Part shown: piece by piece, positions 1 through 64,000 of the stretch
How the letters are laid out: the number at the start of each line of letters is the position of its first letter
Numbering within the stretch: position 1 is the stretch's first letter
Source: Glaciimonas sp. PAMC28666
GTDB taxonomy: Bacteria > Pseudomonadota > Gammaproteobacteria > Burkholderiales > Burkholderiaceae_D
Assembly (NCBI RefSeq): GCF_016917355.1
Contig: NZ_CP070304.1
Location: 2,046,001-2,110,000 of the forward strand
Length of the DNA stretch: 64,000 nt
Direction of reading: 5' to 3'
Program-made: the position numbers and the translations under genes
Notes under the pieces: generated by a model
The model's input: the letters and a program-made list of their open reading frames with translations, nothing else
What the model was told of the DNA's origin: nothing
Databases searched by the model: none

Positions 1-2095
1 ATACTACCGGGCCGAGCGCCATCGCGTTTTGCGTATGACGAACTTGTGCGGCGTAATAACGCAAAAAATCGACCGCTTCGCGTACTTCAGCAATTCCGTT
101 TGGCAAGGACTTTCCCGCCTCGCGTATAGCCAATGCAATTAATTCAAACTGATTTTCTTCAAACAGATCGGCTGCGCGCATTAAGACTTCAGCACGATCA
201 GCAGGCATCGTTGTTTGCCAGTCCATGACGTAGGCATTTGCCGCATGCAGTGCCGCTTCAACATCGACGGCACTGGCTTCGACGACTGTGCCGACTATAT
301 CGCGGTGGTCGGCAGGATTTAAAATATTTTCGGCGACAGCGCAAGCATCAGAATGCCCGGTGGCTAACAGCGGCATGGCTTTCCATTGCTTGTCGCGAAA
401 TTGCTGGAATACCGTATCGATATCACGCAAAACATTCTCATTACTCAGATCGACGCCAAACGAATTTTTTCTCTCCGCACCATACAGTGCGCGGGGCAAC
501 ACGATGTTTGCATGCGGTTCCCCGCCTAATTTACGGGCCTCATCCAGCGGATCGGCAATCAGCATATCGATGGAAACATTTTCATCTACGATTTGATTGA
601 CAAAGGACGAGTTGGCACCATTTTCGAGCAGTCGACGTACTAGATACGCGAGTAACGTCTGATGTGATCCGACCGGCGCGTAGATCCGACACGGTTTGTT
701 GAGATTGTCTTTGCCGACCACTTGATCGTAGAGTGTCTCTCCCATACCGTGCAGGCATTGAAACTCATAATCGGTGATGCCCTTTTCTTCGGCCCATGAA
801 TAGATTGTCGCCAAAGTGCGCGCGTTATGCGTGGCAAATTGCGGATAAAGGACATCAGTTGCAGCAAGTAATTGTTGTGCGCAGGCAAGATAGGAAACAT
901 CCGTATAAACCTTGCGGGTGTACACCGGATAGCCGGGCATGCCGTCCACTTGGGCGCGTTTTATTTCAGCGTCCCAATACGCGCCTTTCACCAATCGGAC
1001 CATGAATTTTTGGCCGCTTCGGCGGGCAAGATCAGCCAGATAATCAATCACGAACGGGCAGCGTTTTTGGTAGCCTTGCACAACATACCCGATGCCCTCA
1101 AAGCCAGCAAGATCGGGATCGAAGGCTAGCGCCTCCATTAAGTCGAGAGATAATTCAAGGCGATCGGCTTCTTCAGCGTCGATATTCAAACCGATGTCGT
1201 ATTGTTTCGCCAGTAAAAGTAACTGTTTCAGGCGCGGCAGCAATTCCGTTAGTGTGCGATGTTTTTGCGCACGGGAATAACGTGGATGTAACGCTGACAA
1301 TTTTACGGAAATGCCCGGGCCATTCTTAATTCCCCTACCAGCAGAAGCACGTCCGATGGCATGAATCGCCGTTTCATAAGACACGTAATACGCCGCAGCG
1401 TCCTCTTCGGTCAATGCTGCCTCTCCCAACATATCGTAAGAATAGCGATAACCACGCTTTTCATTTTCGCGACTATTGACGAGTGCTTCGGCGATGGTTT
1501 GTCCAGTCACGAATTGATTACCCAACATGCGCATTGCGACATCAACGCCTTTGCGGATCAATGGTTCGCCGCCTTTGCTGATAAGCTTGGTAAGGGCGGA
1601 ACCTAGTCCGCGTTCGCTATTGGTACTGACCAATTTGCCGGTAATCAGCAGGCCCCAGGTTGCGGCGTTGACAAACATTGATGGCGATTCACCCAGATGA
1701 CGGCGCCAGTCGCCTTTACTGATTTTATCCGCGATCAGTCGATCGGCAGTTTGATGATCGGGAATCCGCAATAGCGCTTCGGCCAGGCACATCAGTGCCA
1801 CGCCTTCTTCCGACGACAACGAAAACTCGTGCATTAATGCATCCACCCCAGATGCCCGGGTGCGTTTATCACGCACTGATTGCACCAATTTGCGTGCCAG
1901 ATGACCACTCGCAACGCTTGCGTTCGCGCTATCTTCAACTTGCCCCAACAACCACTGGACTGCGAGCGATTCGTCCCTGCGATACGCAGCGGTAATGGCG
2001 GCGCGTAAAGGAGACGGGTGCCGGATCACTTCAGCCTGAAATGCCGTAAAGGGAATGGTGCCCGAAGAAGAAGTCAACGTGGATTGCGTCGGCAT
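1..2095 (-). CDS. putA: Proline dehydrogenase / P5C dehydrogenase PutA, 5' part (runs off the window)
   Basis: This gene oxidises proline to pyrroline-5-carboxylate and then to glutamate at the inner membrane. About 698 codons are visible and the C-terminal aldehyde dehydrogenase part lies beyond position 1. The PutA signatures RAAITAAYRR, EFSLSSEEGVALMCLAEALL and FVNAATWGLL are seen near the N-terminus, and the segment at the window edge (VRHTQNAMALGPV) matches the start of the dehydrogenase half. The protein begins directly at the proline dehydrogenase region; the N-terminal ribbon-helix-helix domain that lets E. coli PutA repress its own gene is absent. The ATG at 2095 is the first plausible start. 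It is divergent from an Lrp-type gene, which probably supplies the regulation. The full-length family has roughly 1200 residues. Confidence 0.95.
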   Translation of the reverse strand, partial: MPTQSTLTSSSGTIPFTAFQAEVIRHPSPLRAAITAAYRRDESLAVQWLLGQVEDSANASVASGHLARKLVQSVRDKRTRASGVDALMHEFSLSSEEGVALMCLAEALLRIPDHQTADRLIADKISKGDWRRHLGESPSMFVNAATWGLLITGKLVSTNSERGLGSALTKLISKGGEPLIRKGVDVAMRMLGNQFVTGQTIAEALVNSRENEKRGYRYSYDMLGEAALTEEDAAAYYVSYETAIHAIGRASAGRGIKNGPGISVKLSALHPRYSRAQKHRTLTELLPRLKQLLLLAKQYDIGLNIDAEEADRLELSLDLMEALAFDPDLAGFEGIGYVVQGYQKRCPFVIDYLADLARRSGQKFMVRLVKGAYWDAEIKRAQVDGMPGYPVYTRKVYTDVSYLACAQQLLAATDVLYPQFATHNARTLATIYSWAEEKGITDYEFQCLHGMGETLYDQVVGKDNLNKPCRIYAPVGSHQTLLAYLVRRLLENGANSSFVNQIVDENVSIDMLIADPLDEARKLGGEPHANIVLPRALYGAERKNSFGVDLSNENVLRDIDTVFQQFRDKQWKAMPLLATGHSDACAVAENILNPADHRDIVGTVVEASAVDVEAALHAANAYVMDWQTTMPADRAEVLMRAADLFEENQFELIALAIREAGKSLPNGIAEVREAVDFLRYYAAQVRHTQNAMALGPVV

Positions 2096-2314
2096 GGTAG
2101 TTGTCTCAAAATAGGTAAAAACACAATAAAACGAAGGGGAACAGGTAGAATTGCTGAATATTGCTTCATATTGCTCAATATTGCGTCGGGCTGCTCGATC
2201 GAATGATTGTAGGCGGCATCACGGTGGATTTATTCTGGTAATACAGGTGACTATCAAAATTTTGTTATTAATGCGAAAATTTAACCGAATAAAATTCTTC
2301 CGGAAACAAGCAAA

Positions 2315-2773
2315 ATGCTAGATAAAATAAGCAAGAAAATTCTATCCGAATTGCAAAATGATGGCCGGATCAGCAATGTGGACTTGTCGGGGCGGGTCAA
2401 CTTATCGCCAGCAGCCTGTCTGGAACGTGTGCGTAAATTGCAGGATGCCGGTTACATCATGCATTACACCGCCCAACTCAATCCTCAGTTGCTGGACGTC
2501 GCATTGTTAGTGTTCATTGAGGTGGTGTTGGACCGGACAACCCCGGAAGTGTTTGACGCCTTCAGCAAAAGCGTTCAGGTCATCCCCGAGGTGCTGGAAT
2601 GTCACATGGTCGCAGGCGGCTTCGACTATCTGGTCAAGGCCCGCGTAAAAGACATGAATGCCTATCGTGAATTTTTGGGGAAATCTCTGTTGCAGCTAAA
2701 AGGCGTGCGCGAGACTCACACCTATGCGGTGATGGAAGAGGTAAAGCATACCACCCGCCTCCCTATTCGGTGA
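2315..2773 (+). CDS. Lrp/AsnC family transcriptional regulator
   Basis: This 152-aa protein has the standard Lrp layout: an N-terminal winged helix (KISKKILSELQNDGRISN, then the recognition segment LSPAACLERVRKLQDAG) followed by a C-terminal RAM ligand-binding domain (VLECHMVAGGFDYLVKARVKD). Family members sense amino acids and bind DNA as dimers or octamers. It is transcribed away from putA across a 219-bp AT-rich intergenic region, the arrangement of PutR/BkdR-type proline-responsive activators. Control of putA is therefore inferred from position and from the missing DNA-binding domain in PutA. Its 3' end runs directly into the satellite array. Confidence 0.93.
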   Translation: MLDKISKKILSELQNDGRISNVDLSGRVNLSPAACLERVRKLQDAGYIMHYTAQLNPQLLDVALLVFIEVVLDRTTPEVFDAFSKSVQVIPEVLECHMVAGGFDYLVKARVKDMNAYREFLGKSLLQLKGVRETHTYAVMEEVKHTTRLPIR

Positions 2774-3900
2774 GATGGGACTGTCGCAAAGTCGCCCCAG
2801 CTGCGTTGTGCTTTCCTAGCCGTACTAGCGTACTGTCTTCGTCGGCACGCCTTGCTGGGACGACTTTGCGGCAGTCCTGAACCGTTGGTTGGTCTCGGCC
2901 TGCTAACGGCGTGGTGTTTTCTGGGCCTTACTTCGTCGTACTGTCTTCGTCGGCACGCCTTGCTGGGACGACTTTGCGGCATTCCTGAACCGTTGGTTGG
3001 TCTCGGCCTGCTAACGGCGTGGTGTTTTCTGGGCCTTACTTCGTCGTACTGTCTTCGTCGGCACGCCTTGCTGGGACGACTTTGCGGCAGTCCTGAACCG
3101 TTGGTTGGTCTCGGCCTGCTAACGGCGTGGTGTTTTCTGGGCCTTACTTCGTCGTGCTGTATTCGTCAGAACGCCTTGCTGGGACGACTTTGCGGCAGTT
3201 CTGGACTGTTGGCTTAGCATCAAACTGCTATAACGGCGTGGTGTTTTCTGGGCCTTACTTCGTCGTGCTGTCTTCGTCAGAACGCCTTTTTGGGACGACT
3301 TTGCGGCAGTCCTGAACCGTTGGTTGGTCTCGGCCTGCTAACGGCGTGGTGTTTTCTGGGCCTTACTTCGTCGTGCTGTCTTCGTCAGAACGCCTTTTTG
3401 GGACGACTTTGCGGCAGTCCTGAACTGTTGGTTTAGCATCGAACTGCTATAACGGCGTGTCGTTTTCTGGGCCTTACTTCGTCGTACTGTTTTCGTCGGC
3501 ACGCCTTGCTGGGACGACGCTGCGGCAGTTCTGGACCGTTGGTTTAGCATCGAACTGCTATAACGGCGTGGTGTTTTCTGGGCCTTACTTCGTCGTACTG
3601 TTTTCGTCGGCACGCCTTGCTGGGACGACTTTGCGGCAGTCCTGAACTGTTGGTTTAGCATCGAACTGCTATAACGGCGTGGTGTTTTCTGGGCCTTACT
3701 TCGTCCTACTGTTTTTGTCGGCACGCCTTGCTGGGACGACTTTGCGGCAGTCCTGGACTGTTGGTTTAGCATCGAACTGCTATAACGGCGTGGTGTTTTC
3801 TGGGCCTTACTTCGTCGTACTGTTTTCGTCGGCACGCCTTGCCGGGACGACTTTGCGGCAGTCCTGAACTGTTGGTGGCTCTCGGACTGTTAACGGCTTG
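2774..3900. repeat. Satellite array: about ten tandem units of 108 or 111 bp
   Basis: The anchor CTTGCTGGGACGACTTTGCG, or a close variant, recurs at 2851, 2959, 3067, 3175, 3286, 3394, 3505, 3616, 3727 and 3838. Spacings are 108,108,108,111,108,111,111,111,111. The 3-bp difference comes from two linker versions: TTGGTCTCGGCCTGCTAACG, or a form containing TTAGCATCGAACTGCTATAA. The first unit is divergent and starts with an inverted copy of the anchor (2776-2798, GACTGTCGCAAAGTCGCCCC), giving a long stem with 2855-2877. The array occupies the gap between two convergent genes. It is not a CRISPR, because the units are contiguous without unique spacers. Confidence 0.95.
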
Positions 3901-3971
3901 TTCCTGTTCACCTAAGCGTTCCGCTCCGGATACTGTTTTCGCCGTGAAACAGTTAGGGACACTATTCTGCT

Positions 3972-5093
3972 TCAGGTGCTTCCCCGGATGGCTAGTTCAA
4001 AGCCCAAATCGACTCGGGCCTTGTCTATTGGCTTGCCTTTGAGCGTTTTGAGCAATAGTTCCGCGGCGACGTAACCAATGTCATAACGCGGCGTAATGAT
4101 CGTGGTGATTGCTGGAATTGACTGCGCCGCCCATGGCAAGTCATTAAAACCAATGATCGCCATTTGGGTCGGGACCTGAATGCCACGTCGTTGGCATTCG
4201 AATAGTACGCCGAGCGCCAAGTCGTCGTTACAACAGAAGACCGCGTCGCAATCGGGCCTCTGCTCGAGTATTTTGGTGAATAACTGGGCGCCAAGTTCAA
4301 TCGTGGTCGGGACCGGCAACAGAATTTCGAGATTTGGATTCAGTCCGGCTTCCTTCAAACCTTTTCTAAAGCCTTCCCGCCGTTTCATCGTTCTCGGATC
4401 GAGTTGGGCCGCCATGAATGCGGGACGTCGGTAGCCGCGTTCAATAAGATGACGGGCGACACTATAGCCAGCTTTTTTTTGCGAGAAGCCGACGGTCAGA
4501 TCATTGACGTTTTTGCTGAGATCGTACATCCGGACTGCCGGAATATGATTCGATGCCAGAAGTACCCGTGATGCTTCCTGTTGTTCGATACCCGTGAGCA
4601 AAAAACCGTCCGGCGCATGCGCCATATAAGTCGCTATCAGTTCGCGTTCTTTCGCTGGAGAGTAGCCGCTTTCACCGATCAGGAATTGATATCCGGCTGC
4701 TCCCAGACAATCGCGTATTCCAGAGAGCGTATCGATGAAAACGGCGTTGGTCAGCGACGGAACGATAACGCCGATAACCTGCGATTTGGAAGATGCGAGG
4801 GTGCTGGCAGCCTGATTGGGGACATATCCCAGTTTTTGGACGACTGCCGTAATGCGGTCGCGCAAATTCTGCTGTACTGATTCGGGCGATTTGAGCGACC
4901 GTGAGACTGTCATGGGACTTACGTTGGCGGCTTTAGCCACATCCGTAATCGTGACTCTGCCCGTAGCGCGCCCGCGACGTGCCGGTGGGATTTTTGTGGC
5001 CACCACAGCCTGATCCTGTTTAGGTGTTTGCGGTGTGTTCAATAGTGTATTTTTTTCGAATGCGCGTGGCATCCGAGTTGCTGGTTTTGCCAT
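3972..5093 (-). CDS. LacI family regulator, GntR (gluconate) type
   Basis: A 373-aa LacI/GalR-family repressor. After a basic, low-complexity N-terminal stretch of about 45 residues comes the LacI helix-turn-helix (VTITDVAKAANVSPMTVSRS), the hinge (YVPNQAASTLAS) and the periplasmic-binding-like effector domain (IGVIVPSLTNAVF, CNDDLALGVLFECQRRG, IGFNDLPWAAQSIPAITTI). These resemble gluconate repressors. It is divergent from a gluconokinase-like gene and two AGCGCT-centred palindromes lie between them, which supports repression relieved by gluconate or a related sugar acid. The N-terminal extension is longer than in E. coli LacI, and the start could lie at a later codon. Confidence 0.9.
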   Translation of the reverse strand: MAKPATRMPRAFEKNTLLNTPQTPKQDQAVVATKIPPARRGRATGRVTITDVAKAANVSPMTVSRSLKSPESVQQNLRDRITAVVQKLGYVPNQAASTLASSKSQVIGVIVPSLTNAVFIDTLSGIRDCLGAAGYQFLIGESGYSPAKERELIATYMAHAPDGFLLTGIEQQEASRVLLASNHIPAVRMYDLSKNVNDLTVGFSQKKAGYSVARHLIERGYRRPAFMAAQLDPRTMKRREGFRKGLKEAGLNPNLEILLPVPTTIELGAQLFTKILEQRPDCDAVFCCNDDLALGVLFECQRRGIQVPTQMAIIGFNDLPWAAQSIPAITTIITPRYDIGYVAAELLLKTLKGKPIDKARVDLGFELAIRGST

Positions 5094-5377
5094 TTATGGG
5101 ACTCTGCTTTTGTGATTTTACCGGCTCGTGCCAATAAAACTTTTATACTTAATGGCCGATCTTACCCGCTTTAAGGAAGATTCTACGTTCTATTTTCTCG
5201 CCAGGCATATTGCGACATGCCTATAGCTGGCGAATTAGCAATGATGAGAGTTTACCAAGTGCAAAATGTTCCTGGTGAAATATTGCAACGACATGCGCAT
5301 GGTCATAATTTATGCCAAAGCTGCCTTCTGTAAAGCTAAATTGACACTCTTTAAATAAAATTATTTTTTCCTATTAT

Positions 5378-5407
5378 TTGACAGAAAATGTTCGCACGTC
5401 CAAGATA
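5378..5407 (+). promoter_or_regulatory. Candidate promoter of the gluconokinase-like gene
   Basis: A perfect -35 hexamer TTGACA at 5378-5383 is followed at about 17 bp by a weak -10 (AAGATA, near 5402). The first palindromic operator begins about 11 bp downstream, where a bound repressor would block transcription. A second TTGACA at 5341 lacks an equally well placed -10. This is inferred from sequence only. Confidence 0.4.
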
Positions 5408-5417
5408 CGCCGTGCGT

Positions 5418-5431
5418 TGATAGCGCTACCA
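5418..5431. promoter_or_regulatory. LacI-type operator-like palindrome 1
   Basis: TGATAGCGCTACCA is a near-palindrome centred on AGCGCT, of the type bound by LacI-family sugar-acid repressors. It lies 186 bp upstream of the kinase start, in the divergent intergenic region. Confidence 0.55.
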
Positions 5432-5477
5432 TCGTGAGGTTAGTTCCAGATGTTGTGCCAGATTTTTCTTTTTTCGT

Positions 5478-5491
5478 TTGGAGCGCTACAA
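5478..5491. promoter_or_regulatory. LacI-type operator-like palindrome 2
   Basis: TTGGAGCGCTACAA has the same AGCGCT core as the upstream site. The two centres are exactly 60 bp apart, close to an integral number of helical turns, which would allow cooperative binding or a small loop. Confidence 0.5.
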
Positions 5492-5613
5492 CAGTATGAG
5501 ATTATGTGAAAATAATGCCAGTCGCGCATTCATGTCAGTAAGACGCGAGCGACTGACCTTAAGGCTGGTTTAGGCGTACGCGAGTTGAAAAAAATAATTT
5601 GCGAGGAAGTTAA

Positions 5614-7230
5614 ATGTTAGTTCAAACATTGCAGAATAATCGCGTGATATTGCAGCGCAATATTGGTGATATCACTGCGGGCAAGCGCAACGAATATATG
5701 CTCGGCGTTGATATTGGAACGACGAGCACCAAAGCCGTGCTGTTCACAATTACCGGTCAGGTAGTGAGCCAGAGCGCAGTGGAATATCCGTTATTGTCGG
5801 CGACCGCGGACATGGCGGAGCAAGATCCCGCGCAAATCTATGCTGCGGTGTTAACGACGATTGCGGAGGTCGTGAAGCAAGCCTCAGCTAGCGACAACAT
5901 GTGTGCAGAGCACATTATTTTGGTGTCTTTCAGCGCTGCGATGCATAGTGTGATCGCTATCGATGAAAATGATCAGCCTCTGACCAATAGCATTACATGG
6001 GCCGATAATCGTGCTGGCGCATGGGCCAATAAAATTCGTGATGAGATGGATGGTCACGCGATCTATTTGCGTACCGGAACACCGATTCATCCGATGTCGC
6101 CGCTGTGCAAATTGATGTGGTTGCGGCATGATCAACCAGACATTTTTTCGCGTAGTGCGCGCTTCGTCGGGATCAAAGAATTTGTGTTGCATCGGATGTT
6201 CGGACAATGGGTAGTCGATCATTCCATTGCATCAGCTACCGGTATGTTCAACCTATGTGAGATGGACTGGGATGGCGCAGCGCTCGCGCTGATCGGCGTC
6301 GACCGAGCGCAACTATCGGAGCTGGTCCCGACGACCCATCAATTGGGAGAGTTATCCCCAGCGCTGGCCCGGCAGCTAGGCTTAACGATCACAACGCCGT
6401 TTATCGTCGGGGCGAATGACGGTGTGTTATCCAATCTGGGCGTGAATGCGATTGCGCCCGGACAGGTCGCGGTGACGATCGGCACCTCCGGCGCAATGCG
6501 CACGGTGGTTGACCATCCCGTGACGGACCCTGCAGGACGCACTTTTTGTTATGCATTAACCGAAAATCATTGGGTCGTTGGTGGCCCGATCAACAATGGT
6601 GGCAGTATTTTGCGATGGGTGCGTGACGAGCTGGCCACCGAAGAGGCAGCCGAAGCCTTGCGCAGTGAACGCGATCCTTACGATGCATTGATGGACATTG
6701 CGCAACAGGTGAGCGCGGGGGCCAACGGCTTATTATTTCATCCGTATCTGGCAGGCGAGCGCGCACCGTTATGGAATGCCGACGCCCGCGGTTCGTTCTT
6801 TGGGTTGGCTTTGCACCACGGGAAGCCACAGATGATCAGGGCTGCACTGGAAGGCGTTATCTTCAGTCTGTATAGCATATTGCCAGCGGTTGAGGAATTG
6901 ATTGGGCCGACCAGGCGCATGATGGCGACCGGCGGCTTTGCGCGTTCTGCATTATGGCGACAAATGATGGCGGATATTTTTGATCGGGAAGTGGTGGTGC
7001 CCGAAAGCGTCGAGTCTTCCTGCCTGGGTGCTGCGGTGTTGGGCTTATACGCGCTAGGTCGTATATCCTCACTGGACGCAATTGGAGAAATGGTGGGATC
7101 GACACATCATCATCAGCCGAACCCGCAGAACGTGGCGATTTATAAAAAATTGTGGCCTATTTTTGCGGCGATTCCACAGCAGTTAACCCAGCAATACCAT
7201 CAGCTGGCCGAGTTTCAACGCCAGCAATGA
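5614..7230 (+). CDS. FGGY-family carbohydrate kinase, gluconokinase-like
   Basis: A 538-aa kinase of the FGGY fold. It shows the N-terminal ATPase phosphate-1 motif (GVDIGTTSTKAVLF), the substrate-side motif ITWADNRA, the VTIGTSGAMR loop and the second-domain signature HPYLAGERAPLWNADARG, then ATGGFARSALWRQMMADIF. This set is typical of gluconate and xylulose kinases, and the divergent GntR-type regulator favours gluconate, giving 6-phosphogluconate. The start at 5614 is chosen because GAGGAAG lies just upstream. An internal ATG at 5698 would remove an unusual 28-residue leader and begin exactly at the conserved motif, so it remains possible. Confidence 0.88.
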   Translation: MLVQTLQNNRVILQRNIGDITAGKRNEYMLGVDIGTTSTKAVLFTITGQVVSQSAVEYPLLSATADMAEQDPAQIYAAVLTTIAEVVKQASASDNMCAEHIILVSFSAAMHSVIAIDENDQPLTNSITWADNRAGAWANKIRDEMDGHAIYLRTGTPIHPMSPLCKLMWLRHDQPDIFSRSARFVGIKEFVLHRMFGQWVVDHSIASATGMFNLCEMDWDGAALALIGVDRAQLSELVPTTHQLGELSPALARQLGLTITTPFIVGANDGVLSNLGVNAIAPGQVAVTIGTSGAMRTVVDHPVTDPAGRTFCYALTENHWVVGGPINNGGSILRWVRDELATEEAAEALRSERDPYDALMDIAQQVSAGANGLLFHPYLAGERAPLWNADARGSFFGLALHHGKPQMIRAALEGVIFSLYSILPAVEELIGPTRRMMATGGFARSALWRQMMADIFDREVVVPESVESSCLGAAVLGLYALGRISSLDAIGEMVGSTHHHQPNPQNVAIYKKLWPIFAAIPQQLTQQYHQLAEFQRQQ

Positions 7231-7313
7231 AGCAATAACGTAATCATGCAATAACCTGCTGATTGCGGTTTTTCGGATCGCGTAAAAGCCAATAGGAGCA
7301 AGATTTTTGGTGC

Positions 7314-7343
7314 GGGCCGCATGCGCAATGGCGAATGCGGCCC
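7314..7343. terminator. Hairpin between convergent genes (no clear T tract)
   Basis: GGGCCGCAT and ATGCGGCCC form a perfect 9-bp stem with a 12-nt loop between the convergent kinase and VOC genes. Neither strand has a convincing run of T after the stem, so its role as an intrinsic terminator is uncertain. Confidence 0.4.
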
Positions 7344-7376
7344 GACCGGTTCAGCGCGCTGATTCAATTGAACGCT

Positions 7377-7772
7377 TTACTCTGCGCGATGACATACTGC
7401 TTCGACGCGATTGCCTGATGGATCGATGAGGAATGCGCCGTAGTAATGGGCGTGGTAATGCGCGCGCAGGCCCGGGGCACCATCGTCAAGGCCGCCATGC
7501 ATTAAACCAGCGTCGAAAAATTCGCGAACCTGCTGGCGCGACTTTGCCTTAAAGCACCAATGTCGTTTGTCATTGGTGTTTGCGTCAGGAGAAAGATATA
7601 CGGCGATACAGGTATGGAAATCTTCGTCCGCATTGCAGCGTGTTCCATAACCCAGGGCATCGTCGAGATCGTATACTTTTTTGACTTCCAGGGCTGTCAT
7701 GACAGCGTCGTAAAAAGGTCGCGCAGTAGCGAAGTCCAACACCGCTATCGAGACATGATCTAAAACTGACAT
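7377..7772 (-). CDS. VOC (glyoxalase/dioxygenase superfamily) protein
   Basis: A 131-aa single-module vicinal-oxygen-chelate protein. The first metal-ligand strand is DHVSIAVLDFATARPFYDAV and the C-terminal strand is HAHYYGAFLIDPSGNRVEAV, typical of glyoxalase I or bleomycin-resistance-like folds. The start at 7772 is preferred over a longer frame because GAGGTGA sits just before it. The substrate cannot be read from the sequence. It lies immediately downstream of a LysR gene on the same strand (78-bp gap), so the two may be co-expressed. Confidence 0.85.
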   Translation of the reverse strand: MSVLDHVSIAVLDFATARPFYDAVMTALEVKKVYDLDDALGYGTRCNADEDFHTCIAVYLSPDANTNDKRHWCFKAKSRQQVREFFDAGLMHGGLDDGAPGLRAHYHAHYYGAFLIDPSGNRVEAVCHRAE

Positions 7773-7850
7773 ATTCACCTCATTTGTATCAAGCTGCGCG
7801 GTATCGACGCAATATCGACGCAATATCGACATGCAACGCTGGGCAGATAT

Positions 7851-8813
7851 CTATTTTTTCTCGACAATTTCTTGCGTGAATTTGGCGTGAGCGGTCGCAG
7901 CAAGATGGGCACGCAGCCATTTATGGGCAGGGTTGCGCACGTCGCGCTCGTGCCACAGCATATCGACGTCTACTGCCGGCGTGGCGAAAGGGAGTTCGCG
8001 CGCTACCAATACATCCGTCATACCGGTGGCGCCAATCAAATGGCGCGGCAATACAGTAATCAAATCTGAACTGGCGACGACCCGACCGGCCGTGAAAAAT
8101 TGATTTACGGTGAGCAAAATTCTGCGCTTGCGATTCAGCCCTAAAAGAATCTCCTCGATCAAACCGTGCGCGCGCCCCGAAAAGCTGACGAGCAAGTGAT
8201 GGGCCTCGCAATAGCCGTCCAGAGTGAGTGGTGTTTGGGTCAAAGGATGATCTTTACGCATCACACAGACGTATTCGCCGGTATAGAGGCGCTCATGGTG
8301 CACCGGGGACGCTGAAGTGGTCTGGCTGCCAGCCAACTGCGCCGTAACACCGGGGAAAAAGCCCACCGCCAGATCGACATCTCCACGTAGCAACATCTGG
8401 CGTGGATCGCGGGTGGTCAATGGCACCATTCTGATATTTAGTTGCGGCGCCTCGCGTTCGATGGTGCGCACCAGCGACGGTAGCCACAATGCCGCCGTGG
8501 CATCGGCCATTGCCATTTGAAAGGTCGTGTGTGCCCGCGAAACATCGAATGTTTCTGGTGTGATCGCGGTTTCCAGATCGGTCAACGCACGTCGCACTGA
8601 TGGCCATAACTCTTCCGCGTATTGCGTCGGTTTGACTCCATGGGCAGTGCGAATCAGCAATTCGTCATTGAGCGAGTAACGCAACCGTTTCAATGCGTTT
8701 GAAACTGCTGGCTGCGTCATTGCCAGACGACTGGCGGCCCGAGTGAGATTTTGCTCGGTCATTATTGCGTCGAAGACCCGCAGTAAATTTAAATCAAGCG
8801 TGAGAAAGCTCAT
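7851..8813 (-). CDS. LysR family transcriptional regulator
   Basis: A 320-aa LysR-type protein. The N-terminal winged helix carries LNLLRVFDAIMTEQNLTRAA and LAMTQPAVSNALKRLRYSLN; an effector-binding domain of the periplasmic-binding-protein type follows. The subgroup with LTLDLNLLRVFDAI resembles NodD/NahR-like regulators that respond to aromatic or other small ligands. The gene precedes the VOC gene on the same strand. Its own target is unknown. Confidence 0.92.
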   Translation of the reverse strand: MSFLTLDLNLLRVFDAIMTEQNLTRAASRLAMTQPAVSNALKRLRYSLNDELLIRTAHGVKPTQYAEELWPSVRRALTDLETAITPETFDVSRAHTTFQMAMADATAALWLPSLVRTIEREAPQLNIRMVPLTTRDPRQMLLRGDVDLAVGFFPGVTAQLAGSQTTSASPVHHERLYTGEYVCVMRKDHPLTQTPLTLDGYCEAHHLLVSFSGRAHGLIEEILLGLNRKRRILLTVNQFFTAGRVVASSDLITVLPRHLIGATGMTDVLVARELPFATPAVDVDMLWHERDVRNPAHKWLRAHLAATAHAKFTQEIVEKK

Positions 8814-9166
8814 GTTGGGATCATGGTGAGTTATAGGGGGCAGTAATATCCGGGCAATTAACAGTAGACAAATTGTGTCTGGTTGTCGGTACTTTATAGA
8901 GCATCAATATTATTCATCGAGTGTATAACTGTTACGCAAAGAGGCCAAGGTAATTTATTTCCGACAACTAAAATGTTGCATCGCAATAAAGATAGCATAA
9001 GCAACAAAAACGTGTTTTCAAAGTCTTTAAATGCACCTATGAGGAAAACGCTTTCTTCAAGGTATTCGTAACCGACATATCAGGTATCCAAAATCACCAT
9101 TGGATCGCAGGCGTCGCACATAATATACTGCATTGCACAAGATCAATATCATTAGAACGCCCTACC
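8814..9166. other. Intergenic region, no gene supported
   Basis: This 353-bp stretch separates the divergent LysR gene and a small membrane protein gene. It is AT-rich. The short frames within it have no recognisable motif or ribosome-binding site. It presumably holds the promoters of both flanking genes. Confidence 0.5.
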
Positions 9167-9487
9167 ATGTCATTTTTCACCTCAATTTCGTCCGCCGCAC
9201 TGTTGGCTTCCCCGTCAATGCAAGCTACCCGGGAGATCGCTGGCGCTGCGGTCATGCCGCTGATTGGTCTATGTGCGGTAATCGTAGTGGGCATAATCTT
9301 CAAGCCATTGTTACGTGGCATTTTTCGGGCGGGGTTATTGATGATCAATCCAAGAAAATCGTTGGAACGTCGAATTGCAGATAATAAGATAGCTGGCCGC
9401 AAAATTGCCCGTCGGATGGCGAATGATCAGGCTGGCAGCCAACCGAGTCTGGCCGCTGAGCTTCGTTTGTTGGCCAGCAGCAACTAG
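9167..9487 (+). CDS. Small membrane protein of unknown function
   Basis: A 106-aa protein that I do not recognise. It has one hydrophobic segment at about residues 27-45 (AVMPLIGLCAVIVVGIIFKP), with a second weaker one next to it (LLRGIFRAGLLMINP), and then a basic, helical cytoplasmic tail (LERRIADNKIAGRKIARRMA). The stop lies 12 bp before the next small membrane protein on the same strand, which suggests a two-gene unit. No strong Shine-Dalgarno precedes the ATG. The overlapping frame on the other strand lacks features and was not called. Confidence 0.55.
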   Translation: MSFFTSISSAALLASPSMQATREIAGAAVMPLIGLCAVIVVGIIFKPLLRGIFRAGLLMINPRKSLERRIADNKIAGRKIARRMANDQAGSQPSLAAELRLLASSN

Positions 9488-9499
9488 ATAGGAGGGCAT

Positions 9500-9808
9500 G
9501 TGCTTCGTTCTAACTATTCAAATTCAGATTCAAATCATTTAGCGCGCGCTTCGAAGCGCAATTCGCGATTTAAGTCTCGCAGTCTGGCGTCGATGTTGCC
9601 CTCGTTTATCTTATCTGGCGTTTTTATTGGTTTGATGACTGCGCTGATGCGATTGATGTGGTTTGGTGTTGAAGGCCATTTTTTTAGTACCTGGATCGAA
9701 AATTGGCTCACGTTGTGGCCAATTGCATTTCCCATCATGTACTTGTTGTATTCCCCTTTGCAAAGATTAGCTGCACGTATTTCACCGCCGCCGCAATCGA
9801 TGATTTAA
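9500..9808 (+). CDS. DUF2798-family small membrane protein
   Basis: A 102-aa protein with two predicted transmembrane helices (LPSFILSGVFIGLMTALMRL and TLWPIAFPIMYLLYSPLQRL) in the DUF2798 arrangement. The start is read as GTG at 9500, because GGAGG at 9491-9495 immediately precedes it; the overlapping ATG at 9498 opens a frame that closes after 14 codons. The N-terminal 30 residues are polar and Ser/Arg-rich. The cellular role of this family is not established. Confidence 0.75.
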   Translation: MLRSNYSNSDSNHLARASKRNSRFKSRSLASMLPSFILSGVFIGLMTALMRLMWFGVEGHFFSTWIENWLTLWPIAFPIMYLLYSPLQRLAARISPPPQSMI

Positions 9809-9865
9809 TCGCCGCCACGTAATATTGCGTGCGATTGCGTGAGGTTTGCTACACCGAATGTCTCC

Positions 9866-9923
9866 TCTGCCCTCCCCGGGCAGATTTCTACCCACCGGCG
9901 CACAGCGCTCGTGGGTTTTTTTT
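9866..9923 (+). terminator. Two adjacent hairpins ending in a T8 tract (terminator or small RNA 3' end)
   Basis: The first stem is CTGCCC/GGGCAG at 9866-9882 with a C-rich loop. The second stem, ACCCAC/GTGGGT (9890-9916), is followed by eight to nine T residues and is a good intrinsic terminator. The preceding CTCCTCTGCCCTCCCC is complementary to Shine-Dalgarno sequences, which is unusual for a simple terminator. Confidence 0.75.
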
Positions 9924-10110
9924 GTCATTATGGTTGCTGTGCAGAGTACGTGCGCAGGTGCAACGATAGACTAATAAACAAATACTAAGCGACAGAAAAC
10001 AAAAAGCGCAATCCGACGGCGATTGCGCTCTCTAAACTACATTTCAGCAACTGATTGAATCCAGCTCCGCATTTCGCCCATTACAGTAGGGATGCTGAGC
10101 CTTGGCTTAT

Positions 10111-11976
10111 TCAGTTGGTAAGGCGTTTTCCCAGCGCCGCTTTGACCTCTTCCAACTCCTTTGGCAGGTGATAGTGGAGTTTCTCAAACAACTCACTATG
10201 CAGAGCGGTTTCGGCTTCCCACGCAGCTTTGTCGATCGATGTGATGCGGTCAAATTGCTGCTCGCTAAACTCCAGCCCATCCCATCGCAGATCACTGAAT
10301 CGTGGTGTCGTGCCGAATAAGTGCTCCACGCCACCAGCGGTATTGTCGAGGCGATCCAGCATCCATTTCAAAACCCGCATGTTATCGCCAAAACCAGGCC
10401 AGACAAATTTGCCTTCGTCATCTGTTCTGAACCAGTTGACGCAGAATATCTTTGGAATTTCTGCTGGCGAAGCGGCGATTTTGCGGCCCATATTCAGCCA
10501 ATGCTGGAAATAATCGCTCATGTTGTAGCCGATGAACGGCAACATTGCAAACGGATCACGCCGTACGACGCCTTGTTGGCCGACTGCAGCGGCGGTAGTC
10601 TCCGAGCCCATGGTCGCTGCCATATACACGCCTTCGACCCAATTCCGCGCCTCTGTAACGAGCGGTACAGTCGTGGAGCGACGACCGCCGAAGATGAATG
10701 CAGAAATCGGCACACCGGCGGGATCATCCCAGGCAGAGTCGATGACCGGATTTTGTGTCGCGGCGACGGTGAATCGCGCGTTCGGATGAGCGGCTTTGGC
10801 ACCAGTCTCTTTTGCGCTAGCTGGGGTCCAGTCTTTGCCTTGCCAGTCGATAAGATGCGAAGGCGCTTCTTTGGTCAGCCCTTCCCACCAGACATCACCA
10901 TCGTCCGTCAAGGCGACATTGGTGAAAATAGTATTGTCACGCATTGACGCCATGCAATTGAAATTGGTTTTTTCGTTAGTGCCGGGAGCCACGCCAAAAT
11001 AACCGGCTTCGGGATTGATCGCGTACAAACGACCATCCGCACCGGGTTTGATCCAGGCGATATCGTCGCCGATGGTCGTGACTTTCCAGCCTTCGAAGCC
11101 GACCGGCGGGATCAGCATGGCGAAGTTGGTTTTGCCGCAGGCCGACGGAAATGCGGCAGCGACGTAGTGCTTTTTACCTGCCGGTGACTCAACGCCCAGG
11201 ATCAGCATGTGTTCTGCCAGCCAGCCATCCTCGCGACCCATGGTCGAGGCGATGCGCAAAGCAAAACATTTTTTGCCGAGTAAAGCGTTGCCGCCATAGC
11301 CGGAACCAAACGACCAGATTTCGTGCGTTTCAGGGTAATGAACGATGTATTTGGTGGGATTACAAGGCCATGCGACGTCCTTCTGACCCGCTGCTAAGGG
11401 CGCGCCCACCGAGTGGACGCAAGGGACGAAGTCGCCATCAGTGCCCAGCACCTCGTACACCGCTTTGCCCATGCGAGTCATGATGCGCATATTGGCGGCG
11501 ACGTAAGGCGAGTCCGACAGCTCAACGCCGATATGCGCGATATCAGAGCCTAGTGGACCCATTGAGAATGGCACTACGTACATGGTACGACCTTGCATAC
11601 AGCCATCGAACAGGCCTGCCATGGTAATGCGCATCTCGGCCGGATCGGTCCAGTTATTGGTCGGTCCGGCATCTTCTTTCTTTGCGGAGCAGATAAATGT
11701 GCGATCTTCCACGCGCGCGACGTCTGACGGATCGGAGCAGGCCAGATAGCTATTTGGCCGTTTGGCCTGACTCAGCTTTTTCATGGTGCCGCCTGCAACC
11801 ATTTCAGCACATAGATGGTCGTATTCTGCCTCCGAACCATCGCACCAGTGGATTGCATCCGGTCGCGTCAATGCTGCGATCTCGCTAACCCAGGCGATCA
11901 GTTTTTGTTGTTTAACATAGACCGGCGGATTGACGGATAAAGCACGTAAGATTTCAGCGCTATGAGGGTGATTCAT
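10111..11976 (-). CDS. pckG: Phosphoenolpyruvate carboxykinase (GTP)
   Basis: A 621-aa GTP-dependent PEP carboxykinase converting oxaloacetate and GTP to PEP, CO2 and GDP; it is the first committed step of gluconeogenesis. The family motifs are present: VHSVGAPL, the kinase-1 loop [18 protein letters not shown], the metal/kinase-2 segment [13 protein letters not shown], and [12 protein letters not shown]. The start at 11976 follows GGAGGTAA and gives the normal N-terminus; a longer in-frame extension upstream is rejected. It is monocistronic and divergent from a 2-hydroxyacid dehydrogenase gene. Confidence 0.97.
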
Positions 11977-12421
11977 AAAAGTTACCTCCGATATGGAAAA
12001 ATTTGGTGTGCCGTGGCAGATCATCGACTAATCTTCGCCGAGCAGTAAATACGTACTCCGGCGCGTTCTTGCAAAGTTGACTGCCATCATTTGAAACAAA
12101 AAGAATACTTTGATCGTCGGTTTCGCCCATTTCACTTGATGGGTGAAATTTAAGTCAATAATTTTTTCGTGCTATATATCGCCGTTCAGATTGGCGCGGC
12201 CGCCATTTGATATCCTCTTACATCCAAATACCGATATGTTTATGTTATTTTTTTACGGTGCACGTCGGCAATTACTGGCAAGATGACATTGATTGTACAC
12301 TCCAATTGTAGTAAAAATGACCAACCAATGTAGTAAGGTATTTCCGGGTTTCCGTATGCCGTTGCTTTATTACGAGATAGCGTATTTCGCTCCTCTCGAA
12401 TCTTTACTCATGGGTAATAAT
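11977..12421. promoter_or_regulatory. Divergent intergenic region with a perfect inverted repeat (12129-12149)
   Basis: This region separates pckG from a 2-hydroxyacid dehydrogenase. It contains ATTTCAC at 12129-12135 and GTGAAAT at 12143-12149 with a 7-bp spacer, a possible regulator binding site. The last 130 bp are open in the dehydrogenase frame from a TTG, but without a ribosome-binding site. Confidence 0.4.
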
Positions 12422-13429
12422 ATGAAAATTGCCATACTTGATGACTATCAGGATGCGGTCAGACAACTTGATAGCTTTGCATTATTGCAAGGCCACGAAG
12501 TGAAGGTATTTGCCAATTCGGCGCGCGGAAGCGGACAGCTAGCGCTTCGCCTGGCGAGCTTTGATGCGTTGGTGTTAATCCGTGAACGCACGGTGTTTTC
12601 CAAGGCACTGCTGCAGAAGCTGCCGCATTTAAAGTTGATTTCTCAGACGGGGAAAGTAAGTGGTCACATCGACGTTGAGGCAGCCACAGCCAATGGCATT
12701 GTCATCGTGGAGGGTTCGGGTGACCCAACGGCACCCGCCGAGCTAACGTGGGCACTGATCATGGCGGCGGCTCGTCGGATACCACAATACGTGCATAATT
12801 TACAACAAGGACTGTGGCAGATGGCATCCTCCGAACCGCAATACAACGGTCTGGGTGTGGCCTTAAAAGGGCGAACTTTGGGCGTGTGGGGTTACGGAAA
12901 AATTGGTCGCATGGTAGCGGGGTACGGCAAAGCGTTCGGCATGCGGGTGATAATCTGGGGTCGGGACGCCAGTCGTGCCGCAGCAGTGGAAGATGGCTAT
13001 CTGGCAGCGTCCTCCAAGGAGCAGTTTTTTGCTGAAGCCGATGTTTTGTCGCTTCACTTACGCTTAAATGATGCGACCAGAGAAATAGTTACAGCGGAAG
13101 ATTTAGCCAGGATGAAACCGACCGCCATCTTTGTTAACACCAGTCGGGCCGAACTGGTAGCGGCCGATGCGCTGTTACACGGATTGCGGGAAGGCCGTCC
13201 CGGTTGCGCGGCGCTGGATGTGTTCGAGTCCGAACCGTTGAAGCCGGATAACCCCTTGTTAAAAATGGACAACGTCGTGGCGACGCCGCATTTGGGTTAT
13301 GTAGAAAAAGATGGCTACGAATTGTATTTCCGCACCGCCTTCCAGAATGTGGTGGACTTCGCTAACGGAACGCCAAAAAATGTATTGAACCCGGATGCGT
13401 TGACGAAACGTCCCTTTGGTAATGGATAA
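12422..13429 (+). CDS. D-2-hydroxyacid dehydrogenase family protein
   Basis: A 335-aa NAD(P)-dependent oxidoreductase that reduces 2-keto acids to D-2-hydroxy acids, or a related reaction. The nucleotide-binding motif is GVWGYGKIGRMVAGYGKAF. The catalytic triad is visible as Arg in NTSRAELV, Glu in DVFESEP and His in TPHLGYVEKD. The N-terminal MKIAILDDYQDAV is typical of the phosphoglycerate-dehydrogenase-like subgroup, so the start is set at 12422; an ATG 12 bp upstream is also possible. The specific substrate is not evident. Confidence 0.88.
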   Translation: MKIAILDDYQDAVRQLDSFALLQGHEVKVFANSARGSGQLALRLASFDALVLIRERTVFSKALLQKLPHLKLISQTGKVSGHIDVEAATANGIVIVEGSGDPTAPAELTWALIMAAARRIPQYVHNLQQGLWQMASSEPQYNGLGVALKGRTLGVWGYGKIGRMVAGYGKAFGMRVIIWGRDASRAAAVEDGYLAASSKEQFFAEADVLSLHLRLNDATREIVTAEDLARMKPTAIFVNTSRAELVAADALLHGLREGRPGCAALDVFESEPLKPDNPLLKMDNVVATPHLGYVEKDGYELYFRTAFQNVVDFANGTPKNVLNPDALTKRPFGNG

Positions 13430-13498
13430 CCGCGAGATGTCTTAAGGTTCTAAAAAGTCTGAAAAATGCGCACAGATGGGATCAAGCGACCCTAAGCG

Positions 13499-13537
13499 TC
13501 ATTAAGTCTCAATAAGTGTCAATAAGTGTCAATAAAG
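13499..13537. repeat. Short tandem repeat, 10-bp unit
   Basis: Four near-identical decamers (TCATTAAGTC, TCAATAAGTG twice, TCAATAAAGC) lie between two convergent genes. Confidence 0.7.
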
Positions 13538-13591
13538 CGGCGGTAAAAGAAGACAAAAGAAGATAAATATCTCGGATAACGCCGATGTAAA

Positions 13592-14344
13592 TTAGCGTGA
13601 CAGTATCGTTTGATGGTATGGGGAATTGGCGCCGTGCCACAAGCGCGCCCACCCTGGCGGCCACGGTAAAGGTGGCCCGCTATACTCCGGCACGCCGCTC
13701 CGAACAGGTATCACAGGAAGGCTGCCGGGCATACGCGCAGCCTTGGCTGCGTGGCCTCCTGCGCCATTGACATCCCACGCAAGACTAAACGCATAATCCG
13801 GCAATAAAGCTTCACAGATGTTGGCAAACCAAAGTGTGTGTTCTTCGTCTTCTCCCAACGCTTGCGCAAAACCCTGAGGATCGAATTGGGCCAGCGCGCT
13901 GGCTAGCTCGCTGGCTGAGGCACCAGGATTGTCGCCCCAGCCCAGAATCGGATTGAAGTTGTAATCGGCACCCGAGCCGTACCAGCCTTCGCGTCGAGGC
14001 CGCTCCAGCCAATCGTGTCGACCACAAAACAAATGCCAGCGCCAATGCATCCCCGAGGGCTTAGGCCAACTGTATAAATATAAACGTTGATAGCCTGCTT
14101 TGTGCAACTCGCGCAGCATTGCCATCAGGCGCGCATGCGGCATGCGATCCGGCGGGGCATGACGGAATAATATCGGTTCGCCATCCGCATGCTGTATTTC
14201 GTCGGATGACAAGTTCAGGTCAAGCGTGCGGATTTCACTGCCAAAGCGCGCAGATATCCATCCAGTTAACAAATTAACCGTGACGATGACGCCATAACCA
14301 CGATAGCGGTGAAAAATGACAGTGCCGGGAGCAATAGGTTTCAT
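13592..14344 (-). CDS. Conserved hypothetical protein
   Basis: A 250-aa soluble protein that I cannot assign. The first 60 residues look like a small beta-rich module (PGTVIFHRYRGYGVIVTVN, WISARFG). The remainder is rich in Trp, His and Gly and includes YLYSWPKPSGMHWRWHLFCG and GWYGSGADYNFNPILGWGDN, then a helical segment (ASALAQFDPQGFAQALGEDE). No signal peptide or membrane segment is visible. Base composition resembles the neighbouring core genes. Confidence 0.7.
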   Translation of the reverse strand: MKPIAPGTVIFHRYRGYGVIVTVNLLTGWISARFGSEIRTLDLNLSSDEIQHADGEPILFRHAPPDRMPHARLMAMLRELHKAGYQRLYLYSWPKPSGMHWRWHLFCGRHDWLERPRREGWYGSGADYNFNPILGWGDNPGASASELASALAQFDPQGFAQALGEDEEHTLWFANICEALLPDYAFSLAWDVNGAGGHAAKAARMPGSLPVIPVRSGVPEYSGPPLPWPPGWARLWHGANSPYHQTILSR

Positions 14345-14480
14345 GAACTAAATTGCATTACTGAAAGTCAAAAGGAAATGTATTGGGAATGTCTTCTAAA
14401 AATTTTAGCAAAAGGGCCGGCAATTAAAAAGCTTCCATCAGTATAATCAAATCACCCACAAGGCAGAAAGGACTCGCCAC

Positions 14481-15272
14481 ATGACGCCACGTCCGCATCA
14501 ATCCATCGATCAACGATCGAGCCCAAACGGTACGCCAGCCCAAAACCAACCCGATCGTCCGCCGGTTCAACGATCCGCCCCATCCTCAGGGCAAACATCG
14601 GGTAATCCAACGGAACGGGACAATCATCAAGACGCCGATCAATCCCTCCAGCTTAGCCGCTCTTGCGACTCTGGCGCAACCCCCGGCACTGACATAATTC
14701 CCTTAGCCGCCGTTGCATCATCACCGCCGTCATACCGCCTGAACCGTCGCGATCTGCTATTGCTTGCAGGAGCCGGCGTTGCTGTGTTGAGTATGCCGCG
14801 TTGGTTACAACCAGCCCTGGCCCAGGCCACGACGACGACTATCACCAAAACGCCAGATCCGAAAAGGCAGCAGCAGGCCGATTTTCTTGCCTTATCTACA
14901 TTACTGACTTCCAACATACAACGTAATGCGACGATGAGCGCCCGGCTTTATGCCGCGCTCAGTGCGCAAGTGATTGAGTTCGAAAAGCAGTCCGCTGACT
15001 TATGGCAATTTGTGCAGACGCAGCAGGTCAAAGATGTCGATGCGTTGGTTGCGGCAGTTGCCACCAATGCCGACCTGACGAAAGTGTTACATCAAATTGT
15101 CGGCGCCTGGTATCTGGGTGTCGTCGGCAGCGGCCCGCAGGCCAAAGTGATTGCCTTTAATCAAGCTCTGATGTTTGATGCGGTGCGCGATGCCGTGGTA
15201 GTACCGACGTATTGTCGCGCGGCACCCGGTTATTGGACGACGCAACCTGCAGTCTTGAAAGCGAGGGTTTGA
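14481..15272 (+). CDS. FAD-dependent sugar (glucose) dehydrogenase complex, gamma (small) subunit
   Basis: A 263-aa subunit that acts as a secretion chaperone for the catalytic subunit. A twin-arginine signal is visible at residues 89-90 (LNRRDLLLLAGAGVAVLSMP), followed by the LQPALAQA cleavage region and a helical domain typical of sugar/sorbitol dehydrogenase small subunits. The first 85 residues are an unusual Pro/Gln/Ser-rich extension before the Tat signal. There is no ATG between, and AAAGGA precedes the called start. It ends two bases before the alpha subunit, so the genes are translationally linked. Confidence 0.85.
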   Translation: MTPRPHQSIDQRSSPNGTPAQNQPDRPPVQRSAPSSGQTSGNPTERDNHQDADQSLQLSRSCDSGATPGTDIIPLAAVASSPPSYRLNRRDLLLLAGAGVAVLSMPRWLQPALAQATTTTITKTPDPKRQQQADFLALSTLLTSNIQRNATMSARLYAALSAQVIEFEKQSADLWQFVQTQQVKDVDALVAAVATNADLTKVLHQIVGAWYLGVVGSGPQAKVIAFNQALMFDAVRDAVVVPTYCRAAPGYWTTQPAVLKARV

Positions 15273-15274
15273 CG

Positions 15275-16876
15275 ATGGCTGATAACCTGTCTGCAGATGT
15301 GGTGGTTGTGGGTTCCGGCGTTGCTGGTGCGCTCGTCGCGCACCAACTGGCGAAGGCTGGTATCTCGGTGCTAGTGCTGGAAGCCGGGCCGCGCCTGGAG
15401 CGCTGGCGGATTGTGGAAAACTATCGCAATACGGCCAGCAAAGACGATTTTATATCGCCGTATCCGTCCACCAAATATGCACCGCACCCGGAATATTCGC
15501 CAGAAAACAATTACTTGATTCTTAAGGGTGAGCATAAATACAATTCACAATATATCCGCGCTGTCGGCGGCACCACCTGGCATTGGGCAGCTGCGGCGTG
15601 GCGGTTTCTGCCTAACGATTTCAAGATAAAAGATTTATATGGCGTGGGCCGCAACTGGCCGATCAGTTATGACGAACTGGAGCCTTATTATTATCGTGCG
15701 GAGGTCGAGTTGGGTGTTTCCGGTCCCAATGATGGGACCGATTTGGGTTCGCCGCGCAAACAACCCTATCCGATGGACCATTTGCCCTTATCCTGGAACG
15801 ATCAGCGCTTCAGCGCCGTGGTGAATGCCAATGGCCATAAAGTGGTGTCCGAGCCGGTGGCGCGTAACAGCCGCGCATACGATGCCCGTCCGAATTGTTG
15901 CGGCAATAATAATTGCATGCCAATTTGCCCGATTGCCGCGATGTACGGCGGCATTATTCACGTCGAGAAAGCCGAGCAAGCCGGTGCCAGAGTCCTGCCT
16001 AACGCTGTGGTTTATCGCATCGAAGTCGATAGCAAGGATCGTGTCACTGCGGTGCATTACAAAGACCCCGACGGCAGCACCTTCCGGGTAACCGGAAAAT
16101 ATTTTGTGCTGGCAGCAAACGGGATCGAAATTCCGAAGCTCATGCTGATCTCTACCGATGACAAGCATCCGAACGGGATTGGAAACAGTTCCGATCAGGT
16201 CGGTCGCAACCTGATGGACCACCCTGGCACCGGCGTCACGTTTCTTGCCAATGAAGATATGTGGCCAGGACGTGGACCGATTGAGATGACGTCAATTGTA
16301 GATATGCGGGATGGCGCTTTCCGGTCCGAATATGCCGGTAAAAAACTTCATCTCAACAACATGGCACAGACTAATCATGCAGCCCTGGCGGCGTTGCAAC
16401 AAGGATTGGTCGGCACCAAGCTGGACGCAGAAATTCGCCGGCGGGCGGCACGAACCGTTAATCTCAACAGCTTTCACGATATTTTGCCAAATCCGGACAA
16501 TCGCATCCGTGCCAGCACAGAAAAACGCGATGCACTGGGAATTCCGCAGCCAGAGATTACCTATGCAATCGATGATTATGTAAAAAGAAGTGCGGTCCTG
16601 ACCCACGAAACCTATGCCAGTATCGCCGCGATGTTTGGTGGCACCGAAGTCAAATTCGAAGATGATTTCGCCCCAAATAATCACATCATGGGTGCAACGA
16701 TTATGGGTGGCGATCCGCGCGACTCGGTGGTTGACGCCCATTGCCGTTCGCACGATCACGAAAATTTATTCATCGCCAGCAGCGCCGTAATGCCAGTCGC
16801 AGGGACCGTCAATTGCACGTTGACGTTAGCCGCGCTATCGTTGCGCATTGCCGACACCTTGAGGACAGTGCTATGA
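15275..16876 (+). CDS. FAD-dependent sugar (glucose) dehydrogenase, alpha catalytic subunit (GMC family)
   Basis: A 533-aa periplasmic GMC oxidoreductase that oxidises an aldose, probably glucose, to the lactone. The FAD-binding motif is VVVGSGVAGALVAHQL. Cys208, Cys209, Cys214 and Cys218 (CCGNNNCMPIC) match the iron-sulfur ligands of the Burkholderia cepacia FAD glucose dehydrogenase, and the catalytic histidine segment is FAPNNHIMGATIMGG. Resemblance to that enzyme is close throughout (for example YLILKGEHK, GGTTWHWAA, GRNLMDHPGTG). It has no signal peptide and would leave with the Tat-borne gamma subunit. Its stop overlaps the beta subunit start (ATGA). Confidence 0.92.
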   Translation: MADNLSADVVVVGSGVAGALVAHQLAKAGISVLVLEAGPRLERWRIVENYRNTASKDDFISPYPSTKYAPHPEYSPENNYLILKGEHKYNSQYIRAVGGTTWHWAAAAWRFLPNDFKIKDLYGVGRNWPISYDELEPYYYRAEVELGVSGPNDGTDLGSPRKQPYPMDHLPLSWNDQRFSAVVNANGHKVVSEPVARNSRAYDARPNCCGNNNCMPICPIAAMYGGIIHVEKAEQAGARVLPNAVVYRIEVDSKDRVTAVHYKDPDGSTFRVTGKYFVLAANGIEIPKLMLISTDDKHPNGIGNSSDQVGRNLMDHPGTGVTFLANEDMWPGRGPIEMTSIVDMRDGAFRSEYAGKKLHLNNMAQTNHAALAALQQGLVGTKLDAEIRRRAARTVNLNSFHDILPNPDNRIRASTEKRDALGIPQPEITYAIDDYVKRSAVLTHETYASIAAMFGGTEVKFEDDFAPNNHIMGATIMGGDPRDSVVDAHCRSHDHENLFIASSAVMPVAGTVNCTLTLAALSLRIADTLRTVL

Positions 16877-18444
16877 AGACCGCTCCTTATTTCAAATCGT
16901 TGTTATCTCCGCTATCGGTGGCCGTCCTCGCCATCGTTTTACTCTCCGCCAGCGCCTGCGCCACTGCCGCGACAGTGGTAGCGGTGCCGCAGGTCGCGTC
17001 CGATGTCGTTGTATCAGACCCTGCGAAGGTAAATGTCGCGGGCACCAGTGCCGATCAGATCAAGCGTGGCGAATACCTGACTTTGGCCGCTGATTGTATC
17101 GCCTGCCATACCGTCGACAAGGCCAAGCCGTTTGCCGGCGGCTACCCGCTGGCGACGCCGTTTGGGACCATTTATGGACCCAACATCACGCCTGATAAAG
17201 AGACCGGCATTGGCACCTGGACCGATGAAGACTTCATCCGTGCCTTGCATCTCGGCATCGGCAAACAGGGCGAACACTTATACCCGGCCTTCCCCTACAC
17301 CGCGTTTACCAAACTGTCACGCGATGATGTGCTGGCGATCAAGGCATACCTGTTCAGTTTGCCAGCAATCAACCAAAAGACGCCCGCCAATGCGTTGCCG
17401 TTCCCCCTCAACCAGCGCATCTTGCTGGCTGGTTGGAATTTATTTAATTTCACGCCAGGACGGTGGCAACCGGATTCCACTCAAAGCGTCGAATGGAATC
17501 GCGGCGCCTATTTAGTCGAGGGATTAGCGCACTGCCAGGAGTGCCATACCCCGCGCAATCTTACTATGGGTATCGATAAAAAGCTGGCCTTTAGCGGCGC
17601 GCAGCTGGGGGGCTGGACGGCCTATAACATTACCCCCGACGCGATCAGTGGGGTTGGCGGCTGGAAAGATGGAGAGCTGGTCCAATATCTGCAGACCGGC
17701 GTGGTACCGGATAAAGCCTCCGCTGGTGGTGGCATGGCGGAGGCGATCGAGCATAGTCTGCAATATCTGACCGATGCGGATGTGAAGTCGATTGTGACCT
17801 ATTTGCGTAGCGTACCGGCCATCCATAATGAAGGCGATCTGAAGCCGCGTTACGCTTGGGGGACGGCATCCCAGGACGATGCTGCCTTACGTGGTGTTGC
17901 GCCGGTATCGAATAGCGTTATCGCTTCCGGCGGAGCAGAGCTGTTTAGCGGTAATTGTGCAACCTGCCACTCCGCCAGCGGTTCCGGAGTAGTAGGTGGT
18001 TACTATCCGTCTTTGTTTCACAATACGGTGGTGGGCGCGCATGATCCGAGTAATCTATTGATGGTGATCCTTAATGGTATCGATCGCCATGGTAAGAGCG
18101 ATGAGGCTTTCATGCCGGGATTTGCTCCGCATCTGAGTGACGTCCAGATTGCCTCATTAAGCAATTACGTTCTGAAGCAATACGGCAATCCCGATGCGGC
18201 ATCGGTTACTCCCGACCAGGTAAAAATACAGCGCCAGGGTGGTCCCGCTTCACCGATAATAGGGTTGTTGCCGTGGGGAATGGGCCTCGGCGGGCTCATA
18301 CTTCTGTGTTTGATTTATTTGTTTTCGCGGCGCGGTGGACGGCGAGCCGGTCGGCGTGAAGTGCATTCTGATCACAACCATACTGAACCTAATCAACCTA
18401 ATCAACCTAATCAACCTGTTCGGCCACCAAAAAAAGGAAATTAA
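16873..18444 (+). CDS. Triheme cytochrome c, beta subunit of the sugar dehydrogenase complex
   Basis: A 523-aa membrane-anchored cytochrome that takes electrons from the alpha subunit and passes them to the quinone pool. Three heme c sites are visible: CIACH at 75-79, CQECH at 221-225 and CATCH at 362-366. An N-terminal signal sequence (residues 10-33) and a C-terminal membrane helix (MGLGGLILLCLIYLF) are present. The tail carries a repeated 9-bp unit that gives NQPNQPNQP. It overlaps the alpha gene by four bases. It is longer than the roughly 425-aa B. cepacia homologue, mostly at the two ends. Confidence 0.93.
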   Translation: MKTAPYFKSLLSPLSVAVLAIVLLSASACATAATVVAVPQVASDVVVSDPAKVNVAGTSADQIKRGEYLTLAADCIACHTVDKAKPFAGGYPLATPFGTIYGPNITPDKETGIGTWTDEDFIRALHLGIGKQGEHLYPAFPYTAFTKLSRDDVLAIKAYLFSLPAINQKTPANALPFPLNQRILLAGWNLFNFTPGRWQPDSTQSVEWNRGAYLVEGLAHCQECHTPRNLTMGIDKKLAFSGAQLGGWTAYNITPDAISGVGGWKDGELVQYLQTGVVPDKASAGGGMAEAIEHSLQYLTDADVKSIVTYLRSVPAIHNEGDLKPRYAWGTASQDDAALRGVAPVSNSVIASGGAELFSGNCATCHSASGSGVVGGYYPSLFHNTVVGAHDPSNLLMVILNGIDRHGKSDEAFMPGFAPHLSDVQIASLSNYVLKQYGNPDAASVTPDQVKIQRQGGPASPIIGLLPWGMGLGGLILLCLIYLFSRRGGRRAGRREVHSDHNHTEPNQPNQPNQPVRPPKKGN

Positions 18445-18449
18445 TTCGT

Positions 18450-18935
18450 ATGGCACTCCGCATCATCGCCACTGGCGGCACATTTGATAAGCATTATGAT
18501 GAAATCGCTGGCAAATTGATTTTTGCTGCCAGCCATTTACCTGAGGCGATCGCGCGCGCGCGCATCACTGCCGCATTGGAACTCGAGGAGTTACCACTGC
18601 TGGATTCACTCGACATGCAAGACATCGACCGCCGCCGCGTGTTGGCGTCCTGCACCAGCGCAGAGGAAGAGGCGATAGTGATTATTCACGGCACCGATAC
18701 CATGCAGGATACTGCGGCGGTGTTGGGCGCGGCTAATCTTGCTAAAGCGATAGTGGTAACGGGCGCGATGATCCCGTACGAAATCGCCAATTCAGATGCA
18801 TTGTTTAATCTGGGATTCGCTTGTGGCGTTGCACAGTTTTTGCCGCATGGCGTCTATGTTGCGATGAACGGAAAAGTATTCGGCTGGGATAAAGTACAAA
18901 AGAATCGGGTTGCAGGGGTTTTCGAATCGATTTGA
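18450..18935 (+). CDS. Asparaginase-like domain protein (N-terminal domain only)
   Basis: A 161-aa protein containing only the N-terminal asparaginase domain. Both active-site threonine segments are visible: IIATGGTFDKHYDE (Thr11) and VIIHGTDTMQDTAAVL, followed by AIVVTGAMIPYEIANSDALF. The C-terminal domain that completes type I and II asparaginases (about 330 residues) is missing, with no sign of a frameshift; single-domain relatives exist in proteobacteria. It starts 5 bp after the cytochrome gene and is followed by a strong terminator, so it is the last gene of the dehydrogenase operon. Activity is uncertain. Confidence 0.85.
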   Translation: MALRIIATGGTFDKHYDEIAGKLIFAASHLPEAIARARITAALELEELPLLDSLDMQDIDRRRVLASCTSAEEEAIVIIHGTDTMQDTAAVLGAANLAKAIVVTGAMIPYEIANSDALFNLGFACGVAQFLPHGVYVAMNGKVFGWDKVQKNRVAGVFESI

Positions 18936-18978
18936 CGTTATTGGTACCCTTCCCTGCGGATACCCTTTCATTGCGTTC

Positions 18979-19013
18979 ACGAGAGAGGAGCTTATGCTCC
19001 TCTCTCGTTTTTG
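18979..19013 (+). terminator. Rho-independent terminator
   Basis: A perfect 13-bp stem (ACGAGAGAGGAGC and its complement) with a TTAT loop is followed by a T tract. It ends the sugar dehydrogenase operon and faces the porin gene. Confidence 0.92.
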
Positions 19014-19054
19014 TACGGACCGCTATCAAGGTGACTTCAGGTCACTGATGGGGC

Positions 19055-20122
19055 TTAAAAGCGGTGCTGAATACCACCAATGACGCCCGTCTGGCTATTG
19101 CCAAAACCGGTGTCATCACGTGAAACCCCGACCAGTTGATTATTTTTGGCTTTGGCGTATGCCGCGCTCAGGTACAAATCCGTCCGTTTGGACAATGCAT
19201 ATTTAGCGCGCGCCGAAACCATAATCGGATCGGCATCCTTGCCATTCGGCACATTTTTGATGTCTTGATAGTAGACCTGTCCAATCAGCGTCCATAGCGG
19301 TGTCACGCGATAGCTGGCACCGCCCCAAAACATGTCGCTACGCAAATCCGCGGCGTGGCTAGCGAGTGTTTTTTTATAGTTCCGATAGCCAAGGTTGAAT
19401 TTCCAATTTTCACTCATCTGATATAAACCGGCCAGGTGGATGCTTGTGGCTTTGTCATAGTCATTTCTGAAGGCTGGAACGGCCGCGCCATTCGAGCGAT
19501 CAAAGGCAGCTGCCAGACTGACCGGGCCAATCACATAGCCAGCGCCAAGCGCATATTTAGCGCTATCGCTCGTGTTCCCTGCGACCTCTCCGAAGCCGTA
19601 AGTTGCGCCCAATTTTACGCCACCGAAGGTACCCTGGTATTTGATGATATTCGGTGCATTGGTAATCATGCCGTCCTTGCGTCCACCGGTCGCATTGCCG
19701 GAAGTTACCCAAGAATATTGGCCGGAATATCCCATTAAATCAAACGGCAAAATAAAATCGTAGGTGGTGGTGTAAGAGCGCCCGGCCACAATTCGGCCAA
19801 ATGGACCTTCCAGACCAACGTTGGCTTGCCGACCGAATAGCACCCCCGCACTATCGAATTCACCGGTATCAACTTTAAAGCCGCTTTCTAGCTGGAAAAT
19901 GGCTTTCAGACCGCCGCCAAGATCTTCAGCGCCACGAAATCCGAAGCGCGAGGTGTTCATTGCGCCAGAGCTCAGGCGCACGACACCGTCCTTTTTTGCA
20001 TTGGCATTATTGGTATATTCCACGCCAGTATCGATCAGGCCGTACACGGTCACGTTGCTCTGCGCGTAAGCAGCGACAGCACAGGTATTCAACACAACTG
20101 CAGCAAATAACTTTCTTTTCAT
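19055..20122 (-). CDS. Gram-negative porin (Omp32/OpcP type)
   Basis: A 355-aa outer-membrane general porin. The signal peptide is MKRKLFAAVVLNTCAVAAYAQ, followed by SNVTVYGLIDTGVEYTNN, the standard first strand of burkholderial porins. RFGFRGAEDLGGGLKAIFQL, RQANVGLEGPFG and the C-terminal phenylalanine strand (GGIQHRF) complete the signature of a 16-strand barrel. The start at 20122 follows GAGGAAGATGAA. It lies downstream of the ABC transporter genes on the same strand and may supply substrate to them. Confidence 0.95.
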   Translation of the reverse strand: MKRKLFAAVVLNTCAVAAYAQSNVTVYGLIDTGVEYTNNANAKKDGVVRLSSGAMNTSRFGFRGAEDLGGGLKAIFQLESGFKVDTGEFDSAGVLFGRQANVGLEGPFGRIVAGRSYTTTYDFILPFDLMGYSGQYSWVTSGNATGGRKDGMITNAPNIIKYQGTFGGVKLGATYGFGEVAGNTSDSAKYALGAGYVIGPVSLAAAFDRSNGAAVPAFRNDYDKATSIHLAGLYQMSENWKFNLGYRNYKKTLASHAADLRSDMFWGGASYRVTPLWTLIGQVYYQDIKNVPNGKDADPIMVSARAKYALSKRTDLYLSAAYAKAKNNQLVGVSRDDTGFGNSQTGVIGGIQHRF

Positions 20123-20301
20123 TTCATCTTCCTCTAGTGGTTTAATAAAATTTCTTGCCATCTGCGGTGGCAATCATGGGACAGCGTTGGAACTACAAAA
20201 CACGGCATTGAGAAGCGTCCTCAAGCGTCGACTTCAAGGAAAAAATGTGAGGTGAGGTGAAAAGACCAGGGCTTAAGGCTCCTACCTCTATGTGCGCGGC
20301 A

Positions 20302-21378
20302 TCAGAACGCCCAAAGCGCCTCTTGCGGCAGCTGCAGCCAATACTCCCCCGGAGTCAAACGGTGGCTGGCATACGCCCGCAGCCCGATGGTGTCTACCGC
20401 ATCGCCATTCTTGAACAGGCACTCCCAACGGTCACCGAGATACATGCAGGTGAACAACGGAAGTTTGATAGCGTTGTCTACCGGCTCGCTGGAGATCCGG
20501 ACTTGCTCCAGGCGAATAATGCCGATCGCCTCATTGCCGGCGTTGCCGCCACGCGCGGTGGCTGTCACGGTGCCCCCTTCCACTTCCAGCAAGGCCAGAT
20601 CTCCCTCGCGCCGCAGGACTTTGGCTGGTAGCCGATTATTGCTACCCATGAATTCCGCAACAAACAGCGTGTCCGGGGTTTGATACATACTTTGCGGTGT
20701 ACCTTGCTGTTCAATCTTGCCGTTGTTGAGCAGCAGGATACGATCCGAAATCGCCATCGCTTCGGCCTGGTCGTGGGTGACCATCAGCGCCGAAAGTCCC
20801 AGGCGGACAATCAGTTCACGTAAAAACGCACGCGCTTCTTCACGCAATTTGGCATCCAGATTGGACAGCGGTTCGTCGAGCAAAATGACCGGCGGGTTGT
20901 ATACCAGTGCTCGGGCAATCGCCACCCGCTGCTGCTGTCCGCCAGAAAGTTGATGCGGAAAGCGTTCTCCCAGGTGGCCTAAACCAAGCTGCGTCAAGGT
21001 GCTATTCACGCGCTCGGCAATCTCGCTTTTTCCCATTTTCCGCAATTGCAGACCGTAGGCAACGTTGTTGAATACGGTTTTGTGCGGCCACAACGCATAC
21101 GATTGAAATACCAGACCGAGATTGCGCTCTTCGGCGGGGATTTCCAGTTTGCCATTGCCGTTAAAAACGGTCCGTTCACCAATCTGAATCTCACCGGCTT
21201 TGGGTGATTCAAGTCCAGCCACGGCGCGCAATAACGTGGTTTTACCGCTACCCGATGGACCTAACAACGCAACCACCTCGCCGCGTTGTAATTCCATCGA
21301 AACTCCTTTTAAAATCTGATTGGCACCGGCACCGGTGCCATAGTCCAGATAAAGATTGCTGACGCTTAATTCGCTCAT
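20302..21378 (-). CDS. ABC transporter ATP-binding protein (FbpC/PotA-like)
   Basis: A 358-aa importer ATPase. Walker A is GPSGSGKTT, the signature is LSGGQQQRVAIARAL, Walker B is VILLDEPLSNLD and the H-loop is MVTHDQAEAMA. A C-terminal OB-fold regulatory region starts at about residue 240. It lies 23 bp downstream of the permease gene. Family resemblance is to iron(III), phosphonate and polyamine-like importers. The substrate cannot be fixed from sequence. Confidence 0.93.
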   Translation of the reverse strand: MSELSVSNLYLDYGTGAGANQILKGVSMELQRGEVVALLGPSGSGKTTLLRAVAGLESPKAGEIQIGERTVFNGNGKLEIPAEERNLGLVFQSYALWPHKTVFNNVAYGLQLRKMGKSEIAERVNSTLTQLGLGHLGERFPHQLSGGQQQRVAIARALVYNPPVILLDEPLSNLDAKLREEARAFLRELIVRLGLSALMVTHDQAEAMAISDRILLLNNGKIEQQGTPQSMYQTPDTLFVAEFMGSNNRLPAKVLRREGDLALLEVEGGTVTATARGGNAGNEAIGIIRLEQVRISSEPVDNAIKLPLFTCMYLGDRWECLFKNGDAVDTIGLRAYASHRLTPGEYWLQLPQEALWAF

Positions 21379-21401
21379 GATGCTATTCCTGTATGGAGGG
21401 T

Positions 21402-23216
21402 TTAATCGTGCAACTTGACGCCGAAGCGCAGCGCGATACCGAGGCCAATGGCCACTAAAAAGATATTAATAAATGAGAGTGTTGCCACCAGATCGACCGA
21501 GCCAGAAGCCCATAACGAGACGATCAAGGCACCGATGACTTCAGTGCCCGGTGAGAGCAGATACACGGCGGTTGAATACTCGCGTTCAAAAATCAGGAAC
21601 ACCATCAGCCAAGCACCGAGCAAGCCATACCGCACCAATGGCAACGTGATATGGCGGGTGACCTGACCGCGCCGTGCGCCGACTGCGCGGGCCGCTTCTT
21701 CCAATTCCGGTCCGACTTGCAGCAGCGCTGTGGTGATCAGGCGCATACCATAAGCCAGCCACACAACGGAATAGGCCAGCCACACAGAAAATATGGTCGA
21801 ACGCAATTCCCGCATGATTGGAATGACGCTGCTTACCATCCAGTTGGCGAAGAAATTGTCGTAATTTTTAAAAACATCGTTCAAGGCTGAAGGCACGAAC
21901 AAAAATACCCACAAGAACGCCAGTCCTGCCAACAAGCCAGGCACTGCACGTGGCACCAACACACTGTAATCAAGGAAGCGCGTAATGCCATCGGGCTTGC
22001 GATGCATTGCCAACGCAATGCAGCAATAACATGCCACCGTAATACCGCCGCCGATGACACCAATCAGGACAGTGTTCAAAATTCCGCGCATTAACGATGG
22101 TTGATCGAAAACATCGATAAAATGTTGCACGGTGAAGGCGTCAACCAGCGAGACGCCGTAACCCCAATGCGACACAAATGCACGCAAGGCGATTCCCGAC
22201 AGCGGTATAACGATGGTGAAGATGATCCACATCGCAATAAGTCCAAACGCAGGCCATTTCCAGTTTCCAAGCGGTAGTGCTTTTTGGCGCGCGCCCTTGC
22301 CTTTGATCGAGACATATTTATTTGCCGAGCGCAGCAACCAGCGCTGCATCATTACCAGCGGGAACGTCACCGCCACCAGACATACAGCCACCGCTGCCAT
22401 TAAATGATAGGAAGGGGTTCCAAGTTTATTGGTGAGTTTGTATAGATAGGTAGGTAGAACCAGATGACCTTCCGGGTCGCCCAGCACCAGTACCAGACCA
22501 AAGACCTCAAAGCCGAGAAAAAATACCAGCACGCCGGCATATGCCAATGCTGGCATGATCATCGGGAGCGAAACGTTGAGGGCGACCTGCAGCGGCGATG
22601 CACCCGCCACGCGAGCGGCCTCCTCCACATCGGCACCAAGGCTTCTCAGCGCTGCGGAAGCGTAAAGATAAACGTGTGGCACGTGGGTAAGGCCTGCAAT
22701 GATGATGATGCTGGGAAACGCGTAGACATTCCAGGGATCGCCATCAAATCCAACCATACTAAGCAGACTCTTGACCCAGACGGTATAGAACCCGACAGGT
22801 CCCATTGATACGACATAACCGAAACCGATGACCATCGGCGATACAAAAATAGGGACAAGCAACAACGGTGCGATCCAGCTACGACCAGGAAGATCAGTGC
22901 GGACCATCAAGAATGCCAACATGCCGCCTAACGGAACGGCAATCAACGCCAGGCCTGCGGCCAGCATCATTCCGTTTGCAAACGCCTGACGGAAATCAGG
23001 ATCGTCAAAAATAAAACGATACGGCTCCAGACTTAATTCTTTTACTGGGGCAAAAAAAGGTGCCGATAAAAAGCTTTGATAGAAGATCAGCGACAGTGGC
23101 ACGAACACGGCCAGTGCGGTCAGCGTCACCACCAGTCCGCGTGGCCAGTTCAGGCGAAAAAGCCATGCGGCCCAGTTGCTGCGCACCGATGGCTGTGGAG
23201 AGGAAAGAGTATGCAT
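21402..23216 (-). CDS. ABC transporter permease, two fused membrane domains (FbpB-like)
   Basis: A 604-aa inner-membrane permease with about twelve hydrophobic segments in two halves. Each half carries an EAA loop that docks the ATPase: EEAARVAGASPLQVALNVSL in the first and EEAARAVGARRGQVTRHITL in the second. Such fused permeases belong to the iron(III)/thiamine/phosphonate group of binding-protein-dependent importers. It is followed at 23 bp by the ATPase gene. The gap of about 270 bp to the upstream binding-protein gene contains a hairpin. Confidence 0.93.
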   Translation of the reverse strand: MHTLSSPQPSVRSNWAAWLFRLNWPRGLVVTLTALAVFVPLSLIFYQSFLSAPFFAPVKELSLEPYRFIFDDPDFRQAFANGMMLAAGLALIAVPLGGMLAFLMVRTDLPGRSWIAPLLLVPIFVSPMVIGFGYVVSMGPVGFYTVWVKSLLSMVGFDGDPWNVYAFPSIIIIAGLTHVPHVYLYASAALRSLGADVEEAARVAGASPLQVALNVSLPMIMPALAYAGVLVFFLGFEVFGLVLVLGDPEGHLVLPTYLYKLTNKLGTPSYHLMAAVAVCLVAVTFPLVMMQRWLLRSANKYVSIKGKGARQKALPLGNWKWPAFGLIAMWIIFTIVIPLSGIALRAFVSHWGYGVSLVDAFTVQHFIDVFDQPSLMRGILNTVLIGVIGGGITVACYCCIALAMHRKPDGITRFLDYSVLVPRAVPGLLAGLAFLWVFLFVPSALNDVFKNYDNFFANWMVSSVIPIMRELRSTIFSVWLAYSVVWLAYGMRLITTALLQVGPELEEAARAVGARRGQVTRHITLPLVRYGLLGAWLMVFLIFEREYSTAVYLLSPGTEVIGALIVSLWASGSVDLVATLSFINIFLVAIGLGIALRFGVKLHD

Positions 23217-23439
23217 AGTGGGTAATTGTCCAGATCAGAATGCAGATAAAAATTACTTGAACGGCACCTGATCTCAAAATCTGGACGTAGAACGACCCGC
23301 CGCCGTGCGCCTTGTGAGAGGTCACGACAGAGTGTCGATTGCCAGAGATCAGGTAGAAAGATGCGCGTAGGCTGGGTTGCGCCGACGGAGCCGGGTAAGC
23401 GGCTTCGTCAGGAGAGATGCATCATTTGTTGAAATTGTT

Positions 23440-23458
23440 GGCGCTGATAAACAGCGCC
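23440..23458 (-). terminator. Hairpin between binding-protein and permease genes
   Basis: GGCGCTG and CAGCGCC form a 7-bp stem with a 5-nt loop just downstream of the binding-protein gene. It has no T tract, so it may act as a partial terminator or an mRNA-stabilising hairpin that keeps binding protein in excess over the permease. Confidence 0.4.
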
Positions 23459-23490
23459 GACGCACAACATCGACAGCCACGTCCCACAGA

Positions 23491-24594
23491 TTATTTTTTG
23501 CCTGCCGCCGCTTTCCATTGCTTCAGAAAAGCCAGACGTTTGGTTTGATCCAGATAAGCCAGCAGCACCGGACTCACCGGGATCGGCTTCAACGCTGTGC
23601 CAAGTTGCTTGGTCAACTCTGATAGTGTTGAGGTTCCGGTGACATCGGCGCGGATAGCGAATAGCTGCGCTTCATTGGCAACGATAGTCTGGCCGCGTTT
23701 GGATAGCAGATAATCGAGCCACAACTTGGCCGCGTTGCTATTTTTTGCCGATTTGTTGATAAACGCGACCCGCGACATCACCAGATTATAGTCGGTGGTA
23801 AATGCCACTCCCAACGAGGGATCTTTTTTGGCGCGGCTGAGCGCATACGATCCAAGCACGTTGTAGCCGATCAGATTTTCCCCGGATGAAATGCGCTCCA
23901 GCATGGTGCCGGTGGATGACTGCACCCGTACTGCAACATTTCCGAGCGCCGTGGCAAGTTCCCAAAACTGCGGATTGTCTTGCGCATCTTGCGTAATGAA
24001 CGAGAAGCCCACACCTGATTTTTCAATATCGTAGGTGGTCACTTTATTTCGGTATTTGTCTGCTTTCGTGGTCAGCAGTCTGGTGAAAGCCGCGTGCGTA
24101 GTGGGAACTTCATCGGCCGGGACCAAACGCTTGTTATAGACGATGGCAATCGGTTCATAGGTTGTACCGTAGGCCGTATCCTTATAGCTTGCCCAAGCGG
24201 GAATCGCACCGGCTTCCGGCGATTTATACACGGCGCCATAACCCTCTGTCACCAATTTAACTTGCAGATCCATTGACGACGACCACAATACGTCGGCGGT
24301 GGTCCCGCCAGCGGCAGCTTCGGAGATAAAACGGTTATACACTTCCGTTGAGTTCATATCGTTAAACTCAACTTTTACGCCCGGATAAAGAGCGCTAAAA
24401 TCTTTGATTAATGGCTCGGCAGCTTTGGAGTCCGTGGCACTGTAAATAACCACCTTGCCCTCTTTTTTTGCACCTTCAATGATCCTGTTATAGTCCGCCG
24501 GATAACCACTCGGAACTTGTGCCCATGCGCTGCCGGTGGTCGTCAGCGCTAATGCAGCTGCCATAAGTGTCAAAGATTTTTTCGGTGTAAACAT
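23491..24594 (-). CDS. ABC transporter periplasmic substrate-binding protein (family 1, FbpA-like)
   Basis: A 367-aa binding protein. The signal peptide ends at TTGSAWAQ. The mature part starts with YNRIIEGAKKEGKVVIYSAT and includes VKVEFNDMNSTEVYNRF, typical of iron(III)/aminoethylphosphonate-type binding proteins. The paired-tyrosine iron site of FbpA is not clearly visible, so iron should not be assumed. It is the third gene of a minus-strand block made of receptor, binding protein, permease, ATPase and porin. Confidence 0.9.
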   Translation of the reverse strand: MFTPKKSLTLMAAALALTTTGSAWAQVPSGYPADYNRIIEGAKKEGKVVIYSATDSKAAEPLIKDFSALYPGVKVEFNDMNSTEVYNRFISEAAAGGTTADVLWSSSMDLQVKLVTEGYGAVYKSPEAGAIPAWASYKDTAYGTTYEPIAIVYNKRLVPADEVPTTHAAFTRLLTTKADKYRNKVTTYDIEKSGVGFSFITQDAQDNPQFWELATALGNVAVRVQSSTGTMLERISSGENLIGYNVLGSYALSRAKKDPSLGVAFTTDYNLVMSRVAFINKSAKNSNAAKLWLDYLLSKRGQTIVANEAQLFAIRADVTGTSTLSELTKQLGTALKPIPVSPVLLAYLDQTKRLAFLKQWKAAAGKK

Positions 24595-24717
24595 AGATGT
24601 TGTCTCCTGATTTTTCTATTGGTGTGTGGGTGTTACGTTCTAACTTGTGTGATTATTTTTTTACGTTATGACTCGTGATCTTTACGCAATGGCGATACAT
24701 ACCCGACCACGCCAGGT

Positions 24718-25743
24718 TTACCGCACCAGTCCCATCGCGTTCGCCTGTTGTCCATATTGATAAACCGTTTTTTTGACATACTCGGTCAGCGCTTTGCCCG
24801 TCAGGGAAAATGGGAAAAGTCCACCCTCTGTGCGCAAACGATCGAACTCAGGAGTGGCCATCATTTGGTCGAAAACGTTGATCCAGCGGTGGTAATCGGC
24901 ATCAGACACATGCGGTCCCATGTAAACGCCGCGGATGATCGGCCAACTCACATCGATACCCTGCTCCCGTGCGGTGGGTACGTTCGCCAGTGCCCCGGGT
25001 AGGCGATTGTCGGATAGCACCGCCAGAATACGAATCTCGTTATCTGCTGCGTGTAACATCGCTTCCGAGGCATCGCCCGATACTGCCTGCACATGACCGG
25101 CACGCAATGCGGTAAATGATTCACCACCGCCTTCGAGTGCGACAAAGCGCAAGGTTTTGGGATCGATGTGACGCTTCCTGGCGAGCAGCGATATCTTGAG
25201 CCAGTCTTGACTGCCGACCGTGCCAGCCGCGCCGATGGTGACCTTGGACGGATTGTCTTTCAAGGCTTGCATCAGGTCGCGCAGGTTCTTAAAAGGTGAG
25301 TCGCTTCGTACCGCGATCATGCCGTAATCGGCACCGACCGCAGCGACCCAGCGCACGTTGGCCGGACTGGCGCGGCCGTATTTTCCCTGCGCGAGATTCA
25401 TCAGTGAACCACCAGAAAAAGCCACCAGCGTTTGTGCTTCTCCACTCCGTTGCGTCACGATGGCATTCCAGGCGACCGCCCCTATTCCCCCCGGTAGATA
25501 AGTGGTACGTATGGCAATCGGTGGAACAGCGTTTTTCTGGCTGACGGTGAGCGTAGTGGGAAGCAGCATGCCCTTTTGAATGAGCTTGCAGGTCAAATCC
25601 ATACCACCGCCCGGCTTGGCCGGAGCCAGACACTCCGGCACACTGAGGGCCGTTATCGGAGTGCGGCTGCCCGCCCACGCAGCGCTTGCGGTGACTAGCA
25701 TGCAAGCGGCGCTCACGTAAATCAAAGTTTCTCGAAATGTCAT
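24718..25743 (-). CDS. Bug/TctC-type tripartite tricarboxylate transporter receptor
   Basis: A 341-aa periplasmic receptor. A signal peptide (ACMLVTASAAWAG) is followed by the Bug fold, including CLAPAKPGGGMDLTC, TTYLPGGIGAVAWN, the AGTVGSQDW loop and LANVPTAREQGIDV. The start at 25743 follows GGTGGAG. Such receptors normally serve TctAB permeases, and none is encoded nearby. In the family some Bug proteins act instead as ligand sensors for TctE-type kinases, and a TctDE-like pair is divergent from this gene. It is therefore likely to be the sensing component of the uptake locus. Confidence 0.9.
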   Translation of the reverse strand: MTFRETLIYVSAACMLVTASAAWAGSRTPITALSVPECLAPAKPGGGMDLTCKLIQKGMLLPTTLTVSQKNAVPPIAIRTTYLPGGIGAVAWNAIVTQRSGEAQTLVAFSGGSLMNLAQGKYGRASPANVRWVAAVGADYGMIAVRSDSPFKNLRDLMQALKDNPSKVTIGAAGTVGSQDWLKISLLARKRHIDPKTLRFVALEGGGESFTALRAGHVQAVSGDASEAMLHAADNEIRILAVLSDNRLPGALANVPTAREQGIDVSWPIIRGVYMGPHVSDADYHRWINVFDQMMATPEFDRLRTEGGLFPFSLTGKALTEYVKKTVYQYGQQANAMGLVR

Positions 25744-26102
25744 TGTCTCCACCCACAATCTATTGTTGTTATCGCATTTCTTCTGTTTACCCAGCAAACG
25801 GCTGCAAAAACAATCAGCCTTATCGAATACTAATAGACGAATAGACTAAAAATGGAACAAGGGGTTTTTTAATTAATCGCATCATAGCTGGTCGAATCTT
25901 TCAGTTTCCTTTCAGTTTGGGAGCGAACAAAAAATGTTGTACTTTTATGCCTCAAAACTATGCAGCGCAATAGCGGTTAGTACTAATTCACTTACGGAAA
26001 TCGGCTATTTTTGAGTATTTGTTATCTACATTGACTGGCGTTTTGCAAAACCGATCGTTCTATGTAAATATTGGCGACCTATTCAACCGGCTCCCAATGA
26101 TT
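25744..26102. promoter_or_regulatory. Divergent control region between receptor and two-component genes
   Basis: About 360 bp, strongly AT-rich, without a supported gene. It must contain the promoters of the transport block and of the response regulator. I see no unambiguous promoter or regulator site. Confidence 0.4.
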
Positions 26103-26783
26103 ATGCGGATTTTATTAATTGAAGATCACGTTGAGTTATCACGTTGGCTTTCAAAGGCGCTGCGAGATGCGCATTGGACGGTCGAATGTGCGACGAACGG
26201 GGCCGATGCCGATTCGTTGTTGCATACCCAGCAATACGCGTTGGTGATTCTGGATTTAAGTTTGCCAAAGATGGATGGGCTGGAAGTCCTCAAGCGTTTG
26301 CGCGCGCGCGGCAGTAAGGTACCGGTGTTGATTCTCACCGCACGCGGCGGTGTTCCGGATCGGGTACAGGGATTGAACCTGGGCGCGGACGACTACCTGG
26401 CAAAACCGTTTGAACTTGAGGAGCTGGAGGCGCGTGCAAAAGCCTTGTTAAGGCGCGCTCAGGGCAACGAGGGGCTGACATATAGTTGCGGCGCTCTGCA
26501 GTTCGACACAGTCTCACGCATGTTTAGTTATGGAGATGGTCTTTTGGCATTAACGCCACGCGAACACGCGGTGCTGGAAGTATTGATGACCCGTGCCGGC
26601 CGGGTCGTTTCGAAAGAAAAACTCTTCGATGAAGTGTTTTCGCTTGCCGATGATGCTAATCCGGATGCGATAGAAATCTATATTCATCGACTGCGCAAAA
26701 AACTGGCAAGCGATCAAAATGGTCAAGTCGCCATAACAACCCTGCGCGGCCTGGGATATTTGTTGCAGGCACAAGCAGCCTAA
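26103..26783 (+). CDS. Two-component response regulator, OmpR/TctD type
   Basis: A 226-aa regulator with an N-terminal receiver domain (acidic pair E7/D8, phosphoacceptor D51 in ILDLSLPKMDG, switch Thr in VLILTARG, Lys in LAKPFELEEL) and a C-terminal OmpR winged helix (LTPREHAVLEVLMTRAGRVV, IEIYIHRLRKKL, ITTLRGLGYLL). The start is placed at the MRILLIEDH motif; an ATG two codons upstream is equally possible. Its stop overlaps the start of the kinase gene. It is divergent from the Bug receptor and probably activates that block. Confidence 0.93.
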   Translation: MRILLIEDHVELSRWLSKALRDAHWTVECATNGADADSLLHTQQYALVILDLSLPKMDGLEVLKRLRARGSKVPVLILTARGGVPDRVQGLNLGADDYLAKPFELEELEARAKALLRRAQGNEGLTYSCGALQFDTVSRMFSYGDGLLALTPREHAVLEVLMTRAGRVVSKEKLFDEVFSLADDANPDAIEIYIHRLRKKLASDQNGQVAITTLRGLGYLLQAQAA

Positions 26784-28315
26784 TGCGCCACCAACTGCCC
26801 TCCTCCGTGCCCGTATCGCGCAGCAAAGACGGGTTGATAAAAGAGTGCGGAAAAAATGCTGGAACCTCACTCGGCACCTTGCGTAGTCAATTGTTGCGAT
26901 GGCTGCTTATTCCGCTGTTACTGTTAGTAGCGCTAGATTCACTGTCTGTGTACCGCAACGCCCTGGACGTGGCAGACCTGGCCTACGACCGAGCGTTGCT
27001 GGCCTCGACGCGCGCATTGGCAGAACGCGTGTCAATCGTTGATGGTAAGGTCGTGGCCGATGTGCCATACGTCGCGCTCGATAGTTTTGAGACCGACACT
27101 TTGGGGCGGATCTATTACAAAGTCACCGGTACCAAAGGCGAATTTATTTCTGGGTACGACGATCTTCCAGCCATCCCTGCTCATACCCCGCGTTCAGAAA
27201 TCTATCCTGCGCTGGTGCGTTTTTATCATTCGACCTACCGCGGCGAACCGGTCCGGATTGCTGCCCTCTATCAACCCGTGTATGACGATTCCATGCGCGG
27301 CATTGCATTGATCCAGGTCGGGGAAACCATGGACGCACGCAGTGCAATGACGCGTCAAATTTTGTTCGGTACTCTGTGGCGGCAGGGCTTATTAGTGATG
27401 GTCGCCGCACTACTGGTGTGGTTCGCGGTGCGAATAGTATTGCGCCCGTTGATGCAATTGAAGACAGCAGTAGAAGCCCGTGGCCCTACCGACCTGACAA
27501 ATTTCGACGCCGATCAGGTGCATATCGAAATGCGGCCCCTGATTGCAGCGATGAATGGCTACATGGGACGCTTGCAGACCTTGATTACCGGGCAGCGCCG
27601 GTTCATCGCCGACGCATCGCACCAACTGCGCACGCCGCTCACCGTTTTGAAGACTCAGGCCGAACTCGCATTGCGAGAACTGAAGCGCGATCCGCAAGAT
27701 CCCCAATCACCGCTGGATATCGAGGCGATACGGGAAATTGTGCGCAGTATGGCATCGACCACCGACGCCACGGTCCATCTGGCGAATCGGCTTCTGACGT
27801 TGGCACGCGCTGAGCATGGCGTTGCCGAAGGCGGCATGGTGGCGCTGTCACTCACCGCCGCAACGCGTCAGGTCGGGTTGGAGTTGGCTCCGCAAGCGGT
27901 CAAGAAGCAACTCGATTTGTCGTTTGATGCAGAAGAAAATGTTTTTATCACTGGCAACCCATTGATGTTGCATGAGCTAATGTCGAACCTGCTGGATAAC
28001 GCAATTCGCTATACGCCGTCAAACGGAAAAATTATATTGCGCGTACGGCGTGATGGCCAGACGCAACGTGGGGTGTTTGAAATAGAAGACAGCGGTAGTG
28101 GGATTCCCGAAGCTGATCGTGAACGGGTTTTTTCAGCGTTCTATCGAGCGCCCTCGGCACAGCAATTGAATCCGAGCGGGGCGGGATTAGGATTATCGAT
28201 CGTGCGCGACATCGCTGCTGCGCATCACGCATCGATTGTGCTTTCAGCGCCATCGAAAAATAGCGGCTTAAAAGTGTACATTACTTTCCCGCTGCGGCCC
28301 GCGGCTATTGGCTAA
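26783..28315 (+). CDS. Sensor histidine kinase, TctE type
   Basis: A 510-aa inner-membrane kinase. Two membrane segments (LLRWLLIPLLLLVALDSLSV and LVMVAALLVWFAVRIVL) flank a periplasmic sensor of about 140 residues of the TctE (2CSK_N) type. HAMP and HisKA follow, with phospho-His280 in DASHQLRTPL, then the ATPase boxes NLLDNAIRYTP, DSGSGIPE and GAGLGLSIV. A polar 35-residue N-terminus precedes the first helix. It is co-translated with the response regulator. In related systems this sensor contacts a ligand-loaded Bug protein. Confidence 0.93.
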   Translation: MRHQLPSSVPVSRSKDGLIKECGKNAGTSLGTLRSQLLRWLLIPLLLLVALDSLSVYRNALDVADLAYDRALLASTRALAERVSIVDGKVVADVPYVALDSFETDTLGRIYYKVTGTKGEFISGYDDLPAIPAHTPRSEIYPALVRFYHSTYRGEPVRIAALYQPVYDDSMRGIALIQVGETMDARSAMTRQILFGTLWRQGLLVMVAALLVWFAVRIVLRPLMQLKTAVEARGPTDLTNFDADQVHIEMRPLIAAMNGYMGRLQTLITGQRRFIADASHQLRTPLTVLKTQAELALRELKRDPQDPQSPLDIEAIREIVRSMASTTDATVHLANRLLTLARAEHGVAEGGMVALSLTAATRQVGLELAPQAVKKQLDLSFDAEENVFITGNPLMLHELMSNLLDNAIRYTPSNGKIILRVRRDGQTQRGVFEIEDSGSGIPEADRERVFSAFYRAPSAQQLNPSGAGLGLSIVRDIAAAHHASIVLSAPSKNSGLKVYITFPLRPAAIG

Positions 28316-28361
28316 GCACATGCACTCTGGCTGCACATAGCGGAATTTCTGAAGACCTGGG

Positions 28362-28396
28362 AATGCTGATCGTCAGAAAAAAATCAGCATTTATTT
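28362..28396 (+). terminator. Candidate terminator after the two-component genes
   Basis: AATGCTGAT (28362-28370) and ATCAGCATT (28383-28391) form a 9-bp stem with an A-rich 12-nt loop, followed by a short T-rich stretch. It lies 50 bp past the kinase stop. Confidence 0.5.
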
Positions 28397-28628
28397 GATA
28401 TCGTTCGGGACCATTTCTTAAATAATTTACGCAAATGAGTATTTTATTTAAGACTTTTTCCTATTGGTTAAACGCGTTGTGATGGCTATACTTTTGAGCA
28501 AGTGATTCTATGAGTTCAAATAATGGCCACATGTATTGCGTCGAATTTTTTTAATCAGGTTAAAAGCGTTCTTAGACTGATCGAATCGACTGTTGAGCAA
28601 TCCGGCTCATCGGTTTTAAACCGGTCAG
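28397..28628. other. AT-rich upstream region of the pilus genes
   Basis: No gene is supported here. It should hold the promoter of the minor pilin genes. No clear sigma-54 (GG-N10-GC) or strong sigma-70 site was identified. Confidence 0.4.
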
Positions 28629-29189
28629 GTGCGGTTGACTTTGTATAAGCAGCGCGGCGCCGGGCTCATCGAAGTGTTGATCGCCCTGGTCATCACCGCG
28701 TTCTCCTTGTTGGGCCTGGCAGGGCTGCAAATGACCGCGTTGCGCCACCAAAAAGTCGCCCATTACCGTGCGAAAGCTTTCACATATAGTCATCATCTTG
28801 CGGAACGCGTACGGAGCAATCTTCGCGGTGCGCGCGAAGGATTTTACAGTCCCGCTCCACAGCACTATCCTCCGCTTCACAGCGGCCGGCCAGAAACCCC
28901 GACATGCGCCATTGCATTCGTCTGTACGCATGCGGAAATCGCAGCCATTGATATCCATGAATGGCGCATAGCACTTCGTCACGCCATGACAGGCGGCTGG
29001 GGAGAAATATCGGGTAGCCCGCTGACTGGTTTCGTCATCATGGTCTATTTCAGAGAGTCGGCAATCCGTACCGGTGCCGCTCCGAATGAAAGCAAAAGCA
29101 CAATCAAAAACACGCAATGCCGTAGCGCTGCGTTAAATCCCGTAACCGACCACGACGTGCGCTGCTTCACGATGTTATTCACGCCCTAA
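28629..29189 (+). CDS. pilV: Type IV pilus minor pilin PilV-like
   Basis: A 186-aa prepilin-like protein. The N-terminal class III signal is QRGAGLIEVLIALVITAFSL: peptidase cleavage after Gly10 would leave Glu15 at the conserved +5 position, followed by the hydrophobic assembly helix. GLAGLQMTALRHQ is typical of PilV. The start is read as GTG at 28629 because no ATG precedes the signal. PilV-type minor pilins help prime pilus assembly and place PilY1 at the tip. The C-terminal half is poorly conserved. Confidence 0.85.
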   Translation: MRLTLYKQRGAGLIEVLIALVITAFSLLGLAGLQMTALRHQKVAHYRAKAFTYSHHLAERVRSNLRGAREGFYSPAPQHYPPLHSGRPETPTCAIAFVCTHAEIAAIDIHEWRIALRHAMTGGWGEISGSPLTGFVIMVYFRESAIRTGAAPNESKSTIKNTQCRSAALNPVTDHDVRCFTMLFTP

Positions 29190-29206
29190 AATTGGACGAT
29201 ATTGCG

Positions 29207-29773
29207 ATGATAACCAGACGTATGTGCCGAATCATGGAGGCAAAGAAAATCGGGTGCCTGCACGGTGGACTAGCACTACCGATGACGCTTATTTTTCTTC
29301 TAGTCATGACAATGATCGGACTTGCAGCGATGCGTAACGTGTCACTTGAGGAAAAAATTGCAGGAAATTTGCGCAGTCGGCAACGCGCATTTGAGGGAGC
29401 CGAGCAAGGGCTTCGCTATTGCGAGATGTTGGTTGGAAAACTTTCCAAATCCCCGGCAGATTTTCCTCCCCAACTGGCTATGGGTCCCGTGATGGATGAA
29501 AACAATCAAGAGAAAAATCATTGGGAAATCGCACAGAACTGGCGTGATAACGCGGTCTCTATCGCCCTTCCTCCGCGATTTATTGCTAACAATGGCCCGA
29601 TCGATAGCGTGTCCGAATCACCGCGCTGCATGATCGAAAAAATGGCGTTAGTCGGTGATGATGAATTTCAGCTGAACCCTGCAGACCGGCTTCTAGCGTA
29701 TCGAATTACGGCGCGTGGCGCTGGTGCTAACAGTAATGTGGCGGTAATACTGCAAAGTTATATACGGCTGTGA
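29207..29773 (+). CDS. pilX: Type IV pilus assembly protein PilX-like
   Basis: A 188-aa PilX-type minor pilin. After a polar leader comes GGLALPMTLIFLLVMTMIGL, then AAMRNVSLEEKIAGNLRSR and RAFEGAEQGLRYCE, the hallmark PilX N-terminal segment. As in other PilX proteins, the +5 Glu of classical pilins is absent. The start at 29207 (ATG) is chosen over an in-frame TTG at 29192. It lies 17 bp after pilV and overlaps the following pilY1-like frame. Confidence 0.85.
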   Translation: MITRRMCRIMEAKKIGCLHGGLALPMTLIFLLVMTMIGLAAMRNVSLEEKIAGNLRSRQRAFEGAEQGLRYCEMLVGKLSKSPADFPPQLAMGPVMDENNQEKNHWEIAQNWRDNAVSIALPPRFIANNGPIDSVSESPRCMIEKMALVGDDEFQLNPADRLLAYRITARGAGANSNVAVILQSYIRL

Positions 29774-29802
29774 TAAAAATTTCAGGCTACAAGGCTCGTG
29801 CG

Positions 29803-31773
29803 ATGAAAAAAATTGATTTTGGCAGGTTGATCACGTTGAAGTTAGCGGCCTTAATGACATTCACGGCGTTAATGGCGTTAATGACGTTATTGACGCCAGC
29901 GCTAGCGCGTATATCGCAATTTCCCCTGTTTCCTTCCGAAGGATTTTCTAATTTGATTTATAGCTCCCCTGCCCTCGATGGCACATCCATCGCCTACCGG
30001 GCCGGTTTTACAACCAAGGATTGGGCTGGTCAACTAAAAGCTTTTCGCGTCAACGCGGACGGGAGTATCGGTGCCGTTGTATGGGACGCAGAACGACAAA
30101 TACCTGCGTGGCAAGCACGCAATATTACGTCCTGGAATTCAGAGACGGATAATGCTATTGACTTCCAATGGTCGCAGCTTTCCGAACCGCAAAAAAGAGA
30201 ATTAGGATCGATCAATGTGCTGTCTTACTTGCAAGGCGATTCCACGTTAGAGGCAGCGCAGAAGATTGGCAATTTCCGTAATCGCTCAAGCAGCTTGGGT
30301 GATATCGTCAACTCCGTGCCAATCTATGTAAAAAATGCTGATTTTGGTTACACAGCGTTACCGAAAGTACAGGGCGGAGGAATCGTTTATCGGGATTTTC
30401 AAATGCGCAAACATTCTCGCAAAGCGATGTTGTATGTCGGCGCAAATGATGGCATGTTGCACGGTTTCGATGCTGTCACCGGCGCTGAGAGATTCGCCTA
30501 TGTTCCGCACGCCTTATTTCCTTACCTGAGCGCTCTCAGCCATCCGGACTACGTGCTAAAACATCGCTATTTTGTAGATGGTCAATTGACCGAAGGGGAC
30601 GCCTACTTTTCGCGAGAAACCGCATCAACGCCAGTATGGAAAACAATCGTTCTTGGTACAACGGGCGCTGGCGCAAGAAGCGTCTTTGCGCTAGACGTTA
30701 GCGCCCCGGCATTGTTGAGTGCAAAAAGCGTCATGTGGGAACGGTCCGACGTAGTCTCCGGCGGAATTATTGATCATGATATGGGACATGTCCTGGGCGA
30801 GGCAGCGGTCGTGCGCTTACGCAGTGGCCAATGGGCGGCGTTATATGGCAATGGTTACGACAGCAAAAATAAAAAAGCAGTGCTCTATCTGGTGAATATT
30901 ACCGACGGTTCCCTGATTAGAAAAATCCAGACCGAACAGGGTGGATTGCAGGGACCAAACGGTCTGTCGACGCCTGCCTTGCAGTTTAATTCGCATAGAG
31001 AAGTTATCGCCGCATACGCTGGTGATTTGCGCGGGAATATCTGGAAATTTGATTTGGAAAGTACTAATGCAAAGGCATGGGGTGTCGCGTATCACGGTCG
31101 ACCATTGTATGTGGCGACCGATCCCGACGGAAAGCCGCAGCCGATTGTGGCGCAACCGGTGGTGGCACGCCACCCTAACGGCGGGCGCATGATCATGTTT
31201 GGTACTGGAAAACTGTTCGAAGTCGACGATCCTTTCGACACGCAATTTCAGACCATCACCGCAATATGGGAGCAAGCCGATACAGCGGACAGAGCCTCAA
31301 CCATCGAGGGCCGCTATCAATTGCAGCAACAAACGCTTTCACCCATCACCGGCGGTCGGATCATCAGCAAAAATCCGGTTAATTGGAATAATCGGCGCGG
31401 CTGGTATGTTGACCTGCCTGACCTCGGCGAGCGCGTGGTCGGAAAACTGCAAATGATTAATGGCTTAATAGTCATATTGACTTACACGCCGGGAATGCCT
31501 GCGGGAGCGGAAAAGGTACCCTCTTCACAGCTAATGTTAATCGATTTCATGACCGGCAGCGCCGCGCCAAATCCTGTCTTTTTAGCCTCGCGGCCCGATC
31601 TGATGTCTATCCGCGTGCCACCGTCAGCGGCGTCACCCACCGCCGTGAGGCTGCCCAATGGCAAGCGCAGCCTGGTACTGCAGGGTATCGATGGAAGACA
31701 AAAAATTGTACCGCTAGCTTTAACCCCCATGCTGCCTTTCAGAACCTGGCATCAGCTTGCGGTTCCGCATTAA
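29803..31773 (+). CDS. pilY1: PilY1-like protein, beta-propeller region only
   Basis: A 656-aa secreted protein. The signal peptide has an unusual repetitive core (TFTALMALMTLLTPALA). The mature part corresponds to the C-terminal propeller of PilY1: GANDGMLHGFDAVTGAERFA, YFVDGQLTEGDAYF, LYGNGYDSKNKKAVLYLVNI, GDLRGNIWKFDLES and MIMFGTGKLFEV. Typical PilY1 proteins exceed 1000 residues and have an N-terminal von Willebrand A-like or adhesin half. That half is missing here, yet a signal peptide is present, so this is not a simple 5' truncation. A GTG start at 29770 is an alternative. Confidence 0.87.
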   Translation: MKKIDFGRLITLKLAALMTFTALMALMTLLTPALARISQFPLFPSEGFSNLIYSSPALDGTSIAYRAGFTTKDWAGQLKAFRVNADGSIGAVVWDAERQIPAWQARNITSWNSETDNAIDFQWSQLSEPQKRELGSINVLSYLQGDSTLEAAQKIGNFRNRSSSLGDIVNSVPIYVKNADFGYTALPKVQGGGIVYRDFQMRKHSRKAMLYVGANDGMLHGFDAVTGAERFAYVPHALFPYLSALSHPDYVLKHRYFVDGQLTEGDAYFSRETASTPVWKTIVLGTTGAGARSVFALDVSAPALLSAKSVMWERSDVVSGGIIDHDMGHVLGEAAVVRLRSGQWAALYGNGYDSKNKKAVLYLVNITDGSLIRKIQTEQGGLQGPNGLSTPALQFNSHREVIAAYAGDLRGNIWKFDLESTNAKAWGVAYHGRPLYVATDPDGKPQPIVAQPVVARHPNGGRMIMFGTGKLFEVDDPFDTQFQTITAIWEQADTADRASTIEGRYQLQQQTLSPITGGRIISKNPVNWNNRRGWYVDLPDLGERVVGKLQMINGLIVILTYTPGMPAGAEKVPSSQLMLIDFMTGSAAPNPVFLASRPDLMSIRVPPSAASPTAVRLPNGKRSLVLQGIDGRQKIVPLALTPMLPFRTWHQLAVPH

Positions 31774-31798
31774 GGCGCTGTCGAAGGCGCTATCGATT

Positions 31799-32722
31799 TC
31801 ACCAAATATCTTTTGTATCACCAGATTTTCGCAGATGCTGCACAAATCGATCAGAGACAAAGTCCACAAAGGCGGTCGCTTTCGCCGATAAGTTTAAACG
31901 CTCGGGATAGACCGCAAAGATGTCGGAGGAAGGTAAGTTCCATTCTTCTAGCACCTGGGACAAACGTCCGGAGCGAAAATAGGGCGCGAGATCCCATTCT
32001 GAGCGCATCAAGATTCCGTGTCCCAACAGCGCCCATTCCAATGCAATTTCGCCGTCGTTTGTGCTTAAGGCACCGCGTACTTTAATGGTTTCCTGCGCCT
32101 TTCCACGGCTCAGGTGCCAGGTGCCGTATGCAGCCTCATTTTCCCGTAGAACGATACATTGATGCTTTTGCAGATCGCGCGGGATAGTCGGCGCGTGTTG
32201 CTCTTTCAGATAGGTTGGGGAGGCGCACAAAAGTCTTCGATTGGAGGCGATTTTGCGTGCAATGATGCGTGCGTCCGGCATTTCTCCGATGCGGATACCG
32301 ATGTCAAAGGCCTGATCGGCAAGGTTCAATGGCCGGTCCGATAGTTGCAACTGGACCTCAACCTCCGGATAGCGTTTGATGAAGGCGGAGACTGCGGGAG
32401 CAACATACTTGCGGCCAAAGCCGAAGGTTGCGTTGACACGCAAAAGTCCTTTAGGAACGGCTCTGCTACGGCTTACCAAACGCTCCAATTCATCGATTTC
32501 CGCCAGAATTCTCGCAGCTTCGGCCAGGTAAATTTCCCCTTCATGCGTCACGCTCATGGTCCGGGTAGTGCGGTTTAACAACCGGATACCGAGCCGTTGC
32601 TCAAGTTTGGCGAGTCTTTTAGTGACCGCTGGCGGCGTCACGCCCAATTCGCGCGCGACCGCCGCAAGGCTGCCTTGCTTGACCAGAACCGTAAAAAATG
32701 CGAGATCAGAGAGGGAATTCAT
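31799..32722 (-). CDS. LysR family transcriptional regulator
   Basis: A 307-aa LysR protein. The winged helix is LSDLAFFTVLVKQGSLAAVA and LGVTPPAVTKRLAKLEQRLG, followed by RLLNRTTRTMSVTHEGEIYL of the CrgA/AaeR-like subgroup. It is divergent from the dehalogenase-like hydrolase with only 88 bp between, so regulation of the hydrolase and leuCD-like genes is likely. The effector is unknown. Confidence 0.93.
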   Translation of the reverse strand: MNSLSDLAFFTVLVKQGSLAAVARELGVTPPAVTKRLAKLEQRLGIRLLNRTTRTMSVTHEGEIYLAEAARILAEIDELERLVSRSRAVPKGLLRVNATFGFGRKYVAPAVSAFIKRYPEVEVQLQLSDRPLNLADQAFDIGIRIGEMPDARIIARKIASNRRLLCASPTYLKEQHAPTIPRDLQKHQCIVLRENEAAYGTWHLSRGKAQETIKVRGALSTNDGEIALEWALLGHGILMRSEWDLAPYFRSGRLSQVLEEWNLPSSDIFAVYPERLNLSAKATAFVDFVSDRFVQHLRKSGDTKDIW

Positions 32723-32810
32723 TAGTAACTTAAAAGAAATAATAGACTAAATAGGAGTGAATTATAAGCAATCTACGCGGCGATACAATAGATTTAAATA
32801 ACGGGAGAAA

Positions 32811-33692
32811 ATGATGTTTTCAGGATTCACGCCCCACGTCGCCGACGTCAACGGTACCCATATTCACTTTATCCGCCGTGGGACGGGCCCCGCATTGCTA
32901 TTGCTGCACGGGCATCCGCAGACGCACGTTATCTGGCACAAGGTTGCGCAACAACTGGCAGAACGTTACACCGTGATCGCCGCTGATCTGCGCGGTTATG
33001 GTGACAGCGGAAAACCGGTCGGGTTGCCGGATCACAGCAACTACTCCAAGCGCACCATGGGGCAGGACCAGGTTGATCTCATGGCGACCTTGGGATTTAA
33101 GGAATTCTTGCTGATGGGACATGATCGTGGAGGGCGCGTGGCATACCGCATGGCGCTGGATCATCCGGAAGTTATCCGCAAGCTGGTTGTGCTGGACGTT
33201 GCGCCGACTCTGGCAATGTATGAAAAAACCACGCTGGAATTCGCTACCGCTTACTACCACTGGTTTTTTCTAATCCGACCAGCACCTTTTCCGGAGTTGC
33301 TGATTAATTCGCATCCGGAAGAGTATCTCAAACATACCATCGGTGGCCGCAGTTCCGGCATGGCACCGTTCACACCGGAGGCCTATGCGGAATACCTGCG
33401 CTGCCTGCGCGATCCATTAACGATACACGGGATTTGCGAGGATTATCGCGCCAGTGCCGGAATTGATCTCGACCATGAACGCAGCGATCTGGCGGCCGGT
33501 CGAAAGATCCAGTGCGAAATGCTGGCGCTCTGGGGTGGCAATGGTGTCATTGAAAAATGCTTTGACCCCTTGGCTGAATGGCAACTGTTGGCCAATAAGG
33601 TAAGCGGCAGGGCGCTTGACTGCGGGCATTACATTCCCGAAGACGCTCCAGAAGCTTTGTTGGCAGAAGTGTTGCCATTTTTTGCCAAATAA
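32811..33692 (+). CDS. Alpha/beta hydrolase, fluoroacetate/haloacetate dehalogenase type
   Basis: A 293-aa hydrolase. The nucleophile motif is GHDRGGRVAYRMA, with Asp105 in place of the usual Ser. Arg106 and Arg109 (carboxylate binding), His150-Trp151 (halide binding, in YYHWFF), Tyr212 and catalytic His273 (DCGHYIPED) all coincide with the fluoroacetate dehalogenase active site. The family hydrolyses haloacetates to glycolate through an Asp ester intermediate. Ranking by chain length and motif set makes this assignment strong, but the natural substrate may be another 2-haloacid. A ribosome-binding GGAGA precedes the start; two adjacent ATG codons are possible. Confidence 0.9.
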   Translation: MMFSGFTPHVADVNGTHIHFIRRGTGPALLLLHGHPQTHVIWHKVAQQLAERYTVIAADLRGYGDSGKPVGLPDHSNYSKRTMGQDQVDLMATLGFKEFLLMGHDRGGRVAYRMALDHPEVIRKLVVLDVAPTLAMYEKTTLEFATAYYHWFFLIRPAPFPELLINSHPEEYLKHTIGGRSSGMAPFTPEAYAEYLRCLRDPLTIHGICEDYRASAGIDLDHERSDLAAGRKIQCEMLALWGGNGVIEKCFDPLAEWQLLANKVSGRALDCGHYIPEDAPEALLAEVLPFFAK

Positions 33693-33717
33693 AAAACGCA
33701 TTACTAAGGGGAATAAT

Positions 33718-35160
33718 ATGTCAGGCCGCACGCTATACAGAAAAATGGTGGATTCGCATACCGTCTCTACACTCGACGAACAACATGTATTGTTGTACGC
33801 CGATCTGCACATCATGAACGAATACACGAGTCCGCAAGCATTTAGCGGTCTGCGTGAAAAAGGTCGCACTGTCCTCCGTCCTCGGCAACAGCTCGCGGTG
33901 GTTTCTCACATTATTCCTACGCATCAGGTCGCGAATGCCAATCGGGTCATCTTCGATCCGGCCTCTGCGTTGCAGGCGACCAACTTGAAGCGTAATTGCA
34001 CCGATTTCGGTATCGCGTTGTTTGATACTAACGACGTGGATCAAGGCATCGAACATATCATCGCACCGGAACATGGTTGGATACGTCCCGGCATGGTGGT
34101 TCTATGTGGCGATAGTCATACAACCACGTATGGTGCCCTGGGTGCGCTCGGATTTGGCGTTGGCACGTCGGAAGTAGAACACGTCCTGGCGACGCAGACA
34201 CTGGTCTACCGACTTGCGCAGGATATGCGTATTCAGGTGGATGGTGAACTGCCGGTTGGCACTTCGGTCAAGGATCTGATCTTGTTGATTATCAGCCGCA
34301 TCGGTGCGCAAGGCGCGCGTGGTTATGCAGTCGAATTTTGTGGTTCGACCATCGGCACCCTATCAGCAGAAGCGCGAATGACGTTGTGCAATATGGCGGT
34401 TGAAGCGGGTGCCCGGGCAGCATTGATAAAGCCCGATGCCACCACGCTGAATTACATCAAGGCACACGCTACCAATCTGGATGATGCAAAATTCGCACAG
34501 GCTGCTGATGATTGGCGCGAACTGTATTCTGACGACGATGCAGCGTTTGATCTCCAGTATGATTTTTTAGCCAAAGAAGTTTCTCCCTATGTCACATGGG
34601 GCACCAGCCCGGATCAGGCCATCTCCGTGACAGGGCGTATACCAATGCCGTCTTCCGATCATAGCGCCCCCGATACGCAAAGCGACGCGGTCGCGCAAGC
34701 CTTGCACTATATGGGTCTCGCGGGCGGATCATCGATTTTGGGCTTGCCGATAGATCGGGTATTTATCGGATCTTGCACCAACGGCCGCATCGAAGATCTG
34801 CGCATTGCCGCCGCGATTGTCGAAGGCAAACATATCGCGCCATCGGTGCGCGGAATGGTGGTCCCTGGTTCAGGCGCTGTGCGCCGCCGTGCCGAGGAGG
34901 AGGGCTTGTCGAACATATTTATCAATGCCGGATTTGAATGGCGTCAACCCGGATGCTCGATGTGCCTGGCGATGAACGACGATGTGCTCAATCCCGGAGA
35001 ACGCTGCGCATCGACCACTAACCGAAATTTCGAAGGCCGTCAGGGCAGGGACGGCAGAACCCACTTGATGAGCCCGGCAATGGCCGCTGCGGCGGCACTG
35101 GCAGGCTGCATTACCGATGTTCGCCGTCTGGCAAATAACGTGGAGAAAAATGATGCTTAA
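33718..35160 (+). CDS. 3-isopropylmalate dehydratase large subunit family (LeuC-like)
   Basis: A 480-aa hydro-lyase large subunit of the aconitase superfamily. The 4Fe-4S ligands are Cys353 (GSCTNGR) and Cys413/Cys416 (PGCSMCLAMN), and the catalytic segment is CGDSHTTTYGALG. Compared with canonical LeuC, the usual MDHN-type segment near residue 60 reads VVSHIIPTH, a clear divergence. The start at 33718 follows AAGGGGAA. It is 25 bp downstream of the dehalogenase-like gene and not beside leuB, so it may serve a catabolic hydratase rather than leucine synthesis. Confidence 0.88.
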   Translation: MSGRTLYRKMVDSHTVSTLDEQHVLLYADLHIMNEYTSPQAFSGLREKGRTVLRPRQQLAVVSHIIPTHQVANANRVIFDPASALQATNLKRNCTDFGIALFDTNDVDQGIEHIIAPEHGWIRPGMVVLCGDSHTTTYGALGALGFGVGTSEVEHVLATQTLVYRLAQDMRIQVDGELPVGTSVKDLILLIISRIGAQGARGYAVEFCGSTIGTLSAEARMTLCNMAVEAGARAALIKPDATTLNYIKAHATNLDDAKFAQAADDWRELYSDDDAAFDLQYDFLAKEVSPYVTWGTSPDQAISVTGRIPMPSSDHSAPDTQSDAVAQALHYMGLAGGSSILGLPIDRVFIGSCTNGRIEDLRIAAAIVEGKHIAPSVRGMVVPGSGAVRRRAEEEGLSNIFINAGFEWRQPGCSMCLAMNDDVLNPGERCASTTNRNFEGRQGRDGRTHLMSPAMAAAAALAGCITDVRRLANNVEKNDA

Positions 35161-35779
35161 AAATACGCGTATTGACGGTATAGCCGCGCCGCTGCTGATC
35201 GACAATCTGGACACCGATCAAATCATGCCCAAGCAATTCCTGCGGATCATCGATAAGGCCGGATTGAGTCATGGCGTGCTCTATGATTTGAGATTTACCC
35301 CGGACGGTCAGTTGAAGCCCGGTTTTGTGCTCAATCAAACAGATTTCAAAGACTGCAAATTTCTCATCAGCGGACCTAATTTTGGTTGCGGTTCCAGTCG
35401 CGAGCATGCGGTTTGGGGCTTGCAGCAACTAGGGATCGAAGCAGTGATCGCGCCAAGCTTTGGTGAAATATTTTTCGGCAACGCGCTTAACAATCGCCTG
35501 TTACTGATCGTGTTGCCGCAAGAGCAGATCGCCTTACTGCTTGCAGACAACGCAGCGGGGCAAAGACAGTTGTCGGTCGATCTGGAAAAAATGACGGTGG
35601 GTAACGTCACACAAAGTTTCCGTTTTTCTTTAGCCGATCGCCATAAAAAAATGATCGTGGATGGATTGGACATGGTCGGCGCGACCATGCAATTGCTGCC
35701 TGCGATAGTGGCGTTCGAGAAGAAGCATGACGTCGCTTTTCCCTGGGCTAAAGTAATGCCGTCAGCGGGCTCGCATTAA
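35153..35779 (+). CDS. 3-isopropylmalate dehydratase small subunit family (LeuD-like)
   Basis: A 208-aa swivel-domain subunit partnering the LeuC-like protein. The family segments are LLIDNLDTDQIMPKQFL, GPNFGCGSSREHAVWGLQQL and AVIAPSFGEIFFGNALNNRL. The start is taken at the second of two adjacent ATG codons (35153), which has better spacing from GGAG at 35142 and overlaps the leuC-like stop by eight bases. The overlap implies translational coupling and a fixed subunit ratio. Confidence 0.9.
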   Translation: MLKNTRIDGIAAPLLIDNLDTDQIMPKQFLRIIDKAGLSHGVLYDLRFTPDGQLKPGFVLNQTDFKDCKFLISGPNFGCGSSREHAVWGLQQLGIEAVIAPSFGEIFFGNALNNRLLLIVLPQEQIALLLADNAAGQRQLSVDLEKMTVGNVTQSFRFSLADRHKKMIVDGLDMVGATMQLLPAIVAFEKKHDVAFPWAKVMPSAGSH

Positions 35780-35891
35780 CCACGACCGACAGGACTGCGT
35801 CCTTTTTCATTGAGCGCGTACTAAAAGATTGCACGGCATCCGCCACTTTTAGGTTTCGCGTTAATTATTTGGGTCGTGGGTAGACTTATTG

Positions 35892-35944
35892 ATATTATGG
35901 TATTTTTATTAATGCAGTAATTGCATAATAAAATATCATAATAT
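35892..35944. promoter_or_regulatory. Long AT-rich inverted repeat upstream of the esterase gene
   Basis: Arms of about 23 bp (TATTATGGTATTTTTATTAA... on the left, ...AAAATATCATAATA on the right) flank a GTAA centre, with few mismatches. The repeat ends 27 bp before the esterase ATG. It could be an operator or a leader hairpin. Confidence 0.6.
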
Positions 35945-35971
35945 TAATTATAACGACTACAACGAGACCTC

Positions 35972-37066
35972 ATGCCCCAAAATACGAACCCCATTAACGC
36001 TAAATTCGCCGCTATTTGCGGCGTTACACTCGCGCTGACATTAGCGTTTGCTGCTCCGGTATCGGCGCAGCAAACATCCAGCGTCACGACTCAGCAAGCC
36101 GCATTGATCGCCCGCCCGATGATGATTTCCCGCCAAGGGAGTTTCTTCGTGGGTGGTCACGATATTTTTTCCGATACCCTGTCGACGCTGCCCAACTACG
36201 CCGCCTCCGGAACGGTCACCGTTGACCAAATGTACGTGCATTATCAGGTGCCAGTGAAAGCTAAACCGCTGTCGTTGACATTGATCCATGGCTGCTGTCT
36301 GACCGGTAAGACCTGGGAGTCCACGCCGGACGGACGGATTGGCTGGGATGAATATTTCGTGCGCAAAGGTTATTCAACCTACGTGATCGATCAAGCCGAA
36401 CGCGGCCGCTCGGCAAGCGATATCAGCACCATCAACAGCGTCAAACTCGGCAAAACTGCGCCGTCCCAACTCCCCTCCATATTCGCCGCCGGTCGTGAAG
36501 ACGCCTGGACCATTTTCCGTTTTGGACCCGAATATCAGAAGGTATGGCCCGGCGTTCAGTTCCCGATGGAGGCGCTTGCCGAGTTCTGGAAACAGATGGT
36601 GCCAGACTGGAGCGCCGCGTTGCCGACCCCAAATCCAACCGTTCCCGCGCTCTCTGAGTTAGCGATCAAACTTGGCGGCACAGTGTTGATAAGCCATTCG
36701 CAATCCGGTATCTACCCCTTCCAGGCAGCGGCCATTAACACGCGCGATATCAGAGGCATCGTTGCCATTGAACCGGCGGCGTGCCCGGCGCCGGGCGGTG
36801 ACCTCACACCGTATACGAAGATGCCAACTTTGGTCTTGTTCGGTGATAACGTCGACACATCGCCGCGCTGGTCACCACGGCTCAAGCTTTGCCGTGCTTT
36901 TGTAGAAGCGGCCAACGCCGCTGGCGGCCATGCACAACTGGTGGTTCTCCCTGATCTAGGCATCCACGGCAACACGCATATGTTGATGCAGGACCGCAAT
37001 AATCTGCAGATCGCTGATTGGTTGCTCAATTGGATTGACAAGCATATCGATGCGAAGGCGTCGTAA
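35972..37066 (+). CDS. Secreted alpha/beta-hydrolase esterase
   Basis: A 364-aa exported hydrolase. The signal peptide ends in AFAAPVSAQ. The oxyanion region is LIHGCCLTGKTWES, similar to the bacterial esterase 713 group, the nucleophile elbow is ISHSQSGIYPFQAAA, an acidic residue follows in IEPAACPAPGG, and the catalytic His is in LPDLGIHGNTHMLMQ. The physiological ester is unknown. A 53-bp inverted repeat lies directly upstream and a hairpin directly downstream. Confidence 0.87.
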   Translation: MPQNTNPINAKFAAICGVTLALTLAFAAPVSAQQTSSVTTQQAALIARPMMISRQGSFFVGGHDIFSDTLSTLPNYAASGTVTVDQMYVHYQVPVKAKPLSLTLIHGCCLTGKTWESTPDGRIGWDEYFVRKGYSTYVIDQAERGRSASDISTINSVKLGKTAPSQLPSIFAAGREDAWTIFRFGPEYQKVWPGVQFPMEALAEFWKQMVPDWSAALPTPNPTVPALSELAIKLGGTVLISHSQSGIYPFQAAAINTRDIRGIVAIEPAACPAPGGDLTPYTKMPTLVLFGDNVDTSPRWSPRLKLCRAFVEAANAAGGHAQLVVLPDLGIHGNTHMLMQDRNNLQIADWLLNWIDKHIDAKAS

Positions 37067-37099
37067 AAAGTAAACGTCTGTAAGTAGGCGAGGAGGGCG

Positions 37100-37131
37100 T
37101 TCCAACGCACGAGAAAGTTACCGTGCGTTGG
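37100..37131. repeat. Hairpin with left copy of a 13-bp direct repeat
   Basis: CCAACGCACG and CGTGCGTTGG form a perfect 10-bp stem at 37102-37131, downstream of the esterase gene. The sequence TTCCAACGCACGA at 37100-37112 recurs at 38380-38392, bracketing a 1.28-kb accessory patch. Confidence 0.75.
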
Positions 37132-37263
37132 TGAGACCAGTCTATTAAGCTTACGCTTGAGGCCCCCCTTATATTGGCAACGGGTTTTGATTCTTCGCCA
37201 TTTTTACGATGGCCTTCATTGTCCCGTTGTTGTCAGCTTAGGCTGACCTTATCATGCCGCCAT

Positions 37264-37575
37264 TCAACCACCTTTGCTGCCAGCGCCATCAAGATGGTCA
37301 ATCTTCGCAGCGGCAACCTGCGCCAGCATCTTCAATGTTGTGATCGTCAGTCGCAGCAAGCGGTCAGTGCCCTCAACGTCCAGCACCGGCGTCGTATCGC
37401 TGTCTCGATCCATCGTACTGAAATGCGCCAAATCAACGCAGGTTTGTAAGCCTTGGGAGATATCCTTGGTCAGCGCATAAAACTCCGCAGCCTCATCGTT
37501 TTTATGGGTAGAAGGCAGCCATGTGAAAGCCTGGTGAAGTGCTTCTGGGGACGATTCCGGTGTCGGCTTGCTCAT
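37264..37575 (-). CDS. Small acidic hypothetical protein
   Basis: A 103-aa soluble, helical protein that I cannot assign (HQAFTWLPSTHKNDEAAEFY, VEGTDRLLRLTITTLKMLAQ). GGGGAG lies about ten bases before the ATG. The start overlaps the stop of the next small frame upstream (ATGA), so the two are probably coupled. Pairs of this kind are common in phage- or island-derived DNA of betaproteobacteria. It lies inside the patch bracketed by the 13-bp repeat. Confidence 0.6.
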   Translation of the reverse strand: MSKPTPESSPEALHQAFTWLPSTHKNDEAAEFYALTKDISQGLQTCVDLAHFSTMDRDSDTTPVLDVEGTDRLLRLTITTLKMLAQVAAAKIDHLDGAGSKGG

Positions 37576-37892
37576 GATTTTGCTCCCCGGGTAGGGTGAC
37601 TAACCGAGCGCCGGGAGATTTTTAGTCGGCAGGGTGACATTGAGATGCTATTAGACATTGTGTTTTCTCTTGTGTGGTTGAGCCGCATCCCACTGCAAAA
37701 TGGGGAGGGCGGCAAATGACAAGGTTTGCAGACTGGTACACAAAAGAAATCCAGCAAGCCCGAAAGCTTCCCCGACACCGCCGCCCATTGAGAGCGTACG
37801 AAGACAGCCACACGTAAAAAGACGGCATTGCGCCGTTTGTGCGCTTTTGTGATCTCAGGCTGCAAAACCCGTTCCCCTTTGTGGGGGGACAA
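37572..37892 (-). CDS. Small Icd/Ash-like island protein (tentative)
   Basis: A possible 106-aa frame whose C-terminus (LKISRRSVSHPTRGAKS) resembles the ending of phage- and island-encoded proteins annotated as Icd- or Ash-like. It is coupled by ATGA to the downstream 103-aa gene. A shorter product from an internal ATG at 37661 is also possible. The match is a remembered motif only, so the gene is listed with low confidence. Confidence 0.35.
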   Translation of the reverse strand: MSPHKGERVLQPEITKAHKRRNAVFLRVAVFVRSQWAAVSGKLSGLLDFFCVPVCKPCHLPPSPFCSGMRLNHTRENTMSNSISMSPCRLKISRRSVSHPTRGAKS

Positions 37893-38028
37893 ACGGAGTA
37901 TAGGTCATCAAGGTAACTTCTGTGAAGTCTTGGTCAAGGATCGGCACATAAGAACTGTGAAAACAGCCACTTGCCCGGCTGGGGATTGCTATGCCTGCGA
38001 GGAGACTTGAAGGGAAAGTGAGCACCAA

Positions 38029-38364
38029 ATGACGTATTCAGGTCAAAATTCCTCATCCCGTAATTTGGCCGTTCTGGCCTGGTACTTTAATAAAAAACAA
38101 GCTAAGTTCGTCGCAATTGCATGGACCGACAACGCGTCGGACCAGTATCTATCCTGGCAAAAAGAAGACCCAAAAATCGTTGATGAAATCAATGGTCTCA
38201 TCGAAGAGTGCTTGCGCAATCCCTTCACCGGCACAGAAAAATCAGAACCACTCAAGGGTAACTTGACAGGCTACAGGTCCAGAAGAATTATTAGAGAGCA
38301 TCGTCTTGTTTCCCTCCCGGAGGACAAAGCGATCTACGTGATATCTTGCCGTTTTCACTACTAA
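38029..38364 (+). CDS. Txe/YoeB family mRNA interferase toxin, N-terminally extended, no antitoxin visible
   Basis: A 111-aa protein. From about residue 32 it follows the YoeB fold: WTDNASDQYLSWQKEDPKIV, INGLIEECLRNPF, KSEPLKGNLTGYRSRRIIRE, HRLVSLPEDKAIYVISCRFHY, ending in the catalytic His-Tyr pair. YoeB cleaves mRNA at the ribosome and is normally paired with an upstream YefM antitoxin. The 300 bp upstream contain no YefM-like frame. The first 30 residues (MTYSGQNSSSRNLAVLAWYF) are not part of the usual 84-aa toxin. It may be an orphan, a remnant, or controlled by a distant antitoxin. Confidence 0.8.
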   Translation: MTYSGQNSSSRNLAVLAWYFNKKQAKFVAIAWTDNASDQYLSWQKEDPKIVDEINGLIEECLRNPFTGTEKSEPLKGNLTGYRSRRIIREHRLVSLPEDKAIYVISCRFHY

Positions 38365-38379
38365 CTCTAGGGGCTTACA

Positions 38380-38392
38380 TTCCAACGCACGA
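38380..38392. repeat. Right copy of the 13-bp direct repeat
   Basis: TTCCAACGCACGA here is identical to 37100-37112. It lies 16 bp after the toxin stop and could mark the edge of a small insertion. Confidence 0.5.
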
Positions 38393-38444
38393 ACGATGAA
38401 ATTGGCGCTAATCAGCTAACCGGATCAGCACCCAACCGAATGAT

Positions 38445-38492
38445 GCGAATTTGACGAACAAAATGACGAATGACGAAGTTCGTCAAATTCGC
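38445..38492. repeat. Perfect 15-bp inverted repeat
   Basis: GCGAATTTGACGAAC (38445-38459) and GTTCGTCAAATTCGC (38478-38492) flank an 18-bp centre that itself repeats ATGACGA. It lies in a 265-bp non-coding stretch between the toxin gene and the left attachment site. No T tract follows. Confidence 0.8.
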
Positions 38493-38628
38493 TGGTAGCA
38501 CGTCCGAATTACAGGTTCGCATGTTATTAATTCGCACCACAACGCGCAAGGCCAAGTGCGAACGACGGAATCCTGCACGTTCCCACAAATCTACACAGGC
38601 CCTACATGGAGCGTGGAAGCAGGTCCAT

Positions 38629-38734
38629 AAACAAAAAAGAGCCACAAGCAGAAGCATGTAACTCTTTGATATATATACTCTTTAATGGTGCGGCTGGCTG
38701 GAATCGAACCAGCGACCCTTGGCTTCGGAGGCCA
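38629..38734. repeat. attL: 106-bp direct repeat with a tRNA-Arg 3' fragment and terminator
   Basis: The segment matches 46037-46142 at 102 of 106 positions, with a constant offset of 7408. Positions 38686-38734 are the 3' end of tRNA-Arg(CCG), including the CCA end, on the minus strand; the rest includes its terminator. The anticodon-stem 5' half and acceptor 5' half are missing, so this copy is not a functional tRNA. Confidence 0.93.
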
Positions 38735-38860
38735 TGAAATACTTGATTTATGGGCGTTGATTGACAATCATAAAATATGGTATTTCCTTAAAAATCAATC
38801 ACTTATAAAATTAACGTTATGAATTGTGTTGATTGATATTGCTTGATATACTCCAAATTG

Positions 38861-38881
38861 GGTTACATGGCGGTTACATGG
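38861..38881. promoter_or_regulatory. Tandem 11-bp repeat, putative integrase arm site (left)
   Basis: GGTTACATGGC is followed directly by GGTTACATGG, 127 bp inside attL and just upstream of the integrase start. A matching pair occurs at 45998-46018 near attR. Paired direct repeats near both ends resemble arm-type binding sites of tyrosine integrases. Confidence 0.55.
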
Positions 38882-38903
38882 AGTGCATGGGAGCGTTTGA
38901 GCG

Positions 38904-40247
38904 ATGGCAAAGGTAAATTTTACGGCTGGTCGAATTGCTGAATTTAAATGTGAATCTGGCAAGGGTCAAACTTTCTTGTGGGATACGTCTGCACCGGGTT
39001 TGGGACTGCGAGTAACGGCTAACGGTGCCAAAGCGTACATGTTCCAAGCCAAATTAAACGGTCAAGCGATGCGCATTACTATCGGCTCACCGGCAACTTG
39101 GACAATTGACGCGGCACAAGCAGAAGCCCGACGCCTGAAAGTAATCATCGACAACGGTCTAGACCCGCGTCATGTGAAAGCTGACGGACTGGCCGCAGCG
39201 CAATCGGTTCGAAAGGCAACGGAAACCCAAAAAGCCACCCAACTAAGCCTAGAGGTAATTGCGCAGGCTAAGCGCGAATTAATTGGGCGAGCCGCTTGGG
39301 ATACTTACATGACCGCACCGCACCCAAAATGGGGAGCACAACACCGCACGGACCATATCATTGCAGCGAATGCCGGTGGCGAGAGGTGCAAAATAGGCGA
39401 GAAGATAGCGAAAGCCGCGCCACTTGCTGCGCTGCTGGCCAGGCCGTTACATGAAATTACCGCGCCCGTGGTGCTGGAGTGGCTTGCACATGAATGCCAA
39501 ACCCGCCCTACATTTGCACATAATTCCTTTCGGAAGTTCCGAACCTTTATTCGGTGGTGCGCAAAGCATCCAGAGTTTCAATATGCGGTACATGCTGACT
39601 GCTGCGTTACGGAAGAAGTAAAAGACATAGTTCCCGGCAGCAAGACAAAAGAGGGCGACTGCCTGCAACGGGAGCAGCTGCCCGATTGGTTTGCCGCCGT
39701 GCGTAACATCGGAAGCCCTGTTATCAGCGCCTACCTGCAAGCCTTATTGATAACGGGTGCGCGTCGGGGGGAACTGGAAATAATGAAATGGGACGATGTA
39801 GATTTCAAGTGGAACAGCATTACTATTCGTGACAAGGTAGACGGCTTGCGGACAATTCCATTAACGCCTTATTTATCCCATTTGCTGACTGCATTGCCGC
39901 GCCGCACTGAATGGGTCTTCAATAGCCCTACGGCAGCCAGTGGGCACATTACAGAACCACGCATAGCCCATACCCAAGCGTTACAAATTGCAGGCTTACC
40001 ACACGTCTCATTGCATGGCTTGCGCCGTTCGTTCGGTACACTTTCCGAATGGGTGGAGGTGCCGACCGGAGTTGTTGCACAGATTCAAGGTCATAAGCCG
40101 AGCGCATTAGCTGAAAAACATTACCGCCGCCGTCCGCTGGATTTACTGCGCATGTGGCACTTCAAAATAGAAGCATGGATATTAGAACAAGCCGAGATAC
40201 ACTTTGTTCCAGTGGTCCCCGGCTTACGGGTCGTTACCGCCGCCTGA
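38904..40247 (+). CDS. int: Tyrosine-type site-specific integrase
   Basis: A 447-aa integrase of the tRNA-island type. An N-terminal DUF4102-like arm-binding region (WDTSAPGLGLRVTANGAKAY) is followed by a core-binding domain and the catalytic domain. The catalytic residues are seen as Arg in LITGARRGELEIMKW, His-x-x-Arg in SLHGLRRSFG, His in IQGHKPSALAE and the nucleophile Tyr in KHYRRRPLDLL. It starts 170 bp inside attL and reads away from it. GGGAG precedes the ATG, and the tandem GGTTACATGG repeats lie in its promoter region. Confidence 0.95.
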   Translation: MAKVNFTAGRIAEFKCESGKGQTFLWDTSAPGLGLRVTANGAKAYMFQAKLNGQAMRITIGSPATWTIDAAQAEARRLKVIIDNGLDPRHVKADGLAAAQSVRKATETQKATQLSLEVIAQAKRELIGRAAWDTYMTAPHPKWGAQHRTDHIIAANAGGERCKIGEKIAKAAPLAALLARPLHEITAPVVLEWLAHECQTRPTFAHNSFRKFRTFIRWCAKHPEFQYAVHADCCVTEEVKDIVPGSKTKEGDCLQREQLPDWFAAVRNIGSPVISAYLQALLITGARRGELEIMKWDDVDFKWNSITIRDKVDGLRTIPLTPYLSHLLTALPRRTEWVFNSPTAASGHITEPRIAHTQALQIAGLPHVSLHGLRRSFGTLSEWVEVPTGVVAQIQGHKPSALAEKHYRRRPLDLLRMWHFKIEAWILEQAEIHFVPVVPGLRVVTAA

Positions 40248-40360
40248 TAATAAACAAACAGTTTAAAGCGCCAGTCTCAGTTTTAGCGGACGAAAAACCG
40301 GAAACCTTCGCCGGTCCGACTGGTGCCCCATTTAAATGAAGGCGCTTGAAGGAGCGCAGC

Positions 40361-42697
40361 ATGAACATGAGCAATCTTTTTGACCGCACTCAGGCGCATT
40401 TCTACCCGACCAATATTTCTGACACTGTTTCAACCGAGAATGAGAAAAAATTAGCTGTCGAGCGGCGCAAGTTAGGACGTTATCGGCTAGATGAAGCTGC
40501 TTTTTATATAAGTGATGTGGGCGGTGAGCGTATAAGCGAAATTACCGAAAAATTAAAGAGTGTAGTGCAACAAGGATTGATTGACGCCTACGAGCCAGGT
40601 CGGAAGCAAAAGTACAGATTCGGTCCGAAAAGCATAGTACGTTTTTTTTACGAGGAAGTTTATTGGGATGGCCTCAATAAATGGCTTAGTGAAAGTGAGC
40701 CAAAAATAGATTGTAGATTTTGGCCGCCTATCGGTAATGAGCAAGAAGATGACCGCGTAGTAGTAGAAGATTTGGCCGTGGAAATTTCTGAATTGCAAAC
40801 AGAAAACTTTAGCCAAAGGTGGACAAAATATGCAGACGATGACTCTATGAGTCGGACAATTCAAACGACACTAAATAAAATAGGGCAACCATCCGAACAC
40901 CTGCCGGGCGTTCGACCGCATATCTTGAAAATGATAGAGCTCGGGGAACTCAAAGTTTTTAGCTCGCGAAATGGACTGCCGCCGGAGCATGGGTGGGACA
41001 TAACGGACAATTTAGATAAGTGGTATATGTCCCGGAGCGATGCCGAGAAAGTAAAAACTTCGCTCAGTGCCCTGCTTGGGAATAACGAATCCATATTTGT
41101 GCCAGCACTCCCCACCGAACCTATATTGCAGCGGCTTCCGGCACAGCTTTTCGGTGAAGGATTTAGCGAGACAGCACAAAATCTCACAACACTTTCAAAA
41201 TACATTGCGCATGAGACTTGGACGCCGATAGAGGCCGCTTTACTGGTTTGCGGTATTCAACCGGCTCAGGATTGCACCGAAATTCCGAACGGCGGGATGG
41301 GCCTTGATAATTGTTTCCATATGGGAAATGAAGATGCATTCCATGATGCTCGACGGATTTTAAAGCTTTGGAATGCTCGAATGAATCCGCCCTCTAAGGT
41401 CCGCCCCGCTGATTTTCTCGTGTGGTGCAAGACCTATGACAATAACCTTCTTTGTAAAATTAATACTGATTGGTTGAGCGAAATTGCCGAGATGCAGAAC
41501 GCAGCGTCTTCCTTGTCAATTGCCCAAACAGAAGAAAAGTATAAAAGTGGAACACTTGTTATTGCCCTTGGTAACTATTTAGAAACGCCGCTAGATGGAC
41601 TGCCTTATAACCTGCGCGGGAGAGTTCGCCGGGCTTTTTTACGGTATCCGTTTGGGGGTGGGGAATGGGAGGAGCTTAGCTCGGACCAACGCCGCCAAGC
41701 AGCTGTTGCTTGGGATGATGCGCACTCACCAGAAAATGAACTGGAGCATTCATATTGGTTCAATCTTGGGGCGAGTATAAGCGCGATAGAACAAAGAATT
41801 ACAGCATATGAGCTCACAAATCATAATGGTATTCCGAGCGAGTTGTATAGAAAGGAAAAAGAGATAAGTGCATTGACGGCCGAATTGAGCGAACTCCAAA
41901 AGCTTTGGAAGTTGCCGCCATTTTCAGACGGCGCAACAAGGACAGAAGAAAAAATATGTTCGATAACGCCTTCAGCTACTTCGCCGGAATTGTCTATAAA
42001 GAATTTTCCGAACAAGGGCGCAGTATCGTCCAATTTAGGCGGTCATGATGTTGCTATAACGGGCAATGCTTTCGTGCCTTTAGGAGCGGCAGCTGAGTTC
42101 TTGGCTTACGAGCAGTGGGGGGAAGAAGCTCCGAATTTAGAGGCTTTAGCCATAATGAAACTGCGCTATCTTGAGGCCGACGCCGGAGTATTTACTCCTG
42201 TAGCCGCTATACGAGCTATTACTGCATCTGAAATACAGCGAAATATTGACTCACTAGTTGCAACTAATAAATTGCCACTATACAACCCACTTACTTATGC
42301 ACCGACTCAAAATCCTGATGGCGCTTTGGTTAATCAATCAAATTTAACTGCGCTAATTATGGCGGGGGAGCATTTGGCTGGTTTTTCCAGTCACCCAGCA
42401 TCGGCAGTGCCACAAGCAGTGTCCGCAAGTAATTTGGTGCCGCCTAATCTAATTATAAGACCGCTACAAAGAGCAGCAGCGCAGAATGCTGCCATCTTGG
42501 CCGAAATTAAGTTTCTTGGACTTTCCGCTATGAAATTGCCGAAACCGCCATCCGGTAAGTCTGGAACAAAAAAAGCCGTACGTATATCTATGATGGAGCG
42601 GGATGTGAAGGGCTATCTCAAAACATTTGTGAGCCAGAAAGTTTACGCGACAAGTTGGCAACGCCTGCGCGACAGCGGTGATATAGGGGAGGTGTAA
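40361..42697 (+). CDS. Large protein of unknown function in the mobilizable element
   Basis: A 778-aa protein I do not recognise. No Walker A, nuclease or primase motif is evident. Residues 35-105 look like a winged-helix or adaptor region (LDEAAFYISDVGGERISEIT, GPKSIVRFFYEEVYWDGLNK). A segment near residue 285 reads HETWTPIEAALLVCGIQP. A heptad-like stretch follows at about 500-525 (YRKEKEISALTAELSELQKL), and the C-terminal third is rich in Ala, Asn and Pro before a basic end (KSGTKKAVRISMMERDVKGY). AAGGAG fixes the start at 40361. It is A/T-rich relative to the flanks. It lies between integrase and mobilization genes and could be a replication, maintenance or defence function; none can be shown. 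Confidence 0.85.
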   Translation: MNMSNLFDRTQAHFYPTNISDTVSTENEKKLAVERRKLGRYRLDEAAFYISDVGGERISEITEKLKSVVQQGLIDAYEPGRKQKYRFGPKSIVRFFYEEVYWDGLNKWLSESEPKIDCRFWPPIGNEQEDDRVVVEDLAVEISELQTENFSQRWTKYADDDSMSRTIQTTLNKIGQPSEHLPGVRPHILKMIELGELKVFSSRNGLPPEHGWDITDNLDKWYMSRSDAEKVKTSLSALLGNNESIFVPALPTEPILQRLPAQLFGEGFSETAQNLTTLSKYIAHETWTPIEAALLVCGIQPAQDCTEIPNGGMGLDNCFHMGNEDAFHDARRILKLWNARMNPPSKVRPADFLVWCKTYDNNLLCKINTDWLSEIAEMQNAASSLSIAQTEEKYKSGTLVIALGNYLETPLDGLPYNLRGRVRRAFLRYPFGGGEWEELSSDQRRQAAVAWDDAHSPENELEHSYWFNLGASISAIEQRITAYELTNHNGIPSELYRKEKEISALTAELSELQKLWKLPPFSDGATRTEEKICSITPSATSPELSIKNFPNKGAVSSNLGGHDVAITGNAFVPLGAAAEFLAYEQWGEEAPNLEALAIMKLRYLEADAGVFTPVAAIRAITASEIQRNIDSLVATNKLPLYNPLTYAPTQNPDGALVNQSNLTALIMAGEHLAGFSSHPASAVPQAVSASNLVPPNLIIRPLQRAAAQNAAILAEIKFLGLSAMKLPKPPSGKSGTKKAVRISMMERDVKGYLKTFVSQKVYATSWQRLRDSGDIGEV

Positions 42698-42821
42698 CCC
42701 TCCCTCTGCCAAACCATCCCTGTAAAAGCGGGATACCGGTAGGGTTGCGAGGGAGGATAGTTCTAAAAATAAAGTGACTTCCAGAGCGAATTACATTGAT
42801 TCGCATAACTTGGAAGTTACT
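42696..42821. promoter_or_regulatory. Structured intergenic region, candidate oriT or translational control site
   Basis: This 125-bp gap contains CCTCCCTC (42699-42706) with GAGGGAGG (42749-42756), AACCCT with AGGGTT, ATCCC with GGGAT, the palindrome TACCGGTA, and a nested repeat: AGTGACTTCCA (42773-42783) and TGGAAGTTACT (42811-42821) around GCGAAT/ATTCGC. The last arm contains the GGAAG ribosome-binding site of the next gene. Its position just upstream of the relaxase operon fits an oriT, an operator or both. Confidence 0.6.
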
Positions 42822-42822
42822 T

Positions 42823-42990
42823 ATGACCACTGAACAACTAGCCGCAGAACTCCACCTTAAAGCGCAGTCTATCCGTAAACGTTTCTGCGAAACAGGTGCC
42901 TATTACTGCCTGCGTCCCGTCAAGCTGCCAAATCGACGCCTTGTATGGCCCGCCGATTCAATCGCGCTATTAAGCGAGGCGTCCATATGA
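42823..42990 (+). CDS. Small helix-turn-helix protein
   Basis: A 55-aa DNA-binding protein of the MerR/AlpA-like small helix-turn-helix type (TTEQLAAELHLKAQSIRKRF, then CLRPVKLPNRRLVWPADSIA). Proteins of this kind serve as excision directionality factors or regulators in integrative elements. It opens a run of four genes that each overlap by four bases. The start lies two bases beyond an inverted repeat that contains its ribosome-binding site. Confidence 0.75.
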   Translation: MTTEQLAAELHLKAQSIRKRFCETGAYYCLRPVKLPNRRLVWPADSIALLSEASI

Positions 42991-43466
42991 CAAACGCCCC
43001 CATCACCAATAGTAATGAGAGCGCCCCTGATGAGCGTGACTATAACTTGCCGGGAAGTTTGCCGAATCGAAAAAACACAGTAACGGCCGCCGTATTGGCT
43101 TGCTTGTTGGAGTCTTCCCATCTCACCGGAATGGAATCGGTTTTCAAGCAAAGCACTACACGCCTTAGTGCTGTAATCCATTATCTGGAACGTGACTATT
43201 GCTGGAATATTGACCGGCGCGATATTGTGACCGGCACCAGCGATGGCCGCATTGCTTCCATTACCACCTACTGGCTTTCGCAAACGGCAATTGCCCAGGC
43301 ATTCGAAACCGGCGCACGTCATTGGATTGATAAAGTAAACGCCGCACGCGCTGCACGTCGCAAGCAATCGGATAAATGCAAGGCCGACGCAGCCCGTCTG
43401 AATACCTGCCGCAAGCAATTCAAAAGCCATGACCCGCGCCAAGGTGGATTGTGGGGCGATATATGA
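42987..43466 (+). CDS. HTH_39-like winged-helix protein
   Basis: A 159-aa basic protein. Residues 28-75 match the pattern of helix-turn-helix family HTH_39 (TAAVLACLLESSHLTGMESV, STTRLSAVIHYLERDYCW), and the C-terminal half is helical and Lys/Arg-rich (KVNAARAARRKQSDKCKADA). It overlaps both neighbours by ATGA. A role as relaxosome accessory or regulator is inferred from its place before the relaxase gene. Confidence 0.7.
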   Translation: MTNAPITNSNESAPDERDYNLPGSLPNRKNTVTAAVLACLLESSHLTGMESVFKQSTTRLSAVIHYLERDYCWNIDRRDIVTGTSDGRIASITTYWLSQTAIAQAFETGARHWIDKVNAARAARRKQSDKCKADAARLNTCRKQFKSHDPRQGGLWGDI

Positions 43467-43570
43467 GCCATACCAAGCTGGATTTAATCAGTAGCGTAAT
43501 GGCGCTGGTATTGCTTGAACTAGGTTTCCTGGTGCAGGTGCTTTGCGTGACCGCGTGGGGTGGCGTATGA
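43463..43570 (+). CDS. 35-aa single-pass membrane peptide
   Basis: A short frame beginning MSHTKLDLISSV with one hydrophobic helix (MALVLLELGFLVQVLCVTAW). Start and stop overlap the upstream and downstream genes by four bases each (ATGA), which is strong evidence that it is translated. Function is unknown; a membrane link for the relaxase is one possibility. Confidence 0.7.
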   Translation: MSHTKLDLISSVMALVLLELGFLVQVLCVTAWGGV

Positions 43571-44691
43571 CACACGCCCAATTTTTGCGAATCAAAAAGC
43601 TGACTGGGAAGGCCATTATTCAGGTCGCCGCCAGGCATAACCACCGTGAGATAGTGGCCGAGTTGGGAGCAGGTTCTGACAGCCACATAGACCCCGCCCG
43701 GACATGCGCCAATATCGTGTTGAGCGGGCCTGAATCCGCATCAGGCGTGGCAGCACTGGCACAGGGACTACTCGACAATTCAGGCGTCAAGGCACTTCGT
43801 AAGGACGCTGTACGCGGGCTGGAAATAATTATCAGCTTGCCGCCTGAATCGTCAATAGACCACCTGCGATTTTTTGTTGATGCGACTCGATGGATAGAGC
43901 GATACTTTGAAGCGCCAGTTATCAGTGCCATCATTCACAACGACGAAGCTGCGCCACACTGCCATGTGCTGCTGCTGCCATTGGTCCATGGAAGGATGGT
44001 TGGTAGTGATTTGATGGGAGGCCGGGCCAAGCTGCTAGACATGCAAGCTAACTTTCACGCGCAAGTAGGGCAGCGGCATGGCTTGACACGGCAAGCATCA
44101 CAAAAGCGGCTGAGTCCGGCGATACAGCGACAAGCGATAGATTCAGCGTTCGATGTGCTGAAAGCGAATAGCGGGCTAAATAGCACCTTGCTGCGCGTAT
44201 TACTAGAAGCGCATCTACACAATCCTGAGCGGCTATTGCTGGCGATGGGTTTAGATATGCCGAAGCCGAAAGTAAAAGGCACATTCGCAGGAATCATGAC
44301 CAAGCCATGTAAGCCAGAAAAGCCTATAGGGTTTGGTAAGAAGAAGCCTATAGGGTTTGATGATGTTGCGGCACCAGAAAAAGAGCAAACCCTATCCTGT
44401 GTAGGGTTCGGCATTTCAGCGCAGCCAATTTCACCAGTAATCGAACTGCATTCAGCGACCATGAACAGGAACGCGACCGTAGCACCGGAGCCACAGCCAA
44501 CCGATACAGCAGAAGGCGACTATGTGCGAGAGCGTGACGATGACAAGGCAGCCGTTTATTGGGACGAATCGCGCGGGGAGTTCATCAAGCAGACGGTCAA
44601 GGCATCCTGCAAGCCTTCGATAATTGCTTCGGTCCGTGTCGCGCTGGAAACAATCGAGAGACACGGCAGCATACCTGTGATGCGATGCTGA
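43567..44691 (+). CDS. MOBV/Pre-type relaxase (plasmid mobilization/recombination protein)
   Basis: A 374-aa protein whose N-terminal half has the Pre/MobV layout. An opening motif (FLRIKKLTGKAIIQVAARHN) is followed by HNREI-type segments and the three-histidine metal motif HNDEAAPHCHVLLLPL (His124, Asp126, Glu127, His131, His133). MOBV relaxases nick oriT and lead strand transfer. The C-terminal half carries a twice-repeated KPIGF segment and is poorly conserved. It is the fourth gene of the coupled operon. Transfer would need a helper conjugation system. Confidence 0.85.
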   Translation: MTHAQFLRIKKLTGKAIIQVAARHNHREIVAELGAGSDSHIDPARTCANIVLSGPESASGVAALAQGLLDNSGVKALRKDAVRGLEIIISLPPESSIDHLRFFVDATRWIERYFEAPVISAIIHNDEAAPHCHVLLLPLVHGRMVGSDLMGGRAKLLDMQANFHAQVGQRHGLTRQASQKRLSPAIQRQAIDSAFDVLKANSGLNSTLLRVLLEAHLHNPERLLLAMGLDMPKPKVKGTFAGIMTKPCKPEKPIGFGKKKPIGFDDVAAPEKEQTLSCVGFGISAQPISPVIELHSATMNRNATVAPEPQPTDTAEGDYVRERDDDKAAVYWDESRGEFIKQTVKASCKPSIIASVRVALETIERHGSIPVMRC

Positions 44692-44824
44692 CGACCCGAA
44701 ATAGACCAAAGCAATTTGGCTGACATTTATCGTCCGCCGGTCAGCACAATGGGAGTTTCCAGACCAATACGCGCACGCGCGCGAGGGCAATCACAATATC
44801 TCAGACCGTCAGATTGGGCAGACC

Positions 44825-45130
44825 ATGGGCCGCACTTCATTACTTACCGCAGACCAGTGGCATGAAATAACCCTGCGTTTGCTTAATTTTGAGTCATGCC
44901 GTGCTCTGGGCCGAGAGTTCGGCCTCTCTGAGGCCGCAATCCGGAAGCGGTGCAGTGAGCGAAACAGGGAGATAAGAATCGTTGCCAATATGCTTTGGGA
45001 GGTTCATCAAGCGTTTAAGGCGCTTCCCCTGGCGGCTCAGGTTTCTGTTTATAAGCGGGTGGCAAAGTTAAAAAGAATTGGCAAAGTTGGACCGACGGCA
45101 GGTCAGGCAATGGTAGCCACCAGCAGGTAG
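44825..45130 (+). CDS. Helix-turn-helix protein of unknown role
   Basis: A 101-aa protein with an N-terminal helix-turn-helix (LLTADQWHEITLRLLNFESC, ALGREFGLSEAAIRKRCSE) that resembles the DNA-binding domain of phage terminase small subunits or resolvase-like proteins, and a basic helical tail (VSVYKRVAKLKRIGKVG). It follows the relaxase gene by 133 bp. It could regulate the element or assist recombination. Confidence 0.7.
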   Translation: MGRTSLLTADQWHEITLRLLNFESCRALGREFGLSEAAIRKRCSERNREIRIVANMLWEVHQAFKALPLAAQVSVYKRVAKLKRIGKVGPTAGQAMVATSR

Positions 45131-45761
45131 CCAGTCTTGTAGCCATGGAAATAGTAGTTACCAAACAGCCGGTTACCACGGTATGAGGGGAAATAACCTC
45201 GCACTAACTGCGCACATACCGCCGCATAAAGCCGAACGTTTTTAAACGCCTGCAGAACTATCGTTTCATAGGTAAATACCGAGGAAAACCCGCTGAAATT
45301 TCTCAACTATAAAGCCGAATAACGGCGCACTTTTCTGCGAATAGGTGCGCACTGGGGCCGATACCGGAATTACTGTATCGAGAAACATTTGGTCTGCCTC
45401 GCGCTAGTCTGCAGCCAAGCACGCACCCGCAACGCGCAATGCAAAGCGAGGACAAGGCTGGTGTGCACTTCGTTGGTTCGCACCAAGGTTCGCACCTCAA
45501 CGCGAGGTAACAGGTGCAAACCAAACCCAGCGACGCATATGTCTGGTAACAGGTAAATAACAGACAGAGCGCCTGAGAACAATGAAATAACAGCGAGAAA
45601 ACAGCAAATCCCGGTTACGCAGCACTTGGTACGCACCGGAATGGGTGTATAGGAAAGTTGGTATCCACCCAGGTATCCACGGTATTGCAAACTTTATTTA
45701 AATGATGGCAAATTAGATAGGCAATGTCACACTGCATAAAAATAATTCACTCAGGGAATAT
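45131..45761. other. Non-coding right end of the element
   Basis: This 631-bp stretch has no supported gene. It contains CGATAC/GTATCG (6-bp inverted repeat near 45360), the direct repeat GGTTCGCACC at 45475-45484 and 45487-45496, and repeated GGTAACAGGT and TAACAG motifs around 45508-45590. Such iterated motifs could serve an origin or regulator binding. Confidence 0.5.
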
Positions 45762-45965
45762 ATGAAGAAATTAATGAATGTTTTATTGCGAAATCCCGAC
45801 CGTATCTTGAAAATCTTTCAGATTGCCGCTCTGCTGTGGATAGGGCTGGAATTACACGGCTTAGCACGCAATGTATATTCAGGTCCGGGTCCTGATGATG
45901 GTGTAGATTTAACGCAGGTTGAAGAACAGCTGGGACGCATAGTTAAAGCTATTAACTTGAAGTAA
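45762..45965 (+). CDS. 67-aa membrane protein of unknown function
   Basis: A short protein with a basic N-terminus (MKKLMNVLLRNPDRILK), one hydrophobic segment (IFQIAALLWIGLELHGLA) and an acidic tail (PGPDDGVDLTQVEEQLGRIV). AGGGAA precedes the ATG. It is the last gene before attR. Confidence 0.65.
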   Translation: MKKLMNVLLRNPDRILKIFQIAALLWIGLELHGLARNVYSGPGPDDGVDLTQVEEQLGRIVKAINLK

Positions 45966-45997
45966 CGGCAAGTTTGGTGGGCTGATTTTACAAATCG

Positions 45998-46018
45998 GGT
46001 TACACAGCGGTTACATGA
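45998..46018. promoter_or_regulatory. Tandem 11-bp repeat, putative integrase arm site (right)
   Basis: GGTTACACAGC followed by GGTTACATGAA, the counterpart of 38861-38881, lies 18 bp inside attR. Confidence 0.5.
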
Positions 46019-46036
46019 AGCGATGCAGCTGTTAGA

Positions 46037-46142
46037 AAACAAAAAAGAGCCACAAGCCTAAGCATGTAACTCTTTGATTTATATACTCTTTACTGGTGCG
46101 GCTGGCTGGAATCGAACCAGCGACCCTTGGCTTCGGAGGCCA
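46037..46142. repeat. attR: 106-bp direct repeat overlapping tRNA-Arg
   Basis: This is the right copy of the attachment repeat. It spans the tRNA-Arg terminator and 49 nt of the tRNA 3' end up to the anticodon loop. The four mismatches with attL all lie outside the tRNA. Confidence 0.93.
46041..46076 (-). terminator. Terminator of tRNA-Arg
   Basis: Read on the minus strand, AAAGAG and CTCTTT enclose a GC-containing inner stem (ACA/TGT, GC/GC) followed by a T6 tract. A near-copy is present at attL. Confidence 0.8.
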
Positions 46143-46169
46143 ATACTCTATCCACTGAGCTACAGCCGC
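46094..46169 (-). tRNA. tRNA-Arg (anticodon CCG)
   Basis: A complete 76-nt cloverleaf with encoded CCA. The acceptor stem pairs GCGGCTG with CAGCCGC, the D-loop is AGCTCAGTGGATAGAG, the anticodon loop is CTCCGAA and the T-loop is GGTTCGATTCC. It decodes CGG. The 3' part was supplied by the integrated element. It is the insertion target. Confidence 0.97.
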
Positions 46170-46356
46170 ATATGAGAGGTACGAAGGATACCGTTTTTCT
46201 GTGTGCAAGTCCACGAATTGCGGTGCTTTATCGTCCCAAAGTGTGATTATTACGACTATAATCAAGGGTTTGGCGAGGGACCGTGCGTTGTTTTGTCGTT
46301 TTTTTACGCGCGTCTGTATTTGCCCACCGGTTTTTGAAAATTGTACTGAGGGAAAC

Positions 46357-47007
46357 ATGAGCGACGCACACAACGAAGAACAATCCGCAATCAAGACGCC
46401 AAAACAGTTAGTAGTCGCTATTCTGGCGGGCTTTTTAGTCCCTATCATTTGTATCGTGTTGCTGGTGCAGTTTGTCACCAATGCGCAAAAAACCGGTGCT
46501 GGCTCTGAAGGCCAAACCCCGGAAGCGATCGCCACCCGACTGAAGCCGGTGGCTGACGAAGGCTTTACATTTAAAGACGTGAACGCGCCACGGGTATTTT
46601 TGACCGGCGAAGAAGTGTACAAATCAACCTGTTCGGCCTGTCATGCGACTGGTGCCGCTGGTGCGCCAAAATTCGGTGATGCTGGTGCATGGGGACCGCG
46701 TCTGGCCGATGGCGAGGATAAAGTAATCGGTTATGCGCTTCACGGTTTGCGCGCAATGCCAGCTAAAGGTGGTAATCCTGATCTTGATGATGTTGAAGTT
46801 GCCCGTGCGGTCGTCTTTATGGCGAATGCAGCCGGTGGTAAATTCAAGGACCCAGTCGTTCCCGCGCCCGCTGCAGCCAGCGCCAGCGCCGCTGTTCCGG
46901 CAGCCGCCGCTTCGGCAGCCGCCGCTTCGGGAGCCGCCGCTCCGGCTGCAGCAGCAGCCTCCGCCTCTGCTTCAGCGATTCCTGCAGTTGCGGCGCCAGC
47001 AAAGTAA
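46357..47007 (+). CDS. Cytochrome c5 family protein
   Basis: A 216-aa membrane-anchored cytochrome. One N-terminal helix (LVVAILAGFLVPIICIVLLV) is followed by a class I cytochrome domain with STCSACHATGAAGAP as the heme site and the axial Met in LRAMPAKGG. The last 55 residues are an Ala/Pro-rich linker-like tail encoded by imperfect GCC repeats. The start at 46357 is set by GAGGGAAAC. It is the first chromosomal gene past the island and unrelated to it. It transfers electrons to oxidases or reductases in the periplasm. Confidence 0.92.
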   Translation: MSDAHNEEQSAIKTPKQLVVAILAGFLVPIICIVLLVQFVTNAQKTGAGSEGQTPEAIATRLKPVADEGFTFKDVNAPRVFLTGEEVYKSTCSACHATGAAGAPKFGDAGAWGPRLADGEDKVIGYALHGLRAMPAKGGNPDLDDVEVARAVVFMANAAGGKFKDPVVPAPAAASASAAVPAAAASAAAASGAAAPAAAAASASASAIPAVAAPAK

Positions 47008-47033
47008 TAGTCTGGATGCTATGACATCGCATT

Positions 47034-47062
47034 AAAAAGCCGACTCAATGAGTCGGCTTTTT
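47034..47062. terminator. Bidirectional rho-independent terminator
   Basis: AAAAAGCCGACTC and GAGTCGGCTTTTT form a perfect stem with A and T runs on both sides. It serves the convergent cytochrome c5 and OmpA-family genes. Confidence 0.95.
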
Positions 47063-47109
47063 GTTGTGCAACGCACCGGCGCTGATATGCCGGTCTTGAA
47101 GCGTCGCTA

Positions 47110-47781
47110 TTAACGCGGTGGCGGTTGTTGCGCTTCAGCGACGTAAATTTCAACGCGGCGATTTTGGGCGCGGTTGTAACTGGTGTCGTTTGCGGCGACC
47201 GGTTCGTGCGAACCGCGGCCTTCGATGCCGAAGCGATTCGGCGAAATTCCGCGCGCTGTCAGGAAGTTACGCGTGCTAGCTGCACGTTGTAACGACAGAG
47301 GGTCATTGATTGCATCGCTGCCGGTATTGTCGGTGTGGCCGATGATCGTGACCGTGGTGGCATTATTGTCAGCTAAGGTCGAAGCAAAGCGTTCCAGGAT
47401 CGGACGGAAGTTTGGTTTGATATCGGCACGGCCGGTATCGAACGAAACATCGCTTGGAATGGCGAGTTTTAAACGGTTGTCCGCAGTTTGGCTAACCTGC
47501 ACGCCAGTACCTTGGGTGGCTTGTTGCATAGCCTGTTTTTGCTTTTCCATCTTGTTCGACCAGATGTTGCCAGCGACCGCGCCAATGGCGCCGCCGATTG
47601 CAGCGCCGCCGAGTGCGCGACCCGCGCCGCCCGGACCGGATACTGCGCCCAGTAACGCGCCGATACCTGCACCTACGCCAGCACCGGTTGCCGTGCCGCG
47701 ATCTGTATCGGACATGTTAGCGCATCCTGCAGTAGCTAATGTCACCGCCAATGCTGCTGCGCCGAGTTTGAATTTATTCAT
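47110..47781 (-). CDS. OmpA-family lipoprotein
   Basis: A 223-aa outer-membrane lipoprotein. The lipobox is LATAGC (lipidated Cys19). A Gly-rich glycine-zipper region follows (GAGVGAGIGALLGAVSGPGG, ALGGAAIGGAIGAVAG), and then a C-terminal OmpA peptidoglycan-binding domain (SDVSFDTGRADIKPNFRPIL, TIIGHTDNTGSDAINDPLSL, NRRVEIYV). It anchors the envelope to peptidoglycan. Its leader contains a stem that includes the ribosome-binding site. Confidence 0.93.
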   Translation of the reverse strand: MNKFKLGAAALAVTLATAGCANMSDTDRGTATGAGVGAGIGALLGAVSGPGGAGRALGGAAIGGAIGAVAGNIWSNKMEKQKQAMQQATQGTGVQVSQTADNRLKLAIPSDVSFDTGRADIKPNFRPILERFASTLADNNATTVTIIGHTDNTGSDAINDPLSLQRAASTRNFLTARGISPNRFGIEGRGSHEPVAANDTSYNRAQNRRVEIYVAEAQQPPPR

Positions 47782-47786
47782 TTTTC

Positions 47787-47840
47787 CCTCATTAATTAAG
47801 CGATGTTTCTTAAATGATACAGCACCATCGCTTAATGAGG
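47787..47840 (-). promoter_or_regulatory. 5'-leader hairpin covering the ribosome-binding site of the OmpA gene
   Basis: On the minus strand CCTCATTAAGCGATG pairs with CATCGCTTAA...TTAATGAGG, with a 4-nt bulge and about 20-nt loop. The 3' arm ends in the GAGG of the Shine-Dalgarno, five bases before the ATG. The structure could limit translation at low temperature or act as an operator. Confidence 0.65.
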
Positions 47841-47846
47841 TGGCGA

Positions 47847-48224
47847 CTAGTCGATGTCTGAGACTTTTTTATTGCGCGTGCTGAAGTAAGCAGCGGTGCT
47901 TGCAGCGGCAATCAGGATGCCACCAAAGAACAAGGATTTGCGGATCGGACGTTTTGACAATATGGTGACGCCGGTGACCAGAAGCGGAGCCAGCGATTGC
48001 AGGCGAGAGACTGAAAACAGGCCAGGCTGCTTTGCCAGCAATGCGTACGCCGTTCCGGCCACGCGCCCTAATAACCCTTTCGAGAAGGTTCCCCCTGGCA
48101 TGTGCGACCTCACACCGTCGCGACAGAGGAGTATTTCGGCGCGAAACATTTCGCCCTCACGCAGTAGTTGTAGCTTGCGTTCAGCCAAGGAGTGCTTGCG
48201 TTCGGCATGGGATTCAGATTGCAT
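47847..48224 (-). CDS. YqjK-like membrane protein
   Basis: A 125-aa protein with a coiled, charged N-terminal half (ERKHSLAERKLQLLREGEMF) and a hydrophobic C-terminal segment (SLFFGGILIAAASTAAYF). It is the third gene of a three-gene unit in the order of the E. coli yqjD-yqjE-yqjK genes. Sequence resemblance to YqjK is weak and the label rests mostly on order. Confidence 0.6.
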   Translation of the reverse strand: MQSESHAERKHSLAERKLQLLREGEMFRAEILLCRDGVRSHMPGGTFSKGLLGRVAGTAYALLAKQPGLFSVSRLQSLAPLLVTGVTILSKRPIRKSLFFGGILIAAASTAAYFSTRNKKVSDID

Positions 48225-48251
48225 ATCAGGCCCTGTTTAGTGAGTACCGTA

Positions 48252-48662
48252 TCAAAGTAGCGCGTCCCGGTCCTGTCGCAATTCATGCATGGTTTGCGGA
48301 AGGCCGATGCGGCCTTGTCGCAAAATGTTACGGACGTAAAGTCCCATTGCGAGAGCGATTACGCTGAAAAGTGCAGCCAATATCAGCAATATCTTCCAAC
48401 CTAATGCGTCCCAGGCGAGGACGACGACCAGTCCGCTCCAAAATGCCAGGGCAAATAACAATGCCAAAATGCCGAGTGAAAACACCAGCATGAGCTTGAC
48501 GATATGCGTGCCAATTTCAGAAAACTCCAACGCAGCGAGTTCTATCCGGCTGATGACCAGCGCGAACATGTTTTTGGCGATACCCACCGTACTTGATATC
48601 AGTCCCGGTTGATGGGGAGCGGATTGCTTGGCATCGGAATGCCTGGATGTTGAGTTGTCCAT
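48252..48662 (-). CDS. Phage-holin-like membrane protein (YqjE/Holin-X family)
   Basis: A 136-aa protein with an N-terminal amphipathic helix (ISRIELAALEFSEIGTHIVK) and two membrane helices (LMLVFSLGILALLFALAFWS, ILLILAALFSVIALAMGLYV). This is the YqjE layout; despite the family name, it is not phage-derived here. It lies between the DUF883 and YqjK-like genes on the same strand. Confidence 0.8.
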   Translation of the reverse strand: MDNSTSRHSDAKQSAPHQPGLISSTVGIAKNMFALVISRIELAALEFSEIGTHIVKLMLVFSLGILALLFALAFWSGLVVVLAWDALGWKILLILAALFSVIALAMGLYVRNILRQGRIGLPQTMHELRQDRDALL

Positions 48663-48686
48663 GCTCGCCTGACGGTTAAGTTGCGG

Positions 48687-48992
48687 TTATTTACGGGAGA
48701 TAATCAGGCCAAGTAAAAGACCCATAGTGGCCGACACGACCACCGCACCCCAAGGATTTTTTTGGACATAGTCGTCCGTTGTGGCTGCTATTTCTTTTCC
48801 GGTCTCAAGTGCCGCAGTTTGTACATCTTGCGCTTTGGCGACCGCTAAATCGAGAAGTTCGAGTCCCTTGTCGCGCAGCAACTCTGCTGTGTCGCCGGTG
48901 TTTGCTGCTGCCTCGTGGAATAGATCCTGTGCATCTTTTACTAACGACCGGATATCGCCGCGAGTAGTCTTAAAGCTCGATTTTTGCATCAT
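48687..48992 (-). CDS. DUF883 / ElaB-YqjD family membrane-anchored protein
   Basis: A 101-aa protein with a long amphipathic helix (SLVKDAQDLFHEAAANTGDT) and the C-terminal motif VQKNPWGAVVVSATMGLLLG followed by the membrane anchor. Family members tether ribosomes to the inner membrane in stationary phase. It is the first gene of the three-gene unit. Confidence 0.92.
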   Translation of the reverse strand: MMQKSSFKTTRGDIRSLVKDAQDLFHEAAANTGDTAELLRDKGLELLDLAVAKAQDVQTAALETGKEIAATTDDYVQKNPWGAVVVSATMGLLLGLIISRK

Positions 48993-49265
48993 TGGCTCCT
49001 TGCTAATAAAATACCAGTATAACGAATAGCGCCTGTGAATCTGGCGTTTGTGTTCAGATTATTGTCTTTTAATCATTTCCAACGCCAAGTTGGATTGCTT
49101 CAATGCTAATTGGTTGCAATATTTATTTGGCAAGGAAGATTTTAGTTTAATTTCTCACGGGAAGATAATTAGAACGTCATTAATGATCATTCTGCGCAAC
49201 GTTATTTGCACGGCAGATAGATCGAAGATGCTTTTTCCGCATGAAAATAAAAGCCCGGGTGATCG

Positions 49266-49766
49266 TTAGTTCTTCTTGGATTGGAGCTCCGCAATAGCCT
49301 CGATATTGCCAATTTGTATGACGATAGGGCGCAACGACATTGTTGGCTGGGTGGGGCGCCAGGCAAACATCCATTCCTTTTGTACGGAATTGCGTTGATT
49401 TTTCGTGAAAGCTGCACCGAGCGGATTCGGCTGGCCATAAGAAATCGCGCCGTCAATGCCGGTCCAACTTGGCAGCAGGCGTTGCGCCGCCCGATGGATG
49501 CGCTCGCCGAAATTTTCCGGATCATTGATCACAAGGCAGCAATCACTGTTGGCAAACTCGCCAAAGAGCGCATCGTCGGCAGCGCAACTCAAACTTAATG
49601 TGAGCATCTGGGGCGAGGTACGAGAAGGATTATGCAAATGATTTATTTGCAAACTTTCAACAGGGGGGCGCAGGCGAAACTCTCCCAGCGTCAAGGCACG
49701 TTCGAGCCATTGGCGTTCGGAGTAACGGTAAAGCTTGGGCGGGCGCTGGTAATCTGCGGTTGACAT
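49266..49766 (-). CDS. Conserved hypothetical protein
   Basis: A 166-aa soluble protein that I cannot name. It begins with PPKLYRYSERQWLERALTLG, a pattern seen in uncharacterised proteins that may fold like ADP-ribosyl or DUF2971-type enzymes (YRY...L..G.FRL near the N-terminus), and includes NPLGAAFTKNQRNSVQKEWM and RPIVIQIGNIEAIAEL. It is flanked by sequence without genes on both sides (48993-49265 and 49767-49900). Confidence 0.7.
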   Translation of the reverse strand: MSTADYQRPPKLYRYSERQWLERALTLGEFRLRPPVESLQINHLHNPSRTSPQMLTLSLSCAADDALFGEFANSDCCLVINDPENFGERIHRAAQRLLPSWTGIDGAISYGQPNPLGAAFTKNQRNSVQKEWMFAWRPTQPTMSLRPIVIQIGNIEAIAELQSKKN

Positions 49767-49900
49767 GATAGCCTTAGAATTGTGAAGTAAAAATTGGTGT
49801 TGGTATTAATGGTTGGCGCTTCGGGAGGCGCATTAATTCGCGCGGGCCATCACTGCAATGGGCGCGCCGAAAACAGGCCATCCGATGTTAACGTTGTATT

Positions 49901-50311
49901 TTAAAGGTTGTACTGGCCGTTGGCTTCGGGCTGATACGTGACTTCCAGCACGTGCAACTGACACTCGCGTCCGACCGGGCCTTGCCAGGCGACGGATTGC
50001 CCAACAGATAAGCCGAGTAAGGCACTCCCAACCGGCGCCAAAATAGAAACAGCGTCGGGCGTGGTCGCCTGATGTGGATAGACTAATTTTAATATGTGTT
50101 CTGTATTGGTCTTATCGTCCATAAAGCGCACGGCCGAGTTCATTGTGACGACGTCTGCCGGTATATCTTCAGGGCGGACGACCTGAGCGCGCAGTAACGT
50201 CTCATTCAACGAGTCGACAGCCGGCGCATTGCGGTAAGTGCTGGATTCCAGCAATTGCTCAATCCGCTCCATATCGAAGCTTGAAAGGGTGATTGGCGGT
50301 TTAACATCCAT
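49901..50311 (-). CDS. rnk: Nucleoside diphosphate kinase regulator, Rnk/GreA-GreB family
   Basis: A 136-aa protein with a short N-terminal coiled region (FDMERIEQLLESSTYRN) and the C-terminal GreA/GreB FKBP-like domain (VTMNSAVRFMDDKTNTEHIL, ISILAPVGSALLGLSVGQSV). Rnk-type proteins bind the RNA polymerase secondary channel and lack the long Gre coiled coil, as here. Confidence 0.9.
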   Translation of the reverse strand: MDVKPPITLSSFDMERIEQLLESSTYRNAPAVDSLNETLLRAQVVRPEDIPADVVTMNSAVRFMDDKTNTEHILKLVYPHQATTPDAVSILAPVGSALLGLSVGQSVAWQGPVGRECQLHVLEVTYQPEANGQYNL

Positions 50312-50528
50312 GATGATTTCTCTTTAAATAAGCGAATGAAGTTGCTAGTCCAAAAACGTTGCGGTATTAATATGTCAGCGTAGTTTGGAAGCTTTGCTAT
50401 AAGGTTCGATGGTAGGCGAGATGTACCGCAGACGCAAGCCAAGTCCTTTGAGCGCAGGTCGGCGTTACGCACGTGTGATACGGATTTTGTGTCGACTGCG
50501 CGATGTCTTATCACCTGCCAGCGGTAGA

Positions 50529-51017
50529 TTATTCGCCCATTTGCGCGTCAGCCAAGGTGCGCAACTGAAAGCGACCGTCGTTGTTGAACAGCCAACTTTC
50601 TGAAATCTCGATCTCGCCTTTGCGCAACAGGTAACTTTCTGGCTTAGGAAACGGCGCAGCATTTTTTACCGATAACACGGCGACTGTTTCTGCCACGCGA
50701 TCTTGATTCGTGCGTAGAATTTGCGTGCGTAGTAACTGACCGTCCGCATCGATATAAAATTTCAGAACAATCACCGCTCGCAGCAATGCCTGCGGGCGGC
50801 CGATGTATACCTTGGTTGAATTGACTGCGACGATCCGTTGGGCGAGATTGCGTTTGTAGCCGTCAAGGGTGGTGGTGTTTGCAGTGACTGCAGGTGTCGG
50901 ATGGATGGGCTGAGCGTTATTACTAAGATGGTCAATCAGTCCACCGACGCAGCCAGTTAGTCCCACCGAAATCAGGGCCAGCAGGCACAGCGTAAAAGCT
51001 GACATCTTGCGTTCCAT
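50529..51017 (-). CDS. Putative lipoprotein with a TonB-C-like domain
   Basis: A 162-aa protein. A lipobox is visible at SVGLTGC. The mature part (LQRIV-type segment, VIVLKFYIDADGQLLRTQIL, NAAPFPKPESYL) follows the pattern of TonB C-terminal/TolA-like periplasmic domains. It has no energising transmembrane partner here. GAGGTGA precedes the ATG at 51017. Confidence 0.75.
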   Translation of the reverse strand: MERKMSAFTLCLLALISVGLTGCVGGLIDHLSNNAQPIHPTPAVTANTTTLDGYKRNLAQRIVAVNSTKVYIGRPQALLRAVIVLKFYIDADGQLLRTQILRTNQDRVAETVAVLSVKNAAPFPKPESYLLRKGEIEISESWLFNNDGRFQLRTLADAQMGE

Positions 51018-51110
51018 AGGTCACCTCGAGATCGAAATGTTCGAACAAAAGATCACACCTGAATATTAGCGCTTTGTTAGCATTTAATAAAGTTTACCAG
51101 AAGGGTGGTT

Positions 51111-51590
51111 TTATTCGGTTCGCCTGTTCAGACGGCGGCGCGCGATGTCATAGATCCAGTTAAAGCAAAATGCATACAGCATGAAGAATACGGAAAACAC
51201 CAAATCGAGCATGAAAGCTTGTACCACGCTGATGTTCATCCACCAGGCGGTGATAGGAAGTGCCACGGCCATAAAGCACAGTTCAAACCCAAGTGTATGA
51301 CCGATACGGACGGGGATGGTTCGCATCCATCCATAACGCGCCTCAAACCATTCAAAACCGTGGTTGTAGAGCATATTGCACGCCATCGCGCACATTGCGA
51401 GGATCAACGCTAGCGCCCCGAAATGAAACAATTCCAATCCTAGTCCGTAGGACATGAGGGGAACCAGAATGACCAGAGCACCGATTTCGAAAAGTATTGC
51501 ATGAAGAATGCGGCGAAATAAAGTAGAGATAATGAGTCCTGAAAAAAATAGTTGCCAACCCGAAGTATAACCACCCAGACTGCTTCCCAC
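51111..51590 (-). CDS. PACE-family efflux transporter (AceI-like)
   Basis: A protein of up to 159 aa with four membrane helices in two repeats. Each repeat has the Arg-Ile-x-His-Ala/Thr-x-x-Phe-Glu signature (FRRILHAILFEIGALVILVP and VRIGHTLGFELCFMAVALPI), and NMLYNHGFEWFEARYGW links them, as in the chlorhexidine exporter AceI. The only conventional start upstream is GTG at 51590, without a good ribosome-binding site. An ATT at 51533, preceded by CAGGA, would give the normal family N-terminus. Confidence 0.85.
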   Translation of the reverse strand: MGSSLGGYTSGWQLFFSGLIISTLFRRILHAILFEIGALVILVPLMSYGLGLELFHFGALALILAMCAMACNMLYNHGFEWFEARYGWMRTIPVRIGHTLGFELCFMAVALPITAWWMNISVVQAFMLDLVFSVFFMLYAFCFNWIYDIARRRLNRRTE

Positions 51591-51824
51591 GTCGTTCAGG
51601 TGGGAATACCCGGTATTCTGCCGATGGGTTTATGGGATCGCCCGCGAAGTCTTGGCCCGATATCGGGTTAAGGTATTGCCCGCGCGGGCAAGTGAAGTCC
51701 GATATACGTTGATTTTTTATTGCGTTCGGGGCGGATGCTGGAGGGTAAAAGTCAGTTAATTCTCCGTTCAATCCCGGTTCTGGCGCTCGTTCAAAAGTTA
51801 TTTTAATAAATTTGCAGGAAACTC
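51591..51824. other. Intergenic region upstream of the tRNA genes
   Basis: No gene is supported. Overlapping frames on the minus strand lack family features. Confidence 0.4.
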
Positions 51825-51852
51825 TGGACGGATAAAAAATCTAATGTATAAT
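51825..51852 (+). promoter_or_regulatory. tRNA operon promoter
   Basis: A perfect -10 TATAAT at 51847-51852 with a TG extension lies 16 bp after a -35 TGGACG. The GC-rich discriminator (CGGCC) is typical of stringently controlled stable-RNA promoters. Confidence 0.75.
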
Positions 51853-51908
51853 TCGGCCTCTCTGGCGTTGTGACAAACGCCACGGAAGTTCGGCTGAACA
51901 AGCATATT

Positions 51909-51984
51909 GGGTGCTTAGCTCAGTTGGTAGAGCGGCGCCCTTACAAGGCGTAGGTCGGGAGTTCGAGCCTCTCAGCACCCACCA
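51909..51984 (+). tRNA. tRNA-Val (anticodon TAC)
   Basis: A 76-nt cloverleaf with encoded CCA. The acceptor pairs GGGTGCT with AGCACCC, the anticodon loop is CTTACAA and the T-loop is GAGTTCGAGCC. Confidence 0.97.
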
Positions 51985-52019
51985 CTTAGCCGAATAGTCG
52001 TAAATAGTATGTAATACAA

Positions 52020-52096
52020 GGAGTGGTAGTTCAGTTGGTTAGAATACCGGCCTGTCACGCCGGGGGTCGCGGGTTCGAGTCCCGTCCGCTCCGCCA
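52020..52096 (+). tRNA. tRNA-Asp (anticodon GTC)
   Basis: A 77-nt cloverleaf with encoded CCA. The acceptor pairs GGAGTGG with CCGCTCC, the anticodon loop is CTGTCAC and the T-loop is GGGTTCGAGTC. It is 35 bp downstream of tRNA-Val and probably co-transcribed. Confidence 0.97.
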
Positions 52097-52104
52097 AGAT
52101 CACG

Positions 52105-52132
52105 AAAAGACGCACCTAGGTGCGTCTTTTTT
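52105..52132 (+). terminator. Rho-independent terminator of the tRNA operon
   Basis: AAAAGACGCACC and its complement GGTGCGTCTTTT form a nearly loopless palindrome followed by T residues. Confidence 0.93.
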
Positions 52133-52449
52133 CGTCTAATGATTAATCGATGCAAGACCTGCCGCGTTATGAACTTCGGCCTGAATGACATTGGGTAAAC
52201 GACCTACGTTTGGTCGTTTTCAAGTGATTTCGTTCGATTGTTTCCAATTGGAAATCCTATTTTCTCTTAATTCCCCGTTACGTTATCAGTTGGCTTGCCT
52301 GCATCGCAACATCGCGCTATTGTCGGAATCTGGCCTTTCCTATCGGGGTTTTCGCTGTTTTCGCTGTTGTCGACAACGTCGTTATTGATAGCAGAGGTGC
52401 TTAAATTGCATCCGCCGTAGCACACGAAGCGCCAAACCGATCGGCAGTT
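52133..52449. other. Intergenic region with a second hairpin (52197-52220)
   Basis: No gene is supported. AAACGACC and GGTCGTTT form an 8-bp stem ending in TTTT, possibly a back-up terminator. The rest should contain the promoter of the diguanylate cyclase gene. Confidence 0.5.
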
Positions 52450-53595
52450 ATGGAACTCGTACAACTCACTCGTATTAATAGCATTACCTGCCGCATGCTG
52501 TATTGGGTAACGTTGAGCTACGCGCTGGACACCTTGCTACTGTCTCTTTTTGCCCGCAATAATGTGCTGCCGATGTCGGTCACGATGATGTACGCCGTGA
52601 TGGCAATCGTGATTAACGGCGGGTTTTATTTTCTTATTCGCGCAGGATACAACAGCAGGTTAAAAGATCCCAGCATGACCCTGGCCCAGGTGTTGGTGTC
52701 AACCTTTGGACAACTGAGTTTTGTCATCCTGGCACCCGAGGTGGGGTATCTGTTTTTGATCAACCTTTTTACCGTGTACGCGTTTGGGGTCGCGACGCTT
52801 TCGACCCGTCGCTATATCGTTAGCTGGCTGATCGGTGCCATGGGCCTCGCAGTGGTGTTCTATCTGACAGGTGCCCGGCTCAGTCTGCCAGTTGGAGATT
52901 CGCGCGGGGTGATGCTGATGTATTTATCGTTCACGCTGACATTAGGACGATGCGTATTTATCGCCGATTATTTAACCCGCTTGGGTCGGCGCATGTCGAA
53001 AGAAAACAGTGCCTTGTTGTTAGCCATGGAGCGTGTGCAAGAATTGGCAACTCGGGACGAATTGACGAATACGGAAAATCGGCGGTCACTGGGTGAAATC
53101 CTGGATTCTGAACAGAAGCGATTTCAACGCGGTGGCGAATCATTTTGCATCGCCATTTTGGACCTGGACGGTTTTAAAACGGTGAATGATCGATTCGGCC
53201 ACCCCGTGGGCGACGAGGTATTAAAAGCCTTCGTGCAGATCGTACGCGACCAAATGCGTCTCAGCGACCATTTCGCCCGCTATGGGGGAGATGAATTTGT
53301 ATTGGTTCTGACCGGGACGACCATCGCTGAGGGATTGATCGCGCTCGAACGTATTTGCGCTATGACGGCGATCTTTAACTGGCATCAATTCGGTGTAGGT
53401 ATTGTCGTTACGGCCTCTATTGGCGTGACTGATTTTCGTGCTGGAGAAACGGTGGCATCGGCTTTTCAGCGCGCCGATAACGCGTTGTACGCCGCTAAGT
53501 CGGCAGGGCGCAACCGGGTCGTGACCAGCAACCAGATGCAAAATAAAGGATGCGGCATCGACGACGTAGGGTCCATCGATGCGGCTGTGGCTTAG
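52450..53595 (+). CDS. Membrane diguanylate cyclase (GGDEF)
   Basis: A 381-aa protein with about five to six N-terminal membrane helices (residues 15-175) and a C-terminal GGDEF domain that makes cyclic di-GMP from GTP. The active site is RYGGDEF, and the allosteric I-site RLSD lies five residues before it. LDLDGFKTVNDRFGHPVGDE supplies the metal and substrate contacts. The usual D-x-LTgLxNRR entry motif is altered to DELTNTENRR. The domain otherwise appears complete, so it is probably active. Confidence 0.92.
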   Translation: MELVQLTRINSITCRMLYWVTLSYALDTLLLSLFARNNVLPMSVTMMYAVMAIVINGGFYFLIRAGYNSRLKDPSMTLAQVLVSTFGQLSFVILAPEVGYLFLINLFTVYAFGVATLSTRRYIVSWLIGAMGLAVVFYLTGARLSLPVGDSRGVMLMYLSFTLTLGRCVFIADYLTRLGRRMSKENSALLLAMERVQELATRDELTNTENRRSLGEILDSEQKRFQRGGESFCIAILDLDGFKTVNDRFGHPVGDEVLKAFVQIVRDQMRLSDHFARYGGDEFVLVLTGTTIAEGLIALERICAMTAIFNWHQFGVGIVVTASIGVTDFRAGETVASAFQRADNALYAAKSAGRNRVVTSNQMQNKGCGIDDVGSIDAAVA

Positions 53596-53642
53596 TTTAG
53601 TTACGTTAAACACCAGCCTAAGCTTAGGGCTCCAGGTAACGG

Positions 53643-54542
53643 TCAGGCTGTCGGTTCACCACCCAAAGAAAATACCAGATCATTAAGAAGTTTATTCAAC
53701 TCACCGGTCATTAACGCCAGATCGGAGTCGAAACGTTCGTCATCGTTGCTGCTGGTAACGTCATTTTCTTCCTTGATCACGTCAAGCGGCGCTACGCGTT
53801 TAACCGCGAGCCCTTCGGTCAGTACGAATGAAATTCGGTCAGCCCAAGTCATCGCCAGGCGCGTACATTGTTTGCCTGCGGCGATGTGGCGCCTTACGTC
53901 ATCCGCTTCCAGCGTGTGACGGACGTAGCGCACGGTGGCTTTGCCTTCACCGTTAGCGCGCAACTCGGTGTCCTGATCGACTGTAAATCCGCTTGGCGCT
54001 TCATCCGCGACCAGCCAATCAGTCATCGAGGTAAGTGCCGAGTGGACGGTGCGGAGTCCGGAAACCTGCAATTTATCTACAGAGCCGAGTAGAAGCTTCA
54101 AGACTTCTTCTGCTTTAGCCGGGCTCGATGCATCGACCACCAGCCAACCGTTTACCGGATCGATCCACACCCAAGTGGTCCGACGAATGCTGAACGCACG
54201 TGGCAGCAGTTCATCGGTGACCTGTTCCTTCAAGTCTTTGAGTTGTTTGCGTCCCGGCGCAAAACCTTGTTGCTCTTCGATTTCAGCGGCGCGTGCTTTG
54301 GCGACCTGGTTGATGACTGTTGCAGGTAACAGTTTTTTCTCTGTGCCGAGCGCCAGAATAATCTGGCGATTGACGACGTGGACCAGCATGCCGTTGTCGC
54401 GTGGGGATACCCAGCCCTGACTTTGCATTTCCAGACTGCTGCATTCGGCAAATGCCTGTTTGGATAAAAAAGCTTCCAGCTGATCGGACGAGATCGCCCA
54501 AGGTGCGGGAATGCGATAAATTTGTAGATTTTTAAACCACAT
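53643..54542 (-). CDS. rdgC: Recombination-associated protein RdgC
   Basis: A 299-aa protein that matches RdgC over its whole length: [15 protein letters not shown] at the start, [40 protein letters not shown], and [20 protein letters not shown]. RdgC forms a ring around DNA and limits RecA activity. It is convergent with the cyclase gene. Confidence 0.96.
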
Positions 54543-54820
54543 GGTAATCCGTTAAAAAAGTGATGCACCAATTTGCACCCGACAGGGCGAACCCGTGGAG
54601 GTATGCAACGAGGTGCTGGAAAAAAGGGAGATAAACGCGTGCGGCTGTTCGAGCAGGTTTTCTATCAATCCTTAACAAGGCCGCAACGTGAGGCAGATAT
54701 TGGCGTCACAGACAATATTGCTTCTGTCAGGTTTCTTCTGTTGTGCGCAAGGCACTAAACAGGCGAGGTGAGGTGAGGCGATAATCCGTCTGGACGAAGA
54801 AATCCCCTCAGCTGCACTCC

Positions 54821-55108
54821 TTAAATCCCCATTTTGGTCAACATATCGGCGATGTCGCGGAAGACCGGCTCCAGATGTGGATGACGGACAGCCAGACGTG
54901 CAGAGATTTTCTGGGCCTGATTGACCAGATCGCTGCTGGCTTCTTCAGCCGGTGGTGCCAATGTCGCATCGGCGTTGTTGGCCAATACTTTTTGTATATC
55001 GGCGTCCAGAGTTTGTAGCAGCGCTTTGATTTCAGGATCGACAGGTGCGCCGCTTTCCAGCGTTGCGTGCAATTTTTGCAATGATTCTTTGAGGTTGTCG
55101 ATGCTCAT
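54821..55108 (-). CDS. DUF4404 family protein
   Basis: A 95-aa helical protein matching the DUF4404 layout (NLKESLQKLHATLESGAPVD, then QAQKISARLAVRHPHLEPVF, RDIADMLTKMGI). Function is not known. It is 135 bp downstream of the helicase gene on the same strand. Confidence 0.85.
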   Translation of the reverse strand: MSIDNLKESLQKLHATLESGAPVDPEIKALLQTLDADIQKVLANNADATLAPPAEEASSDLVNQAQKISARLAVRHPHLEPVFRDIADMLTKMGI

Positions 55109-55243
55109 GATGATTTCTCTTTTTGCTGAAATGTTGCTTGGTTATAAACGTCTTGCTGGCATTAACCCAGTTACGCGGCATCTTCAGGATCTGCCTCTGC
55201 CTATCGATACGCGACAGATGGTCGGCAGGCTGATCCCATCATC

Positions 55244-57307
55244 TCACGCTACGCGCGGCTTTTGCAATAACGCTTTTAAATTTGCCAACCGGTTTTGCGG
55301 GGTGATCACTTCATCTTCGGTCGGCACGGCGTCGCCTTCGTCGAGCTTCATTTCTTTAATAAAACGCGACATATCGCAATGCACGCTTTCGCCGGCACGC
55401 TTGCGTTTTTTACACCAGCTGACATGGAGACTGCGTTGGGCGCGGGTGATTCCCACATACATCAGACGACGTTCCTCTTCGATCCGCGCTGCGATCACCT
55501 CAACCGGCGCGTCGGGATCGCCTTTGTGGGGCAAGATGCCTTCTTCCACGCCGATCAGGAACACATGCGGATATTCCAGTCCCTTGGAGGCGTGCAAAGT
55601 GGACATCCTTACTGCATCCGGTTCTTCGTCGCGGCCATCCAGCATCGACATCAACGCGACCATCTGGGTCAATTCAAGCAAATTCTTTTCTTCGCCGCTG
55701 CCATCTTTGCCCCCGGTGCCTTTTTCCTTTAGCCAGTTGGTGAAATCGAGAACGTTTTGCCATTTGCTTTGGGCCTGGCGATCATCGAAACTGTCGTAAA
55801 GATAGGATTCGTAATTGATTTCCTTCATCATGTCGTCGAGCACGGCGGCGGCATTTTCACCACTGCCTGCCGGTCCGATGCGACTGGCACGCGCCTCAAG
55901 TTGATTGATGAAGTTACCAAACTGACGTAGCGGGTAAAGCTGCCGGTCGGAGAGCTTGGCGTCAATGCCGCCTTTGAAAACGGCCTCAAACAGCGAACAT
56001 TGCCATTGGCCGGCAACCGTCCCCAGGATTTCCAGCGTCGCCTGACCTACGCCGCGTTTGGGCGTGGTAATCGCGCGAATAAACGCCGGATCGTCGTCTT
56101 CGTTGGCGATCAGGCGCAAATAACTGATGATATCCTTGATCTCGGCCTTGTCAAAAAAACTCTGGCCGCCTGACATCACATACGGAATCCGCTCACGTCG
56201 CAAGGCTTTTTCAAAAATCCGGGCCTGATGATTGCCGCGATATAGAATCGCGTAATCGGCAAACTTGGCGCGCCGCTCGAAGCGATGTGCCGATAACATA
56301 ATGGCAACTTGCTCAGCTTCCTTCTCGTCGTCTTCCATTCCCATGACTTTGATTGGATCGCCGAGACCGTGATCCGACCAGAGCGATTTTTCGAACATCT
56401 TGGGATTGTTGCCGATCACGGCATTCGCCGCTTGCAAAATCCGCGTGGAAGAGCGGTAATTTTGTTCCAGCTTGATGACTTTTAAATCCGGGAAATCGAC
56501 TTGCAGGGTTTTCAGATTTTCAATCGTCGCGCCGCGCCAGGCGTAAATTGCCTGATCGTCATCGCCCACTGCCGTGAACATGGGTTTTTTGCCGACACCG
56601 GTGACCAATAATTTGACCAGTTCATACTGACAAGTGTTGGTGTCCTGATATTCATCCACCAGCAAATAGCGGAGGCGCCGCTGCCACTTGTCGCGCACGA
56701 CTTCATTGGTACGAAATAACTCTACCGGGAAGCGAATCAAGTCATCGAAATCTACGGCCTGATACGCCTTTAAGGTTGCTACATAACTCAAATAGATGCG
56801 TGCGGCCTGTGCTTCATCTTCGGTCACGGCTTGTTGAAGCGCCTGTTCCGGATCGATCAAGCCATTTTTCCACAATGACATCGCGGTTTGAATCCGGCGG
56901 ATCAATTGTTTATCCGTGGTGATCGCCAAATCTTGCACAATTGAAAAACAATCGTCGCTATCCATGATCGAGAAGCGATCTTTTAGCCCTAATTCACGGG
57001 CCTCCTGGCGTAATATCTTAACGCCCAGCGAGTGAAACGTGCTCACGGTAATGTGTTTAGCTTGCTTCGGCTCTTTTAATAACTTGGCAATCCGCTCCTG
57101 CATTTCGGTGGCGGCCTTGTTAGTAAATGTCAGCGCCGCGATATGGCGCGGCTCGTAGCCGCAGTCTTCAATCAGATGGGCAATCTTCTGGGTGATCACG
57201 CGTGTCTTTCCCGAACCTGCGCCGGCCAGCACCAGGCATGGGCCGTCCATGTATTTGACGGCTTCCCGTTGGGGAGCGTTGAGACCGAAATTGGGAGTAG
57301 ACGACAT
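55244..57307 (-). CDS. rep: ATP-dependent DNA helicase Rep (UvrD/Rep family)
   Basis: A 687-aa superfamily 1A helicase that unwinds 3'-5' and helps forks pass obstacles. Motif I is LAGAGSGKTRVI, Ia FTNKAATEM, II VDEYQDTN, III VGDDDQAIYAWRGA, IV EQNYRSS, V VRMSTLHASKGLEYPHVF and VI RRLMYVGITRAQ. The start is placed at the MSSTPNFGLN segment; an upstream in-frame TTG would add seven residues. Length fits Rep rather than UvrD. Confidence 0.94.
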   Translation of the reverse strand: MSSTPNFGLNAPQREAVKYMDGPCLVLAGAGSGKTRVITQKIAHLIEDCGYEPRHIAALTFTNKAATEMQERIAKLLKEPKQAKHITVSTFHSLGVKILRQEARELGLKDRFSIMDSDDCFSIVQDLAITTDKQLIRRIQTAMSLWKNGLIDPEQALQQAVTEDEAQAARIYLSYVATLKAYQAVDFDDLIRFPVELFRTNEVVRDKWQRRLRYLLVDEYQDTNTCQYELVKLLVTGVGKKPMFTAVGDDDQAIYAWRGATIENLKTLQVDFPDLKVIKLEQNYRSSTRILQAANAVIGNNPKMFEKSLWSDHGLGDPIKVMGMEDDEKEAEQVAIMLSAHRFERRAKFADYAILYRGNHQARIFEKALRRERIPYVMSGGQSFFDKAEIKDIISYLRLIANEDDDPAFIRAITTPKRGVGQATLEILGTVAGQWQCSLFEAVFKGGIDAKLSDRQLYPLRQFGNFINQLEARASRIGPAGSGENAAAVLDDMMKEINYESYLYDSFDDRQAQSKWQNVLDFTNWLKEKGTGGKDGSGEEKNLLELTQMVALMSMLDGRDEEPDAVRMSTLHASKGLEYPHVFLIGVEEGILPHKGDPDAPVEVIAARIEEERRLMYVGITRAQRSLHVSWCKKRKRAGESVHCDMSRFIKEMKLDEGDAVPTEDEVITPQNRLANLKALLQKPRVA

Positions 57308-57442
57308 GCTGGAACCGAAAAGGAGCAAAGCGGGCTATTTTAACAGTCTGGACCACCAATGCTGTTGCTGCGGGTGAACTGCCGCGCATAGTGTGGGAGA
57401 ATTCGGTTATCGCCTTCAGGCAGCCACATTTACCGAGTCTTT

Positions 57443-57916
57443 ATGAAATTTACCCATTTGATCGAAATTAACGATCCTCTCAATCCGTTGATCAAACCAT
57501 TGAGCTCTGAGCAGCTTTGGCGTGGGCTGGTGCTGCGCGCTGAACAACAGATGTTGTTTGTTCCACATCTGGACGGCTGTCAGATTTTGGAAAAATCGAT
57601 GGATGGTTTGTCGAGAGAGTTGCAATACGGAAAACTTGTTATTCGAGATAGCGTGACCTATTTGCCGCAGTTACAGGTTCGTTATCAGGTTCCACCGCAA
57701 GGAGAGTTGTTAGGCTCAAGTCTGACGATGACTATCGAACAGCCGCAACCGCATGCGCTGTTTGTGCGTTTTTCGTATGCCGATGACGTCAGCGGTGCCG
57801 TTTTGAGTGCCGAAGAAGAAATGGTCGATGGCTATCGTCGGGCCGCCTATTTGCAAGCCGATATTGAAATGATCCGCATCATCCGCGAACTCGCTGACAA
57901 CGATGGGTTAAATTGA
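57443..57916 (+). CDS. SRPBCC/DUF1857 family protein
   Basis: A 157-aa protein of the START/SRPBCC fold (DUF1857, AtaL-like): MKFTHLIEINDPLNPLIKPL, LSSEQLWRGLVLRAEQQMLF, and the C-terminal helix AAYLQADIEMIRIIRELAD. It probably binds a hydrophobic ligand. It overlaps the upstream open frame of the chorismate mutase gene. Confidence 0.87.
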   Translation: MKFTHLIEINDPLNPLIKPLSSEQLWRGLVLRAEQQMLFVPHLDGCQILEKSMDGLSRELQYGKLVIRDSVTYLPQLQVRYQVPPQGELLGSSLTMTIEQPQPHALFVRFSYADDVSGAVLSAEEEMVDGYRRAAYLQADIEMIRIIRELADNDGLN

Positions 57917-57966
57917 GTTGTCGAAGTCAACATAGTGCACTGCGCACCAATCAGATGAAAGTTCCC

Positions 57967-58251
57967 ATGTCAGACAGCATTGTAAATCCCGAATTATTAC
58001 AGTTACGTGATCAAATTGATATTGTCGATGCGCAGTTGGTAAAGCTGCTAGGTCAGCGATTTGGCCTTACCGCGCAAGTCGGCGTGTTGAAAAAACAGAC
58101 AGGTCTCGAGGCAAGAGATCCGGATCGTGAACGTTTGCAAATTGAAAAAGTGCGCAAGCTAGCCACCGATTCAGGCGTTGACCCGGATTTCATCGAAAAT
58201 TTGTTCCAAACCATGTTGAAAACCGTGGTCCAGAAGCATCGCGAGGTGTAG
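57967..58251 (+). CDS. Chorismate mutase (AroQ type)
   Basis: A 94-aa all-helical mutase that converts chorismate to prephenate. The AroQ elements are LLQLRDQIDIVDAQLVKLLG, RFGLTAQVGVLKKQTG and the RDPDRERLQIEKVRKLA helix. The start at 57967 (MSDSIV) is preferred; an ATG four codons earlier is possible. It is monofunctional, not fused to a dehydratase or dehydrogenase. Confidence 0.9.
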   Translation: MSDSIVNPELLQLRDQIDIVDAQLVKLLGQRFGLTAQVGVLKKQTGLEARDPDRERLQIEKVRKLATDSGVDPDFIENLFQTMLKTVVQKHREV

Positions 58252-58337
58252 CCCGCAGAGCGCTAGTACGTGCATTATTTGCGTTGTCTGCGTGTCTGCG
58301 TTGTCTGGGTAAGCCGAACCTTAATCACCCAACTAAT

Positions 58338-59231
58338 TTACGCGCCCATCATTTGCAGGAGTTTGCTGCGTAGCCAGGCGTTCGCCTGATCCTGATCGGC
58401 GCTGCGGTGCCAGTATAGATGTGATTCCAGAGCAGGGAGCGTAAACGGTAACTCTAATTGGATGGCGTCATGGCTCTGCACCAGCCCCACCGGTGCTGTC
58501 AGTGCCAGATCGGTGCGCATGGCGATCGGGGGCGCGACCATATAATGTTGCACGCGCATTTGAATTTTTCGCGACAAGCCAAGCTTGCTGAGCGCCGTAT
58601 CGACGAAACCGAGGCCCTCCCGGCGGCTCGAAATATGGATATGCCCCAATGCGAGATAGCTGTCCAGCGTCAATGGCTGGTCGGCCAGAGGATGGCCCTT
58701 GCGTAGCATGCAGACATAACGCTCCCGCATCATCGGACCATGGCGCAATTGCGTGTCGTCAATCAGGAGGGGGACATCGATTGCCAGATCAAGCGCCCCG
58801 GTTGCCAGCTCGCGGGAAACATCGCGGCGATTGCTAAAGTAACTCTCAATGCGAATGCCGGGCGCTTCTCGTTGTAACAAATCGCCTAATGTCGGCAGCA
58901 GCAGGGTTTCGGTCAAGTCGTTCATACTGACCCGAAAGATCTTCTGGGCGCTCCCGGGCAAAAACAGTTCGGCTTCCTGCACACTGGCATTGAGTAACTG
59001 TAAGGCCTCACCCACGCGCCCCACGATGTTCTCAGCCACCGGGGTCGGCACCATCCCTTGCGGCGTACTGACAAATAGCTGATCGTTGAAGGTCTTGCGC
59101 ATACGCAACAAGGCGTTGCTCACCGCAGGCTGGGAGATGCACAGTACTTCCGCAGCCCGAGTGAGATTGCGCTTGGCATAGATCGCTTCAAACACTACAA
59201 ACAGATTGAGATCAACTTGATTCAAACGCAT
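58338..59231 (-). CDS. LysR family transcriptional regulator
   Basis: A 297-aa LysR protein of the NodD/NahR-like subgroup (LNQVDLNLFVVFEAIYAKRN, CISQPAVSNALLRMRKTFND). The start at 59231 follows AGGATG. It is divergent from the histidine phosphatase and acyl-CoA catabolic cluster and is the likely regulator of that cluster. Confidence 0.92.
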   Translation of the reverse strand: MRLNQVDLNLFVVFEAIYAKRNLTRAAEVLCISQPAVSNALLRMRKTFNDQLFVSTPQGMVPTPVAENIVGRVGEALQLLNASVQEAELFLPGSAQKIFRVSMNDLTETLLLPTLGDLLQREAPGIRIESYFSNRRDVSRELATGALDLAIDVPLLIDDTQLRHGPMMRERYVCMLRKGHPLADQPLTLDSYLALGHIHISSRREGLGFVDTALSKLGLSRKIQMRVQHYMVAPPIAMRTDLALTAPVGLVQSHDAIQLELPFTLPALESHLYWHRSADQDQANAWLRSKLLQMMGA

Positions 59232-59356
59232 CGCACATCCTATTCTGGCAGGAACTATAATCAATGATTATAGTGACGTATCATTATTATAAATAATAAA
59301 AATATGAGTTTGCTTGATATTATTTGGTGAAATAAATAATGAGACGCGAGAAAGAC

Positions 59357-60028
59357 ATGGCTGAGTTCTATCTGGTGCGACACGGGCAGGCATCCTTCGG
59401 GACGGATAACTATGATCGACTTTCGCCGCTGGGGCATCAGCAATCAAAATGGCTGGGGCAGTACTTTGCGGAGCGTGACATCCAGTTCGACCGTGTGATA
59501 GTGGGAACGCAGTTGCGTCACCGCCAGACAGCCGAGGGCATTTTTCATGGAAACGGTCAGATTCCCGTGTTCAGTGAACATCCGGGATTAAACGAATACG
59601 ATTTTTATGCGTTGTTTAACGCTGTCGGCGAAGAGCATGCGGACTTGAAGCGACTGACGTCAGGCGACAAGCATGATTTTTATGTAGGATTAAAGCAGGT
59701 ACTGCAGCTCTGGGCAGCGAACCAGCTGAGTGGACCATTACCGGAAAGCTGGAATGCCTTCGCTCAGCGGGTCAGGGATGCCCTGCTTTTTATTCAGCAA
59801 TGTGGTGGGCAGCGTATTCTGGTGGTCAGTTCCGGCGGACCGAGCGGTATGATCGGCAGGCAGGTGCTGGAAGCGCCCGCCAATATCGCCATCGAACTAA
59901 ATTTGCAGGTCAGAAACACCAGCTTTTCTCATTATTATTTCAATCAGCAAGCCATCAAACTGGCGAGTTTTAATAATATTCCTCATCTCGATCAGCCAGA
60001 TCGCCTGAGTGCGATCACTTACGGATAA
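59357..60028 (+). CDS. Histidine phosphatase superfamily protein
   Basis: A 223-aa phosphatase of the phosphoglycerate mutase fold. The catalytic motif is [10 protein letters not shown] (Arg8-His9-Gly10), with [11 protein letters not shown] and the second His in [10 protein letters not shown] replaced by the Ser/Gly-rich form seen in this subgroup. An ATG 18 bp upstream is an alternative start. In acyl-CoA clusters of proteobacteria such a protein commonly precedes the phosphotransferase gene, as here (17-bp gap). Confidence 0.85.
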
Positions 60029-60045
60029 AAAAGGAAATCATTTCA

Positions 60046-61077
60046 ATGACAACCGATGTGAACAGTCTCGATACCGCCAGGCTTGCGGCTTATCTGGAGA
60101 CCCGGATTGACGGTTTTCAGGGCCCCCTGACGGCGGAAAAATTTGCCGGTGGCCAGTCCAATCCGACCTTTCTATTGAAAGCCCGGAACGGTAATTATGT
60201 CTTGCGCCGTCAGCCGCCCGGTGCTTTGCTTAAAGGTGCGCACGCGGTGGATCGAGAATTTCGGGTACTCGTCGCGCTGAAAGACACCGATGTGCCGGTA
60301 GCGCATGCTTATCATCTGTGCGATGACCGCGAGGTGATCGGCAGCATGTTCTATGTCATGAGTTTTGAGCAGGGAAACATTTTCTGGGACCCTGCTTTAT
60401 CAGAGCTGCCACGCGAACAACGCGCGCCTCATTACAGCGAACTGATACGCGTGTTGGCAGCGCTGCATGATGTCAACATTCACACCGCCGGTTTGGCCGA
60501 TTACGGTCGTTCCGGTAATTACTACGAGCGTCAGGTCGGCCTGTGGACCAAACAATATCGCTCTGCAGAAACTGAGACGATTGATGCAATGGAGACGCTG
60601 ATCGCCTGGTTGCCAGCCAATATGCCAGCTGATGACGGCCAGATTGGCATGGTGCATGGAGATTATCGTCTCGACAATCTGATCTTTCATCCCACTGAAC
60701 CCCGCGTTTTGGCGGTGCTTGACTGGGAATTATCCACGCTCGGCCATCCGCTGGCCGATCTGGCCTATTTCTGCATGTGTTTGCGTTTACCCTCCGGCGG
60801 TCATATATCCGGACTGGCGAATAAAAATCGCGAGGAATTGGGTGTCCCGACCGAAGCGGCGCTGGTTGCACACTATTGCCAGTTACGCGGCATCGATGCG
60901 ATCGAACACTGGCATTTCTATCTGATCTTTAGTTTCTTCCGACTGGCAGCGATTGTTCAGGGAGTGCGAAAACGCGGATTGGACGGCAATGCTTCCAGTG
61001 ATAAAGCGGTACAAGTTGGCAGTATGGTCGGTCAAATGGCGCAGCTGGCAGTTGAGTTGATTGAAAAAGAGGGCTGA
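60046..61077 (+). CDS. Aminoglycoside-phosphotransferase-like kinase (ACAD10/11 N-domain type)
   Basis: A 343-aa kinase fold protein. The nucleotide loop is [13 protein letters not shown], the ATP Lys lies in [12 protein letters not shown], the catalytic loop is [14 protein letters not shown], and the metal Asp is in [18 protein letters not shown]. This is the type that phosphorylates 4-hydroxyacyl-CoA in ACAD10/11-like pathways. Adjacent SDR and acyl-CoA dehydrogenase genes support a role in hydroxy-fatty-acid degradation. Confidence 0.9.
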
Positions 61078-61150
61078 TCAACGACCGTTGATGTACGTTG
61101 ATGTAACAAGAAAGCATCGATAAATAAAGCAAACTTCTGGAGGAAGACAA

Positions 61151-61915
61151 TTGAGCACCAAGCTATTCGATTTGACGGGAAAGATCGCCCTCGTTACCGG
61201 TGCAAGCCGCGGTATTGGAGAAGAAATTGCCCTGCTGCTGGCTGAGCAAGGTGCTCACGTGATTGTCTCTAGCCGGAAGCTGGACGGCTGTCAGCTGGTG
61301 GCGGACGCCATCATTGCACGCGGCGGTAGCGCGGAAGCCTTTGCCTGCCATGTCGGTTCGCTTGAAGATATCGAAAAGGTGTTTTCTCATATCAAAACGA
61401 CCCATGGAAAACTGGATATTTTGATCAATAATGCGGCGACCAATCCCTATTTCGGTCACATTCTGGACACCGATCTGGCCGCATACAACAAGACCGTCGA
61501 CGTCAATATCCGAGGTTATTTTTTCATGTCGGTCGGGGCCGGCAAGTTGATGCGCGAAAACGGCGGCGGTGCGATTGTGAATACCGCGTCAATCAACGCT
61601 CTGCAGCCCGGCGATATGCAAGGGATTTACTCGATTACCAAGGCCGCGGTCGTCAATATGACCCAGGCATTTGCCAAGGAATGCGCGCCACTCGGAATTC
61701 GGGTCAATGCGCTGCTGCCCGGTTTTACCAAAACCAAGTTTGCCGGCGCCCTGTTCGAGCATAAGGACATTTACGATTCCTTTATGGCGCGCGTGCCGAT
61801 GAGACGCCATGCTGAACCGCGCGAAATGGCCGGCACCGTGCTCTATCTGGTTTCCGACGCCGCCAGCTACACGACCGGGGAATGTATTGTCGTCGATGGT
61901 GGCTTTACCTTGTAA
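61151..61915 (+). CDS. Short-chain dehydrogenase/reductase
   Basis: A 254-aa SDR. The cofactor motif is TGASRGIGEEIA, NNAATNPYFG is the structural Asn-Asn-Ala, and the catalytic Ser-Tyr-Lys reads NTASINALQ, then YSITKAAV. The end (YTTGECIVVDGGFTL) is typical of family members acting on hydroxyacyl substrates. The start is a TTG at 61151 with a strong GGAGGAAG directly before it. It follows the kinase gene. Confidence 0.92.
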   Translation: MSTKLFDLTGKIALVTGASRGIGEEIALLLAEQGAHVIVSSRKLDGCQLVADAIIARGGSAEAFACHVGSLEDIEKVFSHIKTTHGKLDILINNAATNPYFGHILDTDLAAYNKTVDVNIRGYFFMSVGAGKLMRENGGGAIVNTASINALQPGDMQGIYSITKAAVVNMTQAFAKECAPLGIRVNALLPGFTKTKFAGALFEHKDIYDSFMARVPMRRHAEPREMAGTVLYLVSDAASYTTGECIVVDGGFTL

Positions 61916-61993
61916 ACAGGCACCCGGCGCACTTTACCCTCGAACGGGCCCAGTGCGCGAATATCACTTATATATTGAAGAGGAAACGCGATC

Positions 61994-63253
61994 ATGGATT
62001 TCGGATACACAGCGAAAGTGGAAGACCTGCGCACGCGGGTGCGGCATTTTATGGATCAGCATATCCTGCCGCGTGTGCGCCAGTACAACGAGGAAGTCCA
62101 CGCCGGTATCTTTCCGGTTTCGTTCATGGAAGAGCTGAAAGCGCAGGCGCAATCGGAAGGCTTGTGGAATTTGTTTTTGCCCCATCTGCAAGATGGAGAG
62201 CCGGGTACTGGCTTGAGTAATATCGAATACGCCCCACTCGCAGAAATCATGGGCCGCATCAGTTGGGCCTCGGAAGTGTTCAATTGCAGTGCGCCGGATA
62301 CCGGCAACATGGAATTGCTGCACATGTTTGCTAATCCTGCGCAACGCGAGCAATGGTTATTGCCGTTGCTGCATGGCAAAATCCGATCGGCTTTTGCCAT
62401 GACCGAGCCGGAGGTTGGATCGTCCGATGCCACCAACGTCACCACCACCATTCAACGCGACGGTGACGATTACGTGATCAATGGTCGTAAATGGTTCATC
62501 ACCAATGCGGCGCATCCGACTTGCACCATTTTCATTCTGATGGGCAAGACTGATCCTGAAGCTGACCCGCATCACCAGCAGAGCATGGTTCTGATTCCCC
62601 GGGAGACTGCCGGGGTTGAGATCATGCGTAACATTGACATCATGAATCATCATGCGCCGGAGGGACATTGCGAGATTGTCTTCCGAAATGTGCGTATTCC
62701 TGTCAGCAATTTGCTGGGTGAGGAGGGCAGTGGTTTTGCGCTGGCGCAGGCACGGTTGGGGCCAGGCCGGATTCATCACTGCATGCGCTCCATCGGCGCG
62801 GCGGAGCTGGCGTTGGAGTTAATGATCGAGCGTGCGCAGGAGCGCAAGACTTTTGGGAAGTTTTTACATCAGCACGGCATCGTTTCTGAGTGGATTGCGC
62901 GTTCGCGCATTGAGATCGATCAAGCCCGTTTGCTGGTGTTGAAAACAGCATGGATGATTGATAGCGTGGGCGCCAAGGCGGCCCGCAAGGAAATTTCGAT
63001 GATTAAGGCGCTGGTGCCCACCGTGCACACGACGGTGTGTGATCGTGCCATGCAAACTTTCGGTGCGATGGGCATCAGCCCTGACACGCCGCTGGCCGAC
63101 CATTGGACCTGGGGACGCGCGCTGCGTTACGCAGACGGTCCCGATGAAGTGCATTTACAATCGATTGCACGTATGGAAATTAAAAATAGCCAGAAAACTC
63201 CGGGCGCTACGGCTGCTTATCTGACGCCGCCTGAACGCCTGCCGATAGCTTAA
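61994..63253 (+). CDS. Acyl-CoA dehydrogenase
   Basis: A 419-aa flavoprotein of the ACAD10/11-like group. Signatures are AMTEPEVGSSDATNVTTTIQ, INGRKWFITNAAHPTC, and the C-terminal helical domain (QTFGAMGISPDTPLADHWTW, ALRYADGPDEVHLQSIARME). It introduces the alpha-beta double bond in acyl-CoA. GAGGAAACG precedes the ATG. Together with the upstream kinase and SDR it forms a catabolic operon. Confidence 0.94.
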   Translation: MDFGYTAKVEDLRTRVRHFMDQHILPRVRQYNEEVHAGIFPVSFMEELKAQAQSEGLWNLFLPHLQDGEPGTGLSNIEYAPLAEIMGRISWASEVFNCSAPDTGNMELLHMFANPAQREQWLLPLLHGKIRSAFAMTEPEVGSSDATNVTTTIQRDGDDYVINGRKWFITNAAHPTCTIFILMGKTDPEADPHHQQSMVLIPRETAGVEIMRNIDIMNHHAPEGHCEIVFRNVRIPVSNLLGEEGSGFALAQARLGPGRIHHCMRSIGAAELALELMIERAQERKTFGKFLHQHGIVSEWIARSRIEIDQARLLVLKTAWMIDSVGAKAARKEISMIKALVPTVHTTVCDRAMQTFGAMGISPDTPLADHWTWGRALRYADGPDEVHLQSIARMEIKNSQKTPGATAAYLTPPERLPIA

Positions 63254-63798
63254 AAAGGTTCGGAAATACGCAGGCCTGTCGCTTTGGCAATGGCCTGCGT
63301 AGAACCGGAAGCGGCATTTTTTTTGCCGCCCTTGCGCTCCGCCAACCATAGCAGTACGACTGCCACCGAAGAAAATACCCAATAATCAACCGGCACCGGC
63401 CCCAGCCAGTGTTTGTGCCACGGCACGTCCGCCGGATTGAAGCGACCGAGACCAAACGCGGGATTAATCAGGAACCAGAGCCAGTCTTCGCTAATCCAGA
63501 ACAACATGACGCAAGCCAGGATGCGCGCTTCTGCGCGCCAGTCCCAACGTCCATTGAACCAGATCGGATAATGAAACATCAATGCGATGAAGGGGAATAT
63601 CCAGGCATGGTAGCCGGTCATGGCGCGACCGCCCCAAAAGATGTCGAGTAGCCAGTGATGCTCGATGCGCCAGGTGGGCAAATTGGCAGCCCATCCCGCG
63701 CCACCTTCTATCTGTATTTCTACATTGGCAAAAAAATACGCCATCAGCGTGGTCCATACGAGCATGCCCATCAGGCGACGAAATTGTGTCAAGGGCAT
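63250..63798 (-). CDS. Membrane protein of unknown function
   Basis: A 182-aa protein with four to five hydrophobic segments (GMLVWTTLMAYFFANVE, AWIFPFIALMFHYPIWF, ILACVMLFWISEDWLWFLIN, VDYWVFSSVAVVLLWLA). The Trp/His-rich periplasmic loops (WRIEHHWLLDIFWGG, DVPWHKHWLGPVPVD) are notable, and I do not recognise the family. The end overlaps the acyl-CoA dehydrogenase stop by four bases on the opposite strand. The ATG at 63798 is preferred over a TTG two codons upstream. Confidence 0.75.
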   Translation of the reverse strand: MPLTQFRRLMGMLVWTTLMAYFFANVEIQIEGGAGWAANLPTWRIEHHWLLDIFWGGRAMTGYHAWIFPFIALMFHYPIWFNGRWDWRAEARILACVMLFWISEDWLWFLINPAFGLGRFNPADVPWHKHWLGPVPVDYWVFSSVAVVLLWLAERKGGKKNAASGSTQAIAKATGLRISEPF

Positions 63799-63800
63799 GG

Positions 63801-64000
63801 TCAATGTGCCTGCAGGCAGGATGTTTGAACGGGCGGGAGTAGGGTAAATGTTGGCAGCACGGGCGCGCCTTGCTGCCGGTCAAGGTGGCTGAAAACGATA
63901 CTCAACACCGCCAGACCGGCGTGCGGACGGCCTAGTGCGTGACATCGTTGGCGTAGTTGCGCTAACAAATGCGGTTGCTGTAGCAACATTTGCAGACGAT
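63801..64000 (-). CDS. C-terminal end of an unidentified gene (continues beyond the window)
   Basis: The last 66 codons of a frame that is open at the window edge end at 63801, two bases before the next gene. Visible residues include LLAQLRQRCHALGRPHAGLA and VLSIVFSHLDRQQGAPVLPT. The family cannot be determined from this fragment; a start at 63989 would make it a 62-aa protein. Confidence 0.4.
   Translation of the reverse strand, partial: RLQMLLQQPHLLAQLRQRCHALGRPHAGLAVLSIVFSHLDRQQGAPVLPTFTLLPPVQTSCLQAH

Follow-up and report, generated by a model that had tools for sequence, protein, structure and literature searches.

The 7.4-kb element in tRNA-Arg(CCG) is a canonical MOBV-type integrative mobilizable element (IME) on a widespread RNA-led chassis. 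It very likely functions as such, with release by its integrase at the att sites, a MOBV-type relaxase with a candidate oriT, and a slot gene led by the int-alpA RNA. The element lies in a window of 64,000 nucleotides, the whole stretch of DNA analysed, where the original prediction ranked it first among candidates for a new system. Its gene set is a new version of a known kind; what is unusual is the position of the oriT candidate and the RNA-led variable slot.

Boundaries of the element

The presence of a 7.4-kb element in tRNA-Arg(CCG) is confirmed by the tRNA call on the minus strand and by two 106-nt direct repeat copies (38629-38734 and 46037-46142; 96% identity) spaced 7,408 bp apart (Table 1). 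The "exact" boundaries claimed for it are correct in unit length but not in their ends, since 57 bp of each is not attachment site. The attachment core is 49 bp long, and a relative (L033) likewise has a perfect 49-bp repeat in tRNA-Phe. Judged from sequence, the remaining 57 bp of the 106-bp repeat are the right end of an older tandem element. The likeness of the two copies extends outwards past 106 nt, reaching 38585 and about 45990, since the DNA left of the left copy appears to be the right end of that other element; positions 38585-38734 are 86% identical over 154 nt to the right end of the present one. Two probes derived from the repeat (20 and 34 nt, at most three mismatches) match the window at these two places only, and shuffles predict no matches. 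Similar pairs of arm-type repeats are found at both ends of the elements L027 and L029. The integrase and arm-type repeats, probably with the alpA-position protein, would recombine the 49-bp tRNA cores to give a 7.4-kb circle. The tandem arrangement, the int-alpA RNA and the oriT candidate are absent from the original prediction.

Table 1. Positions of the features of the element and its flanks within the window
Feature	Position	Strand	Evidence
Right-end arm sites and terminator region of older tandem element, outside present element	38585-38685		Repeat identity, alignment with same-genus sites
Left attachment core (displaced 3' part of tRNA-Arg)	38686-38734		100% identical to 46094-46142
Left arm-type repeats (GGGTTACATGGCGGTTACATGG)	38854-38883	+	87% match to 45991-46020
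Tyrosine integrase, 447 aa	38904-40247	+	Pfam PF00589 (Phage_integrase) 2.5e-11, PF13356 (Arm-DNA-bind_3) 3.6e-10, above cut-off
int-alpA RNA (RF02996), leader of slot ORF	40269-40342	+	44.2 bits, Rfam gathering 35.8
P3 loop CCTTC of int-alpA RNA	40305-40309	+	Loop/SD covariation in relatives
SD1-like decoy GAAGG	40338-40342	+	Loop/SD covariation in relatives
Small hairpin GCGCT-TGAAGG-AGCGC, ribosome-binding GAAGG in loop (40348-40352)	40342-40357	+	Sequence reading
Slot protein, 778 aa, modular, no known family	40361-42697	+	Family scans, segment matches
Long inverted repeat before small DNA-binding gene, possible operator	42770-42826	+	RNA fold -23.1 kcal/mol
Small protein in alpA position, 55 aa	42823-42990	+	Matches to alpA-position proteins of relatives
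159-aa protein	42987-43466	+	Relative in L027; weak PHROGs matches only, best E 0.0032
MOBV-type relaxase (mob), 374 aa	43567-44691	+	Pfam Mob_Pre 1.7e-17
Two iterons (AAGCCTATAGGGTTTG), upstream of oriT hairpin	44320-44359	+	Exact repeat, spacing 24
oriT candidate AACCCTA-TCCTGTG-TAGGGTT, inside 3' end of mob	44388-44408	+	Comparison of relaxase loci, motif scans
101-aa protein, weak helix-turn-helix matches	44825-45130	+	Pfam HTH_50 E 0.019, below cut-off
67-aa ORF, no family	45762-45965	+	ORF list; Pfam, NCBIfam, PHROGs scans
Right arm-type repeats	45991-46020	+	Match to left repeats; relatives' ends
Right attachment core inside tRNA-Arg	46094-46142		49 bp, identical to left core
tRNA-Arg(CCG), intact	46094-46169	-	tRNA call

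Gene content

Seven ORFs of the element were scanned against Pfam, NCBIfam and PHROGs. The integrase that had been claimed is supported by Phage_integrase and Arm-DNA-bind_3 matches exceeding the Pfam cut-offs. In keeping with a canonical IME, the element has a site-specific integrase, att direct repeats and its own relaxase, with no mating-pair genes and no coupling protein (the latter sought via the family scans only). The statement that it carries no secretion genes also holds, as these scans recognise none among its ORFs. Across the whole 5.23-Mb genome PF03135 (VirB4/TrbE-type ATPase) has no match, and the genome therefore contains no resident helper of that type. The same scans of the ORFs give no match to a primase, large terminase or capsid protein. 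As to the proposal of an undescribed replication mode, they recognise no replication gene, and an IME does not require one. The slot protein had been credited with half of the coding capacity and in fact takes up 39% (2,337 of 5,964 coding nt).

The 55-aa protein matches the alpA-position proteins of L029 (3.7e-11) and L033 (2.1e-4), and an iterated profile also matches. It is named an alpA-position protein because a search with Pfam Phage_AlpA (PF05930) gives no match to it, whereas 41 of 64 proteins from the same position in other loci match at E 0.001.

The relaxase and the candidate oriT

A MOBV-type relaxase had been predicted, and this assignment is supported by a Pfam Mob_Pre score of 64.3 bits (cut-off 25.5), and by a match of the family profile to the MobM structure 4lvi (7.2e-29); the reading as an IME with such a relaxase is strengthened by the position of the oriT candidate relative to mob. 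The NCBIfam MobV score is 76.8 bits, below that equivalog's cut-off of 100, and the protein is filed, on its sequence, as a divergent MOBV-type protein outside the equivalog. Its membership of MOBV follows from homology to MobM and from the aligned motifs HN.R and H.DE..PH.H, which we take to be those of MOBV relaxases. Residues H24, I41, N49, H124, D126, E127, H131, H133 and P138 are invariant in an alignment of 10 relaxases. Related relaxases are present in 10 of 399 genomes (own included), and the same relaxase is carried by elements at tRNA-Phe (L033), tRNA-Met (L029) and tRNA-Ser (L028); one relaxase search of genome contigs gave a single relative. The relative L027 belongs to the Oxalobacteraceae. 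Mob_Pre is found in none of 68 other int-alpA loci in which the longest downstream protein was scanned, a set that excludes L033, which has Mob_Pre.

The core 15-mer of the oriT candidate occurs once each in 6 of the 399 genomes of the host's order (own included) and backwards in none. All six exact occurrences are at a mob 3' end, whether of a gene, a fragment or a remnant, and five of the six genomes fall among the 10 with a related relaxase. In G115, mob is in two fragments at contig ends, one of them with a stop. The sixth genome, G353, contains a deletion remnant in which the mob 3' end, and then the motif, come after part of int. The exact core is thus found in 5 of the 10 relaxase genomes; G116 (L033) has different arms, G049 (L036) has only a look-alike with 3 mismatches, and the motif is not found in three (L031, L032 and L037). 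In L027 and L034 the hairpin arms change together and the loop is unchanged. Palindromes similar to the iterons are present in L027, L028, L030 and L034, and also in L033. The Fisher value for co-occurrence is 1.8e-8, which is not an independent test since the motif was picked from the relaxase loci themselves. Independent support comes from the rarity of the motif elsewhere and from the finds in G115 contig 25 (L034) and G353, both outside the comparison by which it was picked. In viral contigs the 15-mer occurs in 13 stretches, none of them with this relaxase. Two other regions were considered as oriT: the inverted repeat at 42770-42826 was set aside, as the short motif common to the relatives beyond coding homology is that at 44388, and the right-hand region 45131-45761 has no match in eight compared relatives at E 0.05.

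By analogy with pMV158 and IMESag-rpsI, the nick is predicted at 44401/44402 (TCCTGTG/TAGGGTT). The relaxase would bind the iterons and hairpin located at its own gene's 3' end, nick the DNA at this site and pilot the strand into a helper's conjugation channel; mob would be the last part to enter.

The int-alpA RNA and the slot gene

The leader scores above the Rfam gathering threshold for RF02996, and the slot ORF starts 19 nt after it. Of 84 sampled RNA loci, 79 have an ORF of at least 90 aa whose start lies 5-40 nt behind the RNA, compared with 787 of 2,520 random positions in the same loci, and the start falls 16-24 nt behind the RNA in 72 of the 84. The variable ORF sits between int and alpA at this near-fixed distance. 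The P3 loop can pair over at least 5 bp with SD1 in 63 of 77 leaders (shuffled mean 29.1) and with SD2 in 60 of 77 (shuffled mean 34.9), 0 of 2,000 shuffles being as good in either case, although the shuffles leave kinship among loci in place and the two tests are not independent because SD1 and SD2 are alike. The paired-arm test of the small hairpin gives 48 of 77 leaders against 19.3 when shuffled. For the hold-out, 19 matches were taken from the 49 listed, namely those that had been given a locus, except L193, which is of the same order. Pairing is present in 12 of 19 both with the first crude windows (154 of 5,000 shuffles as good) and with windows carried over from the first alignment (0 of 10,000). 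With start-anchored windows, available for 18 of the 19 loci, it is weaker for SD1 (9; 237 of 10,000 shuffles), while SD2 gives 13 (0 of 10,000) and the hairpin 11 (228 of 10,000).

This covariation supports a loop able to pair with either the decoy or the ribosome-binding site, and the int-alpA RNA is therefore better read as a translational switch than as a free sRNA. The leader would control the making of the slot protein according to which partner, upstream decoy or ribosome-binding site, its loop engages. We consider it fairly probable that the int-alpA RNA is a 5' translational switch worked by its third-hairpin loop, guarding a one-gene slot between int and alpA that islands of many proteobacteria, satellite-like and relaxase-bearing alike, refill with AT-rich, mostly unclassified proteins.

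Among the 19 locus pairs whose integrases share at least 60% identity, the alpA-position proteins are similar in 17 pairs and the slot proteins in 1, and slot GC is lower than int GC in 55 of 56 loci. Different, AT-richer proteins thus replace one another in the slot faster than the integrase and alpA diverge. In Pfam, NCBIfam and PHROGs the slot protein of the present element has no match with an E-value under 0.1, and there is none in plasmid and phage records; five of its segments are matched in other proteins, at different relative positions. No fold was assigned, the whole model having a mean pLDDT of 65.9, a pTM of 0.33 and no significant Foldseek match: at E 0.001 it has no match in PDB or BFVD, and module A none in PDB. 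Assignment of 80 slot proteins to known defence families was also set aside, with 21 PADLOC models matching one protein each (best E 2.9e-8, a homing endonuclease); the TIR/Pycsar models lie between 1.5e-4 and 5.4e-7.

Comparison with known elements

Canonical IMEs with MobV relaxases include Tn5520, Tn4451, Tn6215, ATE-1 and IMESag-rpsI (PMC5704250). In the part of that 2017 review used here, the MobV IMEs are those of Bacteroidetes, Firmicutes and Actinobacteria, and no canonical IME is among those described in Proteobacteria (PMC5704250). The element shares with them its own MobV relaxase, chromosomal integration and the lack of coupling protein and mating-pair genes; unlike those covered there, it is in a host that, to judge from the relative L027 (Oxalobacteraceae), is probably one of the Burkholderiales, and it has its oriT candidate at the 3' end of mob. 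In the excerpts used, the oriT of pMV158, recognised by MobM (MOBV1), has inverted repeats flanking a G/T nick within the sequence TGTG/T (PMC5863519, PMC5090054). The candidate resembles it in its inverted repeats and predicted G/T nick in TGTG/T, as the relaxase profile does in matching MobM. By those excerpts the pMV158 oriT is upstream of mob, whereas the candidate is inside or just after the mob 3' end, with other arms and the loop TCCTGTG. In the plasmid collection the relaxase best matches MobV relaxases of Paracoccus (6 records), at about 31% identity over only 47% of the protein and on plasmids rather than islands. The leader agrees with RF02996 in family and in its site between int and the alpA position, but the RF02996 structure line (cmscan) has three stems only, whereas the evidence here points to a 5' leader that has two alternative pairings of its loop and precedes a variable ORF. 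Only comparison with relatives makes the oriT position and the RNA-led variable slot visible.

Alternative explanations

The element could be a decayed, immobile island with relaxase and integrase as relics. Of an older element in this array the probes used detect only the right end, G353 retains a deletion remnant, and the genome has no PF03135 helper gene. We regard this as improbable, as the seven named ORFs are open, the att cores are identical, and the invariant relaxase residues and oriT hairpin are present. Still more improbable is a phage satellite on the int-alpA chassis, moved in phage capsids, with the Mob_Pre protein serving replication or recombination instead of transfer. P4-like satellites, in the account consulted, combine int and alpA with variable genes next to int (PMC8628076), a layout that the element resembles. 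Other int-alpA loci carry primase/helicase-type genes (69 proteins scanned: DUF927 15, Toprim_3 14, AAA_25 11, PriCT_2 9), and in PHROGs the 101-aa ORF weakly matches a terminase small subunit (E 0.023) and the 159-aa ORF a virion protein (E 0.068). The element differs from P4-like satellites, and is not placed among them, in that its scanned ORFs have no primase match and in its relaxase, oriT candidate and single-gene slot; the hairpin is linked to the relaxase, large terminase and capsid matches are missing from the scans, and the slot protein is without phage relatives in the records searched. 

For the slot gene, our tentative guess is an accessory role in conflicts with phages, hosts or competing elements. 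It is possible, if somewhat doubtful, that the ORF is instead an element-specific DNA-binding regulator or directionality factor; fast refilling of the slot would be expected of either an accessory gene in conflict or such a regulator. The location between int and alpA suits a regulator, as does the predicted strand-helix-helix-strand-strand-helix order of module A, which has winged-helix regulators among its weak Foldseek neighbours (best E 0.16). Taken together, however, slot proteins lack a basic character (their median pI is 7.1, that of int 9.8 and that of alpA-position proteins 10.2), hhalign comparison of the slot modules with the alpA set gives a probability of at most 2%, and a partner of the conserved integrase and AlpA should not turn over faster than they do. 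Rfam lists the int-alpA RNA as "Gene; sRNA", which would suit a free trans-acting sRNA with an incidental ORF start behind it. This is unlikely given the ORF start 16-24 nt downstream in most loci and a loop that co-varies with the ribosome-binding region, both of which argue for the leader.

Implications

The relaxase and its specific hairpin constitute a testable mobilization module for proteobacterial islands whose transfer route is seemingly undescribed. The oriT candidate is a DNA signature by which such islands can be found, including a remnant that retains the motif and only the 3' end of mob. RF02996, on which we found little literature, gains a specific hypothesis, that of a switch ahead of a gene slot. 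Under this hypothesis, slot proteins could be gathered by position instead of similarity.

Element boundaries and the tRNA-Arg site

The element lies between an intact tRNA-Arg(CCG) gene and a displaced copy of the 3' part of that gene 7,408 bp to its left. The window covers positions 2046001-2110000 of the 5,230,360-nt contig 1 of the Glaciimonas genome (G000). Between the tRNA copies, the + strand encodes in order a tyrosine integrase, the int-alpA RNA, a 778-aa protein, a 55-aa alpA-position protein, a 159-aa protein, a MOBV-type relaxase, and two small ORFs. GC content is 0.49 in the element versus 0.52 on both flanks, and 0.46 in the 778-aa gene versus 0.52-0.53 in five other element genes. 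A strong imperfect inverted repeat immediately 5' of the alpA-position gene is a possible operator.

Features of the element and its left flank
Feature	Position in window	Strand
ORFs resembling a LysR-type regulator, hydrolases, and leuC/leuD-like genes (by eye; ~7 kb)	31800-38600	
C4 antisense RNA, 60 bits, left of element	37701-37792	minus
C4 antisense RNA, isrK-like match (sub-threshold), and YoeB-type toxin gene (whole group)	37701-38364	
Sequence 86% like element right end	38585-38734	
Inverted repeat (candidate operator)	42770-42826	
oriT candidate, AACCCTA-TCCTGTG-TAGGGTT	44388-44408	
Nick predicted by analogy	44401/44402	
tRNA-Arg(CCG), intact	46094-46169	minus

The original prediction gave the element exact tRNA-derived boundaries. 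The tRNA repeat is real, but its length of 106 bp overstates the att site, as only 49 bp, all within the tRNA, are identical; the related locus L033, from a different genome, shows a 49-bp repeat without mismatches in tRNA-Phe. The likeness of the two copies runs outward past 106 bp. Since it extends to arm-type repeats, what precedes 38686 resembles the right terminus of an older element of this type. A YoeB-type toxin gene also lies there, near the C4 antisense RNA and the isrK-like match, and the three may be left over from a P4-like or older element. Apart from the att region where it ends on the right, the ~7-kb region to the left has no match in the 17-19 kb beside the same tRNA in four further genomes of the genus, and may be part of the older integrated region.

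The tRNA-Arg gene is present in all four of these genomes, and right-flank identity to the window is 86-89% in three and 76% in the fourth. Left of the tRNA, G402 carries sequence like the element right end (90% over 175 nt) but lacks an element; the next gene there ends ~300 bp away from the tRNA. In G399, G400, and G401 the DNA at this position is different, and visual inspection of G399 and G400 shows arm-like repeats. The site seems to have been used repeatedly.

Relaxase and candidate origin of transfer

The relaxase scores 64.3 bits against Pfam Mob_Pre (cut-off 25.5) and 76.8 against NCBIfam MobV, below the cut-off of 100. A profile built from ten relatives hits the MobM structure 4lvi (7.2e-29) and aligns the HN.R and H.DE..PH.H motifs. 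Across the 399 genomes searched in the order, the relaxase was found in 10, its own included, and with 60% identity in L027, a contig of Oxalobacteraceae UBA6018. PF01076 occurs once in the G000 genome.

Comparison of the element DNA with eight relatives revealed a short stretch conserved beyond mob, the oriT candidate. The motif follows mob or a mob fragment in L029, L030, and L034. In the window, L027, and L028, the 3' end of mob is longer and contains it. The hairpin arms co-vary in L027 and L034, and L033 has different arms and keeps CCTGTG. Similar palindromes occur upstream of the motif in the window, L027, L028, L030, L033, and L034. The motif was not found in L031, L032, L035 (a locus interrupted by a contig end), or L037, and L036 has a similar sequence that differs at 3 positions. 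As a control, 21 other loci (437,318 bases, counting both strands) were searched for the 21-mer with up to 5 mismatches allowed and gave no hit; repeats of this kind enclosing a loop that ends in TGTG numbered 10 in 1.79 Mb.

Six of the 399 genomes contain the core 15-mer, each in single copy, and none contains it backwards. It accompanies the relaxase in five (G000, G028, G054, G115, G243). The locus in G353 (L209, around 1501) holds a partial integrase, a mob 3' remnant, and then an intact motif; it is a deletion remnant, an island that may retain oriT in the absence of its own relaxase. Because the motif was chosen from relaxase loci, the Fisher value for this co-occurrence is not independent. 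Independent support comes from the absence of the motif elsewhere and its finds in G115 contig 25 (L034) and in G353.

In PMC5090054 and PMC5863519, MOBV nick sites are TAGTGTG/TTA and TAGTGCG/TTA, by analogy with which the nick is predicted here, and oriT lies upstream of mob with inverted repeats flanking the nick, whereas the present candidate is at the mob 3' end.

Related elements

The integrase, alpA-position gene, and relaxase occur in the same order in four related loci, although the L028 integrase shows only distant similarity. The int-alpA RNA is found in L027 and L033, and not at the gathering threshold in L028 and L029. The module is constant while the target tRNA changes.

Related loci with the same gene order
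Locus	Target	Size	Repeat
L033	tRNA-Phe	4.5 kb	100%
L029	tRNA-Met	5.3 kb	90%
L028	tRNA-Ser	5.1 kb	78%
L027	no tRNA found	9.8 kb, to contig end	75%

PF03135 has no match in the G000 genome. Of the 60 genomes, G000 included, that were searched as relatives, 10 have it; one is G402, from this genus. Mobilization would require an incoming helper.

The int-alpA RNA and its variable slot

The int-alpA RNA (RF02996) is found in 83/399 genomes of the order (80 over the cut-off), 36/274 of the class (35 over the cut-off), and 0/14 controls. Of the 104 matches listed, 84 were sampled. An ORF of at least 90 aa, here called the slot, starts 5-40 nt after the RNA in 79 of the 84 loci (16-24 nt in 72); random positions in the same loci gave 787/2,520, and a hold-out from other orders, with a wider window, gave 17/19. 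An integrase is recognised in 58/84 loci. An alpA-profile protein follows within 400 nt in 64/78; Pfam Phage_AlpA matches 41 of them, and not that of the window.

Slot ORFs encode 93-778 aa (median 224), the window's being the longest. Full-length clustering placed 79 slot proteins in 70 families, and 80 (with L027) yielded 12 Pfam families at E <=0.01, each in a single protein. The 48 loci in which integrase, slot protein, and alpA-position protein are all present include 19 pairs whose integrases share at least 60% identity; slot proteins are similar in one of these pairs and alpA-position proteins in 17. Slot GC is below integrase GC in 55/56 loci by a median of 8.5 points; for the alpA-position gene the difference is 1.8 points. 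Many related slot proteins share segments of ~60-150 aa at differing relative positions, and the window's has five segments common to different partners. Used whole as a query it matched, besides its own copy, only piecewise, in 8 other genomes of the 399 and at another position in G000. The second int-alpA RNA locus of that genome (L040, G000:C1:681000-700999), with no integrase recognised upstream, encodes a 376-aa slot protein that has one segment, module A, in common with the window's.

The AlphaFold model of the window slot protein has confident segments with disorder between them. Module A modelled alone is strand-helix-helix-strand-strand-helix (mean pLDDT 74), with no significant Foldseek match. 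An accessory conflict gene would fit the slot, as fast exchange and low GC agree with it, and PMC8628076 places a defence hotspot of P4-like satellites between int and psu. A regulatory function of the slot protein is also possible.

The leader may act on slot translation. The structure printed in Rfam has three stems. Across 77 leaders (L027 and 76 of the 84 loci), the third loop was compared with an AAGG-like upstream decoy (SD1) and the ribosome-binding region (SD2), requiring at least 5 Watson-Crick pairs. Pairing with SD1 is possible in 63/77 (shuffled mean 29), with SD2 in 60/77 (35), and with both in 51/77, counts that relatedness of the loci can inflate and in which SD1 and SD2 resemble each other; 0 of 2,000 shuffles did as well for either. 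A small hairpin around SD2 is found in 48/77 versus 19.3 shuffled. In the hold-out, with three window choices, SD2 was strong, and SD1 and the hairpin were weaker with start-anchored windows. Because the loop is common to both, the pairings exclude each other, and the leader can be read as a switch between SD1 and SD2.

Titles and abstract openings searched describe no MOBV integrative mobilizable element in Proteobacteria. Among the papers searched, 'int-alpA' is simply named in one and 'RF02996' in none. The RNA family reportedly originates from a 2017 paper, and an earlier description of the leader or pseudoknot is possible. DUF927, Toprim_3, AAA_25, and PriCT_2 proteins are often encoded downstream of the slot, and thus the same int-alpA chassis seems common to satellite-like and relaxase-bearing islands.
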